Below, piece after piece: positions 1 through 64,000 of a stretch of DNA of 64,000 nt (positions are counted from its first letter, which is position 1; the number at the start of each line of letters is the position of its first letter). The notes below the pieces were generated by a model that saw only the letters and a list, made by a program, of their open reading frames with translations, had not been told where the DNA came from and made no database searches. The stretch spans positions 12,093,001-12,157,000 of the forward strand of contig OY979717.1 in NCBI GenBank assembly GCA_963855995.1, given 5' to 3'. Position numbers and translations under genes: made by a program. This DNA is from Muricea muricata (Eukaryota > Cnidaria > Anthozoa > Malacalcyonacea > Plexauridae).

Positions 1-1
1 G

Positions 2-621
2 ACCTTCTCAACTGCATGGCGACAATGCAACGAATCGGATTTTGCTGACATCAATGCCAATGAAAACCTACGAAATATCGTTATGCGTTTACCTGAATAT
101 CTAATCGAAAGGTGGAGAAGTACTTTTGCAGATATTCGAGAGAAAGGAGAAGTACCAACTGTCCGTCATATCAGCGAATTTCTCAGAAGAAGAGTAAAGG
201 CTGAATTTGACCCCTATTTTGGCGATTTGCGAGGAGAATCGAGAAAGGCGAAAGACAACGAAAGCGGAAAGAGAAACGGAATTTATGCAGGCATGCAGCT
301 GACTCCGAGCGGAAAAGAGCTCCCTTGAAGTGTTATGTATGTGGAGAGGAACACCGAGTCGTTGAATGTCCAAGCATGTTAAAGGCCACTATTCCAGAAA
401 GATTAGAATTAGCAAAAAGAGCTAGAATCTGTTTCTCCTGCCTAAATCGCGGACATTCGAAGAAAGGCTGTAGAGGAAAAAGGAAATGCGACAAGAACGA
501 ATCTTGCCCATACTTCCATCATCCCCTGCTGCATTCCGACTCACCACCTACGGCCTCAGTCAGCAATGTTACAGAACCAACAGCGTCATCTACTGTGGGA
601 TTAATCCTTGATGAGTCCTGA
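2..621 (+). pseudogene. gag: BEL gag, C-terminal part with zinc knuckles
   Basis: Frame 2 is open from the first bases to 328 and reads as a gag C-terminal region (LIERWRS, ISEFLRRRVKAE). After a one-base frame change near 325, the frame 325-621 carries two CCHC-like knuckles: CYVCGEEHRVVEC and CFSCLNRGHSKKGC. Spaced cysteine/histidine pairs of this kind bind RNA in retroelement capsids. The N-terminal half is outside the window. The change of frame between the two segments could be decay or a frameshift signal; since other genes of this copy are also broken, decay is likelier. Confidence 0.8.
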
Positions 622-896
622 TGATGCCAGTAATCAGAGCTCACTTCCGAGCACGTAACGGGAGAATACGTCAGGGAAATATTCTAATAGATAGTGGAGC
701 AGGCACAACTGTCGTACGGAAGCAATTCGCCAGTGATCTTGGTCTACATGGAAGGAAAGAAAGTATCGACCTAACAGTAGTCGGAGAAAAGAGGCTCGAG
801 CAACCGCACAGCAGGAGAGTCAACTTTTTTTATCAGGACTCAAGAGTAATGAAGAATTCAAGATCGAGGCACATGAGATCGATCAAACCGTTCTAA
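621..896 (+). pseudogene. BEL aspartic protease fragment
   Basis: The 91-residue frame contains a retropepsin-type active-site motif, LIDSGAGTTVV, preceded by a short hydrophobic strand. This is where the protease lies in BEL/Pao polyproteins, between gag and reverse transcriptase. The start overlaps the gag stop by one base (TGATG). The frame ends at 896 without the second conserved glycine region, and reading continues in another frame at about 905, so the domain is frameshifted. It would process the gag-pol polyprotein. Confidence 0.7.
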
Positions 897-904
897 ATGT
901 TCCC

Positions 905-2865
905 GACCTGGACCGAAATTGGCTAAATTCATTCTTGCACCTCCAAGATATCCAGTTTGATCATATAGCAGGTCCAGTTGATCTCACCCTAGGAGTTCAC
1001 TACACCCATCTGCACGCTGAAGAAGAAACCCGTCGTGGTGATGCCTTTCAACCCGTGGCAAAGAAAACTAAGCTCGGCTGGTACGTAATCGGAGCAAATG
1101 AAGAGTCCAAAACATCCGGATTTTATTCAGTACATCTCGTCCAAAAGATCGACTTGGAGAAATTCTACGAGTTCGAGACGCTTGGGGTCCAAGCTCCAAA
1201 TTTTTCATGCCCTACACCGCAACCTCAGTCGCCTGATGATAAACGAGCAATGGAATTAATGGAAATATCGTGCAAGCGTGTGGACAGCCGTTACGTCATT
1301 GGTCTTCCATGGAAGGGGGATAAGAGTTTGCTACCCAATAATCGCTCGCTAGCGGAGAGCCGACTGAGATCGTTGGAAAAGAGTTTAAGTAAAAATCAGG
1401 AAAAGGTGAGAATGTACGACGATGCAATCATGCAGTACACAATAAACGACTGGGCGATTCCGTTGAGTGAAGAAGATCTGAAAGTCGACAGGAAACCGGT
1501 GTATTATTTGCCCCATCACGGAGTATGCCGTCCTGACAAGAAGAGCACCCCATTACGAGTTGTATTCGACCCAGCAAGTCCATGCCAAGGTGTATCTTTA
1601 AATTCCCTCCTGCACAAAGGTCCAGGATTAATCGGTAATTTACTTGGAGTGCTGCTACACTTTCGCGAAGAAAAGATCGCGTTTACGGGAGATATATCGA
1701 AAATGTTTCTCCAAATTCTACTCCCTGAGAAAGACACCCACGTGCATCGGTTCTTGTGGAGAAACCTTGACAAAAGCAAACAGCCCACAAGGTACGCCTT
1801 ACAAAGAGTAACGTTCGGCGACAAGCCGTCTCCGGACATGGCTAGCTTCGTAATGCTCAAAATCACAGAAGATAACAAAAAAAGAGTGTCCACGTGCAGC
1901 TACAGTCCTGGAGCGTGACAGATATGTAGACGATATTATTCACTCTTGCCCCAAGCGACGGAGGCTATGCATAAAGAAGCGACGGAGACTATGCATAAAG
2001 AAGCGACGGAGACTATGCATAAAGTCGATGAAGTCTTGGCAACTGGTAGCTTTACGGTAAAGGAATGGTTATGCTCTTCTACCGAATCTAATCCAGATAC
2101 GTCAACTGTGAGCTTAGACGGTGTAGAAGGAGCAAAAACTCTCGGTGTGGTTTGAAAACCACGTAAAGATGTTCCATGTTTTGCGTCAAAGGAAGTCAAA
2201 GGGGAGAAGTTAACTAAGAGATCAATCCTTTCAAACATATCAAAACTCTATGATCCACTAGGTCTCGCATCCGCGGTTACAATAAAGGCCAAGGTCGCCC
2301 TGCAAGAGATTTGGAAATCCAAACAGTTCGACCAGGATGATCTTTTACCAAAGGTGATTCATGGAAAGGGTTGTTTGAAGAAATAGAGAACCTCAAAGAA
2401 GTAGAATTTCACAGGTGTCTTCAACCGGAAATCGTAGTTGATTCCCCTGAACTACACGTGTTTTCTGATGCAAGTCAAACAGCTTATGGTGCCGTCGCAT
2501 ATCTAGTCTGGTTGACCCCCAAGGGCCCTCGAGTGAGTCTTGCATCATCAAAAGCAAGAGTGGCTCCCATACGTCACACCACTATCCCAAGGTTAGAGTT
2601 GATGGCAGCTCTAATCGCATCCAGACTCGCGCAAGCCATCTACGAAGAATTTAAAGTGCTCAACTGGTTACGGTCTGAATCAGCTACATTCAAAACGTTC
2701 GTGGGGGCTCGTGTTGCCGAAATCCAAGCGGCCTGGGACCCGAAGTGTTGGCGGTATGTTCCTTCCGAAAGCAATCCTGCTGATGATTTGAGTCGTGGCA
2801 TTTCCGTCAAAGAATTGAGTACAGGTCGTTGGATCTATGGTCCAGATTTTCTCTCTAAGCCATAA
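905..2865 (+). pseudogene. pol: BEL reverse transcriptase and RNase H, frameshifted
   Basis: The frame at 935-1918 holds the BEL linker and RT N-terminus (LPHHGVCRPDKKSTPLRVVFD, RT block FTGDISKMFLQI). The catalytic YVDD follows near 1925, in a different frame from the preceding block. The region 1946-2155 continues in yet another frame (LDGVEGAKTLGVV). RNase H appears at 2371-2865 with VFSDASQTAYGAVAYL and IPRLELMAA. At least three frame changes and a 24-bp repeat expansion just after YVDD show that the gene is dead. Function in the intact family is copying element RNA into DNA and degrading the RNA strand. Confidence 0.85.
1952..2023 (+). repeat. Three tandem 24-bp units inside the RT gene
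   Basis: Three consecutive 24-bp units (first unit slightly different) each end in TATGCATAAA. They keep frame, adding eight-residue blocks reading EATETMHK just downstream of the YVDD motif. Because 24 is a multiple of three, the expansion alone would not break the protein, but the surrounding frame is already disrupted. Confidence 0.9.
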
Positions 2866-3484
2866 ACCGAGTGGCCCATAAACGAGAAGCACGAAGTCTG
2901 GAGCAACGATTCCGAGAAAAGGAAACCATTGAAAGCCGTTGCTGTCATCACCAAATCACATCCGTTGCTAAACCCAGAAAATTTCTCTTCGTAGGAGAAA
3001 TTGTCAAGAATAACTGCGTATTGTCTACGATTCGTCAACAACATCAAGTCCAAGACACGAGATCGATCAAAGGTCCGACAAGGAAGTTTAAAGCCAGAAA
3101 AAGTCGAAGACGCCGAAAGGTATTGGTTTCGCGAGTGTCAACGAGACGTAAAATTGGCAGATCATCCAAACCTTTCTCCGTTTAGCGAAGGTGACATTAT
3201 ACGAGTTGGGAGTCGCTTGGACAGATCCCGATTACCCTACGAGCAAGTCACCACGTTTCAACCCTCATCATGAAACTTGTGCACGTCAAGGTAAAACACG
3301 CTGGTCGCGAGAGAACCCTCTGCGAATCAAGAGCCAAATATTGGATACTTGGTGGACAAAAACTCGCCAAGGACATAATACACGATTGGGTTTGGTGCAG
3401 AAACGCACGTCAGCAGCCTCATTCGACACTGATGGGAAGTTTACCTCTGGATCGCCTCGAAATACAGTCACCTCCCTTTACAGT
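2866..3484 (+). pseudogene. BEL integrase N-terminal half, frameshifted
   Basis: Short overlapping frames (3001-3273, 3270-3563) match the BEL region between RNase H and the integrase core, for example ADHPNLSPFSEGDIIRVGSR and the pair HVKVKHAGRERTLCESRAKYWILGG, which belong in one reading frame. The core begins at SPPFTVTG and is cut at the insertion at 3484-3506. It resumes at 5295. Several single-base shifts prevent a continuous frame. Confidence 0.75.
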
Positions 3485-3505
3485 CACCGGCCCGCCCGCC
3501 CGCCG

Positions 3506-5294
3506 CAGGGGCGGATCTAGGGGTAGTCCAGTTAGGCACGCAACATACGCAAAATTTCACTAATTAAAAATTCTAGCGATAGTTATCTCTCCAAAATTAA
3601 ATATAATACAGAAATACATATTTCAGTATTTTACATTTGTTGGCGGTCCTGTTACTCCCACTGACCTCTAGTTAAGGCAAAACGACTTTGCATAAATTTT
3701 GCGGCGTTTATTGACAGTCCAGACTTTATAACTGATCTCGAGTTAGGCAAAATGACGTTTGCCTAAACTTTGCGGGGGTCTGCCTAACTTTACGCAATAT
3801 TCAAAACTTCTGATTGGCCAAAACATCATGTTTTGCTGACTTCCGCCTAACTCAAATTAATATGCAGAGTCTGCCTAAACTAAATAACTAACGTAGTATT
3901 TAGCATTGAACTATAGACTTGCTGACTTCCGCCTAACTAAAATTAATATGCGTTCGCATAAGTAAAATTGAGTTGTACGTTTACACTCGACAGTGTTTTA
4001 AAATAAGTGAATACGACTTCGAGGGAGTTAAAGGTGCGTTTAACTTGAATGACGATGAGTTCGTTCGAAAGGCGAATGACACGCTTTTGAAAGACTCGAC
4101 AACGTGAAACCAAGTCGGCTGATAAACTGCTAGACGGTCTCGGGCAACGACACTGGATGTTCTCTGGCTTGAAATTTTAGTGCTGAAACCATCATCCTAT
4201 CTATTGTCAGGAGACAGGGCAAGAAGTGCACAGCAATAAGGCAAGACACCTTGTTTAATGCGTAGCTCTATCCTTTATTTGTTGTTATGAATATTTAAAT
4301 ATGTCAGTTCAAATTAGCACACGTTCGCGTGGTCGGTGCAAAGGTCGAAGGTTATGTGTTCTATAGCTTCCCGATATGTAATGTTTGTTGTTGAAACATT
4401 GAGTCAAATGCATTATTAGAAGTTATTTTAATTGACAATAAAAAATTGCTGTGAATATTCAACATGTTTATCAGTTTATAATCGAATTTATAATTTAAAA
4501 AGAGTTTTATCGACTGTCACAGACCACATGTGTTTTATAAATTCAGTCATGATAACTAACATTAGATATATTAGATTAGATTAAGAACTCAAGTAACTGT
4601 TCCACCAATTATGTAATGCGATGATGTGAATATGTGATTATTGTTAGTGCTAAGACAGCTAAATTTAACAAACCATGATTCACCAAACATTAATTATGCA
4701 TCTAAGGTCAGAGGCTTCTGGTAATTGCTTGTACAGTTCTGTGTCCTTGGTAATGGTAGGTGACAATGGTTTAGTGAAAAGCCTTTGGATTTTAAAATCT
4801 ACTGAACGTTTTCTTAATGCCGGGTATTACTGCAACCTCCTTGTTTTTTTCTCTCTTATAAAAGAGCATGGTAAGCCCAGTAACCTGTCACCTTCGTCTG
4901 TTTCAGTTGAGTGCTTAGATACAGGGATAGCTAAAAATGACTTGGTTGGACTTGAAGCTATTTTAAATATTACTGATAAGAAGTGGTCTTTATTTCTGTG
5001 TATTCTTGGTCTTTCTACTGTATTGCATAGAAATATTTATACTTATTATCCAGACTCTGTTAAAATTTAGAAACAAATTGTTCTCCAATCAATTTGTTGA
5101 ACCAAGGGAAAATGCTAAACATACTGGAGGTGATATTCATATTTTATTTTGTCATGAGGGAATTTTGGGGCCTGGGGAAGTTTTTCAACCAAATCATAAA
5201 TTTGTGGTTGCTGGCCACGCCCTTGGTCACACCTTTGGCCACGCCCTACATTTTTTATTTGACTACCCTTTCAAAAATCCTAGATCCGCCCCTC
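3506..5294. mobile_element. hAT-tipped non-autonomous element inserted in the BEL integrase
   Basis: The left tip CAGGGGCGGATCTAGG is mirrored by CCTAGATCCGCCCCT at the right end. TCACCGG occurs at 3484-3490 and again at 5295-5301, which fits a hAT-type target duplication. On the left, a 15-bp CCCG-type run separates the duplication from the tip. The BEL integrase reads on both sides (SPPFTVTG before, LFGPFRLKYG after). The interior holds an OTU-like protease remnant on the plus strand and a 30-bp repeat near 3835 and 3921. No transposase is visible. The hAT-like assignment rests on the tips only. Confidence 0.75.
4675..5220 (+). pseudogene. OTU-like (vertnin-type) cysteine protease fragment
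   Basis: The frame 4675-5070 includes ASGNCLYSSVSLVMVGDN, the cysteine block of OTU-like proteins of the vertnin type, followed by STERFLNAGYY and KWSLFLCILGLSTVL. A one-base shift near 5065 moves reading into the next frame, which supplies HILFCHEG with the histidine region. Such OTU-like genes are commonly carried by animal DNA transposons (family knowledge). The frameshift and the missing N-terminus suggest a remnant. It could have removed ubiquitin-like tags, but activity here is unlikely. Confidence 0.6.
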
Positions 5295-6162
5295 TCACCG
5301 GGGTTGAGCTATTTGGACCATTTCGTCTTAAGTACGGGAGAAACAAATCGACGAAAGCGTGGGGAGCTATCTTCACCTAGAAATCGTCGAGAACGCTTCA
5401 GCCGAAGCCTTCTTACATACCCTCAGACGCTTTGCAACTCACCATGGTTGGCCAAACACCATAATCTCAGACAATGGAGGATCGTTTGTCGGTGAAGAAA
5501 CAGAAATCCGAAGTCTTTTCATCGAAGGAAAGAAGCGATTGCAGGATTTCGCAGTCTTACTCAAGATTCATTGGAAATTCATTACTCCACAAAGTCCGCA
5601 TCAGGTAGGAATGTATGAAAGCCTCATAAAGTTAACGAAGCCTGCTTTACAAGTCACTGTTGGTGAGCAAATCCTTTCGTGGAACAAGATGGTAACCGTG
5701 TTTGCAGAAGCGAAATCTATCGTCAACAGCAGACCTCTAACCTACATGTCAGACGACCCAAACGATTTTCGCCCCTTAACCCCGAACCACCTGTTTCTAG
5801 GTCGTGCTTCACCAGATGTTCCACATGGACCATACGAAGATACTAAGAATTCTCGCAAACGTTTCCAGCGGTATATGCAGACTATCGCTAACCACTTCTG
5901 GAGACGATTCATCCAAGAGTACGTACCGAAGTTGATCGCTGTTGGAAGATCAAAATTGCAAAAGAAGAAGCGTCAAGTCGAACGGGGTAATATAGTCCTT
6001 ATCGTAGAGAACAACGTCCCGCGAGGTAAATGGAATCTCGATCGAGTTGTTGAGGTGTTTCTAGGTAAAGACTGCATCAAAAGAAATGTAGTGCTAAAGA
6101 CGAAGAATGGCGAGTTGAAACGATCGGTCCAGAAGTGTTGTGTGATTGTAGAAGCCAAGTGA
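5295..6162 (+). pseudogene. BEL integrase core and C-terminal domain
   Basis: From 5295 the integrase resumes with LFGPFRLKYG, shifts frame near 5375, and stays open to 6162. The core shows IISDNGGSFVG and SPHQVGMYESLIKLTK, holding the second aspartate and catalytic glutamate of a DDE integrase. The first aspartate position appears as glutamate in TGVELFGPF. NSRPLTYMSDDPNDFRPLTP and the basic C-terminal domain are typical of BEL/Pao. The intact enzyme inserts element DNA into the genome. Before the 3506-5294 insertion this was continuous with 2866-3484. Confidence 0.85.
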
Positions 6163-6194
6163 GTAACTACTGCCCTACCGGCGCCCCGGAGGGT

Positions 6195-6640
6195 TGTTTA
6201 GGATAAGTACATTAACGTTTTTTGACATTAAGAACATTGCATGTTTTGTTTTGTTAGCATGACGTCACTTGTTCAGCGCAAGTGTAATTTAACACTAGTA
6301 AATGTCGAGACAAGTATTGTAGTTTAAAAAAGAGACCATCTTTCGCAGCGAGGAAAAGACAATTAGTTAGAGAGTCACGGACGCAGGACTGTTTTATAGT
6401 TTTATAGCTCCGTGAACAGCCTTTAGTATTAATTTTGTTTATTTCATTAGATTTAGGGAAGTTTTTAGTTGATTTTAGGGAATTTTATTACTATGTTAAT
6501 CTTTATTATTGTAAAAATATGATCGGAATGTGCTATATTAATCTGTAAATTTGTGATTTTAGAATCTTATACTGTATACATAACATTAAAAGGAAATCTC
6601 TGCGTCGCCGTTTCGTCTTCCCAGCATGTGTGAACCAACA
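6195..6640 (+). repeat. Probable 3' LTR of the first BEL element
   Basis: A purine-rich tract (GGAGGGT) follows the integrase stop, then a region beginning TGTTTAGG and ending CCAACA, the TGTT...ACA form usual for BEL LTRs. Without the 5' LTR in the window, the limits cannot be proven by direct repetition. Confidence 0.5.
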
Positions 6641-6960
6641 AGCACTATATAAACTTAAGTTAATGAAACAAGCATTGGGCCAGAAGTAAAATTGTGCAAA
6701 GTCTCACAGTGTACAAAGGTCAGTTTGGGAAACGCATGTTCATGCACGTGCTAGGCGCAATGCCAACTATAACAACAAACCATTGTCTAAACCTCTCCCT
6801 ATGTGTCTGGGCAAGTGGACCAATCAGGTTTGACCATGTCATCTAAATAGTTTCTTGCTTAGAACAGTATGTATCATTCTGTCACATGCAAGCAAAAGCA
6901 TCTGTCCTCCACGACAATATATTTCCTTAAATTGGAAAAGACTCGCTACCAATCCCAGTT

Positions 6961-7037
6961 GGCTCGATTGCTCAATTGGTAGAGCGGCGGTCTACCTGTA
7001 GTAACCCGCAGATGCGACTTCGAATCCCGCTCGAGAT
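6961..7037 (+). other. tRNA-like sequence, probable SINE head
   Basis: TTGCTCAATTGG fits an RNA polymerase III A box and CTTCGAATCCC fits a B box at the right spacing. The D stem GCTC/GAGC pairs and the acceptor side pairs over five bases (CTCGA/TCGAG). The anticodon arm has an over-long loop and the T stem is imperfect, so it is not a clean tRNA. A tRNA-derived SINE or tRNA pseudogene is likelier. The downstream tail has no obvious poly-A. Confidence 0.5.
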
Positions 7038-7150
7038 AACGAATTTTTCGTTTGTTCTCTGCAGTGTCAGATTAATGTGAATCTAGGCAACAGCTGTTCG
7101 AGCATATATAAACATTAATCACTTCACACAACACGGCTACTGAGCTAATA

Positions 7151-7459
7151 AAACACACGAATTATTCTGGTAAAACCGAAATTGTACGTATCTGTAAATT
7201 TTATTAACAGGTTTTGTCCACGATTAAATCGTGGACAAAACTGTTAATAAAATTTATCGAAATCATAAATAAATTCTTTAGAATAATGTTTAAACGGCTT
7301 TGTGACCCTCTTTCCCCCACTTCGCATTACACACAAACTAAACCCAACATTGTTCAGGGGGAAGAGGGGGTTATAGCATATAAAACACACGAATTAATTC
7401 TGGTAAAACCGAAATTGTATGTATCTTTAAATTTTATTAACAGGTTTTGTCCACGATTG
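7151..7459. repeat. Direct repeats with a foldback
   Basis: About 75 bp starting at AAACACACGAATTATTCTGG (7151) recurs at 7383-7459 with few differences. The first copy ends in an inverted repeat with arms about 7193-7223 and 7226-7256 (AGGTTTTGTCCACGATT and its complement). Probably a small foldback element or MITE remains. No gene is visible. Confidence 0.7.
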
Positions 7460-9550
7460 TAGTTATAGCAACATATATTCGTGTAAACAGTATAAATAGC
7501 TGAACTGTGATTTAAATTACTAATAGGTCGCCTTACTTTAAGTCTCAAAGGCTCGTAGTTAAGGTTTATACTCGTTTTGCATGTTTTACTAAAAAAATTG
7601 ATGAAATAAACTTATACAGGCCTCTATATTTTATTTCACAGCTGTACATACTGGAGTTGCTAGGCATCGTACATGTACACACTATTATCTAAAACGTACA
7701 TGATCACACATACCTTAGGGTTCTCGTTATAGTCAGTGTTATCCTTTTCGCTACTTGAGTACAATTAATTCTTCCTGCGTTGACCACCCACCTTAATCCA
7801 CTCTCTCGTTCTAATTTACATTGTCGTGCATGATTTCATTGTTTTTGAACTAATTGTAGGCTATCGTTCCTGCCAAGGTCGCTTCAGCTCGGCCTTTTAG
7901 GGATTTGAACATCAATTCCACATTATGTGTCCATGTTTTATATTATATAAATAAATGTTGAAAACCATAAATTCTTTAAATTAACTCGATGGGATGCTGC
8001 ATTCTTTCTTCTTTTGCGAAGGAGGACTCTAGAATCTTAGCAAATACTTTATTTCCAGTCTTTTTAACAAATGACATGCATGCAGGGCCTATTAATTAAC
8101 CTATTATTGTAGGAATCACAGTGAAAAGTGCAAATTCAGGCGGTTTAGACATGCTACAAGTCAGCTCAATGACAACACTGCGCCACATTTGCCTTGTGTC
8201 GCGCGCAAAGTGTTGTGAGCGAGGCGACTTGTAGCAAATCTAGCTGTGCCTTTATTTGTATCTGTATATCACATTATACCAGAGCGTTTTTTCATAGTAT
8301 TATCTTTTAAAGAAAAGATCGTAACTTAAGCACACATAATTATTATTATTTATTCATATTACTTACTGTAAATGCGTGAGAGATGAAAAATCGGAGTATC
8401 CATTAAAACATAACGGGGGGGGGGGGGGGGGGAGTGTCTTGTTTTAGTCCTAATGGCTTATGCGCAGGCTGAGAGAAATTGTTTATATGATACATCTCAC
8501 GTAAACAGAACAGTGACTCTACTGCCATGCTTTTGTCTTGCCATGAGGGGTAATTCTGGGGTAGAGATCCGCGGAAGGGGAAGGGTGCTCTAGTACCTAA
8601 GGTCATATATTAGATTTAGTTCCATGATTGGTTCTTAACGCAATTGACTGCAAAACATTTATTACAAAAGGGTTGTGAAATTAATTGCAAGTTTATTTAT
8701 GCGATTTTCAATGAAGCCGGTAACTTAACTTGAGTCAATAAATTAATATTACGGTTGTCATTTCTAAGAGGCAATTGTCTACACACATAGTATTGTGTTC
8801 CTTTTAGAGTAGGCGTTACTTTGTCACGACAGTTTCAGCTGCGCAGCATGACGAAAATAAGCATGCATGTTTGTGTTGTTTAGAATTAGGTCGTGAATTC
8901 AAATTAATATTCTTTAAATTTGGTCTTTAAGAGTAAATCACAGTGACCATGCATGCAATGTTACTTCGAGATTCTATACTTCCTAGTAAACACTCGCCTA
9001 TATGAATACGTAACGATTAACGTTTACTATGTATACAGCGGATTAAATTATTTGAATATACTTGTACATTCAAATTATACTGTTATACATATGCTAACAG
9101 AAACTCAATTTATGATCTTCAAACAATATATCCTGCATCTATGACTACCATATTTTAATGTTAGCGGTCAAACCACTGGCGCTGAGCTTGTCAAATCATC
9201 TAAAATCGCTGACTTTTGAGTTGGCTGACGTCTACTATTAATAGAGAAAATAATGCGTACAAATTATGGATAGCGTTAGGTTTAGTCTAAAACTGTTATA
9301 AATATTCTTTCAGTATTATCAATTCATTATGTACCTCAAAGATCGCTTTTTTTGTTGACTTTGTACTGCATATCTGTAAGTTTCGTTGAGAATCAATCGC
9401 TGACATACATGTCTGTGTCCATGAAAGGGTAAATAATAAACAAGAGCTAGCTGTCTGAAATGTAGCAAAGATTTCTGACCTCACCTACCTGTAGAATGTT
9501 CCCTCATTTATAAAATTTAGGGTTAACTAGGACGAACTTAACCAGCATGG
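7460..9550. other. Gene-free stretch
   Basis: No coding region or structured RNA is supported here. It contains an 18-base poly-G run at 8415-8432. Sequence around 8805-8885 recurs near 10397-10470 (shared CGACAGTTTCAG and GCATGCATGTTTGT blocks), and the CGACAGTTTCAG core appears again near 44180, so fragments of one dispersed repeat are present. Confidence 0.6.
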
Positions 9551-9555
9551 ACTAT

Positions 9556-9958
9556 GGTGCATGTATATAAAATGCATTTGCACAATTAAACTTTTTATAT
9601 ATGCACGAACGTTTATATAAAACAGGTCTTATAAGACCTGTTTTATATAAACTTTCGTCTTACAAGACCTGTTTTATGTAGACGTTCGTGAATATGGAAA
9701 GTTTAATTGTCCAAATGCATTTTATATACATACTATATATTGGTCGTTTTTATAATTATCGTGAATAACGTTTGGTATCTCTGTGTGCAGTTATACATCT
9801 GCGATCCTCGCAAGACCTGTTTTATGTAAACGTTCGTGAATATGGAAAGTTTAATTGTCCAAATGCATTTTATATACATACTATATATTGGTCGTTCTTA
9901 TAATTATCGTGAATAACGTTTGGTATCTCTGTGTGCAGTTATACATCTGCGATCCTCG
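9556..9958. repeat. Foldback joined to two 148-bp tandem repeats
   Basis: Two almost identical 148-bp units lie head to tail at 9663-9810 and 9811-9958, each starting CAAGACCTGTTTTATGTA. The first unit's start is also the right arm of an inverted repeat whose left arm is about 9560-9625, centred on TCTTATAAGACCTG. The tandem copy therefore arose after or together with the palindrome. Confidence 0.85.
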
Positions 9959-10964
9959 CTCAATTTGAAAAGGTGGGGCAGATCTAGATCTGTCGGTACA
10001 AAGTTTAATTATACTCGTAGTTTAACTTCACTATTTTTATTCTCTCGACTTAGTCTCGACCAACTATAAATCATGTACGCATGCAGGTATATATCACGAC
10101 TATTGCGGCTGCATTTATCAACTTATTTCGACACAAAGTAAATAACTGTTCATATTTCAAATGTAAAACAAGTTTTGGGAAAGCATAACACATCGAAATC
10201 TTCACTCCATCTTGGAAACAATGAAGTAACGTAAATTATGCTCACAAAAAAACATGCATGGTAAGTGAGTCAATTGGCTTAATTCCACTGTGAAATCTAA
10301 TTAAAACCATAGACCTTTCAATGAAGGCGTTCACTCTACCTGCCGAGAAAATTATTAAGGTTTCTCGGTTTATTTGCATGCATGCCTATTGTGTTTTTAA
10401 GAGAAAGCGTTATCTGTCGCGACAGTTTCAGCACTCCAAAAGTAAACATGCATGTTTGTATCTTTTAGGCTGTGAAATATTAATATGCTCACTTTTCATA
10501 TACAACAGTGAGAATGCACAAAAATACCCTGATTTTTTCCCAGAGATACATCAAATCAAATCAAATCAAATCAACTTTATTAACGAGGGTAAACGCATAA
10601 CAGTAAAAACTGATAACCCAGCGGCCCTCCTAATTTAAATACAAAATTAAGATATCAAAGTCAAAAGCTATACAAACAGTATATAAATACAGTGTACATA
10701 TAAATAACTATGATAGGAATTTTGATAAAGTTCTAGAGAGAGTTTAAAATACTTTAAGATGGACCATATCCTTTAAAATATTAGCATAGAAAGTTCTCAG
10801 AGATGTTTTAAAAATGTTTATGCTAGTGATTGTCTTCAGTTCGAATGGAAGGCTATTCCAAAGTCTTGACATTCTGACTGAGAATGTCCGTCTACCTTCA
10901 GTTTCTCTAACGAAACGTGGGCAAACTATATATTAATTAAGCCATAACGACTTCGTCGATTGTG

Positions 10965-11470
10965 GCATAGACAATCAACAGAATGGACTGGAAACGCAAG
11001 CTAAAGTATCAATGTTGCTGACGCGACATCCGTGATACGGCCTGATATGCTATACTTTGGAACCCTGTAACTTCACTTTAAATATACTTCAGGACTTTCT
11101 ATTTACATATTTTAAACAAGAACGGCAATCTCTATGGAACTATCGACTTTTAAAATTCTTTATGGATGTAACAAAGCTAAAACCCAACGCTGAATGTTTG
11201 CATTCTTTTTGACTGCAGAAATGTCGCCATTGTTGTTGTTGAAAAAGGTTTACGGAAACATTAAATGGTGATTTTCCGCCTCGTTTATCTCTCTGAAAAG
11301 TTTTAAAAGTCCATAGTTCCATTCACATTTCTGTTTTTGTTTAAAATATGTAAATACGAAGTCCTGAAATGTATTTAAAGTGAAGTTACAGGGTTCCAAA
11401 GTAAAGCGTATCACGGATGTTGCGTAAACTTTAGCTTGCGTTTCCAGTCCATTCCTTAGATTGTCTATGA
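10965..11470. repeat. Foldback within the LINE 3' region
   Basis: The sequence from about 10965 to 11155 reappears inverted at about 11292-11470 (shared blocks GAATGGACTGGAAACGCAAG and GGAACCCTGTAACTTCACTT). The loop is about 130 bp. The right arm lacks a few bases present in the left near the ACATCCGTGATACG block. It may be a separate foldback insertion or an inverted duplication of the LINE tail. Confidence 0.8.
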
Positions 11471-11608
11471 TTGTGGATATCTGAATTTGACTTCAAAGTT
11501 TTTTTAATGTAAGCCGGGCATTCACCATAAAGACGTTTGTGAACTAGAACACACATCTAAATTTTGATTTCACAAAAGGAAGGTAACCACTTTAACTTTT
11601 TAAAAAGC

Positions 11609-12376
11609 TCAATACTGCATGTGCGCTTGCATATCAACATCTAATATCACCCTAGCAGCTCGCTTTTGAAGTCGCAAAACCCTTTCAAGATTCTCACGAG
11701 AGCACGCAGACCATACAATTGAGCCATACATCATCGGTTGTTTAATCATTGCGTTGTAATAGATGATCCTTTGTTCGATGGGAAGAAAAGCCTTAATCTT
11801 TCGTAAGAAACTATTTCGCTGTGACATGTAGCCTATATCAATCTTTAGTCCCAGCAAACTGAATACATCGACTTGTTCGATAGGTGTGTTGTTTAATTCA
11901 ATGTGCAACTCCAAACTTGCTAACTTTTTATGCAGCCGTTTTCCTGTAATAAGCATAGACTTCGTCTTTTTTTCATTTAACGTCATGCGATTTCTGTTTG
12001 ACCAAAGTTGTAGTTCATCCATATCCGTTTGGATGCCATTAGTTATAGCTTGAGGCGATATATTGTGGTAGTCAGAGTAACTGATTGTGGTGTCATCTGC
12101 GTATATATCAGCAGTAGAATTTTTCATAGCAGTTGGCAAGTCATTGATGAATATTAGGAACAACACTGGTCCCAATATACTTCCTTGTGGAACGCCAAAA
12201 TTTACATTTTCGAGCTTAGAATGGCATCCATTAACGTTCACATACTGTGTCCGATCGCTCAGGTAACTGATAAATAGAGGAAGGCAATCCTCAACAACAC
12301 CGAGTGATAACAGTTTACGTAATAACAGATAATCAATAAACGCAAGTCCAGAGACATTGTTTTGATCAAATTCCAA
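11609..12376 (-). pseudogene. LINE reverse transcriptase fragment
   Basis: The 255-residue frame has the RT palm and thumb: GVPQGSILGPVLFLIFINDL, then the active-site motif YADDTTISYSD, then a C-terminal region ending RLQKRAARVIL, as in CR1/L2-like LINEs. Motif A reads LAFIDYLLLRKL: the first aspartate is present, but the usual KAFDxVxH block after it is missing, a small in-frame deletion that probably kills the enzyme. The N-terminal fingers survive only as broken frames at 12377-12480. Confidence 0.85.
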
Positions 12377-13336
12377 TAAAAGTTGGTCTACAAGCCTTAT
12401 TAACGCTGTTTCGGTGAAGAAGTCTTTCCTGAAACCGGACTAAAATTTATATAGTGATAAAGTTATCCAGTGAGCGACAGATAAGTTTTTCTAACAATTT
12501 CGATAGAGTTGGGAGTATTGCTTTTGTGCGAAAACATTCTTTCTCGTTCGCATCCATTTCCTCGAAAAATCGGTGAAACTTTAGCTACTTTCCATTTTCT
12601 CGGGAAGTATTTCCTGGTCAAGCACAAATTTAGAACTCTTGTAAGAGAGGGAACTATATTGTGGGTGCAGCGATCATAAGGGCTTTTATACCTATTCCGT
12701 CATCACCAGTAGCTTTATATGGGAGGGTATAGACATTATTAATTCCAATACATCGGTTTCAGTAACAGGAGAAATTTCAAAATTGATTAATGGGGAAAAG
12801 TCAGGTAAGAGATTCTTCATTTCTTGGCATTCACCATCAGACATTCAGTAAGAATGTCAGATCATTAGCGAATCTGTCAATGAAGTAACTATTGAAAATA
12901 TTTGCAATGCTAGTACTATATATCCGTTACAACATCGTTTTCAATAATCTGGGAAATTCGACTTTTATTTACGTCACCAGACACTTGATCGGATTCCAAA
13001 GCTTACTTGAGTTATTCTTGTGTTCGGAAAACTTATCTTTGAAGTAGTTTTGTTTAGCATCTCTAATTAGATTAGTTTTATTGTTTTTCACTTTCTTATA
13101 AGTATTCCAATCAGCATCAGAATTACTCTTACGAGCTCTCATTAATAATTTGTCGCGACGGTTTGTTTATCTCCCGAGAGATGCTGTTTGTAAACCAATT
13201 GGGCTGGACTTCACGCTTTACACGCTTTTGTTGCAATGGTAAATATTCGTCGATTACGGAGTTGAGAATGTCATATACCAGGTATCAAGTATTTCATCTT
13301 TGAGTGAGGAAATAAATTTCCTTGTATCTAATTGCT

Positions 13337-13930
13337 TTATATTTCTGAAGTTAATGACATGATTTGAGTTGTTAGCACATTTATATCGTTTGTATACCCT
13401 AGTTGAAAAACAGGTAAATGATCAGACATTCCGTAGTCTTTTACTTGAACATTCCTCAGACGTTCCGGGTGACTGCACCAAATATGATCCAAACAACTTT
13501 TTGAGAATGGTCTTGTAATGTCATTAACAAGTTGTGTCATATTCAAATTAGTCAGTATTTTAATAAACTCGTGTTTACTAAAATTGTTCGTGCACATAAA
13601 ATCAACATTAAAATCGCCCAACAAGATCATTTCTTTATTTAAAAGGTAGACATTCTCAATATTCCTACCCAATACCTTATCTTCACCCACCTTGTACGAT
13701 GGTGGTCGATAAATGCCGGCAATAAAAAGAGAGCGTTCTAAATTATATGCACAAATCTCCAACCAAAGTACTTCGACATCATTTGCTTTCAGATCAACAC
13801 GATGCTTTACGTTAAGCGAATTATTAACATAAGCAAGTATTCCGCTACCAACTTTCCCAGATCTATCTTTCCGATAGGTATTGTAACCGGGTATAGCATA
13901 GAAAGAGTCAGGAACTTCACCACTGAACAG
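13337..13930 (-). pseudogene. LINE apurinic-type endonuclease fragment
   Basis: The frame 13337-13762 shows IAGIYRPPS, LGDFNVDF, and SCLDHIWCS with SDHLPVF, the conserved blocks of exonuclease/endonuclease/phosphatase-type LINE nucleases. The upstream minus-strand sequence to about 13930 adds ILIITET and YPGYNT-like motifs in other frames. The intact enzyme nicks target DNA to prime reverse transcription. Its C-terminal end and the link to the RT (12480-13330) are decayed. Confidence 0.8.
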
Positions 13931-14149
13931 AAGGTTTCGGTTATGATTAAGATATCTACATGCGATGTGTTTCTGTCTTTACAAACATGGCAGGAAGCTC
14001 CTCCAATTTACTGTCCGTAAGGTGTTGAATGTTCAAATGACACATATTTAATCATTTGCTCAATTTCAGAGCTTGATAAGCTGATTAAGTTGGCCCAGGA
14101 TTTACAGCTATATCGCCAAACAGCATTAAGCAGTTCATGAATAGAACGT

Positions 14150-14990
14150 CTCTAGTTAATATTAACATAAATGAAAATTTTGTGCGATTATCAACTGGTA
14201 TAATGGCGGAACACTTTTTTCCTTACTAAGAAGTTTGGAAGGGCCGAGATTCACCCTCCCAGCCGCCAGTTCATTGGCTTAGCCAACATAATCATGCCAC
14301 GAGTAATTGCCGTTCTTAATAGCATAGTATTGTTTACACAGGATTGCCAGAAAAAGTAGGTATGAGTACAGTTGCTCACTAATCAAAACTATATACTAGA
14401 AGTACATGCATGCAGCAACCCCTAGCCACTAACTAAGAGCATGCAACTATATTTTCGGAATTACATGAAGTACTCGTATAGGTTGTTGTCATAGCAACAC
14501 GGCAATTGTTATTCTTTCTGTATATTTTTTCAAAATGACAAAATATGAGTTTTTAATCCTTGTTTTATTGACAGTTTTTTTTTAAATGGCACAACATTTG
14601 TCATCAGTATGTTATTACGCCTAATGTAAGCTTAAATTTGGTATAAAATACGACCTATTAATTACATTAATAATAAGAAGACAGTCTTGCATTTACAAAA
14701 CATAAACTTACTCTTGAATTTCAACAGTGAATAGACTGGATGAGTACGGCTACGCCGGCCTTTATAAAGCATTAAAACACAAGTATATATACGCATTATC
14801 AACAAACTTGCCTTGTGTTTCACGCCATAGTCAATTCTTGGCGCTTCTCTGTATTTTCTTCGAATTAATCTCTTTAAGAGTCTTGTGGCAGTCGTTTTCG
14901 TCTTACTTCTCGCCTTTTTGGATGCCTTAAGTGTTTGCTACTCCTGATAGTCCGCCATATTCCTGAGATCAGAAAAGACCACCCTTCGTT
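14150..14990. other. Gene-free stretch
   Basis: No supported gene. The frame at 14727-14930 has no recognisable domain and is likely chance. The sequence GATAGTCYGCCATATT near 14945 recurs in the same orientation near 15643, so it borders a local duplication. Confidence 0.5.
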
Positions 14991-15575
14991 GGTTGTGAAA
15001 GTTGCCAAATCTTTTTGCAAAAATACGAAATATTGTCACAGATTACTATTGTACCAGATGTCTATCTTCGCCAATTATCTGTTACAAGTTTTTGACATAC
15101 TTACGCGAGCTGACGAAAGATTTCCGCCATGTTCGTAGTAAGCGCAATCCACGCCATACAACGTAAGCAACAGTCTAACACCTATGTATGTCTGACTCAG
15201 GCCTGGCCTGGACGCGAATCTGACGCAAGTGTCCGCCATGTTCTTAAGCCCGTTTTCCACTAGGCGAATTTGTTCGCGCGAACAGACAAAAAAGTAGGAA
15301 CGCTTCCTACTTGTTCGCAGCGAATTTTTTCGCCAGCCAATTTCAACCAATCACGTTGCCGGATTCTTGTTTTCGCTTCGCGTTGCGCGAACAAATTCAC
15401 CTAGTGGAAAACGGGCTTTAGTAAGCGCAACATACGTGATATTGAGAAAAATCACGAGTGCAATTGAAAATCGCGAAGACAAATTTACCTTGCGAAAACA
15501 CGAAGATAGACATCTGGTACAATATTAATCTGTGATATTGTAGTGCAAAAAGCAAATTTAGATATTTGCTGTCAG
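14990..15575. repeat. Inverted repeat enclosing a MITE
   Basis: The block with TACCAGATGTCTATCTTCG at about 15051-15069 is mirrored by CGAAGATAGACATCTGGTA at about 15502. Similarity extends over about 80 bp on each side. A 171-bp MITE (15247-15417) sits inside the loop. Confidence 0.75.
15247..15417. mobile_element. 171-bp MITE with TTA duplication (Harbinger-like)
   Basis: The left tip AGCCCGTTTTCCACTAGG is mirrored exactly by CCTAGTGGAAAACGGGCT on the right, and similarity extends inward (GTTCGCGCGAAC-type block). TTA lies immediately outside on both sides (15244-15246 and 15418-15420). A three-base TTA/TAA duplication is the habit of PIF/Harbinger elements. There is no coding capacity. 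Confidence 0.8.
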
Positions 15576-16212
15576 TTGAATACGTGATTAATCAATCAAC
15601 AATAAATTTTAAATCTGGCCAATCAGTGTTAGCCATTCATGATAGTCTGCCATATTGTTGAGATCACTGTGAGCATGACGTCATGACCTACCAAAAAAAT
15701 CTCATCCCCATCGCCCATGAACAGCGACTTTGAACTTCGCTAGTGCAAAATTAGTAAACCTCGCCCCGGGCTTAATGAATAATTTAGAATGTTTAATAAA
15801 TATCGCTAAAGGAAATTTTGGTGAATGTTATTCAGAACAAGCATGTACAATGATCCAATGCAATGTTGAATATTAAGCTTTAGGGGTAGAAATAAGAATT
15901 AACGTTTATTAATAACTTAAAGGACATTGGCAACAGAAATTTTTATTGGCTATTTTAAAAGTGTTACGATAACTTATAATGGATATTGATAACAATTCGC
16001 TATCAAAATCCTCTATTCAGGAGTTATGTGCGTTTCAAATTCTAAATTGGGCGCCATTTTGAATCAATTTCTCAAAAAATTATCTGTGAGCTAAATTAGC
16101 GGATGTGAGGACATAGGATGGGTTTCCGAATGACCACAATGTATTTTAGTAGAGTGTTTATTGTGGTTTGAAGCGTTTACTATTGAAGGATTTGTAGTTT
16201 TTGACGAGAGTA

Positions 16213-16511
16213 ATGGATAGAATTCATGAGAACCAAGTAGGAGAGATATTACCCCATCAATTTGAGCCGGAGCCGTCGAAAAAAACAAGCGATGCTAGCG
16301 ACGACAATGACACCGATCAAAGTGATGTCGACCACGAGTTTAAGAGACAAATGCTTGGCGCCTTTTAGATCTTAGTTGGTGTAAATGCGGTCATTGCTCA
16401 TTATCCACTGAGGCTGTTGAATGTTTTTGTTGCCACGAGAAGGCGCTGGAGTACGAAGCGCAAACCGCGCAGTACAAATTACATGCAATATTTGTCGCTT
16501 ACATTGTATAT
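16213..16511 (+). pseudogene. Fragment of a P2X7-C-like Cys/His zinc domain gene
   Basis: The first 51 codons (16213-16368) are acidic and polar and end at a stop. A one-base shift then opens a frame with SWCKCGHCSLST and ECFCCHEKALEYE, the cysteine/histidine pattern of the zinc-binding domain named after the P2X7 receptor C-terminus. That domain is also found in many transposon-linked animal genes. The frame ends where element B is inserted at TTAA. The rest of the gene is not in A's right half as far as I can see. Confidence 0.5.
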
Positions 16512-16584
16512 TAAGGTGGCTCCCTATGGTTTTGTTCAGTTATAACCGGATTTATAGAGATCAGACGTTGTCCGCACGAATCAC

Positions 16585-18891
16585 CATAGGCGGCCCAAAT
16601 CTTAGTGTTGTTTTGTCTTAGTGTTGTTTCGAATATTTTCTCTATAAGCTTTTCGCTGTTTGAAAGCAAGAAAACACACGCGTGAAGAGATTTAACGTTC
16701 GCGTGACGCTCGCGCGCGTAGCGCTCGCACTTTCGTGTCGTCATGGTTTAATATATTGACAAGGTTGGCAAGTATTTTCAAATCAAACTCATCGATAACT
16801 TTTACGAGTGCAAAAATCTTTAGAAACATCATCAATAACTTTTAAAAAACTACATAAATATAATTAATTGTAATTTTTCTACATTCCTACAAAGTTTTAA
16901 CTTAAAAAATCATTTCTAAGCAAGTTAAAAAAGCGAATTTCGGTCGGGATTTTGATAAATAGTTTCAAAACCCATGCTGGGGTCGCCAACCCTATGCATA
17001 CGTCACAGTTTTTAAATTGCGAAGAAGGCGATGATAGGCTGCTGTAAATAACGTTTTTCTTCAGAAATCCAGCAACAGGGGGGGTGCACATTAAAATTAG
17101 GACACAGGCGGTAACAAGGGGCGGGAAATTAAAAATTATATATGCGCCTGTACGGAAATACGAAATTTCGCTATGTGCTAGCGCTTCACTTTTGCAGCGC
17201 AGGAGAGTTTATCGTCTCTGATATTACCGCTAAAAATACAGGTGTAGTTGTAGTCTTGGCAATTTAAATACAGTACATAGTTGCATTAGGTCTTTGATAA
17301 AGGCATACAAAAACATTTCAAAAGGTAAGTACATGTTTTTACATACTGTAAAGGTTAAATATTATAAACTGATTGAAACTTTTGCGATTTTGTTTTGTCT
17401 TTTGTAACATTACATTTTCTTTATAAAAAACATAAAACTCACGTAACTTATGGTCTATATATGTTGCTTCACGTCTCAAGAAACAGTATGTAGGAAGAAG
17501 AAAGTCATGTAGGAAAGTTAAAGACCAACATTTCATCGGTAAGTGCGTTATTTTCATCTTTATATTAAGAAATGAAAGCTAGTGCTTTAGTCGCCAATGA
17601 TATTTTTGTTTTTGCCGGCTTTTCATATAGTTTGCGACGGCTTTTCCCACTTATAACCTATATAGGCATATTAAGTTTGATGTATATATTCACTACAGGA
17701 CAATACAATAAAGAACAAACAAGTTGTGTAAACGTTTGAAGACCTTGGCCTGTATTTTAATCGGTAAATGCAATCAGTTTTACCTTCATTTATCTGTATT
17801 TTTGTCGTAATTTTTGCGACATTTTAAGTCGCTTTATTCGTGATACCTTGGACGCCTTGCTTGAACATTGGATCATTAATTTGAAAAAAACCCTATATAT
17901 GTACGATGTATAGCTATAGATTTTAATTTTTTATGTCCCTTACAAAACAGATATATATATATACACATATATTTGCGAAGAAAGCAATCATATCGTTAGT
18001 CAATTGAAGATCGTCTTGATGTCATAATTTTTAAATTCAATCATACCAATCCTATGTTTTAAGGCATAACTAAGGTCTCTTGTTTAAAATAATTCAGTTG
18101 TTGCCATGAATAGAATACGACTGATCGATGAAAGCTTAATGTGTGGTTAAAGCCTCAAAATGTTTACTGTTTCATTATATTTCATGTTGTATTTTGCAAA
18201 CCAGAATGCTATTCAAAATGTAAAGTTTCCCGAAGAAATGATTGGCGGACTTGCTGTATGAAGATGGTGCTCATGAGCTCTTTTGGGTAGCCTTCCAGCA
18301 AAATTCAAGCAATACTATATCATACACGCTTCGAGGTAAATTAAAAAACTATTTTTGCATGCACGCTCGGGAAGAACGAAGTATCAAAATAATAATGTAT
18401 ATAAAATGGCTGATTTCAGAAAAACTTACCGAGTTGTGCCGTGCATTGTTCATCCAATCGCTTAAGTTAATATACGATCAAAGCCTTTCCAAACACATTC
18501 ACAGCCCACATTTATAATTCCACAAGTTCCAATAAAATATAGAGGAAAAAAACAAGTACAAAGGTCTGTCAAAAAGCACTGGCAACAAGACAAAATTCAT
18601 CGCAAGAAAAAGCGTATCAAAACGTTATCGTATGAGAAAAAACCGTTACCGCATTGCTAAGCACGGTGTTCTTACCTTACAATATTCGTTTTAAAGCATA
18701 CATTTGCGAAAAATTGTCCAAAAAACAAGAGAAATCCAAGCACTTTTTAGCATGTGCATCATTCGAACAAAACGAACAAGCAGGCGAGTGCTGACGCCAC
18801 TTGAGAAAACCGGTTTGACAAGAATATTTTTAACTGAAGAACAACATGTTCGACCAATGAGAGCACGACAAGAAATTGTGTTGAGAAAATT
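16585..18891 (+). repeat. Left TIR of element C, outer part
   Basis: This is the inverted copy of 35142 down to about 32836, with only rare single-base differences by eye. It is interrupted at 18891 by the DIRS element and continues at 23508. It contains modules ending in splice-donor-like GGTAAG (about 17321 and 17539) and small frames (18242-18517, 18704-18889) of basic or unremarkable composition. None matches a family I know. Confidence 0.9.
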
Positions 18892-19315
18892 GAAAATTAA
18901 ACGAGACTTACCTGTAAGTTGAAGTTTGATTGGAATTCTATGAGTCATAACACTGCATCTAGGGATCACATGAGATTGCATCGCGCATGCGGACATCAGT
19001 TTTTAAAGCTCGAATGTGAATGTAATACTTACAATACCAATTATTAAGCTAAGTGTACAACCTTCAAAAGACATTAGGATACACTTGTCAACGGGTGGGG
19101 TAAGGAACCCGCGGTGGGCATGTGATCCCTAGATGCAGTGTTATGACTCATAGAATTCCAATCAAACTTCAACTTACAGTTAAGTCTCGTTTAATTTTCA
19201 ATTCTATTTCGTCATAACTGCATCCGGGATCCCATGAGATTTTAAAGCCAACATTCACATGAGAGTTGACAGAGAATGACAGTTTAGTAAACACAACTGT
19301 ATTTATGTAACACAA

Positions 19316-20512
19316 CTAGTAAACATATATAGTATTCATACTGTTACTGTACATGAGAACAGCCTCTGCAAACCCTGAGCTGTAATTAACCGGTTTATTG
19401 TAGAACCTATCAAATGTTCGTTGACTGGACCAACCAGCTTGCTTAAGTACGTCCTGTATAGGTACACAGGATTGAAGAGCCTTTGACGTAGCTGCGGACC
19501 TCGTGCTATGCGGTTTAAATACATTTACATCAATACCCGCATCTGTCATAACTGTACGGATCCACCGAGATATGGTGTCTTTAGAGACTCCCTTGTGAGG
19601 CTTCACATAGCTAATAAACAATCTGCTTTCGACGCTCCTCAGTGACTTAGTTCGTTCAATATACTCGTTTAAATGTGTCACAACACACAAATGACGATCT
19701 ATTGGGTAGGCCTTCAAAAGCACCGGCTGAACTTTATAACCAGGCCTACTTTGTTTAATATGTCCCGGAATAACAAATTCCACTGCGTCAGTACTTAACT
19801 TCATAAAATGTAAATCCAGTAAGTGAATGCTTTGAGTTCTTTGCGCTGACACAAGAGCTATTAACATGGCAAGCTTGTGGGTCAGTGACTTTAGGTCCAT
19901 TTCTGTCGCTGGTCCGAGGGATACCAGGTGTGATAGCATAGGTTGGACGTCCCATGTTGATTGATATCTAGGGGTAGGTGGTCTGCTTTTAAAAATTCCT
20001 TTCATGAATCTTGATATTAATGGTTGGGATCCAAGGGAGATGCCATTCTTCGGAGTCGCAATGGCTGAGATGGCTGACTTTGCTGTGTTAATAGCATCAT
20101 ATCTCAGTCCTCTCTCAAAAAGGGATGTTAGATAATCTAGCACTCTAGTTATAGGTGGGTCATATGGATTGGTATTCCATTTACCACACAGCTCCATCCA
20201 TGTTCTGAGGTAGGTGCTGTATTGTTTAATTGAGCCTTCTGACCATGATTGCATAATAATGTCTGCTGCTTTGCTAGAAACATCCGTCTGCATGATACTT
20301 GTCCGGATAATTTGCATGCTATCAATCTTATTTTCCTCTTGAGTGGGTGCTGGGCACCCGTATGAGGGAGAGTTAGCAAGTTGTCTGCTTGCGGTAGAAC
20401 CAGAGGATTGTCCACTAATAAGTTCATTAGCACTGAAAACCACGCTTGAGTTTTCCAAAAAGGCACGATCAGAACACCTGTCGCTAGGTCCTGATCTATT
20501 TTCTGCAAGCAC
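19316..20512 (-). CDS. DIRS tyrosine recombinase
   Basis: This ORF holds a complete tyrosine recombinase. The N-terminal SAM-like region is near SEGSIKQYSTYLRTW. The catalytic domain has the first arginine in SAQRTQSIHLLDL, the His-x-x-Arg box HSTRSAATS and the nucleophile tyrosine in FDRFYNKPV near the C-terminus. All key residues are visible, so activity is plausible. The true protein start may be later than the ORF start, because the first part overlaps the RNase H C-terminus in another frame; overlap of this kind is usual in DIRS. The enzyme would insert the circular DNA copy without a DDE integrase. Confidence 0.85.
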   Translation of the reverse strand: MLAENRSGPSDRCSDRAFLENSSVVFSANELISGQSSGSTASRQLANSPSYGCPAPTQEENKIDSMQIIRTSIMQTDVSSKAADIIMQSWSEGSIKQYSTYLRTWMELCGKWNTNPYDPPITRVLDYLTSLFERGLRYDAINTAKSAISAIATPKNGISLGSQPLISRFMKGIFKSRPPTPRYQSTWDVQPMLSHLVSLGPATEMDLKSLTHKLAMLIALVSAQRTQSIHLLDLHFMKLSTDAVEFVIPGHIKQSRPGYKVQPVLLKAYPIDRHLCVVTHLNEYIERTKSLRSVESRLFISYVKPHKGVSKDTISRWIRTVMTDAGIDVNVFKPHSTRSAATSKALQSCVPIQDVLKQAGWSSQRTFDRFYNKPVNYSSGFAEAVLMYSNSMNTIYVY

Positions 20513-20703
20513 TTGGAGATCACACTAAATGGTGGGAATGCATAAAAATGATAAGTTTCCCAATTAAAACAAAATGCATCAGTGAATTGAGCCCCTGGAT
20601 CCGGTCTCCATGAGGCATAACTAGGCAATTTATTGTTAAGTCTTGATGCGAATAAGTCTATAGTCAAAGGGCCCCCAAGCTGCTGAAATGGTTTGAAACA
20701 CAT
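20149..20703 (-). CDS. DIRS RNase H C-terminal extension, in a shifted frame
   Basis: This frame continues the RT-RNase H protein: TIDLFASRLNNKLPSY, NWETYHFYAFPPFSVISKCL and LVLPQADNLLTLP are the usual DIRS domain following RNase H. It is one base out of phase with 20636-22282; the overlap is near TTGGGGGCCCTTT (about 20660-20675). It is either a single-base indel in a run of G and C or a translational frameshift. The end overlaps the tyrosine recombinase by about 360 bp. Confidence 0.7.
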   Translation of the reverse strand: MCFKPFQQLGGPLTIDLFASRLNNKLPSYASWRPDPGAQFTDAFCFNWETYHFYAFPPFSVISKCLQKIDQDLATGVLIVPFWKTQAWFSVLMNLLVDNPLVLPQADNLLTLPHTGAQHPLKRKIRLIACKLSGQVSCRRMFLAKQQTLLCNHGQKAQLNNTAPTSEHGWSCVVNGIPIHMTHL

Positions 20704-22282
20704 CTGTTGACAGAGACCATTCTACAGAGTCGTTAAAGCGTCTGGATGCTTGGTCAGCTTGGGTATTTTGGGCCCCTGGGACATGACGGGCACTTAGCCA
20801 CACACATTTTGTTAAGCACCAGCCCCAAATTTGGAATGCCATATCATTACATACTTCTGACTTAACACCACCCATTGAGTTAATATATGCCACTGCAGTG
20901 GTATTGTCTGACTGCACACATATGTGTATATCATGGCAGTCTTTGCACAATGATTTTAACCCAAGCAATACTGCTTTCATTTCCAGGTAATTTATATGAA
21001 ACTCTTGTTCTGTTGGGCCCCAGAGGCCCCCAGTATCCTGCCCATCTAACACTGCCCCCCAACCTAAGTTAGAGGCATCAGTAGTTAAAATCACATCGGG
21101 GTTACTAACAGTTAGTGATTTGTGGGAGTGAGTAATATTATCTATCCACCACTTTAACTCAACCCTTGATCCCTCAGACAAATTCATAAGGGCATCAAAG
21201 TTACCACAACTGAATCTCAATGCTTTTATTTTACTGAGTTCCAGTTGCCTATAGTATAGTGCTCCATAGTCTGTGGCTGGCAAACTTGAGACTAAAAGTC
21301 CAATAACATGGGCCACATCTCGTATAGTGTGCTTTTTACTGTGCAACAGTGTCTCGCAGGCACACTTAACTTTGTCAGCCTTAGTGGCTGACAGTCGTAC
21401 AGTCATAGTGATGCTATTGATCAAGAACCCAAGAAACTCAATTTCTTGAGTAGGTTTCAATATAGATTTATCAGGATGTATGGTAAAGCCTAAATGAGTA
21501 AACAACCCAACTGTGGCACCAACATTATTCTCACAGCTGTGGTAATTAGAGGCAACCAGTAAAGAATCATCAATATGCCCCATGCATGTATGCCCCAACT
21601 CTCTGAGATGTGCATACACTGGTTTAAGAATTTTTGTAAACAGCCTGGGAGCACATGCAAGGCCATTTGGCAGGCAAGTAAACTGAAAATAAGTGCCTTG
21701 CCATTCAAACATTAGATATTTTCTATCCTGTGGAGCTACTGGAATGGAATAGTAAGCATCCTTCAAGTCAACAGATGCCATAAAGCAGCCCGGTCGAATA
21801 AGGCTTATGGCCGTTTGAAAGGTGTCCATTTTAAAATGGTGGTATGCAACAAACTCATTTAATGATTTGAGATTAAGGATCATTCTGTGACTGCCATCCT
21901 TTTTAGGTCTGACAAATACATTTGATAGATAACTATCATTGGTGTACACAGCTTCCTCTATTACACCTTTGTGACTAAGTTTGGTAATCTCATTCTGAAT
22001 GATCTCCTTCTCTGAAGGTGAGAAGGTCTTATTTACAGGAGGTGAGATTTGTACCAGAGGTGTCTCTGCAAACTCAATGTTATAGTGCTGAATAGCACTT
22101 AAAATAAAAGGATCCTGTGTAATCAATTCCCAGTGGGATAGATGATTCTTTACTTGGCCTGCAACAAAAGCCAGTGTCTGGCATTGCAGTTCATCTCTAG
22201 TAGGTACTACCAATTTCCTACAGTTATGGTCTCTTACCTGTGTTGTTACTGGTCCTTCTTGCTGTTCCTCTTGTGCGGCCAC
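20636..22282 (-). CDS. DIRS reverse transcriptase and RNase H
   Basis: The RT shows ASVDLKDAYYSIPVA (motif A), CLPNGLACAPRLFTKIL (motif B) and GHIDDSLLVAS, the DIRS form of the catalytic box with two aspartates. RNase H follows with ILTTDASNLGWGAVL, INYLEMKAVLLGL, VQSDNTTAVAY and HVPGAQNTQADQASR, so all four acidic positions are visible. The frame overlaps gag at its start (22246-22282) and leads into a shifted frame at 20636-20703. Apart from that shift the protein looks intact, which agrees with a young insertion. Confidence 0.9.
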   Translation of the reverse strand: MAAQEEQQEGPVTTQVRDHNCRKLVVPTRDELQCQTLAFVAGQVKNHLSHWELITQDPFILSAIQHYNIEFAETPLVQISPPVNKTFSPSEKEIIQNEITKLSHKGVIEEAVYTNDSYLSNVFVRPKKDGSHRMILNLKSLNEFVAYHHFKMDTFQTAISLIRPGCFMASVDLKDAYYSIPVAPQDRKYLMFEWQGTYFQFTCLPNGLACAPRLFTKILKPVYAHLRELGHTCMGHIDDSLLVASNYHSCENNVGATVGLFTHLGFTIHPDKSILKPTQEIEFLGFLINSITMTVRLSATKADKVKCACETLLHSKKHTIRDVAHVIGLLVSSLPATDYGALYYRQLELSKIKALRFSCGNFDALMNLSEGSRVELKWWIDNITHSHKSLTVSNPDVILTTDASNLGWGAVLDGQDTGGLWGPTEQEFHINYLEMKAVLLGLKSLCKDCHDIHICVQSDNTTAVAYINSMGGVKSEVCNDMAFQIWGWCLTKCVWLSARHVPGAQNTQADQASRRFNDSVEWSLSTDVFQTISAAWGPFDYRLIRIKT

Positions 22283-23334
22283 CCTGTTTGGAGTGCCGCA
22301 CGGCCATGCACCAAAAAAGGCTTCTTACTTTGATTTTTATAGTTGTAGTTTTGCCGTGGTCGTTCATAAGGTTTCTGGGAGTGAGGTCTCTGCTGAAAAG
22401 GTTTCTTTTGCAGTTGTTTACCCACTCTACTAACATCAGTCATCTCCTTTAAATGCTTCTGGAGGTCATCCCCAAAAAGCTTGGTTGTTGGAGTTATATC
22501 TGGTTTACATAAGCGAGTAAATGGAAGGTTTAGGTCAGGTTTAATCAACTCACGTCTCTTCATGTTCAAACTCCAGTTAGCATGCGTCACTAGGACCAAG
22601 CTATCCATGACATGATGCATAATATCAGTCATGTTGGGAGTTTGTTTATTCTGCACATCTTTTGCTAATTTATCAGCAAGAAGTGCAATCGAAGAAATAC
22701 CCTGTGTCAGGGTTTCCTGTACGCGCTGAAAGGCAAGATCTACTGATCTGCTTCGTCTGGGTAATAAATCCCATATTTCCTCATTAACAAGTGAGGTACA
22801 AACATTCTCACAGTTCTCCGGCGGGAAATACTTCCCACCACGTTCTTTCGCTACCTCAGGCGAGAGTTTCCCCGAGAGGATGCTGTTTATCAATGCAGCA
22901 ATCTTCTCTGCAACTGCAGGTGATTTCTTTTGTGAGGGAATGTATGCCTGTGTCAGACTTTCGAGTAAATCTAATTTCGGCTCTGTGTCAGAGCTTTGTT
23001 CAGAATGTGGAGTAGATGTAGTGGCGTCATTTCCGTCTGATGTGAGCAAGGCATTTACAGCGTTTGTTGGGTCGACCGTGTCGGTCTCACCGCCTTGTTC
23101 CGTTGCCACATCCGAGTCTTGTCGGAGTAGAATATCTTCGTGAAGGTTCTGGAAGGCTGTCGACTGATCTTTTGAGGCTTTAGCCAGATCCACCAAGGAA
23201 CTCTGAATACTTTGCAAGATTCCCGCCAAACCAAAGCTGGTACCTTCTGTCGATAAAACCGCATCTTCTGCCAGGAGAATCTCCTCTTCCGACGGATTAT
23301 TTGCTATTTCTTTCGAGCTGGACATCTTGTACAC
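22246..23334 (-). CDS. gag: DIRS gag-like protein
   Basis: This first ORF of the DIRS element, 362 residues, starts close to the 5' inverted terminal repeat. It is acidic and Ser/Thr-rich in the N-terminal third. The middle has a helical region (NEEIWDLLPRRSRSVDLAFQ) and the C-terminus is rich in Lys, Gln and Arg (KKPFQQRPHSQKPYERPRQN). This matches the layout of DIRS gag proteins, which lack CCHC knuckles. It presumably packages element RNA. It overlaps the RT ORF by 37 bases in another frame. Confidence 0.8.
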   Translation of the reverse strand: MYKMSSSKEIANNPSEEEILLAEDAVLSTEGTSFGLAGILQSIQSSLVDLAKASKDQSTAFQNLHEDILLRQDSDVATEQGGETDTVDPTNAVNALLTSDGNDATTSTPHSEQSSDTEPKLDLLESLTQAYIPSQKKSPAVAEKIAALINSILSGKLSPEVAKERGGKYFPPENCENVCTSLVNEEIWDLLPRRSRSVDLAFQRVQETLTQGISSIALLADKLAKDVQNKQTPNMTDIMHHVMDSLVLVTHANWSLNMKRRELIKPDLNLPFTRLCKPDITPTTKLFGDDLQKHLKEMTDVSRVGKQLQKKPFQQRPHSQKPYERPRQNYNYKNQSKKPFLVHGRAALQTGWPHKRNSKKDQ

Positions 23335-23507
23335 CCGTTATCTTTGCTATTTTCCGTAAAGTCGATAAAAATGCGCTTCAAAAGTGTATTTTTTCCCTTG
23401 ACTGTAGAGCTTTCTGCACTGATGATCGCGTAGCGTTTAGCACTGATGTCCGCATGCGCGATGCAATCTCATGGGATCCCGGATGCAGTGATGACGAAGT
23501 AGAATTC

Positions 23508-23795
23508 CGCAATTTTTGATTAGAACTCGTGTGTTTTCCTTCTAATTACTGTAAGCATATGTTTGATAACTATACTTATCATATTTAGGTCACGCAACCA
23601 CTATGCCACTATAGTTCATACGACGACCCTACAATATTAACCGGTATATGGCAGTGGAGGAATGTGATCAGGCGCCTATCACGTTTTGGTAATGCACGTT
23701 TAACATTTCAGCATGATCATGCAACAGTTAATTCTCCATTTCTTAATGTACTTTGATCAGTCCTAATTTTTAGTACTTTATACTATACAAGCAAC
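23508..23795 (+). repeat. Left TIR of element C, inner part
   Basis: This is the continuation of the left repeat after the DIRS insertion, and matches 32547-32835 inverted. The match ends at CTATACAAGCAAC (23795); beyond it the two sides differ, which defines the inner limit. Confidence 0.9.
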
Positions 23796-24077
23796 TTGTT
23801 GATAACTTTGAGGACACCGACGCCGGAACGTTTGTTGCTACGTAGACAAAACAAGAACGCCCGACTAAAATGAGAAATGTACTGTTGAGAAAATCTTTAG
23901 TGTTACATTGACTTAGAGACTCCTGAGTTACTTTATACAATAATACGTGTTCTTTCTGCATTTTCATTGGTCGCGAGCTGCGTGTTTTTAAAGTACACAC
24001 GCACGGAGACGTCAACTGATGGCGTGATCTAATTTAGCTAATTTATTTTGCGGGTCTTGATTTTTGCCAACTTTATT

Positions 24078-24262
24078 GTAATATAGAACAAATAGATTTT
24101 ATTTTTTTGTGCTTCTGTACCGTAATAGATCACAGATGACGCCACAGCGTTTGAAGAACATAAAGTCACGTTTTGTTCTCAACACGCCATGACGTCATCT
24201 GCGATCTATAACAGTACAGACGCACGCAAAAATGAAATCTATTTGTTAATTGTAATAACGCA
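24078..24262. repeat. Inverted repeat just upstream of the PIF1 gene
   Basis: Arms of about 70 bp (24078-24150 and 24184-24262) pair, with shared blocks ACAAATAGATTT and ATAGATC-CAGATGACG. The loop is about 33 bp. It may be a small MITE inside element C or a structured part of the helicase promoter. It lies about 120-300 bp before the helicase start. Confidence 0.75.
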
Positions 24263-24378
24263 TATATTCGGCGAAATGTTTATAAAAATAAGGATAGTTT
24301 CAATGCGCTTATAGGTTATACTCCATGTATAATTATACGTTCATTCTAATTGTAGACCTAATATACCCGTTTCAGGAA

Positions 24379-26403
24379 ATGGATAGACCTCTGCATTTAA
24401 CGGATGAACAGCAATTAATTTTGAACCTAGCAAAAAAGGGCCACAATACTTGTATACTTGGCAGAGCTGGTGTTGGAAAATCTACAACCGTCCAAGAAAT
24501 CGAAAAGGCACTTTCGGCTCAGGGAAAGAAATGCCAAACAGTTTGCTCAACTGGCATTGCATGTCAGAACTACGGCGGTATAGCTAAAACCGTACATTCC
24601 TTCTATGGCCTTCAAATGGCAGAATTTCCATCCCAAAAATTAGTTGAGCGATCCGTGGTGCAAGAGAAGATCAGGAAGAATGTCAATGATACAGACGTTT
24701 TGATATGGGATGAGATTTCCATGTCGAGTTGCAGATTTTTAGAACTTGTTAACATGATTCATCACTTGATTTCGGATAACAACTTCGCATTTGGAGGCAT
24801 ACAAGTCATACTTGTTGGAGACTTTTGGCAATTAAAGCCAGTACCCAGTGTATTTGATGAGGGCAAAGCAATGTACGAGTCTAAAATTTTCGACGAAGCG
24901 TTTCAGCACAGGATCGAGCTGACGAAAATTCTCAGGCAGTCGGATATGCGGTTCAAGAATTGGCTGGACATGCTGCGAGTCGGCGAATGCAGTGAAGAAG
25001 GCGAGGAGTATGCTCAGAGCCTCGACAGAGAAATAGCAACGGAAGAAGGAAACGAGCCCACCTATATCTACTTCAGAAAAGTCCATGTGGAATTCCATAA
25101 TGGGACTGTGTTAGCAAGTCTTCCTGGCGGATTGATCTATTTTCAGAGTGTTGACACTGGCCACTTATCCGGCCTAGAGAAAAATATCCCAAGAATTGTT
25201 GCTGTGAAACCAGGATGTAAAATAATGCTGCTGTACAATATCAACGACAATCTAAAAAACGGGTATCAAGGTGAATTCGTTAATAGTGATCCAGAAGACG
25301 AAAATAAAATTCTCGTGAGCTTTCCTACGGCTGGCACAGTTAGCTTAAACCGAAGAACGTGGATTAAATATGCTCCTGACGGAAGCGTTCAAGGTACTCG
25401 CACACAATTTCCTATCATTCCATGCTACGCGATAACGGTGCACAAGTCTCAAGGTTTGACATTGAATTCTGCTGTCGTTCACTGTTCCCAGGAGTTTGTC
25501 CACGGCCTAACGTACGTTGCTATGTCGAGAGTAAAATCGCCAAACAACCTTCGAGTAATTAATTTCCACCGTAAATTCTTGTTGCCACAACCACAAGAAC
25601 TGGTTAATCTTGCAAGAACTGTCACCCTAGAGCCAGACGACACTTACGCATGCTGCAGATATCGACCTCTGGACACCAGTCATTTTGTGAACGTCGACAG
25701 TATTATGCAACTTGAAGAGCAATCCACCAAGGTTACTAACGAAGATTTCGACACTGATGCAAATAGTGATGATGGAATCGAACGTGAAGAGTATTTTGAA
25801 ACCAGCGAAGCAACGGCGACTTGCCCACTTGAAGACGTCCTGTTATGTTTGATACCACACTTTCAAACAGAATTGTCAACTCCACCAGCTACGTTCACCA
25901 TGTTGACATTTCTTACCTCGATAATCACCAAGCATTCCGATTCCTACAGTGAGGCGATCAATGCTGCAGCGAAGTATGCCATCGACAATTTGGAAACATT
26001 TCAGTTATTAGGAAGCATACTCTGGTGCCGTATCGTTTTGTTGTTTGAGCAGCATTTGGCAGATAATCCTGAGACTATCAACATAACGAACAAAGACTTT
26101 ACTTGCGCGACATCAGGAATACACGAACTGTTTTTGTCTCGGGAATATCGCAAGGACCTGAAAACTGCTTTTAGCGTGAAAGAGCTTACCGTTGGGCAAC
26201 GGACTCTTGGCGCGCAGTTGGTATTTTATCTCTATCAAATTTTAACCGTTGAGATTGATAAGAAAGTTAAAAAGGTGGACGCAAAACCAGTTGATTTTAA
26301 CGTTACAGAAATGGAAGACGTTGGATTAGGAAAAGTACGTTATGTTGGTGCGTGGGCAATACGAAAGTCTCTTGACAAAAGTCGAAGGTATTGTAACAGC
26401 TGA
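24379..26403 (+). CDS. PIF1-family DNA helicase carried by element C
   Basis: A single open frame of 692 codons runs from 24325. I prefer the methionine at 24379 because the conserved N-terminus starts there (DRPLHLTDEQQLIL) and TTTCAG just before it may be a splice acceptor. Motif I is GRAGVGKST, motif II LIWDEISMSS, then QVILVGDFWQLKPV, LTKILRQSD, and near the end of the core HKSQGLTLNSAVVHC with TYVAMSRVKSPNNLRV: all superfamily 1B motifs of PIF1/RRM3 helicases are present. About 260 further residues have no known domain. PIF1 enzymes unwind DNA 5' to 3' using ATP. No Rep/HUH domain or nearby Helitron end is seen. It is intact, so probably recently functional. Confidence 0.92.
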   Translation: MDRPLHLTDEQQLILNLAKKGHNTCILGRAGVGKSTTVQEIEKALSAQGKKCQTVCSTGIACQNYGGIAKTVHSFYGLQMAEFPSQKLVERSVVQEKIRKNVNDTDVLIWDEISMSSCRFLELVNMIHHLISDNNFAFGGIQVILVGDFWQLKPVPSVFDEGKAMYESKIFDEAFQHRIELTKILRQSDMRFKNWLDMLRVGECSEEGEEYAQSLDREIATEEGNEPTYIYFRKVHVEFHNGTVLASLPGGLIYFQSVDTGHLSGLEKNIPRIVAVKPGCKIMLLYNINDNLKNGYQGEFVNSDPEDENKILVSFPTAGTVSLNRRTWIKYAPDGSVQGTRTQFPIIPCYAITVHKSQGLTLNSAVVHCSQEFVHGLTYVAMSRVKSPNNLRVINFHRKFLLPQPQELVNLARTVTLEPDDTYACCRYRPLDTSHFVNVDSIMQLEEQSTKVTNEDFDTDANSDDGIEREEYFETSEATATCPLEDVLLCLIPHFQTELSTPPATFTMLTFLTSIITKHSDSYSEAINAAAKYAIDNLETFQLLGSILWCRIVLLFEQHLADNPETINITNKDFTCATSGIHELFLSREYRKDLKTAFSVKELTVGQRTLGAQLVFYLYQILTVEIDKKVKKVDAKPVDFNVTEMEDVGLGKVRYVGAWAIRKSLDKSRRYCNS

Positions 26404-26882
26404 CGTTAAAAATACTCAGTACTCAAAAAGCAGTTTGTAATACCCACGAGTCCGTAACAGGATTGAGATTAATCCTTATTTTAGGTACTAGGTGCCAGTA
26501 ACACTGCAGTCTAACGTTGCACGCATAAGTGAGGTGTCAAAAAAAGCACAGGAAAACTAAACGCTATAATTGTACATATGGAGGTACAGACTCTCGTGTA
26601 AGTGGGGAAGTTTTCACTAGCTCATAATGTATTTTAAGCATTTTTTTCTAGAGCGCTATGAAGGCGGCGACCATATACTTCTCCTCAGCCTTTTCAGAGT
26701 TTTGATTGTTGCTGGCTCGAACACATCACTCGCGCATGCGCAAACGTATGAGGTCGGTGTTGGGGCCGGTTGTTTGAAAATGCAGTTTCCAAATGCACGT
26801 TTTGAAGTTTTGCATATAATACCCTGCCATTTTGCGGCAACTCAGTAGCTTAATTCCTCGTTTTTTATGTTGCAGGTATATT
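26404..26882. other. Spacer between the helicase and companion gene
   Basis: No domain is recognised. The frame 26627-26848 is unremarkable. TTTTTTATGTTGCAGGTA just before 26882 may be a splice acceptor or may simply precede the companion gene's start at 26883. No polyadenylation signal is clear. Confidence 0.4.
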
Positions 26883-27872
26883 ATGGAAAACAAGAATTCA
26901 GAAGCTAGCAAGACCAGAGATCAGCTTAAAAAGGAGATGGGAATGCTGGATCTTTTGAATAACAACATAGTCATACCATACACCGTTATCGAAAAGTGTA
27001 GCGTCTACCCCGAAACTCTTAATGTCACCGAATCGCGTCAGTACAGAGAAAGAGGATTGTTGCACATATCCGACAGTTCACATGAATTCTTCTTGCTACT
27101 GGAGCAGGAACGAGTGAACCACATAAACCTCCAGATGTTTTCGTTGTTGAAGGTTGACATGGTTGACGAGTCTATTCGAGATGTCCTAAAGAATAAAAGT
27201 TTGAAAAATAAATTCATTAGCTTGTTTGAAATTAAATCAGACGAAGAAAAGGTATTTAACAAAATTGAATCAGTACTAGCATCAGCAACATACTGTAGTA
27301 TAATAGTGATTAACGTGCATACGTGCATATGCATATTAGAATCATATGAATAGTACATAGTTCGTTGTATCTTTTTCAAGGAATTGGTACTGCAAATATT
27401 TGAAGAAATTGTTGTCCGCTACATGAAAATGGGCTGTGGACAATTTCTGAGAGGGTTTCGCCGCGATTTCCATCTAAAGAAGAGCATGGCACATCGGAAA
27501 GCAGTCTTAGAAAGAAAAGAGAAAGCCGCTGAAAAGCGATTGAAAGTCGAACTGGAAACGATAGAAAACGATAGAAGCCCTTCGAAACGTTCTTCTCATA
27601 TCCGCCTGCTAGCTATGATTAACCAAGTGAAAGAGAAAGGTATGATGAGATTGTACACAAAAAATGAACTGCAGAAACTTTGTTCTGCGTATGGGGTTAG
27701 CTATATGACGAAATGGAACAAAACCAAGATTGCAAAGGAACTAACGTTGAAGGTTGTGAGTTGCACTGAGATGCCGTGCCACGACGTAATGTCGCGATTC
27801 ACTGTGGAAGAGGTGTCCACTTCCAATAACGCCCCACATCGACTCCCAGTACTGCGAATTCGACGCATCTGA
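26883..27872 (+). CDS. Companion protein of the PIF1 helicase, two exons, unknown function
   Basis: Exon 1 starts MENKNSEASKTRDQLKKEMG and runs to about 27290. An intron ends at TTTTTCAAG near 27380, and exon 2 continues from LVLQIFEEIVVRYMKMG to 27872. Reading across gives about 300 residues. The region QFLRGFRRDFHLKKSMAHRK is followed by a charged likely coiled coil (KAVLERKEKAAEKRLKVE) and a C-terminal LYTKNELQKLCSAYGVSY...NKTKIAKEL segment that resembles a SAP-like or helix-extended-loop DNA-binding motif (weak inference). It lies directly behind the helicase on the same strand, so they may be co-expressed and work together. I do not recognise a named family. Confidence 0.65.
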
Positions 27873-28755
27873 ACTAAATATGAACAGGAAATGTTTCTTG
27901 TTTGCGAAAAGAATTTCTGGTGACTATGCCGTGCAGTATAGACATGCATGTTGCAATTTAAAGTAGAGACATCTTGCAATTTAAAATATGAATAAAAGAC
28001 AAGCAGTTGAGACTGTAGATTTTCGAATTAATTTCAAAGTCAAAAACAGACGGAATGACACAAAAGACTTTACATACAGCACTGATATATGTACAGAGCA
28101 AGAAAGTGAGAGCACTGCGTCACCGGAAGCGAGACATTATCTAAAACTGCATGTTGAGTTATATTTACATGATATAGCTAACAACTTGACACAGAACTGA
28201 AGGCTAGCAAAGAACTTCAGCTTTTTACATAGTAACGCTACATTATCCTTTCTATACAAAGTCGAAAATTTACGGTCTCTACTGCTTCTCTTGTTCTTGT
28301 TTTATCCCAGTTTCAGCTTGATAATTGAAAAGGGGGGACATTCAATTTCATGCATACAGTTGTGTCCACGGGATCATGCATAAGAACATTTGATTCGAAA
28401 AGAAATTAATAATGCTGAATATGAATATATGAATATTGCATGCAACCTCAATTATCGATCGAAATGGTTTATATATATACACCGCTAATTCAAATTATAA
28501 CATGGTTGATATACCTAAAGGTTTGCATTTTCAACTAAAAAGGACATCACAAACCAACAGGCATACCAGTAGTTGGCGGTTATAATTTAAACGTTGTGAT
28601 TTGATAGACATGTAATGCATATTGAGTACTAAAAATTGACGATCCAATGGATATTATCTTAACGTTAATTTTTTGAAATTATTAAATGTACAAGACAACT
28701 ATTTTTTGACTCACCATCATGTAGTCTAGTTGAAAGTTTGCCGGAAGAGTTTCAT
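27873..28755. other. Convergent intergenic stretch inside element C
   Basis: This lies between the 3' ends of the plus-strand companion gene and the minus-strand transposase. The 70-residue frame 27988-28200 (starts MNKRQAVETVDF) has no known motif; it could be a small gene or chance. The rest shows nothing I can support. Confidence 0.4.
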
Positions 28756-31700
28756 CTATAAGAGGAGACCTGATGTTGCTTCGCAGCTGGCTTTATTGGC
28801 TTTCCCAAAGATGCCTTCTTTTGGCAAGCCAGCAAATGAACTATTCTTCATGCCGCCAGTATTGCATTTTTTGCTAATTGTTGTTTGCCCAAGAATTACT
28901 GAGTTTTGTGTTCCCAGGGTGAGTTGATACGTTGGGTTCTCGTTTTGCCCGTTCGCTGCTCGTAACTGCGAAAAATGGTTTTCAACCACATCTTGATTGA
29001 TGATCGCGGGTTTTATCAACGTACCAGGAAATTTGGAAAGTTTTGTGTTTACCATGGCCGTAAATCCCAGTATCATTGATTGTAAATCAAACCATAGTTT
29101 CTTAGAAATGAATTCTTTTTCATTAGTTGCTTCCCGCTGCCATTCACCGAAGAACTTTAGAGATTCATTTAGGTCTTGAAGACGGGAGTCGTGTGGGTGA
29201 TAAATAGCATGTCTATCCGAAAACAATTCTACCATTCGACTTGTGTGAGTTAAGAACAATATTGTCATATCCAACCTCTCGGGATTTTCACCTCTGATCT
29301 TTTTCAGATGCTCTTTATTCAAAAAATTGAAAATATAGTAACTACTTGTTAACTGAGAGCAAGGTCTTTAGGGGAAAATATTTAACCGAGGTCATGCCGT
29401 ATTGATTGAGCGACAGCAAGACCTACATATTTATATACTTCCATATTTTGCTTGTTTGTTGCTGTAGGGCATCAAGCATTTCGTAATGCCATACATATCT
29501 ACTAACATATATACCAACAATTACCTTCATTAAAAATAACATCCTTTTGTCCAACACATCCTCAGCCAACCCATTCCTCATTCTAGAGCTCGGAGTGAGT
29601 TCAAAATGCTCCTCTTTAAGTCGTTCATGTAAAGGGCAAGAATTACTCTTCTGGTCCCAGAGATAAGCCTCTTTCCAGTGAGACCAGAAGATATTCTTGC
29701 CACCTTTGGTTAGCACTCGTTTACCCCCACGACTGTTGCTCTTCTCGACATTATTACGCAGTTTCTTAATGTTGTGCTGCATACAAACAGATAAAAGGGA
29801 GTTGTTTTTTGAACACGTCTATAACATGGCTTTTATGGCTTTGGTTTTCTCACCCATACCGACGCATTCCAATTGATGCAAAACGTAGAAAAGGGGACAA
29901 TATGCATTATCCACAAGACGAAAAATTGTGAACTAAGATACCTTGGAATCCATCGTGAATATCATTGGATCGCCCGTCAGCATGTTGTGGCCAGTGAAGT
30001 TTAAATCTCTTGGATTCGATGTTGGGAAATGGATCTTAATAAACTGGCGATTTGAATCGGCACCGTCACAAATCATCTGATATATACTTATTATAAAAGG
30101 AGAGTTATACCAGTTAATGTAGTTTGAGTATGAACCATTAGAACTTATAATACTGTTACATAAACAAGTTTCTTCATAGATAAAAATTGTACTATTTCCT
30201 TACGTAAATCCTGCCCTCTTCATCTGCATTACGCCTTCCCAAAATTGTAAGTACAGGACTGAAGGTGAACATTGCGACGTTGGGAAGTGGGCTAAGGGAA
30301 ACCGGAAACCTCCATCACTTAGGAATATGAATTGAAGGAGGTGCGTAGCTAACTGAACGGATGACTCGCCTATACATTTAAAAAAAGACATGTCAACCAT
30401 ATTGTATCATGTGTCAGTGCTCAATGCAGACTGACTTATATTTGATAAACACTTCTACTCGAGTGCCTACGATAGTACATTTTTACCAGATTTTATTCCT
30501 TGCAGCGCATTGTGGAATTCGCCAAGTGACACGATTCCTGTCAAGCGATGTTTACCACCTCTGACGGTCATTTGCAGGTCTTCCTATATACAGTAACATC
30601 TTTTACAATATATACATGCTTAATATACTACAATTTGAATTGTTGAGATTCAAATAACAGTGTATCGTGAACACAACCAGACAAGGAACTATCCCGGAAA
30701 GGGAGGCGGTTTTAGTCTAACCTGGATTTTCATTTCGTCTATAATAAAACCGCCCCAGTAATCTTGGTCTTTCAGACTTTGCTGCTCGGCCTCCCGTTTG
30801 CACCACGATATCATTTCGTAATTCCATCCAGGCTCTTGATGCACAGAATTTTTATAATACCTGAAAATTAAGAATAAAAATCATTAATGGTTTGTTTTAA
30901 TTAAAATAGATATCTATAACACGATTACCTGATTAGACGACTACTTGGCAGCTTCACAAATTCACGCATTGAGTCAAGTGCTTTGGGATTTTTACAGTAG
31001 AGATCCCAGGCGAATCTTACAATCCTGCAATTTCAATTACAAAAATACATACACGAAAGGTACAGGTTCTAAAACTACTGGAAATGATGAAGGATTCATG
31101 AAAATTTGACCTTGTCATATATGTCACCAACTTATCCCTTCACCTACACTTCCCCATGACCCTCGTTAATTACTAGTTTTTTAATTACGTTATATAGACT
31201 GAGTGTATTGTTTGGGGTGGCGGATATTCGATAGCAGACCAATCGCTAATGGTAATTTCGCACTTTCATGGTAATAATATATTTCTAAGAAATCACACAA
31301 TGCTACCTTGGATCCCATCTGTGTCCCTTGGGGGATTTTGCAGACAGTTGCTTCATCTGCTCATCCCAAAGCAATTTCATATGAGGTGGCAAGGACGAGG
31401 TGTCGATCGTATTCACAACATCCAATATGTCGGCGTGATCTTCATCTAGGAATTCAACATAATCTTCATCTTTCAACCGTTGATTTTTTCCCTTCCTTAT
31501 TTGTTTTTCTGTTGATCCATCTTGCTCTCCAAGCCCTTCCTTGCCATAAATCGCTGGTTGCACTTGGGGTGTGGAGCTTGTTGGTGATTTGCGCTCTTAC
31601 GCCTTTTATTCATCCTCTTTTTGAACAGCCTGAAGATGTATGCGCATTCTTGACAGCAACATACGCCTGTGATAGGATTCGGTGGTGTTAGGGAAAATAT

Positions 31701-32225
31701 GGAACAAGACAACGATACAACGAATGTCTTATCATCGTGGGAAACGACTTTCGAGTTGCAAACGGGGACTCTGTAATAGTCGTTTGCGTCGTCAGGAATT
31801 GGTTGTCCGAAGCACACACTTGCTATGTCCACGTAACGAATCGCTAGGTCAATGGAGGACAGATTAACCCTGAGGTCTTCCACACCCACGATACGTTTCA
31901 TAGGAACTTCTCTCGTGTCGGCACTGATCCTTATTTCTGGTTGTGGAAGCATATACACACCAATTTGCAATGTAGTACGCTGGCTGTTCTTCATTATAAC
32001 AAGGTGCTGATCTTCAGTGCTTTTAGAAGCAATAAACCAGCCTTGATGGTTCACCAAGAGCAGTTGATTAACTAATTCTAAGGTAGACTCGTCAATTACA
32101 AGTGGTTCCTGATTAATAGGAGGCCGCTCCACGAGATTTCTGTAGCCAGAACCATCATTGTTTCTACAGTCCTTTTTTGTCACCTTCCCATTCCAGATCC
32201 TTTTAATATAGATACCCAACGTCAC
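28756..32225 (-). CDS. P-superfamily (THAP9-like) transposase, multi-exon
   Basis: About nine exons can be traced on the minus strand with GT/AG borders: 32225-31303 (one internal frame change near 31500-31560), 31024-30929, 30860-30722, 30583-30487, about 30375-30205, about 30075-29944, 29776-29525, and about 29330-28756. Key blocks in order: VRFAWDLYCKNPKALDSMRE; GFIIDEMKIQ with the first catalytic aspartate; GFRFPLAHFPTSQCSPS; ICDGADSNRQFIK; HNIKKLRNNVE and HFELTPSSRMRNGLAEDVLD of the GTP-binding insertion domain; KLWFDLQSMILGF; NQDVVENHFSQLRAANG with the catalytic glutamate. These are P-element/THAP9 transposase hallmarks. I could not find an N-terminal THAP finger; a first exon in 32230-32546 may be missed. 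The shift near 31500 could be a small intron or a defect. Confidence 0.8.
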
Positions 32226-32546
32226 TGAGTTAACGTTATAGCCAGCCTGTACTGCAACATTTAAAATCGATCACGTAGCAACAAACTTTCCTTCGGCGTG
32301 CTCATAGTTATTAAGCAACCTTAAAAAACAATTGATAGGACATTTGCTGTTTCCCCCCTTAGTTACCTAGTATTCTTGGGTTTCACGTGACGTCTTAAAT
32401 TTCGGTGGGGAGCAATTCTATTAAATCGAGACACAGTCATCAGATTAATTTAAATGTTCAATACAATTCTACAACAGTAAGGTTGTCCTCACTTATAATC
32501 ACTGCATAATAAAATAGTAAAATCCAAAAATAAAGTAGAAGCTAGA

Positions 32547-35142
32547 GTTGCTTGTATAGTATAAAGTACTAAAAATTAGGACTGATCAAAGTACATTAAG
32601 AAATGGAGAATTAACTGTTGCATGATCATGCTGAAATGTTAAACGTGCATTACCAAAACGTGATAGGCGCCTGATCACATTCCTCCACTGCCATATACCG
32701 GTTAATATTGTAGGGTCGTCGTATGAACTATAGTGGCATAGTGGTTGCGTGACCTAAATATGATAAGTATAGTTATCAAACATATGCTTACAGTAATTAG
32801 AAGGAAAACACACGAGTTCTAATCAAAAATTGCGAAATTTTCTCAACACAATTTCTTGTCGTGCTCTCATTGGTCGAACATGTTGTTCTTCAGTTAAAAA
32901 TATTCTTGTCAAACCGGTTTTCTCAAGTGGCGTCAGCACTCGCCTGCTTGTTCGTTTTGTTCGAATGATGCACATGCTAAAAAGTGCTTGGATTTCTCTT
33001 GTTTTTTGGACAATTTTTCGCAAATGTATGCTTTAAAACGAATATTGTAAGGTAAGAACACCGTGCTTAGCAATGCGGTAACGGTTTTTTCTCATACGAT
33101 AACGTTTTGATACGCTTTTTCTTGCGATGAATTTTGTCTTGTTGCCAGTGCTTTTTGACAGACCTTTGTACTTGTTTTTTTCCTCTATATTTTATTGGAA
33201 CTTGTGGAATTATAAATGTGGGCTGTGAATGTGTTTGGAAAGGCTTTGATCGTATATTAACTTAAGCGATTGGATGAACAATGCACGGCACAACTCGGTA
33301 AGTTTTTCTGAAATCAGCCATTTTATATACATTATTATTTTGATACTTCGTTCTTCCCGAGCGTGCATGCAAAAATAGTTTTTTAATTTACCTCGAAGCG
33401 TGTATGATATAGTATTGCTTGAATTTTGCTGGAAGGCTACCCAAAAGAGCTCATGAGCACCATCTTCATACAGCAAGTCCGCCAATCATTTCTTCGGGAA
33501 ACTTTACATTTTGAATAGCATTCTGGTTTGCAAAATACAACATGAAATATAATGAAACAGTAAACATTTTGAGGCTTTAACCACACATTAAGCTTTCATC
33601 GATCAGTCGTATTCTATTCATGGCAACAACTGAATTATTTTAAACAAGAGACCTTAGTTATGCCTTAAAACATAGGATTGGTATGATTGAATTTAAAAAT
33701 TATGACATCAAGACGATCTTCAATTGACTAACGATATGATTGCTTTCTTCGCAAATATATGTGTATATATATATATCTGTTTTGTAAGGGACATAAAAAA
33801 TTAAAATCTATAGCTATACATCGTACATATATAGGGTTTTTTTCAAATTAATGATCCAATGTTCAAGCAAGGCGTCCAAGGTATCACGAATAAAGCGACT
33901 TAAAATGTCGCAAAAATTACGACAAAAATACAGATAAATGAAGGTAAAACTGATTGCATTTACCGATTAAAATACAGGCCAAGGTCTTCAAACGTTTACA
34001 CAACTTGTTTGTTCTTTATTGTATTGTCCTGTAGTGAATATATACATCAAACTTAATATGCCTATATAGGTTATAAGTGGGAAAAGCCGTCGCAAACTAT
34101 ATGAAAAGCCGGCAAAAACAAAAATATCATTGGCGACTAAAGCACTAGCTTTCATTTCTTAATATAAAGATGAAAATAACGCACTTACCGATGAAATGTT
34201 GGTCTTTAACTTTCCTACATGACTTTCTTCTTCCTACATACTGTTTCTTGAGACGTGAAGCAACATATATAGACCATAAGTTACGTGAGTTTTATGTTTT
34301 TTATAAAGAAAATGTAATGTTACAAAAGACAAAACAAAATCGCAAAAGTTTCAATCAGTTTATAATATTTAACCTTTACAGTATGTAAAAACATGTACTT
34401 ACCTTTTGAAATGTTTTTGTATGCCTTTATCAAAGACCTAATGCAACTATGTACTGTATTTAAATTGCCAAGACTACAACTACACCTGTATTTTTAGCGG
34501 TAATATCAGAGACGATAAACTCTCCTGCGCTGCAAAAGTGAAGCGCTAGCACATAGCGAAATTTCGTATTTCCGTACAGGCGCATATATAATTTTTAATT
34601 TCCCACCCCTTGTTACCGCCTGTGTCCTAATTTTAATGTGCACCCCCCCTGTTGCTGGATTTCTGAAGAAAAACGTTATTTACAGCAGCCTATCATCGCC
34701 TTCTTCGCAATTTAAAAACTGTGACGTATGCATAGGGTTGGCGACCCCAGCATGGGTTTTGAAACTATTTATCAAAATCCCGACCGAAATTCGCTTTTTT
34801 AACTTGCTTAGAAATGATTTTTTAAGTTAAAACTTTGTAGGAATGTAGAAAAATTACAATTAATTATATTTATGTAGTTTTTTAAAAGTTATTGATGATG
34901 TTTCTAAAGATTTTTGCACTCGTAAAAGTTATCGATGAGTTTGATTTGAAAATACTTGCCAACCTTGTCAATATATTAAACCATGACGACACGAAAGTGC
35001 GAGCGCTACGCGCGCGAGCGTCACGCGAACGTTAAATCTCTTCACGCGTGTGTTTTCTTGCTTTCAAACAGCGAAAAGCTTATAGAGAAAATATTCGAAA
35101 CAACACTAAGACAAAACAACACTAAGATTTGGGCCGCCTATG
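32547..35142 (-). repeat. Right TIR of element C, uninterrupted
   Basis: This 2596-bp inverted copy of 16585-18891 plus 23508-23795 has no insertion and therefore shows the empty site of the DIRS element (junction near 32836). Small frames at 32823-33023 and 33210-33485 are the same as those in the left copy. Confidence 0.9.
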
Positions 35143-35552
35143 GAATCACGCGCGTGGAATGTTCGTGGCCAGCTATAATAAAATTTTTCACATTCAAAGT
35201 TGGAAACATTGTTTTTGCCGATATTTTTGTGTTTCTACACACAAAAAAGACGACAGTTCTTTCTTACAATCGTTTGTGTTTCCAAGTTCAAATATTAGGT
35301 GCTTTAAATCAGTTTTAAAACAATGTTTAGGCGCTTTTTTATATCCGGTAATGTAATTTTTGTTGCTCGAAATTTTACGAAAGTGTATGGACTCCGACTG
35401 AACCATTTTGTATTGTCTTTATCGACTTCATGGCTCTTCTGAAATGTTACCGAAGCTTATGTAAGTTTTCTTGTTTAATTAAGCTCGGATGTCTGTCGTG
35501 TTTTAATAAGATAGTCTTATAACTATCGTGCATACAGTCATGAGTTTTGAAC

Positions 35553-36200
35553 AGGGGCGGATCCAGACCGATGCAACCGATGCGAATGCATCGGTCAGAA
35601 TTTCACGTTAATTTAATACCTCCAAGTCAAGTTTCAATAAAAACTCCAAAAAATAACAATATAAACATTTTAATCTCAAAACGTGTGCGCGTAGGGCCTA
35701 TTGTGGTATTTCAATCAATAATTTTATCGATAAAAACAATGATTTCAAATGAGGAGAATTTTGATAGCCATTTTGCGTGTTTTTTATTTATCGTCTTTTT
35801 ATCGATATATATAGCGAATATTATAGCGTCAGGTTGTTGTCAAAAATGTCTGGACATCATTGTGCTTACTTTGCATTTTTGAGTAAGCACATGGCTAGGG
35901 TAGATTGCAGAGGGTAGATTACTTCGCACCGATGCATGCATCGGTCATACGAGAGAGTACCGCGCGATTCTACTGTTTGAAGGGTAGATTGTCCCGACTG
36001 ACCGATGCATCGAGACAGTACCGCGCGATGCCTATTGTTTGAGGGTAGATTGTGTCTCGACTGACCGATGCATCGAGACAGTACCGCGCGATGCCTATTG
36101 TTTGAGGGTAGATTGTGTCTCGACGGACCGATGCATCGAGCAGTAGATTGTCTCAACTGACCGATGCAACGGGCATCGGTGACCGATGCAAATTACTAGT
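35553..36200. repeat. Insertion with 62-bp tandem repeats (CCGATGCATCG)
   Basis: It begins CAGGGGCGGATCCAG, a hAT-like tip, but no mirrored tip is seen on the right. Within it, units of about 62 bp start at 35981, 36042 and 36104 (AGGGTAGATTGT...CCGATGCATCG...GTACCGCGCGATGCC), with decayed units before and after. The palindrome CCGATGCATCGG recurs many times. The block interrupts the left sub-terminal part of element B. Confidence 0.75.
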
Positions 36201-36202
36201 TA

Positions 36203-36506
36203 TAGGCCGTCTGCTGTGGCAGGAAAATGTGCCTAGGAAATGATTTTCATTAAGCATGTCGTGGAACTGAAATATTTTTTAATAACTTACCACTTTCGAC
36301 CATGTAGAATCCAAATCCAAAGACTTCCCGCGCCGTAAACCCGCAGTATTTTTGCAAAAACCATTTATATTTTCAATATTTCAACAAGATATCGACACTC
36401 GCCCGCCATTTTGAATTTTGTTCTCAGTAAAGTCGCATCCCTCGAAAGAACGTTTGTTTTGTTCCAATCTCCGGATTCGCGCCATAATTGTTATTTTGAA
36501 TGATGG
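36203..36506 (+). repeat. Left inner inverted repeat of element B
   Basis: About 300 bp matches 42376-42668 inverted, with shared blocks CATTAAGCATGTCGTGGAAC, CCAAATCCAAAGACTTCCCG and ATTCGCGCCATAATTGT, and an estimated 10-15% difference by eye. It brackets the nuclease/CXC gene closely on its 3' side. Confidence 0.85.
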
Positions 36507-36654
36507 GAAACGAGAATTAGATAATATTACAATACATTAAGGTGGCTCTCAACAGTTTGTTAGAAGATAATATACCGAGTAATTTGCCCTTTCATCGCTG
36601 TGAATGCAACAGAACATCTGTTGTACGAACGAAAAATGAACTTCCCATGAAGAT

Positions 36655-39600
36655 CTAGTATTCACTGTCACTATTTTCACTTGCGCTGAAATCATCTTTC
36701 GAATCGTAAGTGTCAGAATCACAATCAGTGTCTTCATTATTTCCACTGTTGTTTTTGCAACCAACGCATTTACATAAATCTGAGCACTTCAGTTTTGCTT
36801 TTACGCACGAGCATCGTTTGGTATCACAACCTTTTTGACATTTGCAATTGACAAACTCGAGGAGTGAATCGGGAGCAGGGGCAATAGTCATCCACTTGAC
36901 CGAAACGTTTCCAGCATCATCTACTTCCCACCCGTACTCAGCGAATGATGGCAGATTTAACACAGGTTGCACTGCATGTCTCCAAATAAAGCATTGGTAG
37001 TTTGCTCGACTGATATGCAGGTCCAGTGAATCTTGGTTCGGTGGTAAAAGTTCCTCATCATATTTGCCACTTTTGAAGGCTTCGTATCGAACAACGTTGA
37101 CGTCAGAACACTCTCCAAAACCATATAAGTCGCACACGAAGCCGCATAATCCACTTTTTAGCTTAACCGATGGTATAATTTCTCTGCCCATATCGCCAAA
37201 AAGATTTGCGTATTCCTCTTTCTTTTTCGCGATCTTTAATGCCGTTGCCTTGCCTTTGCTATAGAAAGCGCTCGTGGTATCACAACCTGAAAAAAAATTT
37301 TGACCACTTTTTAATTAAACAAATACCATAGGATAATTTAAAATAATATAAATCGAAACATAGCACGAAAATTAACATCTCATTATTGTATTTTAACTCA
37401 TAATAAATTTCACTAGATGTTAATGTTCGGCTTATGGTTTGTTTTATTGTTGATAAACAAGCATATGAATTTGAATAATGAAAACAAACCAGTAAATGCA
37501 TGTAGACCAATCAGCGAGCAGCACCATTGATCTCCAAGACAATGCCTAATCTTGTTGAGGGAAACAATTCGTTTTCCAGCTCCTACGCCAGTTTCAAACA
37601 AGATATCAGCATCAGCGCTTAAGCAAGCGTTAAGTGCGATCAAAAGCACGTCTGTGTCTGGACTCTTGATTATGATGTTACGATATGACTGAGAAGCATG
37701 CATTGTGTGAAGAATCATTCGCGTATCCGCCTCTTCGTGGTCACAGTAAAGTTCTCTGATTTCAGAGCACATCATCTCCCCATTTGAATCAAACAATCTG
37801 TGGCAATGTTTTTCGTGTGCCAAAAATACTTCTACGCCCTTCAATAATCGCGGATTTGCTTTTCTCCAGGTGCTAAAAATAAATTTTATCAATTCTTCTT
37901 TGTTTTCACCAGAAGACATAAATTTCTTCCACTGACGGGGAGCTTTTTGTTGCTCACTATATATGCGTATCACCTGGACACCGCTCGCGGTCCGTCTGGC
38001 TCTCTCCAGATTCTTAATACTCTGGCGCGGGTACCGGTCGCAAACGAAGTCTAGCCGTTTGCATTTGTAAAATGATGCTGCGTTGACGACCATCGTAAGT
38101 AACTTGGTTGCAAGTTCGCCAAACGTTTCTGGAATGACCGGCAACGTTTGCAACACCGCCATTGCATCGAGAATATATGCCTTATTTTCAACGGCTGGAA
38201 GGTCGACAGAAGCGTCGGGAACGTCTTCTTCAATCTTGTGGAGTAACTTCGACTTTGCAGTTTTAACGAGATCTCCTTCACTTGTTGCCAATGAACCAGG
38301 GAATGGACGGAGAGAATACTTCAATACTTCCTCCATCTGTAATTTTCTACTTTTCGCAATTAGAAGCATTTTAGCGAAGAGAGTTTTGGAGTTCTTCATA
38401 GCCACAAGTTCTCCTTTCTTGCTTTTGCTCGTTACCTTCTTACCAACAACGGAAAATGTCTGCAACTTTGTTTTCTTTAACGTTGAATGTATGTTTCGTT
38501 CGGCTCCAATGATGTGCGTCTTCATAAATTCAACTGCAGCAGTTTCACCTTTTTGCAACATAGTTTTCATGTCTTCTGCAACTTCAGGAGGGGCAATAGT
38601 TCCGCTTGCTAAATGCACTAGTTCACCATGCTCATTCATAAAGGGATTAATCATTGACTCTATTGCGTTTGTGACATCCTGTACTGCTTTCTCATCTGCT
38701 TCTATCCGCGTTTTGTCCAAATTCTTTCTTAGCCTAAATGACAACGTAATATTTCATAAAAACTTTGCTTTCGTCAAAACTTCCAGAAGGGAGGTAAATT
38801 TTAATAAGTTAACATTGAATTACCTTGTAACTTCGGTCACGTTTGCCATGACTTCACATTGTTTGGTAATAGCACTCCTCTCCGCTTGCCCCATTAACCA
38901 ACGGTGGACAGCTCCCTTGTTCAGCGTCATTCCCACCATACCACCTTTCATTTTTGAGTCTCTAAAAAAATTATCACATATGAATACCAATGCAGCGTGC
39001 ATACTGACATATTACACATATGAAATATTTAAAAAAAATCTCACCTATTCAGCGTCTGCTCAATCGTCTGGTCACAGGCCACACTTGAGAATCCATATTG
39101 ATCTTGCCTTTGTACGGTCCAGTTCTGTGCAATGCTTGCTGCCACAACTTTAGTAACGAGCATATAAAAAAAGAAAAATACGCCTCATAAATATTTCTTT
39201 TCGGAAATTTCAACACACTGTTAAATCACAGCCGTTGACGAGCAATGTATAATAGCTAGTACAGGTGCAGTTACAAAAAGAGTGGAAATAGACATATGAA
39301 CTACATACAGGGGTGTGTTTCATTGAGGCACATCATTTCAAGCCAATAGCACGGTGCATAGCGGGAGTAATTTACACGATCTGTAGCAAAAAACCAGGCA
39401 ATCATGGAACGCAGTGAACTTAAGTGTAACTTCCAGTCTGATGTCCTTGTCGCTCTGATATAGAGTAGCAGTAGCTGTACCATCTCGATGTACTTGGACC
39501 AAAATGCAAATAAGGGATTTTTTTCACTTTCTTTTTCGATAAATTGGTCGTACAACTTTTTAATATCGATGACTCTGTCGCTCGTGCAGATTTCCATAAA

Positions 39601-42299
39601 CTGTCGACGCTCTTGGTCTTCTTGGACACTGATATCAATCGCGTGAACTTCACCTTTTTCCAATGTTGACAACGTTTTCTTGAAGGCTCGGAAGCGCAAC
39701 CTTTCCATTGCTTCATAAATCATTTTATGAGCTGTTACGCAGCGATTGTAGTGCTTTCCAGATAATACGGCCTTCAACGACCCTGGGGCAACAATCTCTG
39801 ATTCAATCATAATGTCCTACAAAAAAATGACACAATTTCAGTCAAACAGAAAGATGGGCGGACAAACAAATAATAGAAAAACATGAAAGGACGGAAGAAA
39901 GAAATAATTTTAGAAAAAATAAATAAAACCGGGAATTGAATACTCACTTGTAGTCCTGCGTCTTTAAATATTTTTGCGATGGCTGTGCAAAACGACATTA
40001 CGGTATGGAAGTCACCAAGTCGAATTACCAGGCGTTTTTTAAGCTCTTCGTCTTTCCATCTGATCATCTGCGCTTTAGAGTATATTGCCTCATCGAAGAC
40101 CAGTACAATTTCAGGGAGCAGGAGGCGTTGGCAAATGGAAACGCTATGTCGCAAGATTTCGTTGACTGTTGCCATGTCGGTGACTGGGGCATCAATAACT
40201 GGCAAATAACCAATGTTTGAGGCACGTCTTATCTCTTTATGAGCTAAGGTGTTGAATCCCGTCCATCCCGGCAAATAATCTTCACTTTCGGAGGCGCACT
40301 TTCTGGCCAGCATGTACACAAATCAGCATTTCTTGCCATATTTTGCTCATGACGGTAGCTGTCTTCCTCGAGGGGAATGTCAGAACTTTGATCTTTGAGA
40401 GATATGGTTCCTCTCACTTTGCTTGTGTAGGGAACAATGTTGATCTCTGGTGCCTTTACTGTGCGGTGCTTCTTACTCACGGTTGTTTTTTCTCTTAATC
40501 TGATATCTTCATTCTGTATGATGATCCCATTCGCTACGTGTGTTGTCCCTTTTCCAGACACAGTCTCTTCGCTGAAATCGTTGTTGTCCCAAACAATAGT
40601 TGTGAACGCTTCTGGATTCATATTTCGTGGAATGATGATTTCTTGACCATTGCTGCTGGCTAGTGCTAATGCAGAATCATGTCGGTAGACAGTATCTGTA
40701 GATGCAGTATGTCCCAAGCCATGTAGGATCCTCAGTAGTCTAACTGAACCTGTCATCTGCCGAACGGTCATTCCCAGGGCTAATGACTTGTGGGTTTGTT
40801 TCTTTCCATTTGACTCTGCGTATATCAAGTCTTGTGCAATTGATACAACTTTCGTTTTTTCACTTGGACAGATTTCCACCATTTCTTGCTCAATGGGTTC
40901 AGAGGAGAATCCAAGACACCATGCCAAAAAGTTGTAAAGTTTTACCGGAATTGATTTAGTAGCTAGAGCCAAAGTCAAATCGTGAGAATCGGGAGGCCAT
41001 CGTGAATCAACGCCTTTACTTTCTTTTATGAGCTGTCTAACTTCCATGGCAGCATGAAACAATTGCTGTAGGGAAAAGTCCGATTTCCACGTAGCCATTC
41101 GTTTCTTGTTGGTTCGTCCTTCTTCGCTATCCTCGTTATCATCATTCATTTCGTCAGTGCTTTCATCACTAACTTCATCTTCAGTATCTGATTCAGTATG
41201 GATTTCCATGAAGTCATCAGCAACATCACCTGCTGACAAGGTATCGGCGTAGACAAGAGTTCCCTTATTCATGGTCTTCGAACTATGGAATACAATTTGT
41301 GGATATCGTTTTTGAACTCTTTCCCGAAGTCTTGCAGCCTGGTAGGGTACATCTACCTTTTCTATGGCATGAACACAGCTGATAAATTTCTTCAACAAGT
41401 AGCTAAGCAGAAGGATTTCATTGTTCTTAATGATTCTCTTTTCAATAAATTGAATACAAAACTCGTCAAATGCATTGTCATACAACGTCGGACCTTTGTT
41501 GATGATGTTTTTATTATTTCTTGTAACGCATTTTGTATAAGCCTGATAACAACGCTTGTGGTATCGTGCTTCCACTGCAACACAGTCTTTTCCACGGATG
41601 TGTACAAGTATGCTTTCGTCCTTTCTCAATATTGCCGCCTGTTCTAATTTTCCAGCTGACAGTGTTTGTGTTGTGGATAATTCTTGCTTAACCCGTTTCT
41701 TTTCTGTCTGCAGAGAGAAATAATGATATTTTGAAAAATTGTGAAAGGTACTTAAATTTCACTGATCAAATAATAGAAAATGATGGAGCTGATTTACACG
41801 TTACCTTGTCGAAGAAGTATATCGGGCCTTTACGTTTGCAAATTAAACAGATTTCGGGTAACACATATGGCGACCGAGAAACATGTTTTTCAAATGATCG
41901 ACGAGTATTTCTGGGAACCTTTTGCGGTTTAGGATTGTTAGATTCACTTTCTTCAGTTTCGTTGGATTCAGCCAATCGCTTTTTACTTGCATTTTTTGTC
42001 AATGCTTTTGCAGCCCTGTCGATCTTAGTGATATCTGTAAAACTGCGATAACATGCAGGATGGTAAGAACACGTTTGCGCGACATCGTTGATATCTAAAT
42101 TTTCAGAACTGCTGATAAATTCGAATGATTTTTTGGCTACTTCAGTAAAAGCTGCGTATGTCGAAGACTGCAGATCTAGACTTAACCACTGCTTTCTCCT
42201 TTCAATAATTTTAGTCAATGACCCTTGTCCTAATTTCGTCAGCTCTCCCTCTTTGCCTTCAAAATGAATAATGCATACAGGTTCAAGTTTTTCCGCCAT
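36655..42299 (-). CDS. PIN/XPG-like nuclease with CXC Cys-rich motif, seven exons
   Basis: Traced exons: 42299-41805, 41707-39948, 39816-39309, about 39139-39044, about 38958-38825, about 38736-37490 and 37286-36655; about 1600 codons. Exon 1 has Cys/His motifs (CSYHPACYRSF, EICLICKRKGP) and exon 2 adds VEARYHKRCYQAYTK. The main domain in exon 6 shows acidic blocks of a PIN/FEN-XPG nuclease: YILDAMAVLQ, DFVCDRYPRQSIK, DHEEADTRMI, KSPDTDVLLIAL, then IGLHAFTG joined to CDTTSAF across the last intron. The end has CKCQKGCDTKRCSCVKAKLKCSDLCKCVGC-type CXC repeats (not written in full), then an acidic tail. One frame change near 40318 (NADL to MYMLARKC) suggests a recent defect. Proteins like this recur in animal genomes; whether the nuclease drives mobility is unknown. 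Confidence 0.75.
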
Positions 42300-42375
42300 T
42301 GTTGTTTAAAAAACGCGCGAATATTTTTGCTGAGTTGGTTTAATTTCTATTTTTATCCTGTAAATTTCTCAAATT

Positions 42376-42668
42376 CCATCATTCAAAATTACAATTATGG
42401 CGCGAATCGGGAGACTGGAACAAAACAAACGTCCTTTCGAGGGATGCGAATTTATTGACGACAAAATTCAAAATGGCGGCGAGTGTCAAAATCTTGTTGA
42501 AATATTGAAAATATAAATGGATTTTGAAAAAATACTGCGGGTTTAAGATGCGGGAAGTCTTTGGATTTGGATTCTGCTTGGTCGAGAGTGGTAAGTTATG
42601 CAAAAATATTTCAGTTCCACGACATGCTTAATGAAAGTAAACGATATCGTGCCACAGCAAACGGCCTA
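42376..42668 (-). repeat. Right inner inverted repeat of element B
   Basis: This is the mirror of 36203-36506. It starts about 75 bp upstream of the nuclease gene's start codon, so it may include its promoter. It is more diverged than the repeats of element C, consistent with B being older than C. Confidence 0.85.
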
Positions 42669-43348
42669 TGTCTTGTTTTTACTTTTTGGCAATATGAATG
42701 TCTTTTAATCTCTTCTTAAATAAGGTTAAACCAAAAATTTCAAACGAAAAAATACTACGGCTATTATCAAAAACACGCATTTCTCGCTGTTCTGGTTGTT
42801 GTCCACGAAATGTGCCGGACTCCACGCGTGAAAAACTGGTTTCAAAAATTTTATGACGTCAAAGCAAAAAAATATAATGAAATTAAACTGTAAATTTTGC
42901 CCGTTTCCTTCGGTAAATTTTTTTAAAATTTTGCTCATCAATTACCTTCGCTCAAGTGCTTGAAATGTCATTTTTTCGAAAAATTTTATCAAAGGGATTT
43001 TTCTTTATATTGATTTTTGACATTTTGTAGGATAATAAAAAAACCTATTGATTGAATTTTTTTAAAGTGTGTAAGTGAAACCTTTACGTTAGTACCATAC
43101 AACATGTTCAACTAAAAAATAATTCACCGAAGGAAATCTCAAAAATTGCGGAAAGAAGACGAAACGCAAGTCATGTTCTTATCCATTTGTTGCCATGGCA
43201 ACAATCTTCTAGCGCAAAATCACCACTTTAAAATCTTCAGCAAGACTTCAATAACACTGAATTTCATAGTTTTATAGTGAAAGATGTGGAAATGAGACGG
43301 TCTTAACGGCTACAATGCACTTTTTAACTAAAACCCTATGGGGCCACC
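42669..43348. other. Right terminal part of element B, no gene
   Basis: There is no open frame with a known domain. The region ends with the B tip. A left counterpart would be 16515-16577 plus 35150-35552, but I cannot align them convincingly by eye except at the tips. Confidence 0.45.
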
Positions 43349-43914
43349 TTAAACTAATTTTTCATAATCGAATATGTACAGAATATGTATATAAGTATTC
43401 CCGCAATACAACATTTCATTTGTAATACATGCTATTGCAACTCTGTTCCGATTTTCCTATGCGGCAGCTTGTGGTATATAGTGTCTTGGAGCAAGTTTTC
43501 GAATGGGAGGGTTGAGATTATTGTTAAATGCTACGCTTGCGAATATATTTAAAATTTGATTACAACTTACCCTCATTAACTCGTATCATTTCAAAATTAC
43601 ACCGATTCTTTCATGCAATGGTTGTTAGTGAAGAAATAAAGCTTATATTCAAGCGCTTTTGTACTGAAAATTTCGATTGAAATTGAATACATGAAATAGA
43701 AGCCATCCCGAACCCATCTTATGTCGTCACAAATGTTTGCAAGCATAAATTAGCATACGCGCATTTTTTTAAAATGGCGGACGACTGTTTATCATTTTCA
43801 CAATTATTTGCAAGACCTAAACGCGACAAGCGCACAAAAACTAAAAATTAAGTATTCCGTAGGTAAGTTTAATGGATATAAGAAATAAAAATTTTCGTTG
43901 CCAATGTCCTTTAA

Positions 43915-45600
43915 TGTCTACGTACGTATGCAGTTATTTATACATATACCTGTGTACGTACGCCTGTATGATCATCGGTAACGTAAGGTAACGTAAATCA
44001 TGTGGGCAAGATTGCTTTTTAGAATCGCATTTTAAACGTCAATTATCACTCAATGTCAGTCAGTAACCGCAAGATGACTTTGGCAACTAGTTGTGACCTT
44101 AGTCAATTCAGCCATGCAAATAAAAATTAGCTATATGCAGTTTTCACCTGATACAATATTCAAATAGCCTATCATGCCTGTCGCGACAGTTTCAGGAGAT
44201 CAGCAAAATAGATAGGACAAGTGGCTTTAGATACCCACAGTATACTGGAAAAGTTGAGATTGCATGCTGTACAATAAGATCTTAATGAACGATAAAAGCA
44301 TGTATTATGCACCCGACCGATACTATATTCCAGATATATATTTCGCTACCTAGACGATAGAAACAAAACTTCGACATTATAGGTGAAGGCCCATTACCAA
44401 AAATAGGTACGCTTGGCGTACATGTGGGTAGCCTAAGCGTAGTAAACCAAAACAATCCAAATTATAAAGGTACATTCCTAAGCATTGTGACACTGCTAAA
44501 GACGCGTGATCCAATTTTGCAGGTTGGAGATGCTCAAACCCAGGCGAATTGCAATGCTTTTTTTATGTATGCAAAAGAAGTTTATTAGATAGGTGCACGC
44601 TAGTCTTCATTCGTTACACAAGATATAAGGAATGTAAGGAATTAATTTTTTTGTATTTAAGCTAGAACACAATGCACCAATGAACGATGCAAAGGTCCTA
44701 CGTGCGCTAATAAACATATACGTAGGACGAAGTTAACCGAACAGTTAAACAAGTAACTTTAATAATATAACAATTAAGATCACACGAAGAGATTCACTAT
44801 ATAGAGAATGTATCTGCATCATCGTATTTAATATCAAATTTAAGAGTGTGATTTGAACATATACAACTTTTTTATGATAGAGAGAGAATATTAATAGAGA
44901 AATGAAACAAAATAGAAGAAGGAAATACAAAGACATAATAAATGACATGTTAATTGGACAATGCAATGCCCACAATTTAACATACAAGAAAGGAGTAAGG
45001 TTCCAGGATGGCGGCACACATCAATGTACTAGACATAAAGTTTAGATTTGAAGGATGAAAGAAGCTTTGAGAAGTCTCGCGTTTCAATGCACCATAAAAC
45101 GTCACATGATTAAGCACCTACTAGTTTGATATAAGTAAACTATTTGTCACGTTATGATGTTCAAGAAAATCCTTCATAATTTTGTCGTCCTTTCGTATGG
45201 AATAACCTAGCTGGCTTTAAGAACGAAGCACGAAGTTACTTGGTCTTTAACATGTATCGGTAAGCACGAAGTAGATAGCTTTCCAAACGATGCGCTAAAT
45301 ATGGATGTTCTTGATTGACAATACCTGTATCATCATCAATTGGTTGGATACATAACAGTACAAGATCATTTATCCTAAATAAATGGACAGGTTGTTTGCA
45401 AGGTTTATTGACAATTATCGCGTTTATCAATCTGAGTTAGAATCAGATAATATTGAATCTCATCATTCGTAGTGTAAGGCGTATTGCATGTCAGATAACT
45501 TTAACCAGATATTTGATATTTTGCTACATTTGTTTTGTATAAATGTGTCACGCTGTTGATGATCAATGATACTTTGTTTCGATACTTTGTTTACAATTCT
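43915..45600. other. Gene-free stretch
   Basis: No supported gene or RNA. It contains one more copy of the CTGTCGCGACAG / CGACAGTTTCAG repeat fragment near 44180. Frames at 44745-45017 and 45236-45430 show no known domain. Confidence 0.5.
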
Positions 45601-45602
45601 TC

Positions 45603-46121
45603 ATCAGTAGAGGGCCGGATATATGGATAATCCCATTGTCATGATCTTTTCATCGATTTGGTATCGCATCAAGCACAATTGTACGTAGATAGACAAGTTT
45701 CGTGACAGTAACTGAACTGTACAAAGCAATAACAAGTTATTAAACACAAATGAAGGCACGACTATGATTAGATACGTGCGTATGGAATACGAATACCATG
45801 TAGCATTAAGGCATTAATATATTTACCTCAAAATCTTTGATATAAATATCAGTAGAGGGATGGGTATATCAGCAATTCCATTGTCGCGATCCTTTCATCG
45901 ATATGGTATCGTATCGACCCAATTTTTTTCAAGCAACAAGCATAATTGTACGTGGAGAGATAAGTTTCGCGACGTTAGCTGACCTGATTAAGAAGCAACA
46001 ACAAGCTACTAAAAACAGAAATGAAGGAATGATTAGAATTAGATAGATGTATAAGCATTGAATATAAGAATATCACATTAGCAATAATGGCATTATTATA
46101 TTTACCTCACATTCTTTGATG
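45603..46121. repeat. Two diverged ~247-bp tandem repeats
   Basis: The sequence from ATCAGTAGAGGG at 45603 to about 45845 recurs from 45850 to 46121 (shared CTTTCATCGAT-TGGTATCG, CATAATTGTACGT, AATATATTTACCTCA-like blocks). Similarity is visibly incomplete, with a small insertion in the second copy. No coding capacity is evident. Confidence 0.8.
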
Positions 46122-46855
46122 TTTCAGGCTGATTTGGACGTCACGTGATTAATTTTGAAATACGGCGCCGAAACCTGAAAGAAAAAATGAATAAAATTAA
46201 AAGAGAAAAGCAAATACATTATACATTCAAAAATGTTTACCTTTTATAGTAATTAGATGCATGCATTGGAGTACAGTTTGCAATATAGTATACAAGCATA
46301 CAGCTGAGCAAATTCAATTAAGATTGTTTTTCCAAAAGCCTGAACTGTGAACTATGAGCACGCAAGGGATGTTGGAAAATTGCTTATTTATAGGACATGA
46401 ATCCCTGATACTCGGTGAATTATCTTGAGTTTGTAGCAAATAAATTGCCGCAGTACGTTTCCTATGTGCCCCTCGATGCTGTTTCAAAGAAATAATTCCG
46501 TGTTTAGAGATGAAATTAAACAATAACCCGTCTTCATCTGCGCGCTCATAGTTTACTGTTTTATACGTAGCTATATCAAAGAACAACCTCTAGTACAAAG
46601 TATAGAGTATGATTGCAGGTTAATTATATTATAGACTATGCTCCAATGCCTCCATACATTATTTTGTTAAATTTTGGCCATGTTTTACTCATTTTAGTCA
46701 TTCAGTAACCAATTGTTATAGTGAGTTGTCAGTAGTGACACTGTGACGGCAGGAATATAGGGAGTGTAGTGATATGCTCGAACATCCTGACCAATAAAAA
46801 AATAATTCAAGAATATGCATTATATTCAAATATATTGTAATGATATACTAATATT
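46122..46855. other. Gene-free stretch
   Basis: No feature is supported. The frame 46314-46586 has no recognisable motif. Confidence 0.4.
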
Positions 46856-47048
46856 TAAGAAATATAAAACATTTTCCGTGTTGATATACAGTTATATCAA
46901 CACGAGTGGAAATTGGAAAAACGAGAAATTGTGTGGAAACACGACGCCCGCAGGGCGGAGTGTTTTCACACAATTTCGAGTTTTTCCAGTTTTCACGAGT
47001 GTTGATATAACTGTGTATCAATACGGGAAAAATGTTTTATATTTCTTT
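46856..47048. repeat. Near-perfect foldback element
   Basis: Two arms of about 90 bp (AAATATAAAACATTTTCCGT... and its mirror ...AAAATGTTTTATATTTC) meet near 46955 around CGCCCGCAGGGCG. Each arm holds a shorter inner palindrome (TGTTGATATA / TATATCAACA). A third partial copy of the end (TTTCCGTGTTGACATAGAG) lies at 47093. It is a MITE-like foldback without coding capacity. Confidence 0.85.
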
Positions 47049-47049
47049 T

Positions 47050-48330
47050 ATAATATAGCACAAAGAACTTTAACAGAAGAGTGGCGGGAAATTTTCCGTG
47101 TTGACATAGAGTTATATCAACACGGCTCTTAGCCAATCAGCGTTCAGAATTTACAAATGCTATATTATAATGTTATTTATAAGATCATGCATTAGGATTT
47201 AATCACTTATCATCATAAGGTGATGTCATATGATAAGTAATATTATTATAATAAGCACTCACTGATTGCTAGATTGATTAAAAGGATGGATGAGTCAGGA
47301 AAAAAGATGGCACGTCTTTTTATTTACCTTTTTGCCTTGGCAAGCTCGCACTCACCTGTTTAAAGCAGTTTGTCTTATTGTGTGTTTAATGCTTAAGATA
47401 ATGCATGACAGGTGGAAACAATTATGTTATTATTTTGCAAACTTGCCTCGTAAAATTTTTGCAGAATTTTTTTAGTCGTAAACCCAAGTTGCAGAAAATT
47501 ATTTTCCCACCCCTGGGCTGCACTGGCAGCACTTTGCCTTTAAACGATCTGAATTCACAGGGCAATACCAACTTTCTACGGGTGCCTTACTGTGACATGC
47601 ACACACAACCAACGTGACAAACGAAAACAAAGTTTTTACAACTTGCTTTGGTTGGCGCACATTAGACTTGGATTGATAACTTCAAACCTCAAACTACAGA
47701 ATATTCTCTAAAAATAAACCTTTCAAATTAAAACTGTCCGCATCTAATGGAAAGTCGGGGAAAGGAAGTCTGCGAAACTGCTTACGAAATCGTGTTCCAT
47801 GCTTTTAAAAAGTTAGGGAAGAACTAAATGCTCTCCATTTTTGGAAAGCGCAATAACACACAAGCTGCAACATCCCGAGTGCGTGGATCACGCTATCCAG
47901 CACGGAAACTATTTGGTGATTGTTTTAAAAAATAACTACTTTGAAACAACGGTTAACATTTTTAAAAGTATTGATGAAGTGCACAATTCTTCCAAGAATC
48001 GTCAGCTGTAGCTTTGTTGGCATTTTGCCGGATTCGGTCGTACGCTAAATTAACTTTTGCACAGAGCAGACAGAGGTTCAACTTCTCATTAATTATGCTT
48101 AACCTGGCTTAGCCAGTGCGCTAGAGAGAGGCATACCCCACTGAAAATACTCATCATGGCTATTAAAAATGGTCAGGGGGAGAAGGCTTCTCCTCATCGC
48201 ATTGGCTAAGCTATTAGAACCTCTGCATGTTCTGTGACGTTTGGCATAACTTTTTTGCTTTGTATTCTCTTGCTCGAAATCTTGGTGAAAATATAGTACA
48301 CAGACCAGTATCAAACCAAAGGGCAAATGT
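47050..48330. other. Gene-free stretch
   Basis: No known coding domain or RNA is seen. Frames are short and without motifs. Confidence 0.4.
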
Positions 48331-48340
48331 TGTAAAAAAG

Positions 48341-48543
48341 CAGTGGCCGATCCAGGGTAAGTCAAAATAAATTATAGCAGCTCAATTTTAAATTCAAAAT
48401 AACTTTACAACAATGTCATAGGTTATGAATTTCAAAAGAATAAAATCTAACCAATGAAGTTGCTTTGAAGGTATTTTAAAATGTAAATATATCCTAGAAT
48501 GAGCTGTGGTAATTTATTTTGACTTACGCTAGATCTGCCACTG
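48341..48543. mobile_element. 203-bp hAT MITE with perfect 8-bp duplication
   Basis: The left end CAGTGGCCGATCCAGGGTAA is mirrored by a right end finishing AGATCTGCCACTG, and the arms stay similar over about 35 bp (GTAAGTCAAAATAAATTA). TAAAAAAG flanks both sides (48333-48340 and 48544-48551). CAGTGG tips and an 8-bp duplication are diagnostic of hAT elements. Confidence 0.88.
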
Positions 48544-48551
48544 TAAAAAAG

Positions 48552-50812
48552 CAATAAACGGCCAAAAGTAGCGGATATGTAAGTTTCATTTTGTAATTTT
48601 GTATTTTTTATGTAAATACAAGTATTTGAAGTACAGTCGGTATACCCGTGCTATTTTAAGCAATTTCCTTTCCTTTCCTTTAAACAATTTCGTATTAACA
48701 ATTTCCTATAGATGTGCAACTGGGGATACTTCGCCAAAGATTAAGGGTACATAGATGTCATGAGAACACTTCGCTTATGATTTCGCTGTCTCACGGATTA
48801 CGTCTTATCCACGCGCATTTCTGGCAAGTACATTTGTTCGAATTTCGATATAAATGTATTACAGAAAAATGGTTTTTGCCGTTTTATAAGCGACCCACCA
48901 GGACAAAAACATTCATTTGTTGCTTGAGACATACAAGGCAACTTGTTTTTATATATTTCTGTGAACCAGGGCAATGTAGCAGAAGGTCTCTCTCTTCCTA
49001 GCCTGTGCACAGATCTAAATCAGAATAATTAAGGTCTGTGAATACTTGAAAGATTTCTTGTCCATGCATAAATTAAATGTCAAATTTTGAAGAATTAATT
49101 TATGCAACATTATAATATAATACATCAAGAAAATTTTCGATTTCCATTCTTTCCTGTAAAATATCTCTACGATAAATTGCACTAGAACCAAACATTTGCA
49201 ATGTAAACCTAGAATATAGTTAGCATTCTTCTCTCGGCCAGGACAAGTAATCCTTCAAGTCATAGGTCTGTGAACAGGCTACCCCTCCCTTTCGAGCGAA
49301 TTATTCAATATTCGGGTTCTTGAGATTGCATTAATTTTAAGAACTGTGTTGATTAATCATATAAAGGGTTAGTAGGCTTTTACACATGCACAAAGCCAAA
49401 TCACGATTAAAATTTAGCTAAATATGACCAACTTTACTAAATAAGGCCAAATTTTATTTAATTCTAAAAATCCAAAAAAGAACCAAATTTTTATCAATAT
49501 TGATCCAGCTAATTTTCTAGAGTTCTAAATTTAAGTTCTAAGTCTTCAACATTTACATAAAAATGAATAGTTTTTTTTTGTTAAATTGACATACATAATA
49601 ATGTCTATTACAGGAATGAGGGTGGCGGGGAGAGGGGGGAAGGAGAAGGGTGTAGATCACATTTCACAGCGGGGAAAAAGGAAGTTTCACAATTCACGAG
49701 CCTTAAAACAGCAGCTTCACGTTTCATTTACATAACAGTTAGTTTGTTAACAGATTATTTCTTCAAAATGTATAATCCTCCAATTTATATCGACCTCTGA
49801 AAGGCCTTCGCAGAATTTTCACTCTTGCTTGAGCAATCAACTCATACTTCAGGAGCTTGACATCTATTAAGACTATTATTATCATTTCACAGAGCAATTT
49901 TATTGAGAATTGCGCCTTGCGGGCGTAGTGTTTTACAGGCTTACCGTACTTGTAATTATTACACCATAAAGGCATGAGACGAGCTTTTTCAATTCTTTGA
50001 TAATATAAGAAGAAATTACAGGCAACAACAAAATTTATTCATTAGATCAATAGTGCAATTCTCTTTACATGTTATTTAACATGTTACTTAGCAACAAAAA
50101 AGCTTGGTTCGAACGGCGCGAAAAACAACATAGTAAGTCAACAGTATTTAGGCGGAATCCTGATCAAAGGAGCTACAAAGGAGCTTTAAAATACAACATG
50201 AAGTTGTCCAAGAACTAATGACTGTGATTTAAACACGATCAGGACGCCGCCGCGCCGATCGAGCTAGAGGTAAACATGCTGCCGGCCAAGGCCGTGGAGT
50301 AATTGTGCAGCTGTTTGTTTGTCGTCGAACTTGCGGCGGACAACGCCGAAGTTTTCTATTAAAGGTACTGTGGAGTGAATATTTAGTAGTTAAGATTTTC
50401 AATGATATGGGTGTAACATAAAAGTGTCGTAAATTATTGTACAGTGTTGCTTGAATTTCATGTCTTTTGTAAAGTCATGCATGGCGTGAAAAAAACTTAT
50501 GACAAAGGCATGCTCAATGACAATGTGAAAATGATTAAATTTACATTAAATTTAATGTAATTCACTGTTCTTACTGTAGTCTGTAGTCTTTTGTAAAGTG
50601 TGTATTTAAAAGCCGAGTTTGTTTTGGCAGCTTCCTTTTAAAAGTAGTGAGCAGCCCAATTTTTTGAATTTTATTGCCTTTGACTTGTGACTTTCCAGCA
50701 AGAAATTCGGCACTCTTTCTGAACTTTTTGCACACCTTTCTTCGCTGGCATTAGCGCTACTGTTTTCAAAACTAGTTTCTTTCATTTAAGCGTTTTATGT
50801 TCAAATTTTCAG
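48552..50812. other. Gene-free stretch
   Basis: No supported gene. Frames at 48714-49001 and 49763-49975 are without known motifs. The GC-rich patch at 50240-50340 stands out from the AT-rich background but contains no recognisable feature. Confidence 0.4.
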
Positions 50813-51180
50813 CTCGTTTCATAGGTAGCCCAGAAATCAGTGGTTTTTAACCTTGAATAAATTAATCTTGTACATAATATTCCTTTTACAGGTTTCAGAA
50901 ACTCGCGTAATTGTTTTTTCTCGTACGATAGTTGGTCAGTCTCGCACGACGTTGGTGTAGTATTATCGGTTTAATATATTCCCAAGGTTGGCAACTAAAT
51001 GTAAATAAATTGTCTGCCGTTAATGCATGAGCACTTTAAAAACATACAAATATCGTGGAAACTAAAAAAAGAGCAATAACAAAACAAAAACTACAGCATG
51101 TTTAACACGGATAATTTAATTTTAATTCGCACCAATTTTCCCGTTTCAAATCCTTTTCAAAGTAAGAGAAAAAAATCGAG

Positions 51181-51443
51181 AGTTTTAAAAGTTTTTTCAG
51201 CGGCAGAGATATTTTTTTTCAAAACCTATGCTGGGGTCACCCAATCCATGATTGGGGCCAGTTGCGGCTAATTCGTGATATTTTTTAGTTTTCCTGCCTT
51301 CCCTTATTGGCTCACATATTTTCGCTGCAATTTCAGTCAATAAGCGAAGGCAGGAAAATTTAAAAATATGACGAATTGGCCAATTGGGTAACACAAGCGT
51401 AGGTTTTGAAAAAAATATTTCTGTCGCTGAAAAAACCTTTGAA
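51181..51443. repeat. Inner hairpin of element D
   Basis: About 80-bp arms pair (TTTTTTCAGCGGCAGAGATA with its mirror near 51425), around a central inverted pair containing CTGCCTT-CGAAGGCAGG. It includes the stretch shared with element C's terminal repeat. Confidence 0.75.
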
Positions 51444-51586
51444 ACTCTTAGTCCAGCAGCTGGAGATACAAAAAACATGTTTTTTTTTCTTGTTCTTGTT
51501 TTTTTATCTTGTTCCTTTAAGGTTAGTAAGTATATTTCTGCATGTCACCGGCCGCGTCGAAGTTTCTTGTGGGTTCTTGCCGACAC

Positions 51587-51735
51587 CAGTGGCGAAGCCA
51601 GCCCAATATTTGGTTATGCAAATGCAATTCTTCAGTGTTCACACACCGCATAATGTCAATTTGTAAAGAAATGAATAATGATACTGATTTAAATTTGCAT
51701 AGCATGACCAAATTGTCGGGCTGGCTTCACTACTG
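51587..51735. mobile_element. 149-bp hAT MITE inside element D
   Basis: The left end CAGTGGCGAAGCCAGCCC is mirrored by GGGCTGGCTTCACTACTG. The flanks GCCGACAC and GCCGCAAC (51579-51586, 51736-51743) are alike at six of eight bases, acceptable for an old 8-bp duplication. Confidence 0.7.
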
Positions 51736-52739
51736 GCCGCAACGTCCGTCGTTAATATTACCACAAAACTGTGTTACTGTCAAAAAGGTAGTATTTCAAG
51801 TTCAATTTAAAAAAAAATAGATCATCAGAAAGCTCATAAAAACTACATGTAAGATATTTAAGTGGTCACCTAAATTTTTCCAGTTTTTAATGAGTTTTGA
51901 GTCATTGAATTCATAATTTTATACTAGTGCCCAGGATTTTTGTGAAATTTTAGCATTTTTTCGTAGTTTGAAGGATCAATAACTTGAAAACCGGTTGAAA
52001 AATCGGGGTGTCCATTTAAATGCCTTATATATCTAGTTTTTTATGAGCTTTCTGATCATGTCAGTCATTTTTTTCTAAAATTGAATTTGAAATACCACCT
52101 TTTTTGACAGTAATACAGTTTTACAGTAATATCAACGAAAAGCGTGTTGGCAAAGAGCCTACAAGAAATTTCAACATGGCTGACATGCAGAAATACACGT
52201 ACTAACCTTATAGAAGCAAGATATAACCAAAAAAGAATTGCCCCACGATATGGTAAGTATATTGGCCTCTAGGAAAATTATCCGTGTTCAACATGCTGTA
52301 GTTTTTGTTTTGTTATTGCTCTTAGTTTCCACGATATTTGTATGTTTTTAAAGTATTTGCATTAACGCAGTCAATTTATTTACATTTAGTTGCCAACCTT
52401 GGCCTTGGGAATACATTAAACCGACGATAATATTATACCAACGTCGCGAGAGACTGGCCGACTGTCGTACGAGAAAAAAAACAATTCTGTGAGTTTCTGA
52501 CAGCTAAAATAGAATATTATGTACAAGATTGATTTATTTAAGGTTAAAAAACACTGATTTCTGGGTTACTATGCTTGTTTTGAAAAATTTTGGACTTTAA
52601 TTATTGAATTTGTAATTTGTTTACTTTTAAACAACATCAATAAGCATTTGTGTTATGCAGTATATCTGTGAATTATTTTATTATACACTATTGCTTGTAC
52701 TTCATTGCTTGATATTTTCTCATTTATAAGATGTGAAAA

Positions 52740-53580
52740 TGCGCCGGAGCGAGCTGGAACGTAATATTCAAAATATTGTGAGAAATCGCTGAAAACCAGA
52801 ACGAGGGCAGCGAAACGCGGGCGGAAAGAGCATGCTCTTCTTTGGGCGACAAAAGTTAAAATTAAAAGACAGTCGAAGTTGAAGGCTTGAAGTCCCCGGG
52901 CGAGTGTGTATAATGATTTTGGTGTATAAGTTGGTACATCCGGCTCCTGTCTAATTTCTTGGGATAATATGAAAAACTATGTGCTGCCAAGTTCTTCTTG
53001 CAGATGGATTAAGTGGTGCTTATCCCAGTCCATACAGAACTGTAGAATGGGTGTCTGTGTCACTTGATAATATAACAACAAATAGAGCTGGAAAAATAAT
53101 TAAAACAATAATTGATTGAGAGTCTTGCGAAGCAAAAAAGATTAGGCACAGAGCAATTTCTTGTGCCTTGATTTTGAATAGTTATGAATCTATGCGCTAA
53201 TCATGTTCCTCGATAAAGATAAATTCGTTTTACAAAACGTTGAAACCTTATGTCAAAGAAAACCTACCAGCATCCACTTCAATTAGCAAAGGAGAATCTT
53301 ATGCGAGTCCAAATGAAATTAAAGAAAAACTCTTCCAAGAGAAAAAAGACAAAAAATTGCTGAAAGCACACACAACAGTCGTTTAACAAGTTAATATCTG
53401 AAATGACAATGATGGACCAAAATAATAGTGCAGAAGTCACGTCAAGCAAATATTTGATGACATTAATGAGGAAGACCTATATGAAGATATGGTTTTGTTT
53501 AAGGAGGCACAAAGACAAGCATTACTGGCAAAAGACTCAACGGGAAACAGATGTGGCACCCAAACCAAAGTAAATTTCAT
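52740..53580 (+). other. Possible degenerate coding remnants, unidentified
   Basis: Short plus-strand frames read like decayed protein (QVLLADGLSGAYPSPYRTV near 52985, and a lysine-rich PNEIKEKLFQEKKDKKLLK near 53310) but are separated by stops. I recognise no family. They may belong to a lost transposon. Confidence 0.25.
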
Positions 53581-54067
53581 ACAGGTAGGTTGTATCAACA
53601 TAGAGAAGCATGATTTATTCGAGGTTTTCAGATATATATATTATTTACCGGATAGGAGGTTTTATTGAAAACATTCTTAAATCAAAATTATTTTATTTGT
53701 ACACGCAATTTTGCACACGCGAGATTTAAACAATCCATATTTAAATACAATAGTTGCCATGAATGGAAAAAAACAAACCATATATGGTCAGCGCTAGCCA
53801 AACGTTTTACATAATTATCAATGAAAAATCATTTGGAAAAATAATTTGGAAAAATCGTTCGTCGACATGCACTAGAAACGATATAAAGAGTTAAAAAAGT
53901 CCAAGCAAAACGCGAGGATAAAAGTCGTTAAGTAAATAACGAAAGCTTGATTTGTGTCTATTCGGAATCAGAGTCTAAAACAAATCGTCTTTTCTTGCTG
54001 GAACATGATTCATTGTTGGAAGAAACGAAGTTAAAGTTGAATGTGCAGCCTTCAAACTTGTCAATTT

Positions 54068-54906
54068 TTACACCAGAAAACAACCCAGACGCTCGTGTTG
54101 TCGCTGATTCTTGGGACGAAAATGACATGGAAGTGCTTGGTTGATTTTGTGCGAGGCGATCGTTTGGTCGCTTCGCGTACTCGTGGCAGTTGTCCGGCTG
54201 AGAACATTAGACATCTTGCGTTGATGAACTGTTGAAGCCGCTTTGTAGGCGTCCAGACTTTTCAAGTTCTTGTGCCCACTCAATTGAGCCACATAATTCA
54301 CTGGAATCTCGGCATCCATCAGGCGAGAAATACATGTTTTTATCATGGAATGGTTACTTATGTTGCCCGGTAGTCCAGCAGCTTTGGCACCGTCGACAAG
54401 GAATTTCCCGATAGACTTTTTCCCAAAGCTGCGTTGGAATACCGTATCTGAGAGCTTCAGCTACGTCTGTTGTTCACACTCGTTCAGCTCTTCAAACAGG
54501 AATTTCTTTGCCTGTATCTGGGTCGGAATTTAAACTAACGTTTCCCCATTTCAGTTTCCGGGGACTCGTCGCGAGCTCTAAACCCAAAGTGAAGTGCAAT
54601 TGCCCACCAAACTGTCCCCTGTAGGACCTTGGGTTTGTGGTTTCCAAACAGACCTTTGTCAAAGAGCAAATCTTCTTCGGCCTCAGTCAAGGCCCGTGCT
54701 GCTTGTGCACGATTTCCTTTGGCAAATTTCTCCACCAACTGTCTTTTTCGGGCAAGGAGAACCTCTCTCGTCTTGGCAGACTCGGGGTCTTGAAAGATAC
54801 ACAAACAAAATATATCAATTCCGCCTATCTCCAATGACGTCCAAAACAAACCAAACCGACACATACTGGCAGATGACTTTCGCATCTCAGAATTAGAAAA
54901 GGGCAT
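54068..54906 (-). pseudogene. Crypton-like tyrosine recombinase (DUF3504-type) remnant
   Basis: The upstream frame (54535-54906) includes LTEAEEDLLFDKGLFG and TVWWAIALHFGFRARDES, the region around the first catalytic arginine in Crypton-type recombinases. The downstream frame (54068-54346) reads HSMIKTCISRLMDAEIP (upstream part in a shifted frame) and NYVAQLSGHKNLKSLDAY, the His/tyrosine region with the usual KT in place of the second arginine. Between them (54347-54534) the frame is broken by stops. This domain also occurs in host genes (ZMYM2, QRICH1, KCTD1 relatives), but the decay suggests a dead Crypton copy. Confidence 0.7.
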
Positions 54907-55028
54907 ACGGAAAATATAGATTCCCGACGTTTGCTCAAATGTGGTAGGCTTTACCGCCCTCCGCCGTGCGTTATCAGGGTTCGAAGTAGCAGCCGGTAAT
55001 AACTAGCAGCCTTACAGGTTTAAGCCTA

Positions 55029-55167
55029 AATAGCGCTTATGTAAGTTTTCCCTAAGGCTAATGTGCTCACCACCAAGCCTCGTAGTGACGGATAAATTTC
55101 CTCACATCAAAGTGAGACTTGGTGGTAAGGACAATAGCATTAGGGAATACCCGAATAAGTGCTATTG
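55029..55167. repeat. Hairpin-forming repeat
   Basis: AATAGCGCTTATGTAAGTTTTCCCTAAGGC... is mirrored by ...ATTAGGGAATACCCGAATAAGTGCTATT, with arms of about 50 bp that include CACCACCAAGCCTC/GAGACTTGGTGG. It is MITE-like. No duplication is evident at the ends. Confidence 0.7.
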
Positions 55168-56140
55168 GATAATATTTCCTCATATACACAATTAATGAAT
55201 TTTTTACATAAATTAAAAATTACAAAGGAAGACAAAGACATGGGACAAAGAGATAAGACAGAGGAAGAATAGCAGGAGGAAGAGACTAAATTCCTTTGTA
55301 TGAAACTGCTCTTCTATGTGATTGAATATTTGAACAGTAAAGTGGGTAATAATTCCGTGTTCTCAAATAAATCTTAATCCAATCCCTAACCCAAACCCTA
55401 ATTGGCCATATTGGGTGAAACTTTTGCAAAGTACTGCATAAATCTAAGAATTTTTTTTAATTTTTTGTTTTGGATTGTTTGATCTGTCTTGCATACTTTT
55501 AATTTTCTCAGGATCTGGCTTCAAGCCGTCTTTGGTTGATTGATATAGCAACCCATGTATGTAACTTCTTTAATTTCGGATTTGGTATTTCTTCGTGTTC
55601 AGCTTTAGATTCACTTCTTTGACTCGATCAAGGTCTTTTAAACCTTGCATCATGTTGCTTAGCTCATATCAATTCTTGTGACATCTTCTATGAGGCAACA
55701 TCTGGAGCTAATTTAATACGGAAATGGAAGTCGTGTGAAGCGGCATATCCTGATAAGGCATCTAACACAAAGAACACATTTGCTTATGGAATTTCAGCTA
55801 TACTATATCTTCGGTTATTTTCATTGGATAACATTCTCTTTTTTTATTGCTTGATTTAGATCTCTTGATGGATCAATACACACACTTTATTACTGTAGCC
55901 ATGTTGTTGACCCATTCTTTGGGTTCGGTTTGCTTGACGACGACGCTAACATTTTCTCTACGCAAACTCTTACTTGATTTGTTATTAGGCGGTCCCTGAT
56001 AGACCAATTTCTTTGCAGTATTGGCACTGAGTACAGGTGGTACTGAATATTCAAAAAATGTGACTTTACTTGGTATGTACTCACATGGTATTGTGGTGAT
56101 GTATGATTTAGATTTCTTGCAGAATGGTTAAGCTTTTTAC
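55168..56140. other. Gene-free or unrecognised stretch before the second BEL copy
   Basis: No protein domain is recognised. The 5' limit of the BEL fragment that follows is not defined by an LTR, so this may include decayed gag or protease sequence. Confidence 0.35.
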
Positions 56141-56144
56141 ATTT

Positions 56145-57944
56145 TGCACAGATTTTTCCTTCATTACGGGGTTGCGGTGCCTTGGAAGGAGGACTGTCCT
56201 GACCTACCTAGCAACCTACCAATGGCCAAGCAGAGGTTACTGTCCACAGAGAAAAAGCTATTGAAAAATAAGGAAGTAGCTGTACCCTACCAACATGTCT
56301 TGAATGACTATCTTGAAAAACAGTACATTAATTCGTCGAGTACCGAAAGATGAAGAAAAACCCCAGCAGGAATGGCTTCTTCCGCATTTTCCTGTCATAC
56401 GGCCAGAGAGAGCGAGTACCAAAGTAAGAATAGTTTTCGATGGTTCAGTACCCTACGAAGGCAAGAGTCTGAACACTGAAGCACTACCTGGACCCAAGTT
56501 ACAAAGTAATGTTTTCGATATCTTAGTCAAGCTTAGAAAAGAAACGGTGGCGCTTGCTGGTGACATAAGTCAGATGTACCATCAACTAGTTTTGCGGGAA
56601 GAAGATCGACCACTGCACCGATTTTGTATGGAGGAACTTAGATCCATCCAAAGAGCCAGAAGTATACAAATTTCTGAGATTCGTTTTCGGAGGATGTTAC
56701 TGTCCTTTCCGTGCACAATATACCTGGCAGAAACACGCACAAGATCATAAGGAAGAGTATCCCTTGGCAGCCAACACTGTTGAAAAACATTGTTATATGG
56801 ACGTTGCTATGCCTTCCGTAGATTCCATCGAAGTTGCGAAAGAAACACGACGACAATTGTCCGAAATGGGAGACAAAGCTGGTTTCCACATATACAAATG
56901 GGTGTCCAATCGTACTGAAGTCTTGGAAGATGTTCCTGTCAAAGATGGCCAACGTTAGCCTGAAGAAGAATGAATTGTCAACAACAAAAACTTTGGGCCT
57001 TCGATGGGATGCAGCGGACGACGAGTTCCTGTTTGACTATTCCTCCCCTACTGATGATTTCAAGTATACGAAACGAAATGTACTGAAGAAAACGGCTTCA
57101 CTATTTGACCCACTTGGTCTTTTCGCCCCTTTTATTGTCAAAGCAAAGCTCTATTTGCAACAATCCTTGTTGGAAGCGCTAGACTGGGACGATGATTTGC
57201 CTGACAAATTTAAAAACGATTGGAAGAACTGGTTTATAAGCATATGCAGCAGCGGTCTACACGAGACACGAGTATAAAGATCAATCCGTTACGACACAGT
57301 TGATAGCGTCGAAAATAAGATTGTCACCACTGAAAGCTATAAGTATACCACGACTAGAACTAATGGGGGCGCTGATTGGAGTTCGCTTAACCAAACAAGT
57401 CTCCACAGCTTTAGAATTTCCTATGAAAGACGCGACCTTTTGGGTGGATGGCATGAACGTACTCCACTGGATACACGGACGAAGTCGCGACTATAAGCCC
57501 TTTGTAGCACATCGAGTGGGAGAGATCCATGATGGTCCTGACAAATGGAAGTATGTTCCCACGGAGTTGAATCCAGCAGATTATGGTTCGCGAGGAATGA
57601 ATGTCAGCGAGATGAAAAACAGTCAGCAATGGTGGTTTGGACCGGACTCGTGGCCGGAAGAAAAGATCGAAAGAGAACCTAACGCAGAAACGTATAAAGA
57701 AATGAAAGTCGACGCGCGAAAAAAAGAGAGATTGTCTACAAAAGATCAGTGCTCAAGTTTTACTACAACGATCCAAGAAGAACGACAGTTATGGCGTTTG
57801 AATCCTTCACGATATTCGAAGTGGTACAGAGTAAACGATCATAATAAGATCGAATTCGGACTTTCGTTTCTACGAGTACGTTGTTGGGTCCACAGATTCA
57901 TCGACAACTATCGTCGAACAAGGGAAGAACGCACGCGTGGATAA
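56145..57944 (+). pseudogene. pol: BEL RT and RNase H of the second copy
   Basis: Overlapping frames (56144-56353, 56304-56750, 56764-56958, 56834-57277, 57300-57944) together give RT with VRIVFDGSVPYEGKSLN and LAGDISQMYHQLVL. The catalytic box reads CYMDVAMPS where family members have YMDD, so one catalytic aspartate is lost. Then LRWDAADDEFLFDY, FDPLGLFAPFIVKAK and the RNase H-side ISIPRLELMGALIG and VPTELNPADYGSRG follow. At least four frame shifts confirm that it is dead. Confidence 0.85.
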
Positions 57945-57974
57945 CTGACAGCCAGGGCCATCAAGAGGGGGGGG

Positions 57975-58860
57975 GGTACCCGGGGTAACTACCTCGGGGC
58001 CCGGGCCTAAAGGGGCGCCGGGATGATTTAAGTACGAAAAAATTATAAATTACAATTACTTTGAATTTGAAGTGAATACTAGAGCGAATAGAGACTATAA
58101 CTGACGTTAAGTCTCTGTTGATTTCGATTCAGTTTTATGAGATTAAGATATGTAGAATAGCTTGGATAAGCTCTTGCTTATTACCTAGTTATACTAAAAT
58201 CTGTTATTGCCTGGCTGCTAAGCACGCTATGTGTCCATACTCATGTCGTCACGGATAGCTAGAAAATTGAAAACTGCGCAATATCGTTTGCGATCGCTTC
58301 GTACGCCGCAGAATTTGTTTGATCGTATGAAAAACTGCATTGCGCGTGTAGGGCTATCTTTCGGCTTTGCTGTGAGGGTTTTTGTTTTCGTAGGGAGCGT
58401 GTTTACCTCGAGATATTTGCGTTTGAATAAGGGCACTTGTTGGCCGGGTGACCTGCCTTGTCGTTTATTTATACCAATGCCACATGAACCTTAAAAGTCA
58501 GTGCCGAAAACCACTCGAAATCGAACAAAGCGCCACAGCAATTCTAAATAATACATGTTAAGCTTATAGTGTTTATGAAATATTAATATTTAATGCCACT
58601 GACATAATTTGTTCGTTTTCTATTACGCTATTCAAATATGTTATATATTATTCAAATATTCAAAATGGCCGCTATTGCAACAACTGTATACCGCAGGAAA
58701 CAAAACCAGGAGATTGGGCTGCTGAGCAATAACCAAAATAGCAATTTCAAAACAAATGTGAAACGTGACAAAATTGTTTTCAAAATGCTCACTGACCACT
58801 GCGATGTCCTCGTAATTCGTATAAACATAAATCTGGTGCTCAAAAAAGGCAAGAGAGGCA
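57975..58860. other. 5' part of the hAT element, no clear gene
   Basis: No domain is recognised before the transposase remnants. Frames at 58231-58494 and 58638-58871 carry no known motif. This probably includes the 5' untranslated part and promoter. Confidence 0.4.
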
Positions 58861-58867
58861 ACTACGC

Positions 58868-61346
58868 GTGAATGAAGAAAATAAAGGAAGCCGTACGTTA
58901 TTTGATGTTGGCGTATTCGAAGGAAGTGCTGACTCGGATTCACAAGTCCCTCTTGAACTTCCTCAGAAAGCAAGAGACGTGGATTCTACTGACGATGACA
59001 GTGAATTATCCGTTGATGGAGATGCAGCTTCGAGTCAAGTTTATGGTTTAAACGTTTCCTCAATTGAACGACAAGGTTTTGACATCGGAACACTTAATTA
59101 CTAGATCACCAACATCAAACGAGTTAGAAGAAATTGTCAAAGCTGGTCATATTCCTCATCCGAATCAATTTCCCCGTGACGTTACTGGAAAATGATTTCC
59201 GACCTCTGTTCTAAGTGTAAAGAGGCAAAATGGCGAAACAAGCCGCCGCTGTTGGATCGTTTATAGCCCAACCAAACAAGACATTTATTGTTTCCCTTGT
59301 AGGATTTTTTGGCATACAATTGATAACCCAGCACATATGCAGTCATCATTTTCCTCTCGTGATGGATGGAGAACTGAGAAAAAGTAGAAGAAGTTATGGG
59401 ATAGAATACCTGATCACGAGAAAAGCGATGCACATAAAAATTGCTATTTGCGCTGGCGTGAACTTCAAAGACGCCTTGAAAACGATACCGGTATAAACGT
59501 CATCATCGAAGAAAACATTTCGTCTGAAGCCGAAACATGGAAAAAGTTGCTCTCGCGGATAATAGACGTGGTTATTTTTTGGGACAAAGAGGGCTTGCAT
59601 TCCGTGGATCATCTCTTAGGATCGGTGACGTTGACAATGGTAATTTTCTTGGTTTATTAGAGCTCTTAGCGCATTATGACCCCATAGTGGAGGAACACGT
59701 TACCAAAGTGAAAGTTGCCCAACAAAAAGGGGAACGGTTGCAAGCGCACTGCCTATCACCAGAATCAAGAAACGAATTCATCAGCTTGTGCGCTGCAAGG
59801 GTTAGAAGATGCATCCTAGATGAATGAGAACTTGCAAAGTACTACTCAATCATGGTTGATGCTACACCAGATTCTAGACATATAGAGCAGACAACATTCA
59901 TTTGAGATTCCTGACCAAAGCCAACGATTCTTACGTAGTCAATGAACGCTTTCTCGCCTTTGTTGATTGTTGTCAAAAAACAGGAATCGATATTGCCAAT
60001 TTAATACTAGAAGCCCTAAAAGAATTTAGAATACCAATCGATGATTGCCGAGAACAAGGTTACGATAATGCTGCTAATATGTCTGGCAAATACAATGGTG
60101 CACAGCAACACATCAGTTCAGTGAACCCCTTATGTGTATACTCCCCTTGTGGCTGCTATTCTTTAAACCTGTGTGGAGTGGACTCGGCTTCAAGTTGCAC
60201 TGAGGTGGTCACTTACTTTGGTATAGCTCAAACAATCTACAACCTATTCTCCAGCAATCCTCAACGATGGCAGATTTTACAACGCAACATCACATGCTCT
60301 CTTCATGGTTTATCTGGCACCAGATGGACAGATCGTGTTGCCAGTGTGCGTCCATTTGCAGCTCATTTACCGAGCATAAAAGTGGCACTGCAGCAGCTTC
60401 TGGCCTTGAATCTAACTGCGAAAACGACCAGCGAAGTGAATGGCGCCATTAAGTATGTGTGGTCATTTGATCCACACGTACTTAATGGCGCCATTTGATC
60501 CACACGTACACGCACACAATTGTTATCAAGTCCTGGTGACAATTGATCAAAGAAACCAAATCATCCAAGCAAGGAAAGCAACAATTGACGTGGAAGTGTC
60601 CAACCTCAAGAGCCCTGCGCGAGAACTGGCCCCTAATTTTAAGGGAATGTAAGTTTGTGGCCAGTGCCGCAAATTTGCAAAATGAATTTCCATCAAGGCG
60701 CAAAAGTAAACGACCCGCCGATTACGCCAAAATTCAAGTTCTTACAGCAGAATCAACTGGTGAAGATCAGTGCATTGAGAGTGAAGAGGAACGCACATTC
60801 AAACATAACATATTTTTCGTCATTGTAGATTGTGTTATAGCAGGTCTAACAACACCCTACGTTTCCGCTAACAGCATTAACAATCTTTTTTGCTTCCTCT
60901 GGCAGTATTTGGAGCTATCAGAAGATCAAACTCTTGAAGCCTGTAACGTTTTCGGAAAGAAGTATGCCAATGATGTTTCAAAAAAAGATTTAAAAGAAGA
61001 AATGCCTCGCCTTAAAGCCATCCACAGTGCAAATTTTGGGAATAGTTCTCTGCCTCCTTTTGAATTATTGAGCACCATTAGAAAATTTAGGTTGGAAAAA
61101 ATTTTCCCCAACGTCTGCATTGGTTTGAGAATGTTTTGCACCTTACCTGTTACCGTAGCTTCCGCCGAGCGTTCATTTAGTAAGCTCAAACTCGTTAAGA
61201 ACTTTCTAAGAAGCACAATGGATCAAAAGAGATTGAACGATCTCGCAATGCTGAGTATTGAGGCTAAAATCGCTTGGTGTGCGGACTTTCAAGACATAAT
61301 CAATGACTTTGCAAAAGAAAAGCACGGAAAGCTTTTTGTTAACTAA
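58868..61346 (+). pseudogene. hAT transposase, ZMYM1-like, several frameshifts
   Basis: An acidic N-terminus (58868-59104) is followed by a TTF-type zinc-finger region in pieces (FPRDVTGK, YCFPCRIF, SDAHKNCYLRW at 59170-59460). The RNase H-like core comes next (GYDNAANMSGKYNGAQQHI with the aspartate, 59902-60440), and the hAT C-terminal dimerisation block last (TVASAERSFSKLKLVKNFLRS, 61146-61220). Zinc-finger MYM type 1-like hATs have this order. At least four frame changes and a small inverted duplication at 60437-60500 inactivate it. The intact protein would cut and paste the element. Confidence 0.8.
60437..60500. repeat. Short palindrome in the hAT transposase gene
   Basis: AATGGCGCCATTAAGTATGT near 60440 is mirrored by ACTTAATGGCGCCATT at about 60478-60495, meeting around TCATTTGATCC. 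ATTTGATCCACACGTA is also repeated directly right after. It looks like a replication-slippage inverted duplication, and it destroys the local frame. Confidence 0.8.
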
Positions 61347-61837
61347 ACTGGCATATTATAGAAGCCATGACATATAAAATTATGCCAAATGCGTGTGGAA
61401 CTTCAAGAGGTTTAGATTCTACCATAGTTCTTACGTTTATTGGCTTAATGATTATTAAAAACCGCATGCTAAAATATTTACGGACTGAAATTGTAAAACA
61501 TAGTGCATATTCAATGTTACGGACAAAACGCTAACAGTTTCTTCACTTTATAAACTTATATATGATATATTAGCGTTAAAAAATACTTGTTTCTGTGATA
61601 GTTTGCCCTCGGTTCATTTCCTGTTAGAACAGGTGGCGCAGAAGCTATTTAGAAATTGGGCGGGGGTTATCAGAAGAGCCATTCCTAGTTATATATTCGT
61701 ACTAATAAATTAAACCAAATCTCATCAACCCACTAGCCAATAGGTTCCGCCGTCGCGCCGCACTTTTAAACATACGGGTTCCGGATCAAAATATTGCCCC
61801 GGGGCCCGCTCTGCCTCTCGACGGCTCTGCTGACAGC

Positions 61838-63081
61838 AGATGAGTTGCGCAGAACAGAAGAAAAAATTATTCAAGAAGCACAGTACGAAAGTTATCCTGA
61901 TGAGATCGAAGCTTCGAAGCAAAATAAAAGTTTCCCCAAAAAGAGCTCCATTCTTACGTTCACACCGATATTGATGGACGGACTGTTAAGATTTAACACA
62001 AGATTACGTTACGCAGAAAATTTACCTCATCGAGTTAAGTACCCAGTTATCCTTCCAAAGAAGCATATTAAATTCTAAATTACACCCTGAATCATCTTTG
62101 CAAGAGATATATTGTTGTACATGTACGAGAAACAGTCAAAAGAATCATAAAAGAATGCTGCAGTGAGTGTAAGAGAAGATTTAGAGGCAAACCGTTACAA
62201 CAACAAATGGCCTCTCTACCACGTATTCGATTAGAAGTTACAATGAAACCATTTACAAATTGCGCAGTAGACTTTGCAGTCACGGGTCAAGAGATACCTT
62301 TGCCTGTTCCTGTGTCTTCAAACTCACTGTGTCCACTTGGAAATGGCATAGTCTTTGGAAACGGATGGATCTCTGAAAGCTTTAACATGTATATGGTTGC
62401 CAGACGTGGTTGGCCAAGAGACATGCTCAGTGATAATGGGACAAATTTTGCACGGGGAAACAATGAATTACAAGAGTTGGTGCAGCATCTAGATCAAGAC
62501 AAGATTCAGCGAATGACATCAAACAACGGAATTCGTTGGCATTGGAATCCACCGTTAGCACCTCATTTTGGGGGTGTTTTTGAAAGAATGATTAAATCCG
62601 CAAAAAGAGCCATAAATGCGATTTTAGGACACGCAGATGTGAAAGATGAAGAACTACTGACGGTGTTTACGGGAGTCGAAAGTTTGTTAAATTCAAGACC
62701 TTTAACGGCGACGAGTAAGGATCCGAATGACGATCCGATACTTACCCCTAATCACTTTTTAATAGGACATATGGGTGGCGAGCTGGCTCTAGAAACTGTC
62801 GACATGTTGGAAACATGAAAGAGGTGGATTCGTGAGTATATTACAAGTATTGGATCACGTAAGAAATGGTTGATCGAGAGAAAAACTTAAAGGACTAAGA
62901 TATCGTTTTAGTAGTTGTTGCAGACTCTCCTAGAAGAAACTGGAAAGTTGGGAGAATTGTCAGTGTACATCCCGGTAGCGATGGGTTCGTGAGAGTTGCA
63001 GATGTGAGAGTGGGAGACTGTATATATCGAAGGTCCATATCACGACTTTCTTTGTTGGAGTTTGACAATGTAAATAAGTAG
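61838..63081 (+). pseudogene. BEL integrase of the second copy
   Basis: After the hAT site the frame reads DELRRTEEKIIQEAQ, then LLRFNTRLRYAENLPHRVK, the link to the zinc-binding part. The core follows at 62207-62818 (CAVDFA near the first aspartate, MLSDNGTNFARG, PPLAPHFGGVFERMIKSAK with the catalytic glutamate, SLLNSRPLTATSKDPND). An internal stretch near 62297-62390 is out of frame. The C-terminal domain lies in other frames at 62820-63081 (SPRRNWKVGRI, GFVRVADVRVG). Confidence 0.85.
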
Positions 63082-63166
63082 TAAAAACGATTTGATAGTT
63101 TAAAAACATTCACATTAAAACTTGGAAATTTGACCTCAGATTCTATTAGAATCAGGGAGGGGGAAA

Positions 63167-64000
63167 TGTGGAAACGGTTTTGACATTATCTATAGTTTAT
63201 AATTTATGTTAATTAATTTCTGTTTATTTTAAAACTTCATGTAATATAATATAATATATAGTGGACAATAGAAAAATCGAAAGTATGTGTTGTTAATTTC
63301 GTGGGAAATTCGACGTCCAATCCCATTTAAGAAACAGAACTACGAAAATAGTACACCCGTGTTTACACCCTGTATGCATACGTTTATGACAATTTTGAGA
63401 GTCCAGTAGAGACAGTCTCATTTTCATTTTCCCAGCACAAATTTTGAGTATGTCCCATTTTTCCAGTGTACAAGTTCTATCATTCCCTTGGCTGCCTTGC
63501 TTAAATCTTAATCCAATTTCCAATTTACGTTGGGTTTTTTTTTCTTGTCAATCCTAGTCCAGTACATGAAATACCTTTTTCCCCAGCAAAAAATAGGCAA
63601 TTCCCAGTCAGTGTTTTAGAATGTTTGCTATTTTTATTTTGAAGATTGTATAAGATGGAAATACGAAGGCAAAAAATCATAGAATCTCTAATTCGACATT
63701 TCGACCGAAGGCCTTTCGTCCAGAAGTCAATTTTTGTTAATATTTTTTCGTGTTTTTGTGTGCTTTTGACTACACTACATTAGCAACGTTAGTTCGAGAT
63801 ATAATCAACCCTGCGGACATTTTTACCCCGATTCGTTTCACTATTAGACCCTTGTTTTCACCCCTCCCTCCCTCTTGGGCTTTCCTCTCTGCTTCCAGTT
63901 ACTCCGGACTCCCCGACTTGCTTGCGCACATCGTCCGGTTTGTTTGTCGGCACTCGGAAATTTCCGGATTCATTTTTCCGCCTCAGTTCAGAAAGCAAGA
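63167..64000 (+). repeat. 3' LTR of the second BEL copy, running off the window
   Basis: A purine tract (CAGGGAGGGGGAAA) precedes TGTGGAAACGG, a plausible LTR start at 63167. No second copy is in the window for comparison. No gene is seen in this stretch; it ends in a pyrimidine- and C-rich segment (63860-63960) that could include a promoter. Confidence 0.5.

Follow-up and report, generated by a model that had tools for sequence, protein, structure and literature searches.

P elements are the textbook case of cut-and-paste transposition by one protein. Helitrons, which transpose by a Rep-based rolling circle, carry a PIF1-type helicase and have, to our knowledge, neither long inverted arms nor a target duplication. 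The DDE transposons of the AcademH lineage carry a helicase; both their superfamily and their helicase differ from those described below. According to the sections of the sources used here, the Drosophila P element is 2.9 kb long, with 31-bp arms, a THAP domain, and 8-bp duplications (PMC7776569), the arms of Galileo reach ~1.2 kb and are called the longest of the P superfamily (PMC3573991), and KolobokH comprises Kolobok-superfamily DDE transposons with a RecQ helicase (PMC9587614). Literature searches, which covered sources other than Repbase, returned no P-superfamily lineage with PIF1.

Positions 16585–35142 of the window (the whole analysed stretch of 64,000 nucleotides) are a single transposon copy of the P-element kind. 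The near-identical inverted repeats of ~2.6 kb described in the earlier note are confirmed, with 2 differing columns in an alignment of 2597 (a separate comparison gives one mismatch and an ambiguous junction at an insertion). The left arm (16585–18891 and ~23504–23796) is inverted relative to the right arm (35142–32546), both ends carry CATAGG tips (16585 and 35142), and the 7-bp duplication GAATCAC, reported together with the tips, indeed bounds the element at 16578–16584 and 35143–35149. The claim of one giant P-superfamily transposon holds for identity, long arms, and PIF1; its size, however, does not, since a DIRS-like element splits the left arm and accounts for part of the 18.6 kb, so that the element proper measures ~14 kb. 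The features are as follows.

16578..16584, no strand: left target site duplication GAATCAC, 7 bp
16585..18891, plus strand: left terminal inverted repeat, outer part, with tip CATAGGCGGCCC
18892..23503, minus strand: DIRS-like retroelement, foreign to the transposon, 4.6 kb (borders +/- ~4 bp)
22249-23337, minus strand: gag-like frame of the DIRS-like element
20639-22324, minus strand: RT/RNase H frame of the DIRS-like element
19319-20524, minus strand: tyrosine recombinase frame of the DIRS-like element
23504..23796, plus strand: left terminal inverted repeat, inner part
24379..26387, plus strand: PIF1 exon 1, helicase core and beginning of the helical C-terminal part (Pfam, homologues, splice model)
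26876..27251, plus strand: PIF1 exon 2, first half of the earlier "companion gene" (splice model, read-through homologues P0004 and P0029)
27381..27872, plus strand: PIF1 exon 3, C-terminus, second half of the earlier "companion gene" (read-through homologues, splice model)
28715..32340, minus strand: P-superfamily transposase, about ten exons, frame broken in the window copy (start and splice sites by eye)
32251-31307, 31024-30929, 30860-30722, 30583-30487, 30369-30204, minus strand: transposase exons
30076-29942, 29776-29525, 29352-28770, 28755-28715, minus strand: transposase exons
to ~32340, minus strand: extension of the transposase N-terminal part
32546..35142, minus strand: right terminal inverted repeat, 2597 bp, uninterrupted
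35143..35149, no strand: right target site duplication GAATCAC, 7 bp

The end of the DIRS-like element has more copies at other places.

The PIF1 helicase reported inside the element is present on the plus strand, and its product is a predicted helicase, with a PIF1-like core matched by PF05970 (E 3.1e-25) and by profiles of Pif1 structures (down to 1.1e-87). The "companion gene" (26876–27872), which had been listed as separate, corresponds to PIF1 exons 2–3: homologues P0004 and P0029 run on into this region in a single frame, and splicing of exons 24379–26387, 26876–27251, and 27381–27872 yields a PIF1 of 958 aa. A gene of its own in this region is thus rejected. Named relatives from protein searches include Paramuricea, Dendronephthya, and Actinostola, which point to a cnidarian-like host, perhaps an octocoral; relatives of PIF1 and of the transposase are also known from Porites, Oculina, Pinctada, and Priapulus. 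The IMG/VR scan with the PIF1 protein gave no match, and scans of IMG/VR and GTDB with the PIF1 alignment gave distant Pif1-like helicases in viral and bacterial records (for GTDB, among the matches listed). Although only 2 of the 6 large copies detected in the host genome keep the whole PIF1 frame, dN/dS between copies is 0.24–0.39 in 15/15 pairs (P<0.05 in 14/15), and PIF1 evolves under purifying selection.

The C-terminal part of PIF1 is all-helical, comprises roughly 450 aa, and is found solely with this PIF1 family; a PDB fold search with it gave no match beyond helicases of the same type. Because it combines this restriction with the missing fold match, an additional function of PIF1 is possible, for instance in overcoming silencing by the host or in directing insertion to particular sites. 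We consider such a role improbable, however, as the 7-bp duplications are varied.

The multi-exon P-type transposase of the earlier note lies on the minus strand and shows TNP-like RNase H domains, but its frame is broken in this copy. The disruption is not present in 5/5 other large copies, and a stop codon that the frame also carries is not present in copy c4, the sole one compared there. PF21787 is matched above the cut-off (E 1.5e-7), which identifies an RNase H-like transposase of P type, and PF21789, with a cut-off of 24 bits, scores 23.7 in the joined model and 26.1 for its exon alone. A putative exon at 29461–29387 was dropped as it had no support among relatives; the joined query used for the Pfam scan and the relative search still contained it. 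For the structure model of a transposase relative (P0123), which is poor overall (pLDDT 50, N-terminus ~75), the best PDB match is the Drosophila P transposase 6pe2 (E 7e-9), with 6p5a also matched and RFX5 as a weak third (E 0.028). A THAP domain, usual at the N-terminus in known P-superfamily members, was found neither in the window frames nor in the relatives scanned, and a C2CH signature contained in a single frame is likewise absent from the window element, copy c4, and sister copy d2. At the transposase N-terminus, the place of THAP may be taken by an RFX-like winged helix. Transposase dN/dS is 0.09–0.22 in 9/10 pairs of five copies.

All six large copies carry both PIF1 and the transposase in collinear order. 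Four of them are available with both tips and flanks, and each of these (4/4) is bounded by a perfect 7-bp duplication that differs from the others. A sister family, whose ends are unrelated and whose tips read CCTAGG, has the same two-gene plan and perfect, different 7-bp duplications in 2/2 copies; arms measure ~2.3–2.6 kb in both families despite unrelated sequence. Miniature relatives of 327–331 bp have ~160-bp arms, each with its own 7-bp duplication. The P superfamily is characterized by target duplications of 7 or 8 bp, and those found here are 7 bp. The clean and different duplications show that the unit moved as a whole, and six loci with the same element rule out chance or an assembly artefact. 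The arms of the two families have the 14-mer AAGGTTGGCAAGTA in common (position 177 of one and 107 of the other); as a signal it is weak, with 34/200 randomised arms sharing some 14-mer.

These copies also bear on whether PIF1 belongs to a separate element, e.g., a Helitron, that landed in the P element. PIF1-type helicases are typical of Helitrons, and a Helitron transposase appears at rank 40 in the structure search with PIF1. However, Pfam scans detect no Rep (HUH) domain in the frames given, the sister family with unrelated arms has an identical layout, and no border at PIF1 is seen in six copies. The refutation test of the earlier note, which asked for other copies without PIF1 and clean borders around 24000–28700, likewise gives no indication of a separate insertion (6/6 collinear across PIF1), nor was there a P copy whose PIF1 site is empty, together with a solo PIF1 element to match. 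The six collinear copies rule such an insertion out, and we assign this origin a practically negligible probability.

Within the transposase clade, defined by at least 50% identity, PIF1 lies at most 12 kb away in 34/44 loci, and all 34/34 pairs are convergent (tail-to-tail). Uniform placing would give ~0.17 pairs, and PIF1 is near 1/11 distant P loci. The 10/44 clade loci with no PIF1 within 12 kb and the 9/43 close PIF1 loci with no transposase may be fragments or reflect a limit of the searches, which scored only part of the candidates. Over six distinct families, transposase and PIF1 distances correlate with Mantel r of 0.79 (2/720 permutations as high), and with 0.74 when the partial locus L032 is omitted (3/120). 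The value of 0.97 over eight loci is inflated, L028–L030 being near-identical, and the co-divergence is given less weight because of this fall to 0.79. PIF1 has diverged together with the transposase, and several families of the clade have it at the same place and in the same orientation.

The suggestion that PIF1 is a captured cargo, if the capture was recent, is not supported by these data. In the parts of the source cited, transposons other than this one are described as carrying captured genes (PMC6431247), which would suit a neutral cargo or recently captured host gene spread by the transposase. However, position and orientation are the same in several families of the clade, the distances agree, purifying selection is observed, and 6/6 copies have the gene. 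This reading is thus very improbable and largely refuted, recent capture being ruled out by purifying selection, the 34/44 pairing, and the agreement of distances. PIF1 has long been a component of a P-superfamily lineage; the arrangement of the two genes is repeated in many related copies, and the helicase therefore looks like a working part rather than a chance passenger. That this is a distinct P-superfamily DNA transposon lineage bearing PIF1 we regard as nearly certain.

The two arms of one copy evolve in concert. They differ by 0.08–0.94% in 5/6 copies and by 2.5% in c6, compared with 2.5–5.8% between copies of different subgroups, and 0/134 biallelic sites separate left from right arms. 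In c3 the difference between its own arms (0.35%) is about as large as that between c3 and its near relative c4 (0.24–0.43%). The concerted arms can also result if the host converts one inverted repeat to the other by ordinary gene conversion. It had also been suggested that PIF1 has a part in replicating or processing the very long terminal repeats; this is possible, and the concerted arms fit it without proving it.

Long inverted repeats stall replication forks, and Pif1 helps forks. PIF1 might thus be a core gene for maintenance rather than transposition, allowing forks to get through the cruciforms and hairpins of the 2.6-kb inverted arms and thereby protecting the element from deletion. 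The persistence of ~2.3–2.6-kb arms in two families whose arms are unrelated in sequence speaks for this reading. However, host cells possess their own Pif1-type helicases, with no sign here that the element needs more, and the miniature relatives with ~160-bp arms appear mobile without PIF1 in cis, although action in trans may apply. We consider maintenance possible but rather doubtful.

PIF1 is predicted to be a 5'-3' helicase, and its yeast relative serves in break-induced replication and D-loop migration. Each unit of the lineage spans ~13–14 kb, with 2.3–2.6-kb inverted arms enclosing two convergent genes, a P-type transposase and a long PIF1. Under the repair and copying explanation, the transposase would cut at the tips, where, to judge from the miniature relatives, ~160 bp of the end appear to be enough in cis, and the arms may act as promoters of both genes, since these begin near the inner arm ends. 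After excision, PIF1 would promote long-tract, D-loop/BIR-like synthesis in which the 14-kb element is copied with the sister or homologue as template, and would unwind snap-back structures formed by the long inverted arms. During copying, one arm would be rebuilt from the other, which would keep the arms alike. This role of PIF1 is plausible, the likeliest of those considered, and we propose it tentatively; the statement as a whole, combining the PIF1-bearing P lineage with such a role, seems on balance probable. The strongest version, a semi-replicative P element in which every cycle involves break-induced D-loop copying driven by its own PIF1, with arm rebuilt from arm and multi-kb arms thereby kept alike, is speculative and rather unlikely.

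The lineage ties an element-borne repair helicase to transposon size and arm length in a testable way and offers a natural system for studying arm homogenisation. That a helicase has been retained over a long divergence suggests that very long elements cannot rely on host repair alone, or that they take it over.

Among known systems, Helitrons are similar in having a PIF1-type helicase within a transposon. KolobokH is likewise a DDE transposon lineage carrying an accessory helicase; as described in the part of the source cited, however, it differs in superfamily, helicase family, and its TTAA duplications (PMC9587614). The Drosophila P element and vertebrate THAP9 share the RNase H-like transposase, the model of the relative matching 6pe2 and 6p5a, but compared with the cited descriptions of both, this element has no THAP found, 7-bp duplications, two genes, and a length of ~14 kb. 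Galileo, a Drosophila member of the P superfamily, is alike in its P-type transposase, long inverted arms, 7-bp duplications, and short non-autonomous relatives, the arms and duplications being alike in structure only (PMC2775673, PMC3573991, as far as the cited parts describe it). Its duplication consensus, as given there, is GTAGTAC, to be compared with the T at position 2 (7/9) and A at position 6 (8/9) prevailing here. In contrast to the ~1.2-kb arms of Galileo, for which the cited part of the source names no element-borne helicase (PMC3573991), the lineage described here combines arms of 2.3–2.6 kb with a PIF1 gene.

Self-comparison of the window yields one dominant inverted pair (16584-18891 vs 35143-32836), which resumes past a gap (23503-23796 vs 32839-32546), and both ends of the element so delimited are CATAGGCGGCCCAAATCTTA. 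The long inverted repeats and the 7-bp duplication claimed in the earlier note are both borne out: aligned arm to arm, the repeats show 2 differences in 2597 columns, and GAATCAC abuts each tip directly on its outer side. The gap in the left arm is a DIRS-like retroelement of ~4.6 kb on the minus strand, with frames for RT/RNase H (RVT_1, E 2.1e-18) and tyrosine recombinase (Phage_integrase, E 7.9e-9) and a third that is gag-like by eye. Without this insertion the element measures about 14 kb, and c4, a copy in the host genome that has no nested insertion (C1:41020968-41034765), measures 13,798 bp. The end of the DIRS-like element (window 18892-23503; query 2304-2595) recurs alone at at least 9 other places in the host genome with 91-100% identity, and therefore the retroelement seems recently active. 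Further frames that by eye resemble pieces of mobile elements (BEL/Pao-like, LINE-like, and hAT-like) lie at window 737-6162, 11609-13978, and 57240-62818, and a 262-bp inverted pair (92% identical) lies to the right of the element (36245-36506 vs 42376-42636).

The plus strand of the element carries PIF1 (PF05970, E 3.1e-25). Its relatives P0004 (799 aa) and P0029 (845 aa, Paramuricea clavata) are single proteins that continue into the sequence downstream of the PIF1 core (window 26876-27872), P0029 to its very end. The separate companion gene proposed there thus falls away, as three exons join into one 958-aa protein.

24379-26387, plus strand, PIF1 exon
26876-27251, plus strand, PIF1 exon
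27381-27872, plus strand, PIF1 exon

The predicted structure of P0029 models well in the core portions present and has a long helical C-terminal part. Among the matches listed, Foldseek gives Pif1 helicases, further helicases that include herpes helicase-primase and RecD, and, at rank 40, a Helitron transposase; no match is reported to span the helical part. As the sole query, this part retrieves at least 26 proteins including P0029 (7996 candidates scored), and those matches that are named or common to the whole-PIF1 search belong to the same PIF1 family. An imperfect 161-bp palindrome (window 24087-24247) lies just inside the left arm on the upstream side of PIF1, and also occurs in the other large copies.

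The minus strand encodes a multi-exon transposase with TNP-like RNase H domains. At E<=0.001 it has 11 relatives, namely 3 from octocorals, 2 from stony corals, 1 from an anemone, 1 from a pearl oyster, 3 from a priapulid, and 1 unnamed. The frame of the window copy is disrupted, which is seen in none of the 5 other large copies, and has a stop near the N-terminus that is not seen in c4. The frames and relatives covered by the scans show no THAP domain, and no single frame of the window element, c4, or d2 (a sister-family copy) contains a C2CH signature with THAP spacing. For the relative P0123, whose model is poor outside the N-terminus (mean pLDDT 50), residues 1-80 are predicted as helix, strand, 2 helices, and 2 strands (pLDDT ~75). 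Its top PDB matches are Drosophila P transposase (E 7.0e-9 and 1.5e-8), followed by RFX5 (E 0.028, TM by target 0.70); for a second relative, P0127, the RFX match is below threshold (E 0.12).

The host genome searched (453 Mb, 74 contigs) holds at least 6 large copies (c1 to c6, c1 being that of the window), and more are possible because 40 of 428 candidates were scored. Nested insertions and gaps excepted, all 6 are collinear with the window, running from inner left arm through PIF1 and transposase to right arm. A decayed seventh site combines an arm fragment (C1:50309369, 79% identical) with a PIF1 fragment (C1:50311524, 89%). Perfect 7-bp duplications, all different (GAATCAC, GCTGGAT, ATCACAC, GTTATAT), flank the 4 of 4 copies with both tips and flanks compared; c3 has lost one tip, and c6 is outside this count, its left tip having been located separately with flanks outside the comparison. 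The tip pattern with at most 2 mismatches occurs at 44 places vs 0 for the reversed pattern.

The association of PIF1 with the transposase is old. At 7 of 7 other loci examined in the same genome (L026-L032, with L030 and L031 apparently duplicates), with transposases 54-62% identical, the PIF1 C-terminal exon adjoins the transposase 3' end. A sister family is represented by two complete copies:

C3:430071-442967, sister-family copy d1
C1 from 15613973, sister-family copy d2

These units are 12.9-13.0 kb long, with 2.3-kb arms, CCTAGG tips, duplications ATATAAA and CTATTAC, and transposase and PIF1 convergent as in the window family. The arms of the two families have no DNA likeness except one 14-mer, AAGGTTGGCAAGTA, in the same orientation at position 177 of the window arm and 107 of the sister arm. 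Some common 14-mer arises in 34 of 200 chance trials, so this sharing is weak; the 14-mer is absent from both miniature copies looked at.

Among the matches listed, PIF1 lies within 12 kb at 34 of 44 transposase loci with at least 50% identity, tail-to-tail in all 34, and at 1 of 11 more distant P loci. Likewise among the matches listed, a transposase is nearby for 34 of 43 PIF1 loci at 40% or more and for 2 of 14 below 40%. Under uniform placing about 0.17 pairs are expected. Transposase-exon and PIF1 exon 3 distances correlate over ten loci with r 0.975 (0/5000 shuffles), a value inflated by the inclusion of near-identical loci; for six distinct families r is 0.79 (2/720 permutations), and 0.74 (3/120) without the partial locus L032.

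The transposase-PIF1 locus pairs C1:95339336/C1:95923048 and C4:4397872/C10:8643014 have the same scores and spacing, and are either recent segmental copies or assembly duplicates. Two PIF1-like frames (C1:85050226-85052280, open over 720 aa, and C9:8166679-8167998, open over 982 aa; 31-34% identical) have no P transposase within 12 kb among the matches listed and are perhaps another kind of element. About 750 bp separate an arm fragment of the window family (C1:50587729-50588091, 91%) from a distantly related PIF1-like frame (C1:50588841-50589845, 33%).

Regarding selection, PIF1 dN/dS is 0.24-0.39 in all 15 (non-independent) pairs of the six copies, with Fisher P<0.05 in 14 and P 0.054 for c3-c4. 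The frame is whole in c1 and c4, and is interrupted by gaps or stops in c2, c3, c5, and c6. For the transposase (five copies without c6, up to 369 codons in four exons), 9 of 10 pairs give 0.09-0.22, the remaining c3-c4 ratio of 0.78, from 8 changes, being uninformative.

Left and right arms differ at 2/2597, 3/2597, 9/2549, 2/2538, 24/2550, and 42/1708 positions in c1 to c6, respectively, and at 3/2236 and 4/2315 in d1 and d2. Between copies of unlike subgroups the arms are 2.5-5.8% different, and within the close pairs c1-c2 and c3-c4 0.2-0.6%, for c3 no more than its own left-right difference. None of 134 biallelic gap-free sites in five copies splits all left from all right arms; 31 are diagnostic for both c5 arms and 31 for both arms of the pair c3-c4. 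The arms have thus been homogenised within element lines, which may occur when the element transposes or through gene conversion by the host.

Small relatives have only the outer 160-500 bp in common with the large element. Of six examined, three are flanked by perfect duplications (GTTTGAT, GTCGCTC, ATCATAC) and a fourth by the imperfect CTGAAAC/CTTAAAC; the other two show a damaged tip and no duplication. Two nearly identical palindromes with variants in common, one of 331 bp and one of 327 bp, lie at separate sites and have unlike duplications, and hence the outer 160 bp appear sufficient in cis. Sites with paired tips 220-464 bp apart (C2:7849750, C2:46430012, C2:47770909, C2:71158269, C3:17954111, C4:6170471, C1:34705738) are a miniature family riding on the large element. 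At locus L045 (C1:97084900-97094000), a short relative of the element contains an inserted 492-aa frame (positions 2734-4212) that by eye resembles a Harbinger/PIF transposase.

The two genes face inwards, each beginning near the inner end of an arm (for PIF1, 583 bp further in within the window and tens of bases further in within the sister family), and the arms therefore most likely carry both promoters. The tips are presumably where the transposase cuts. In yeast, break-induced replication involves PCNA, Pol delta, and Pif1. Judging from its family, a PIF1 encoded by the element would promote copying of the 14-kb unit in long tracts, and it could resolve arms that snap back on themselves. 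In Drosophila, according to PMC7776569, the donor break is repaired via homologous recombination or end joining with Bloom helicase involved, and PMC13237216 describes break-induced replication with the three factors named.

Among the titles and abstract beginnings listed from the open PMC library, no description of a P element with PIF1 was found, nor a report there of RFX together with P transposase. Helicases are known from other cut-and-paste lineages: Kolobok, according to PMC9587614, likewise has its own, which is RecQ, whereas that of the window element is PIF1. Galileo arms, described in PMC3573991 as the longest in the P superfamily, reach ~1.2 kb, in contrast to the 2597-column arms of the window element.
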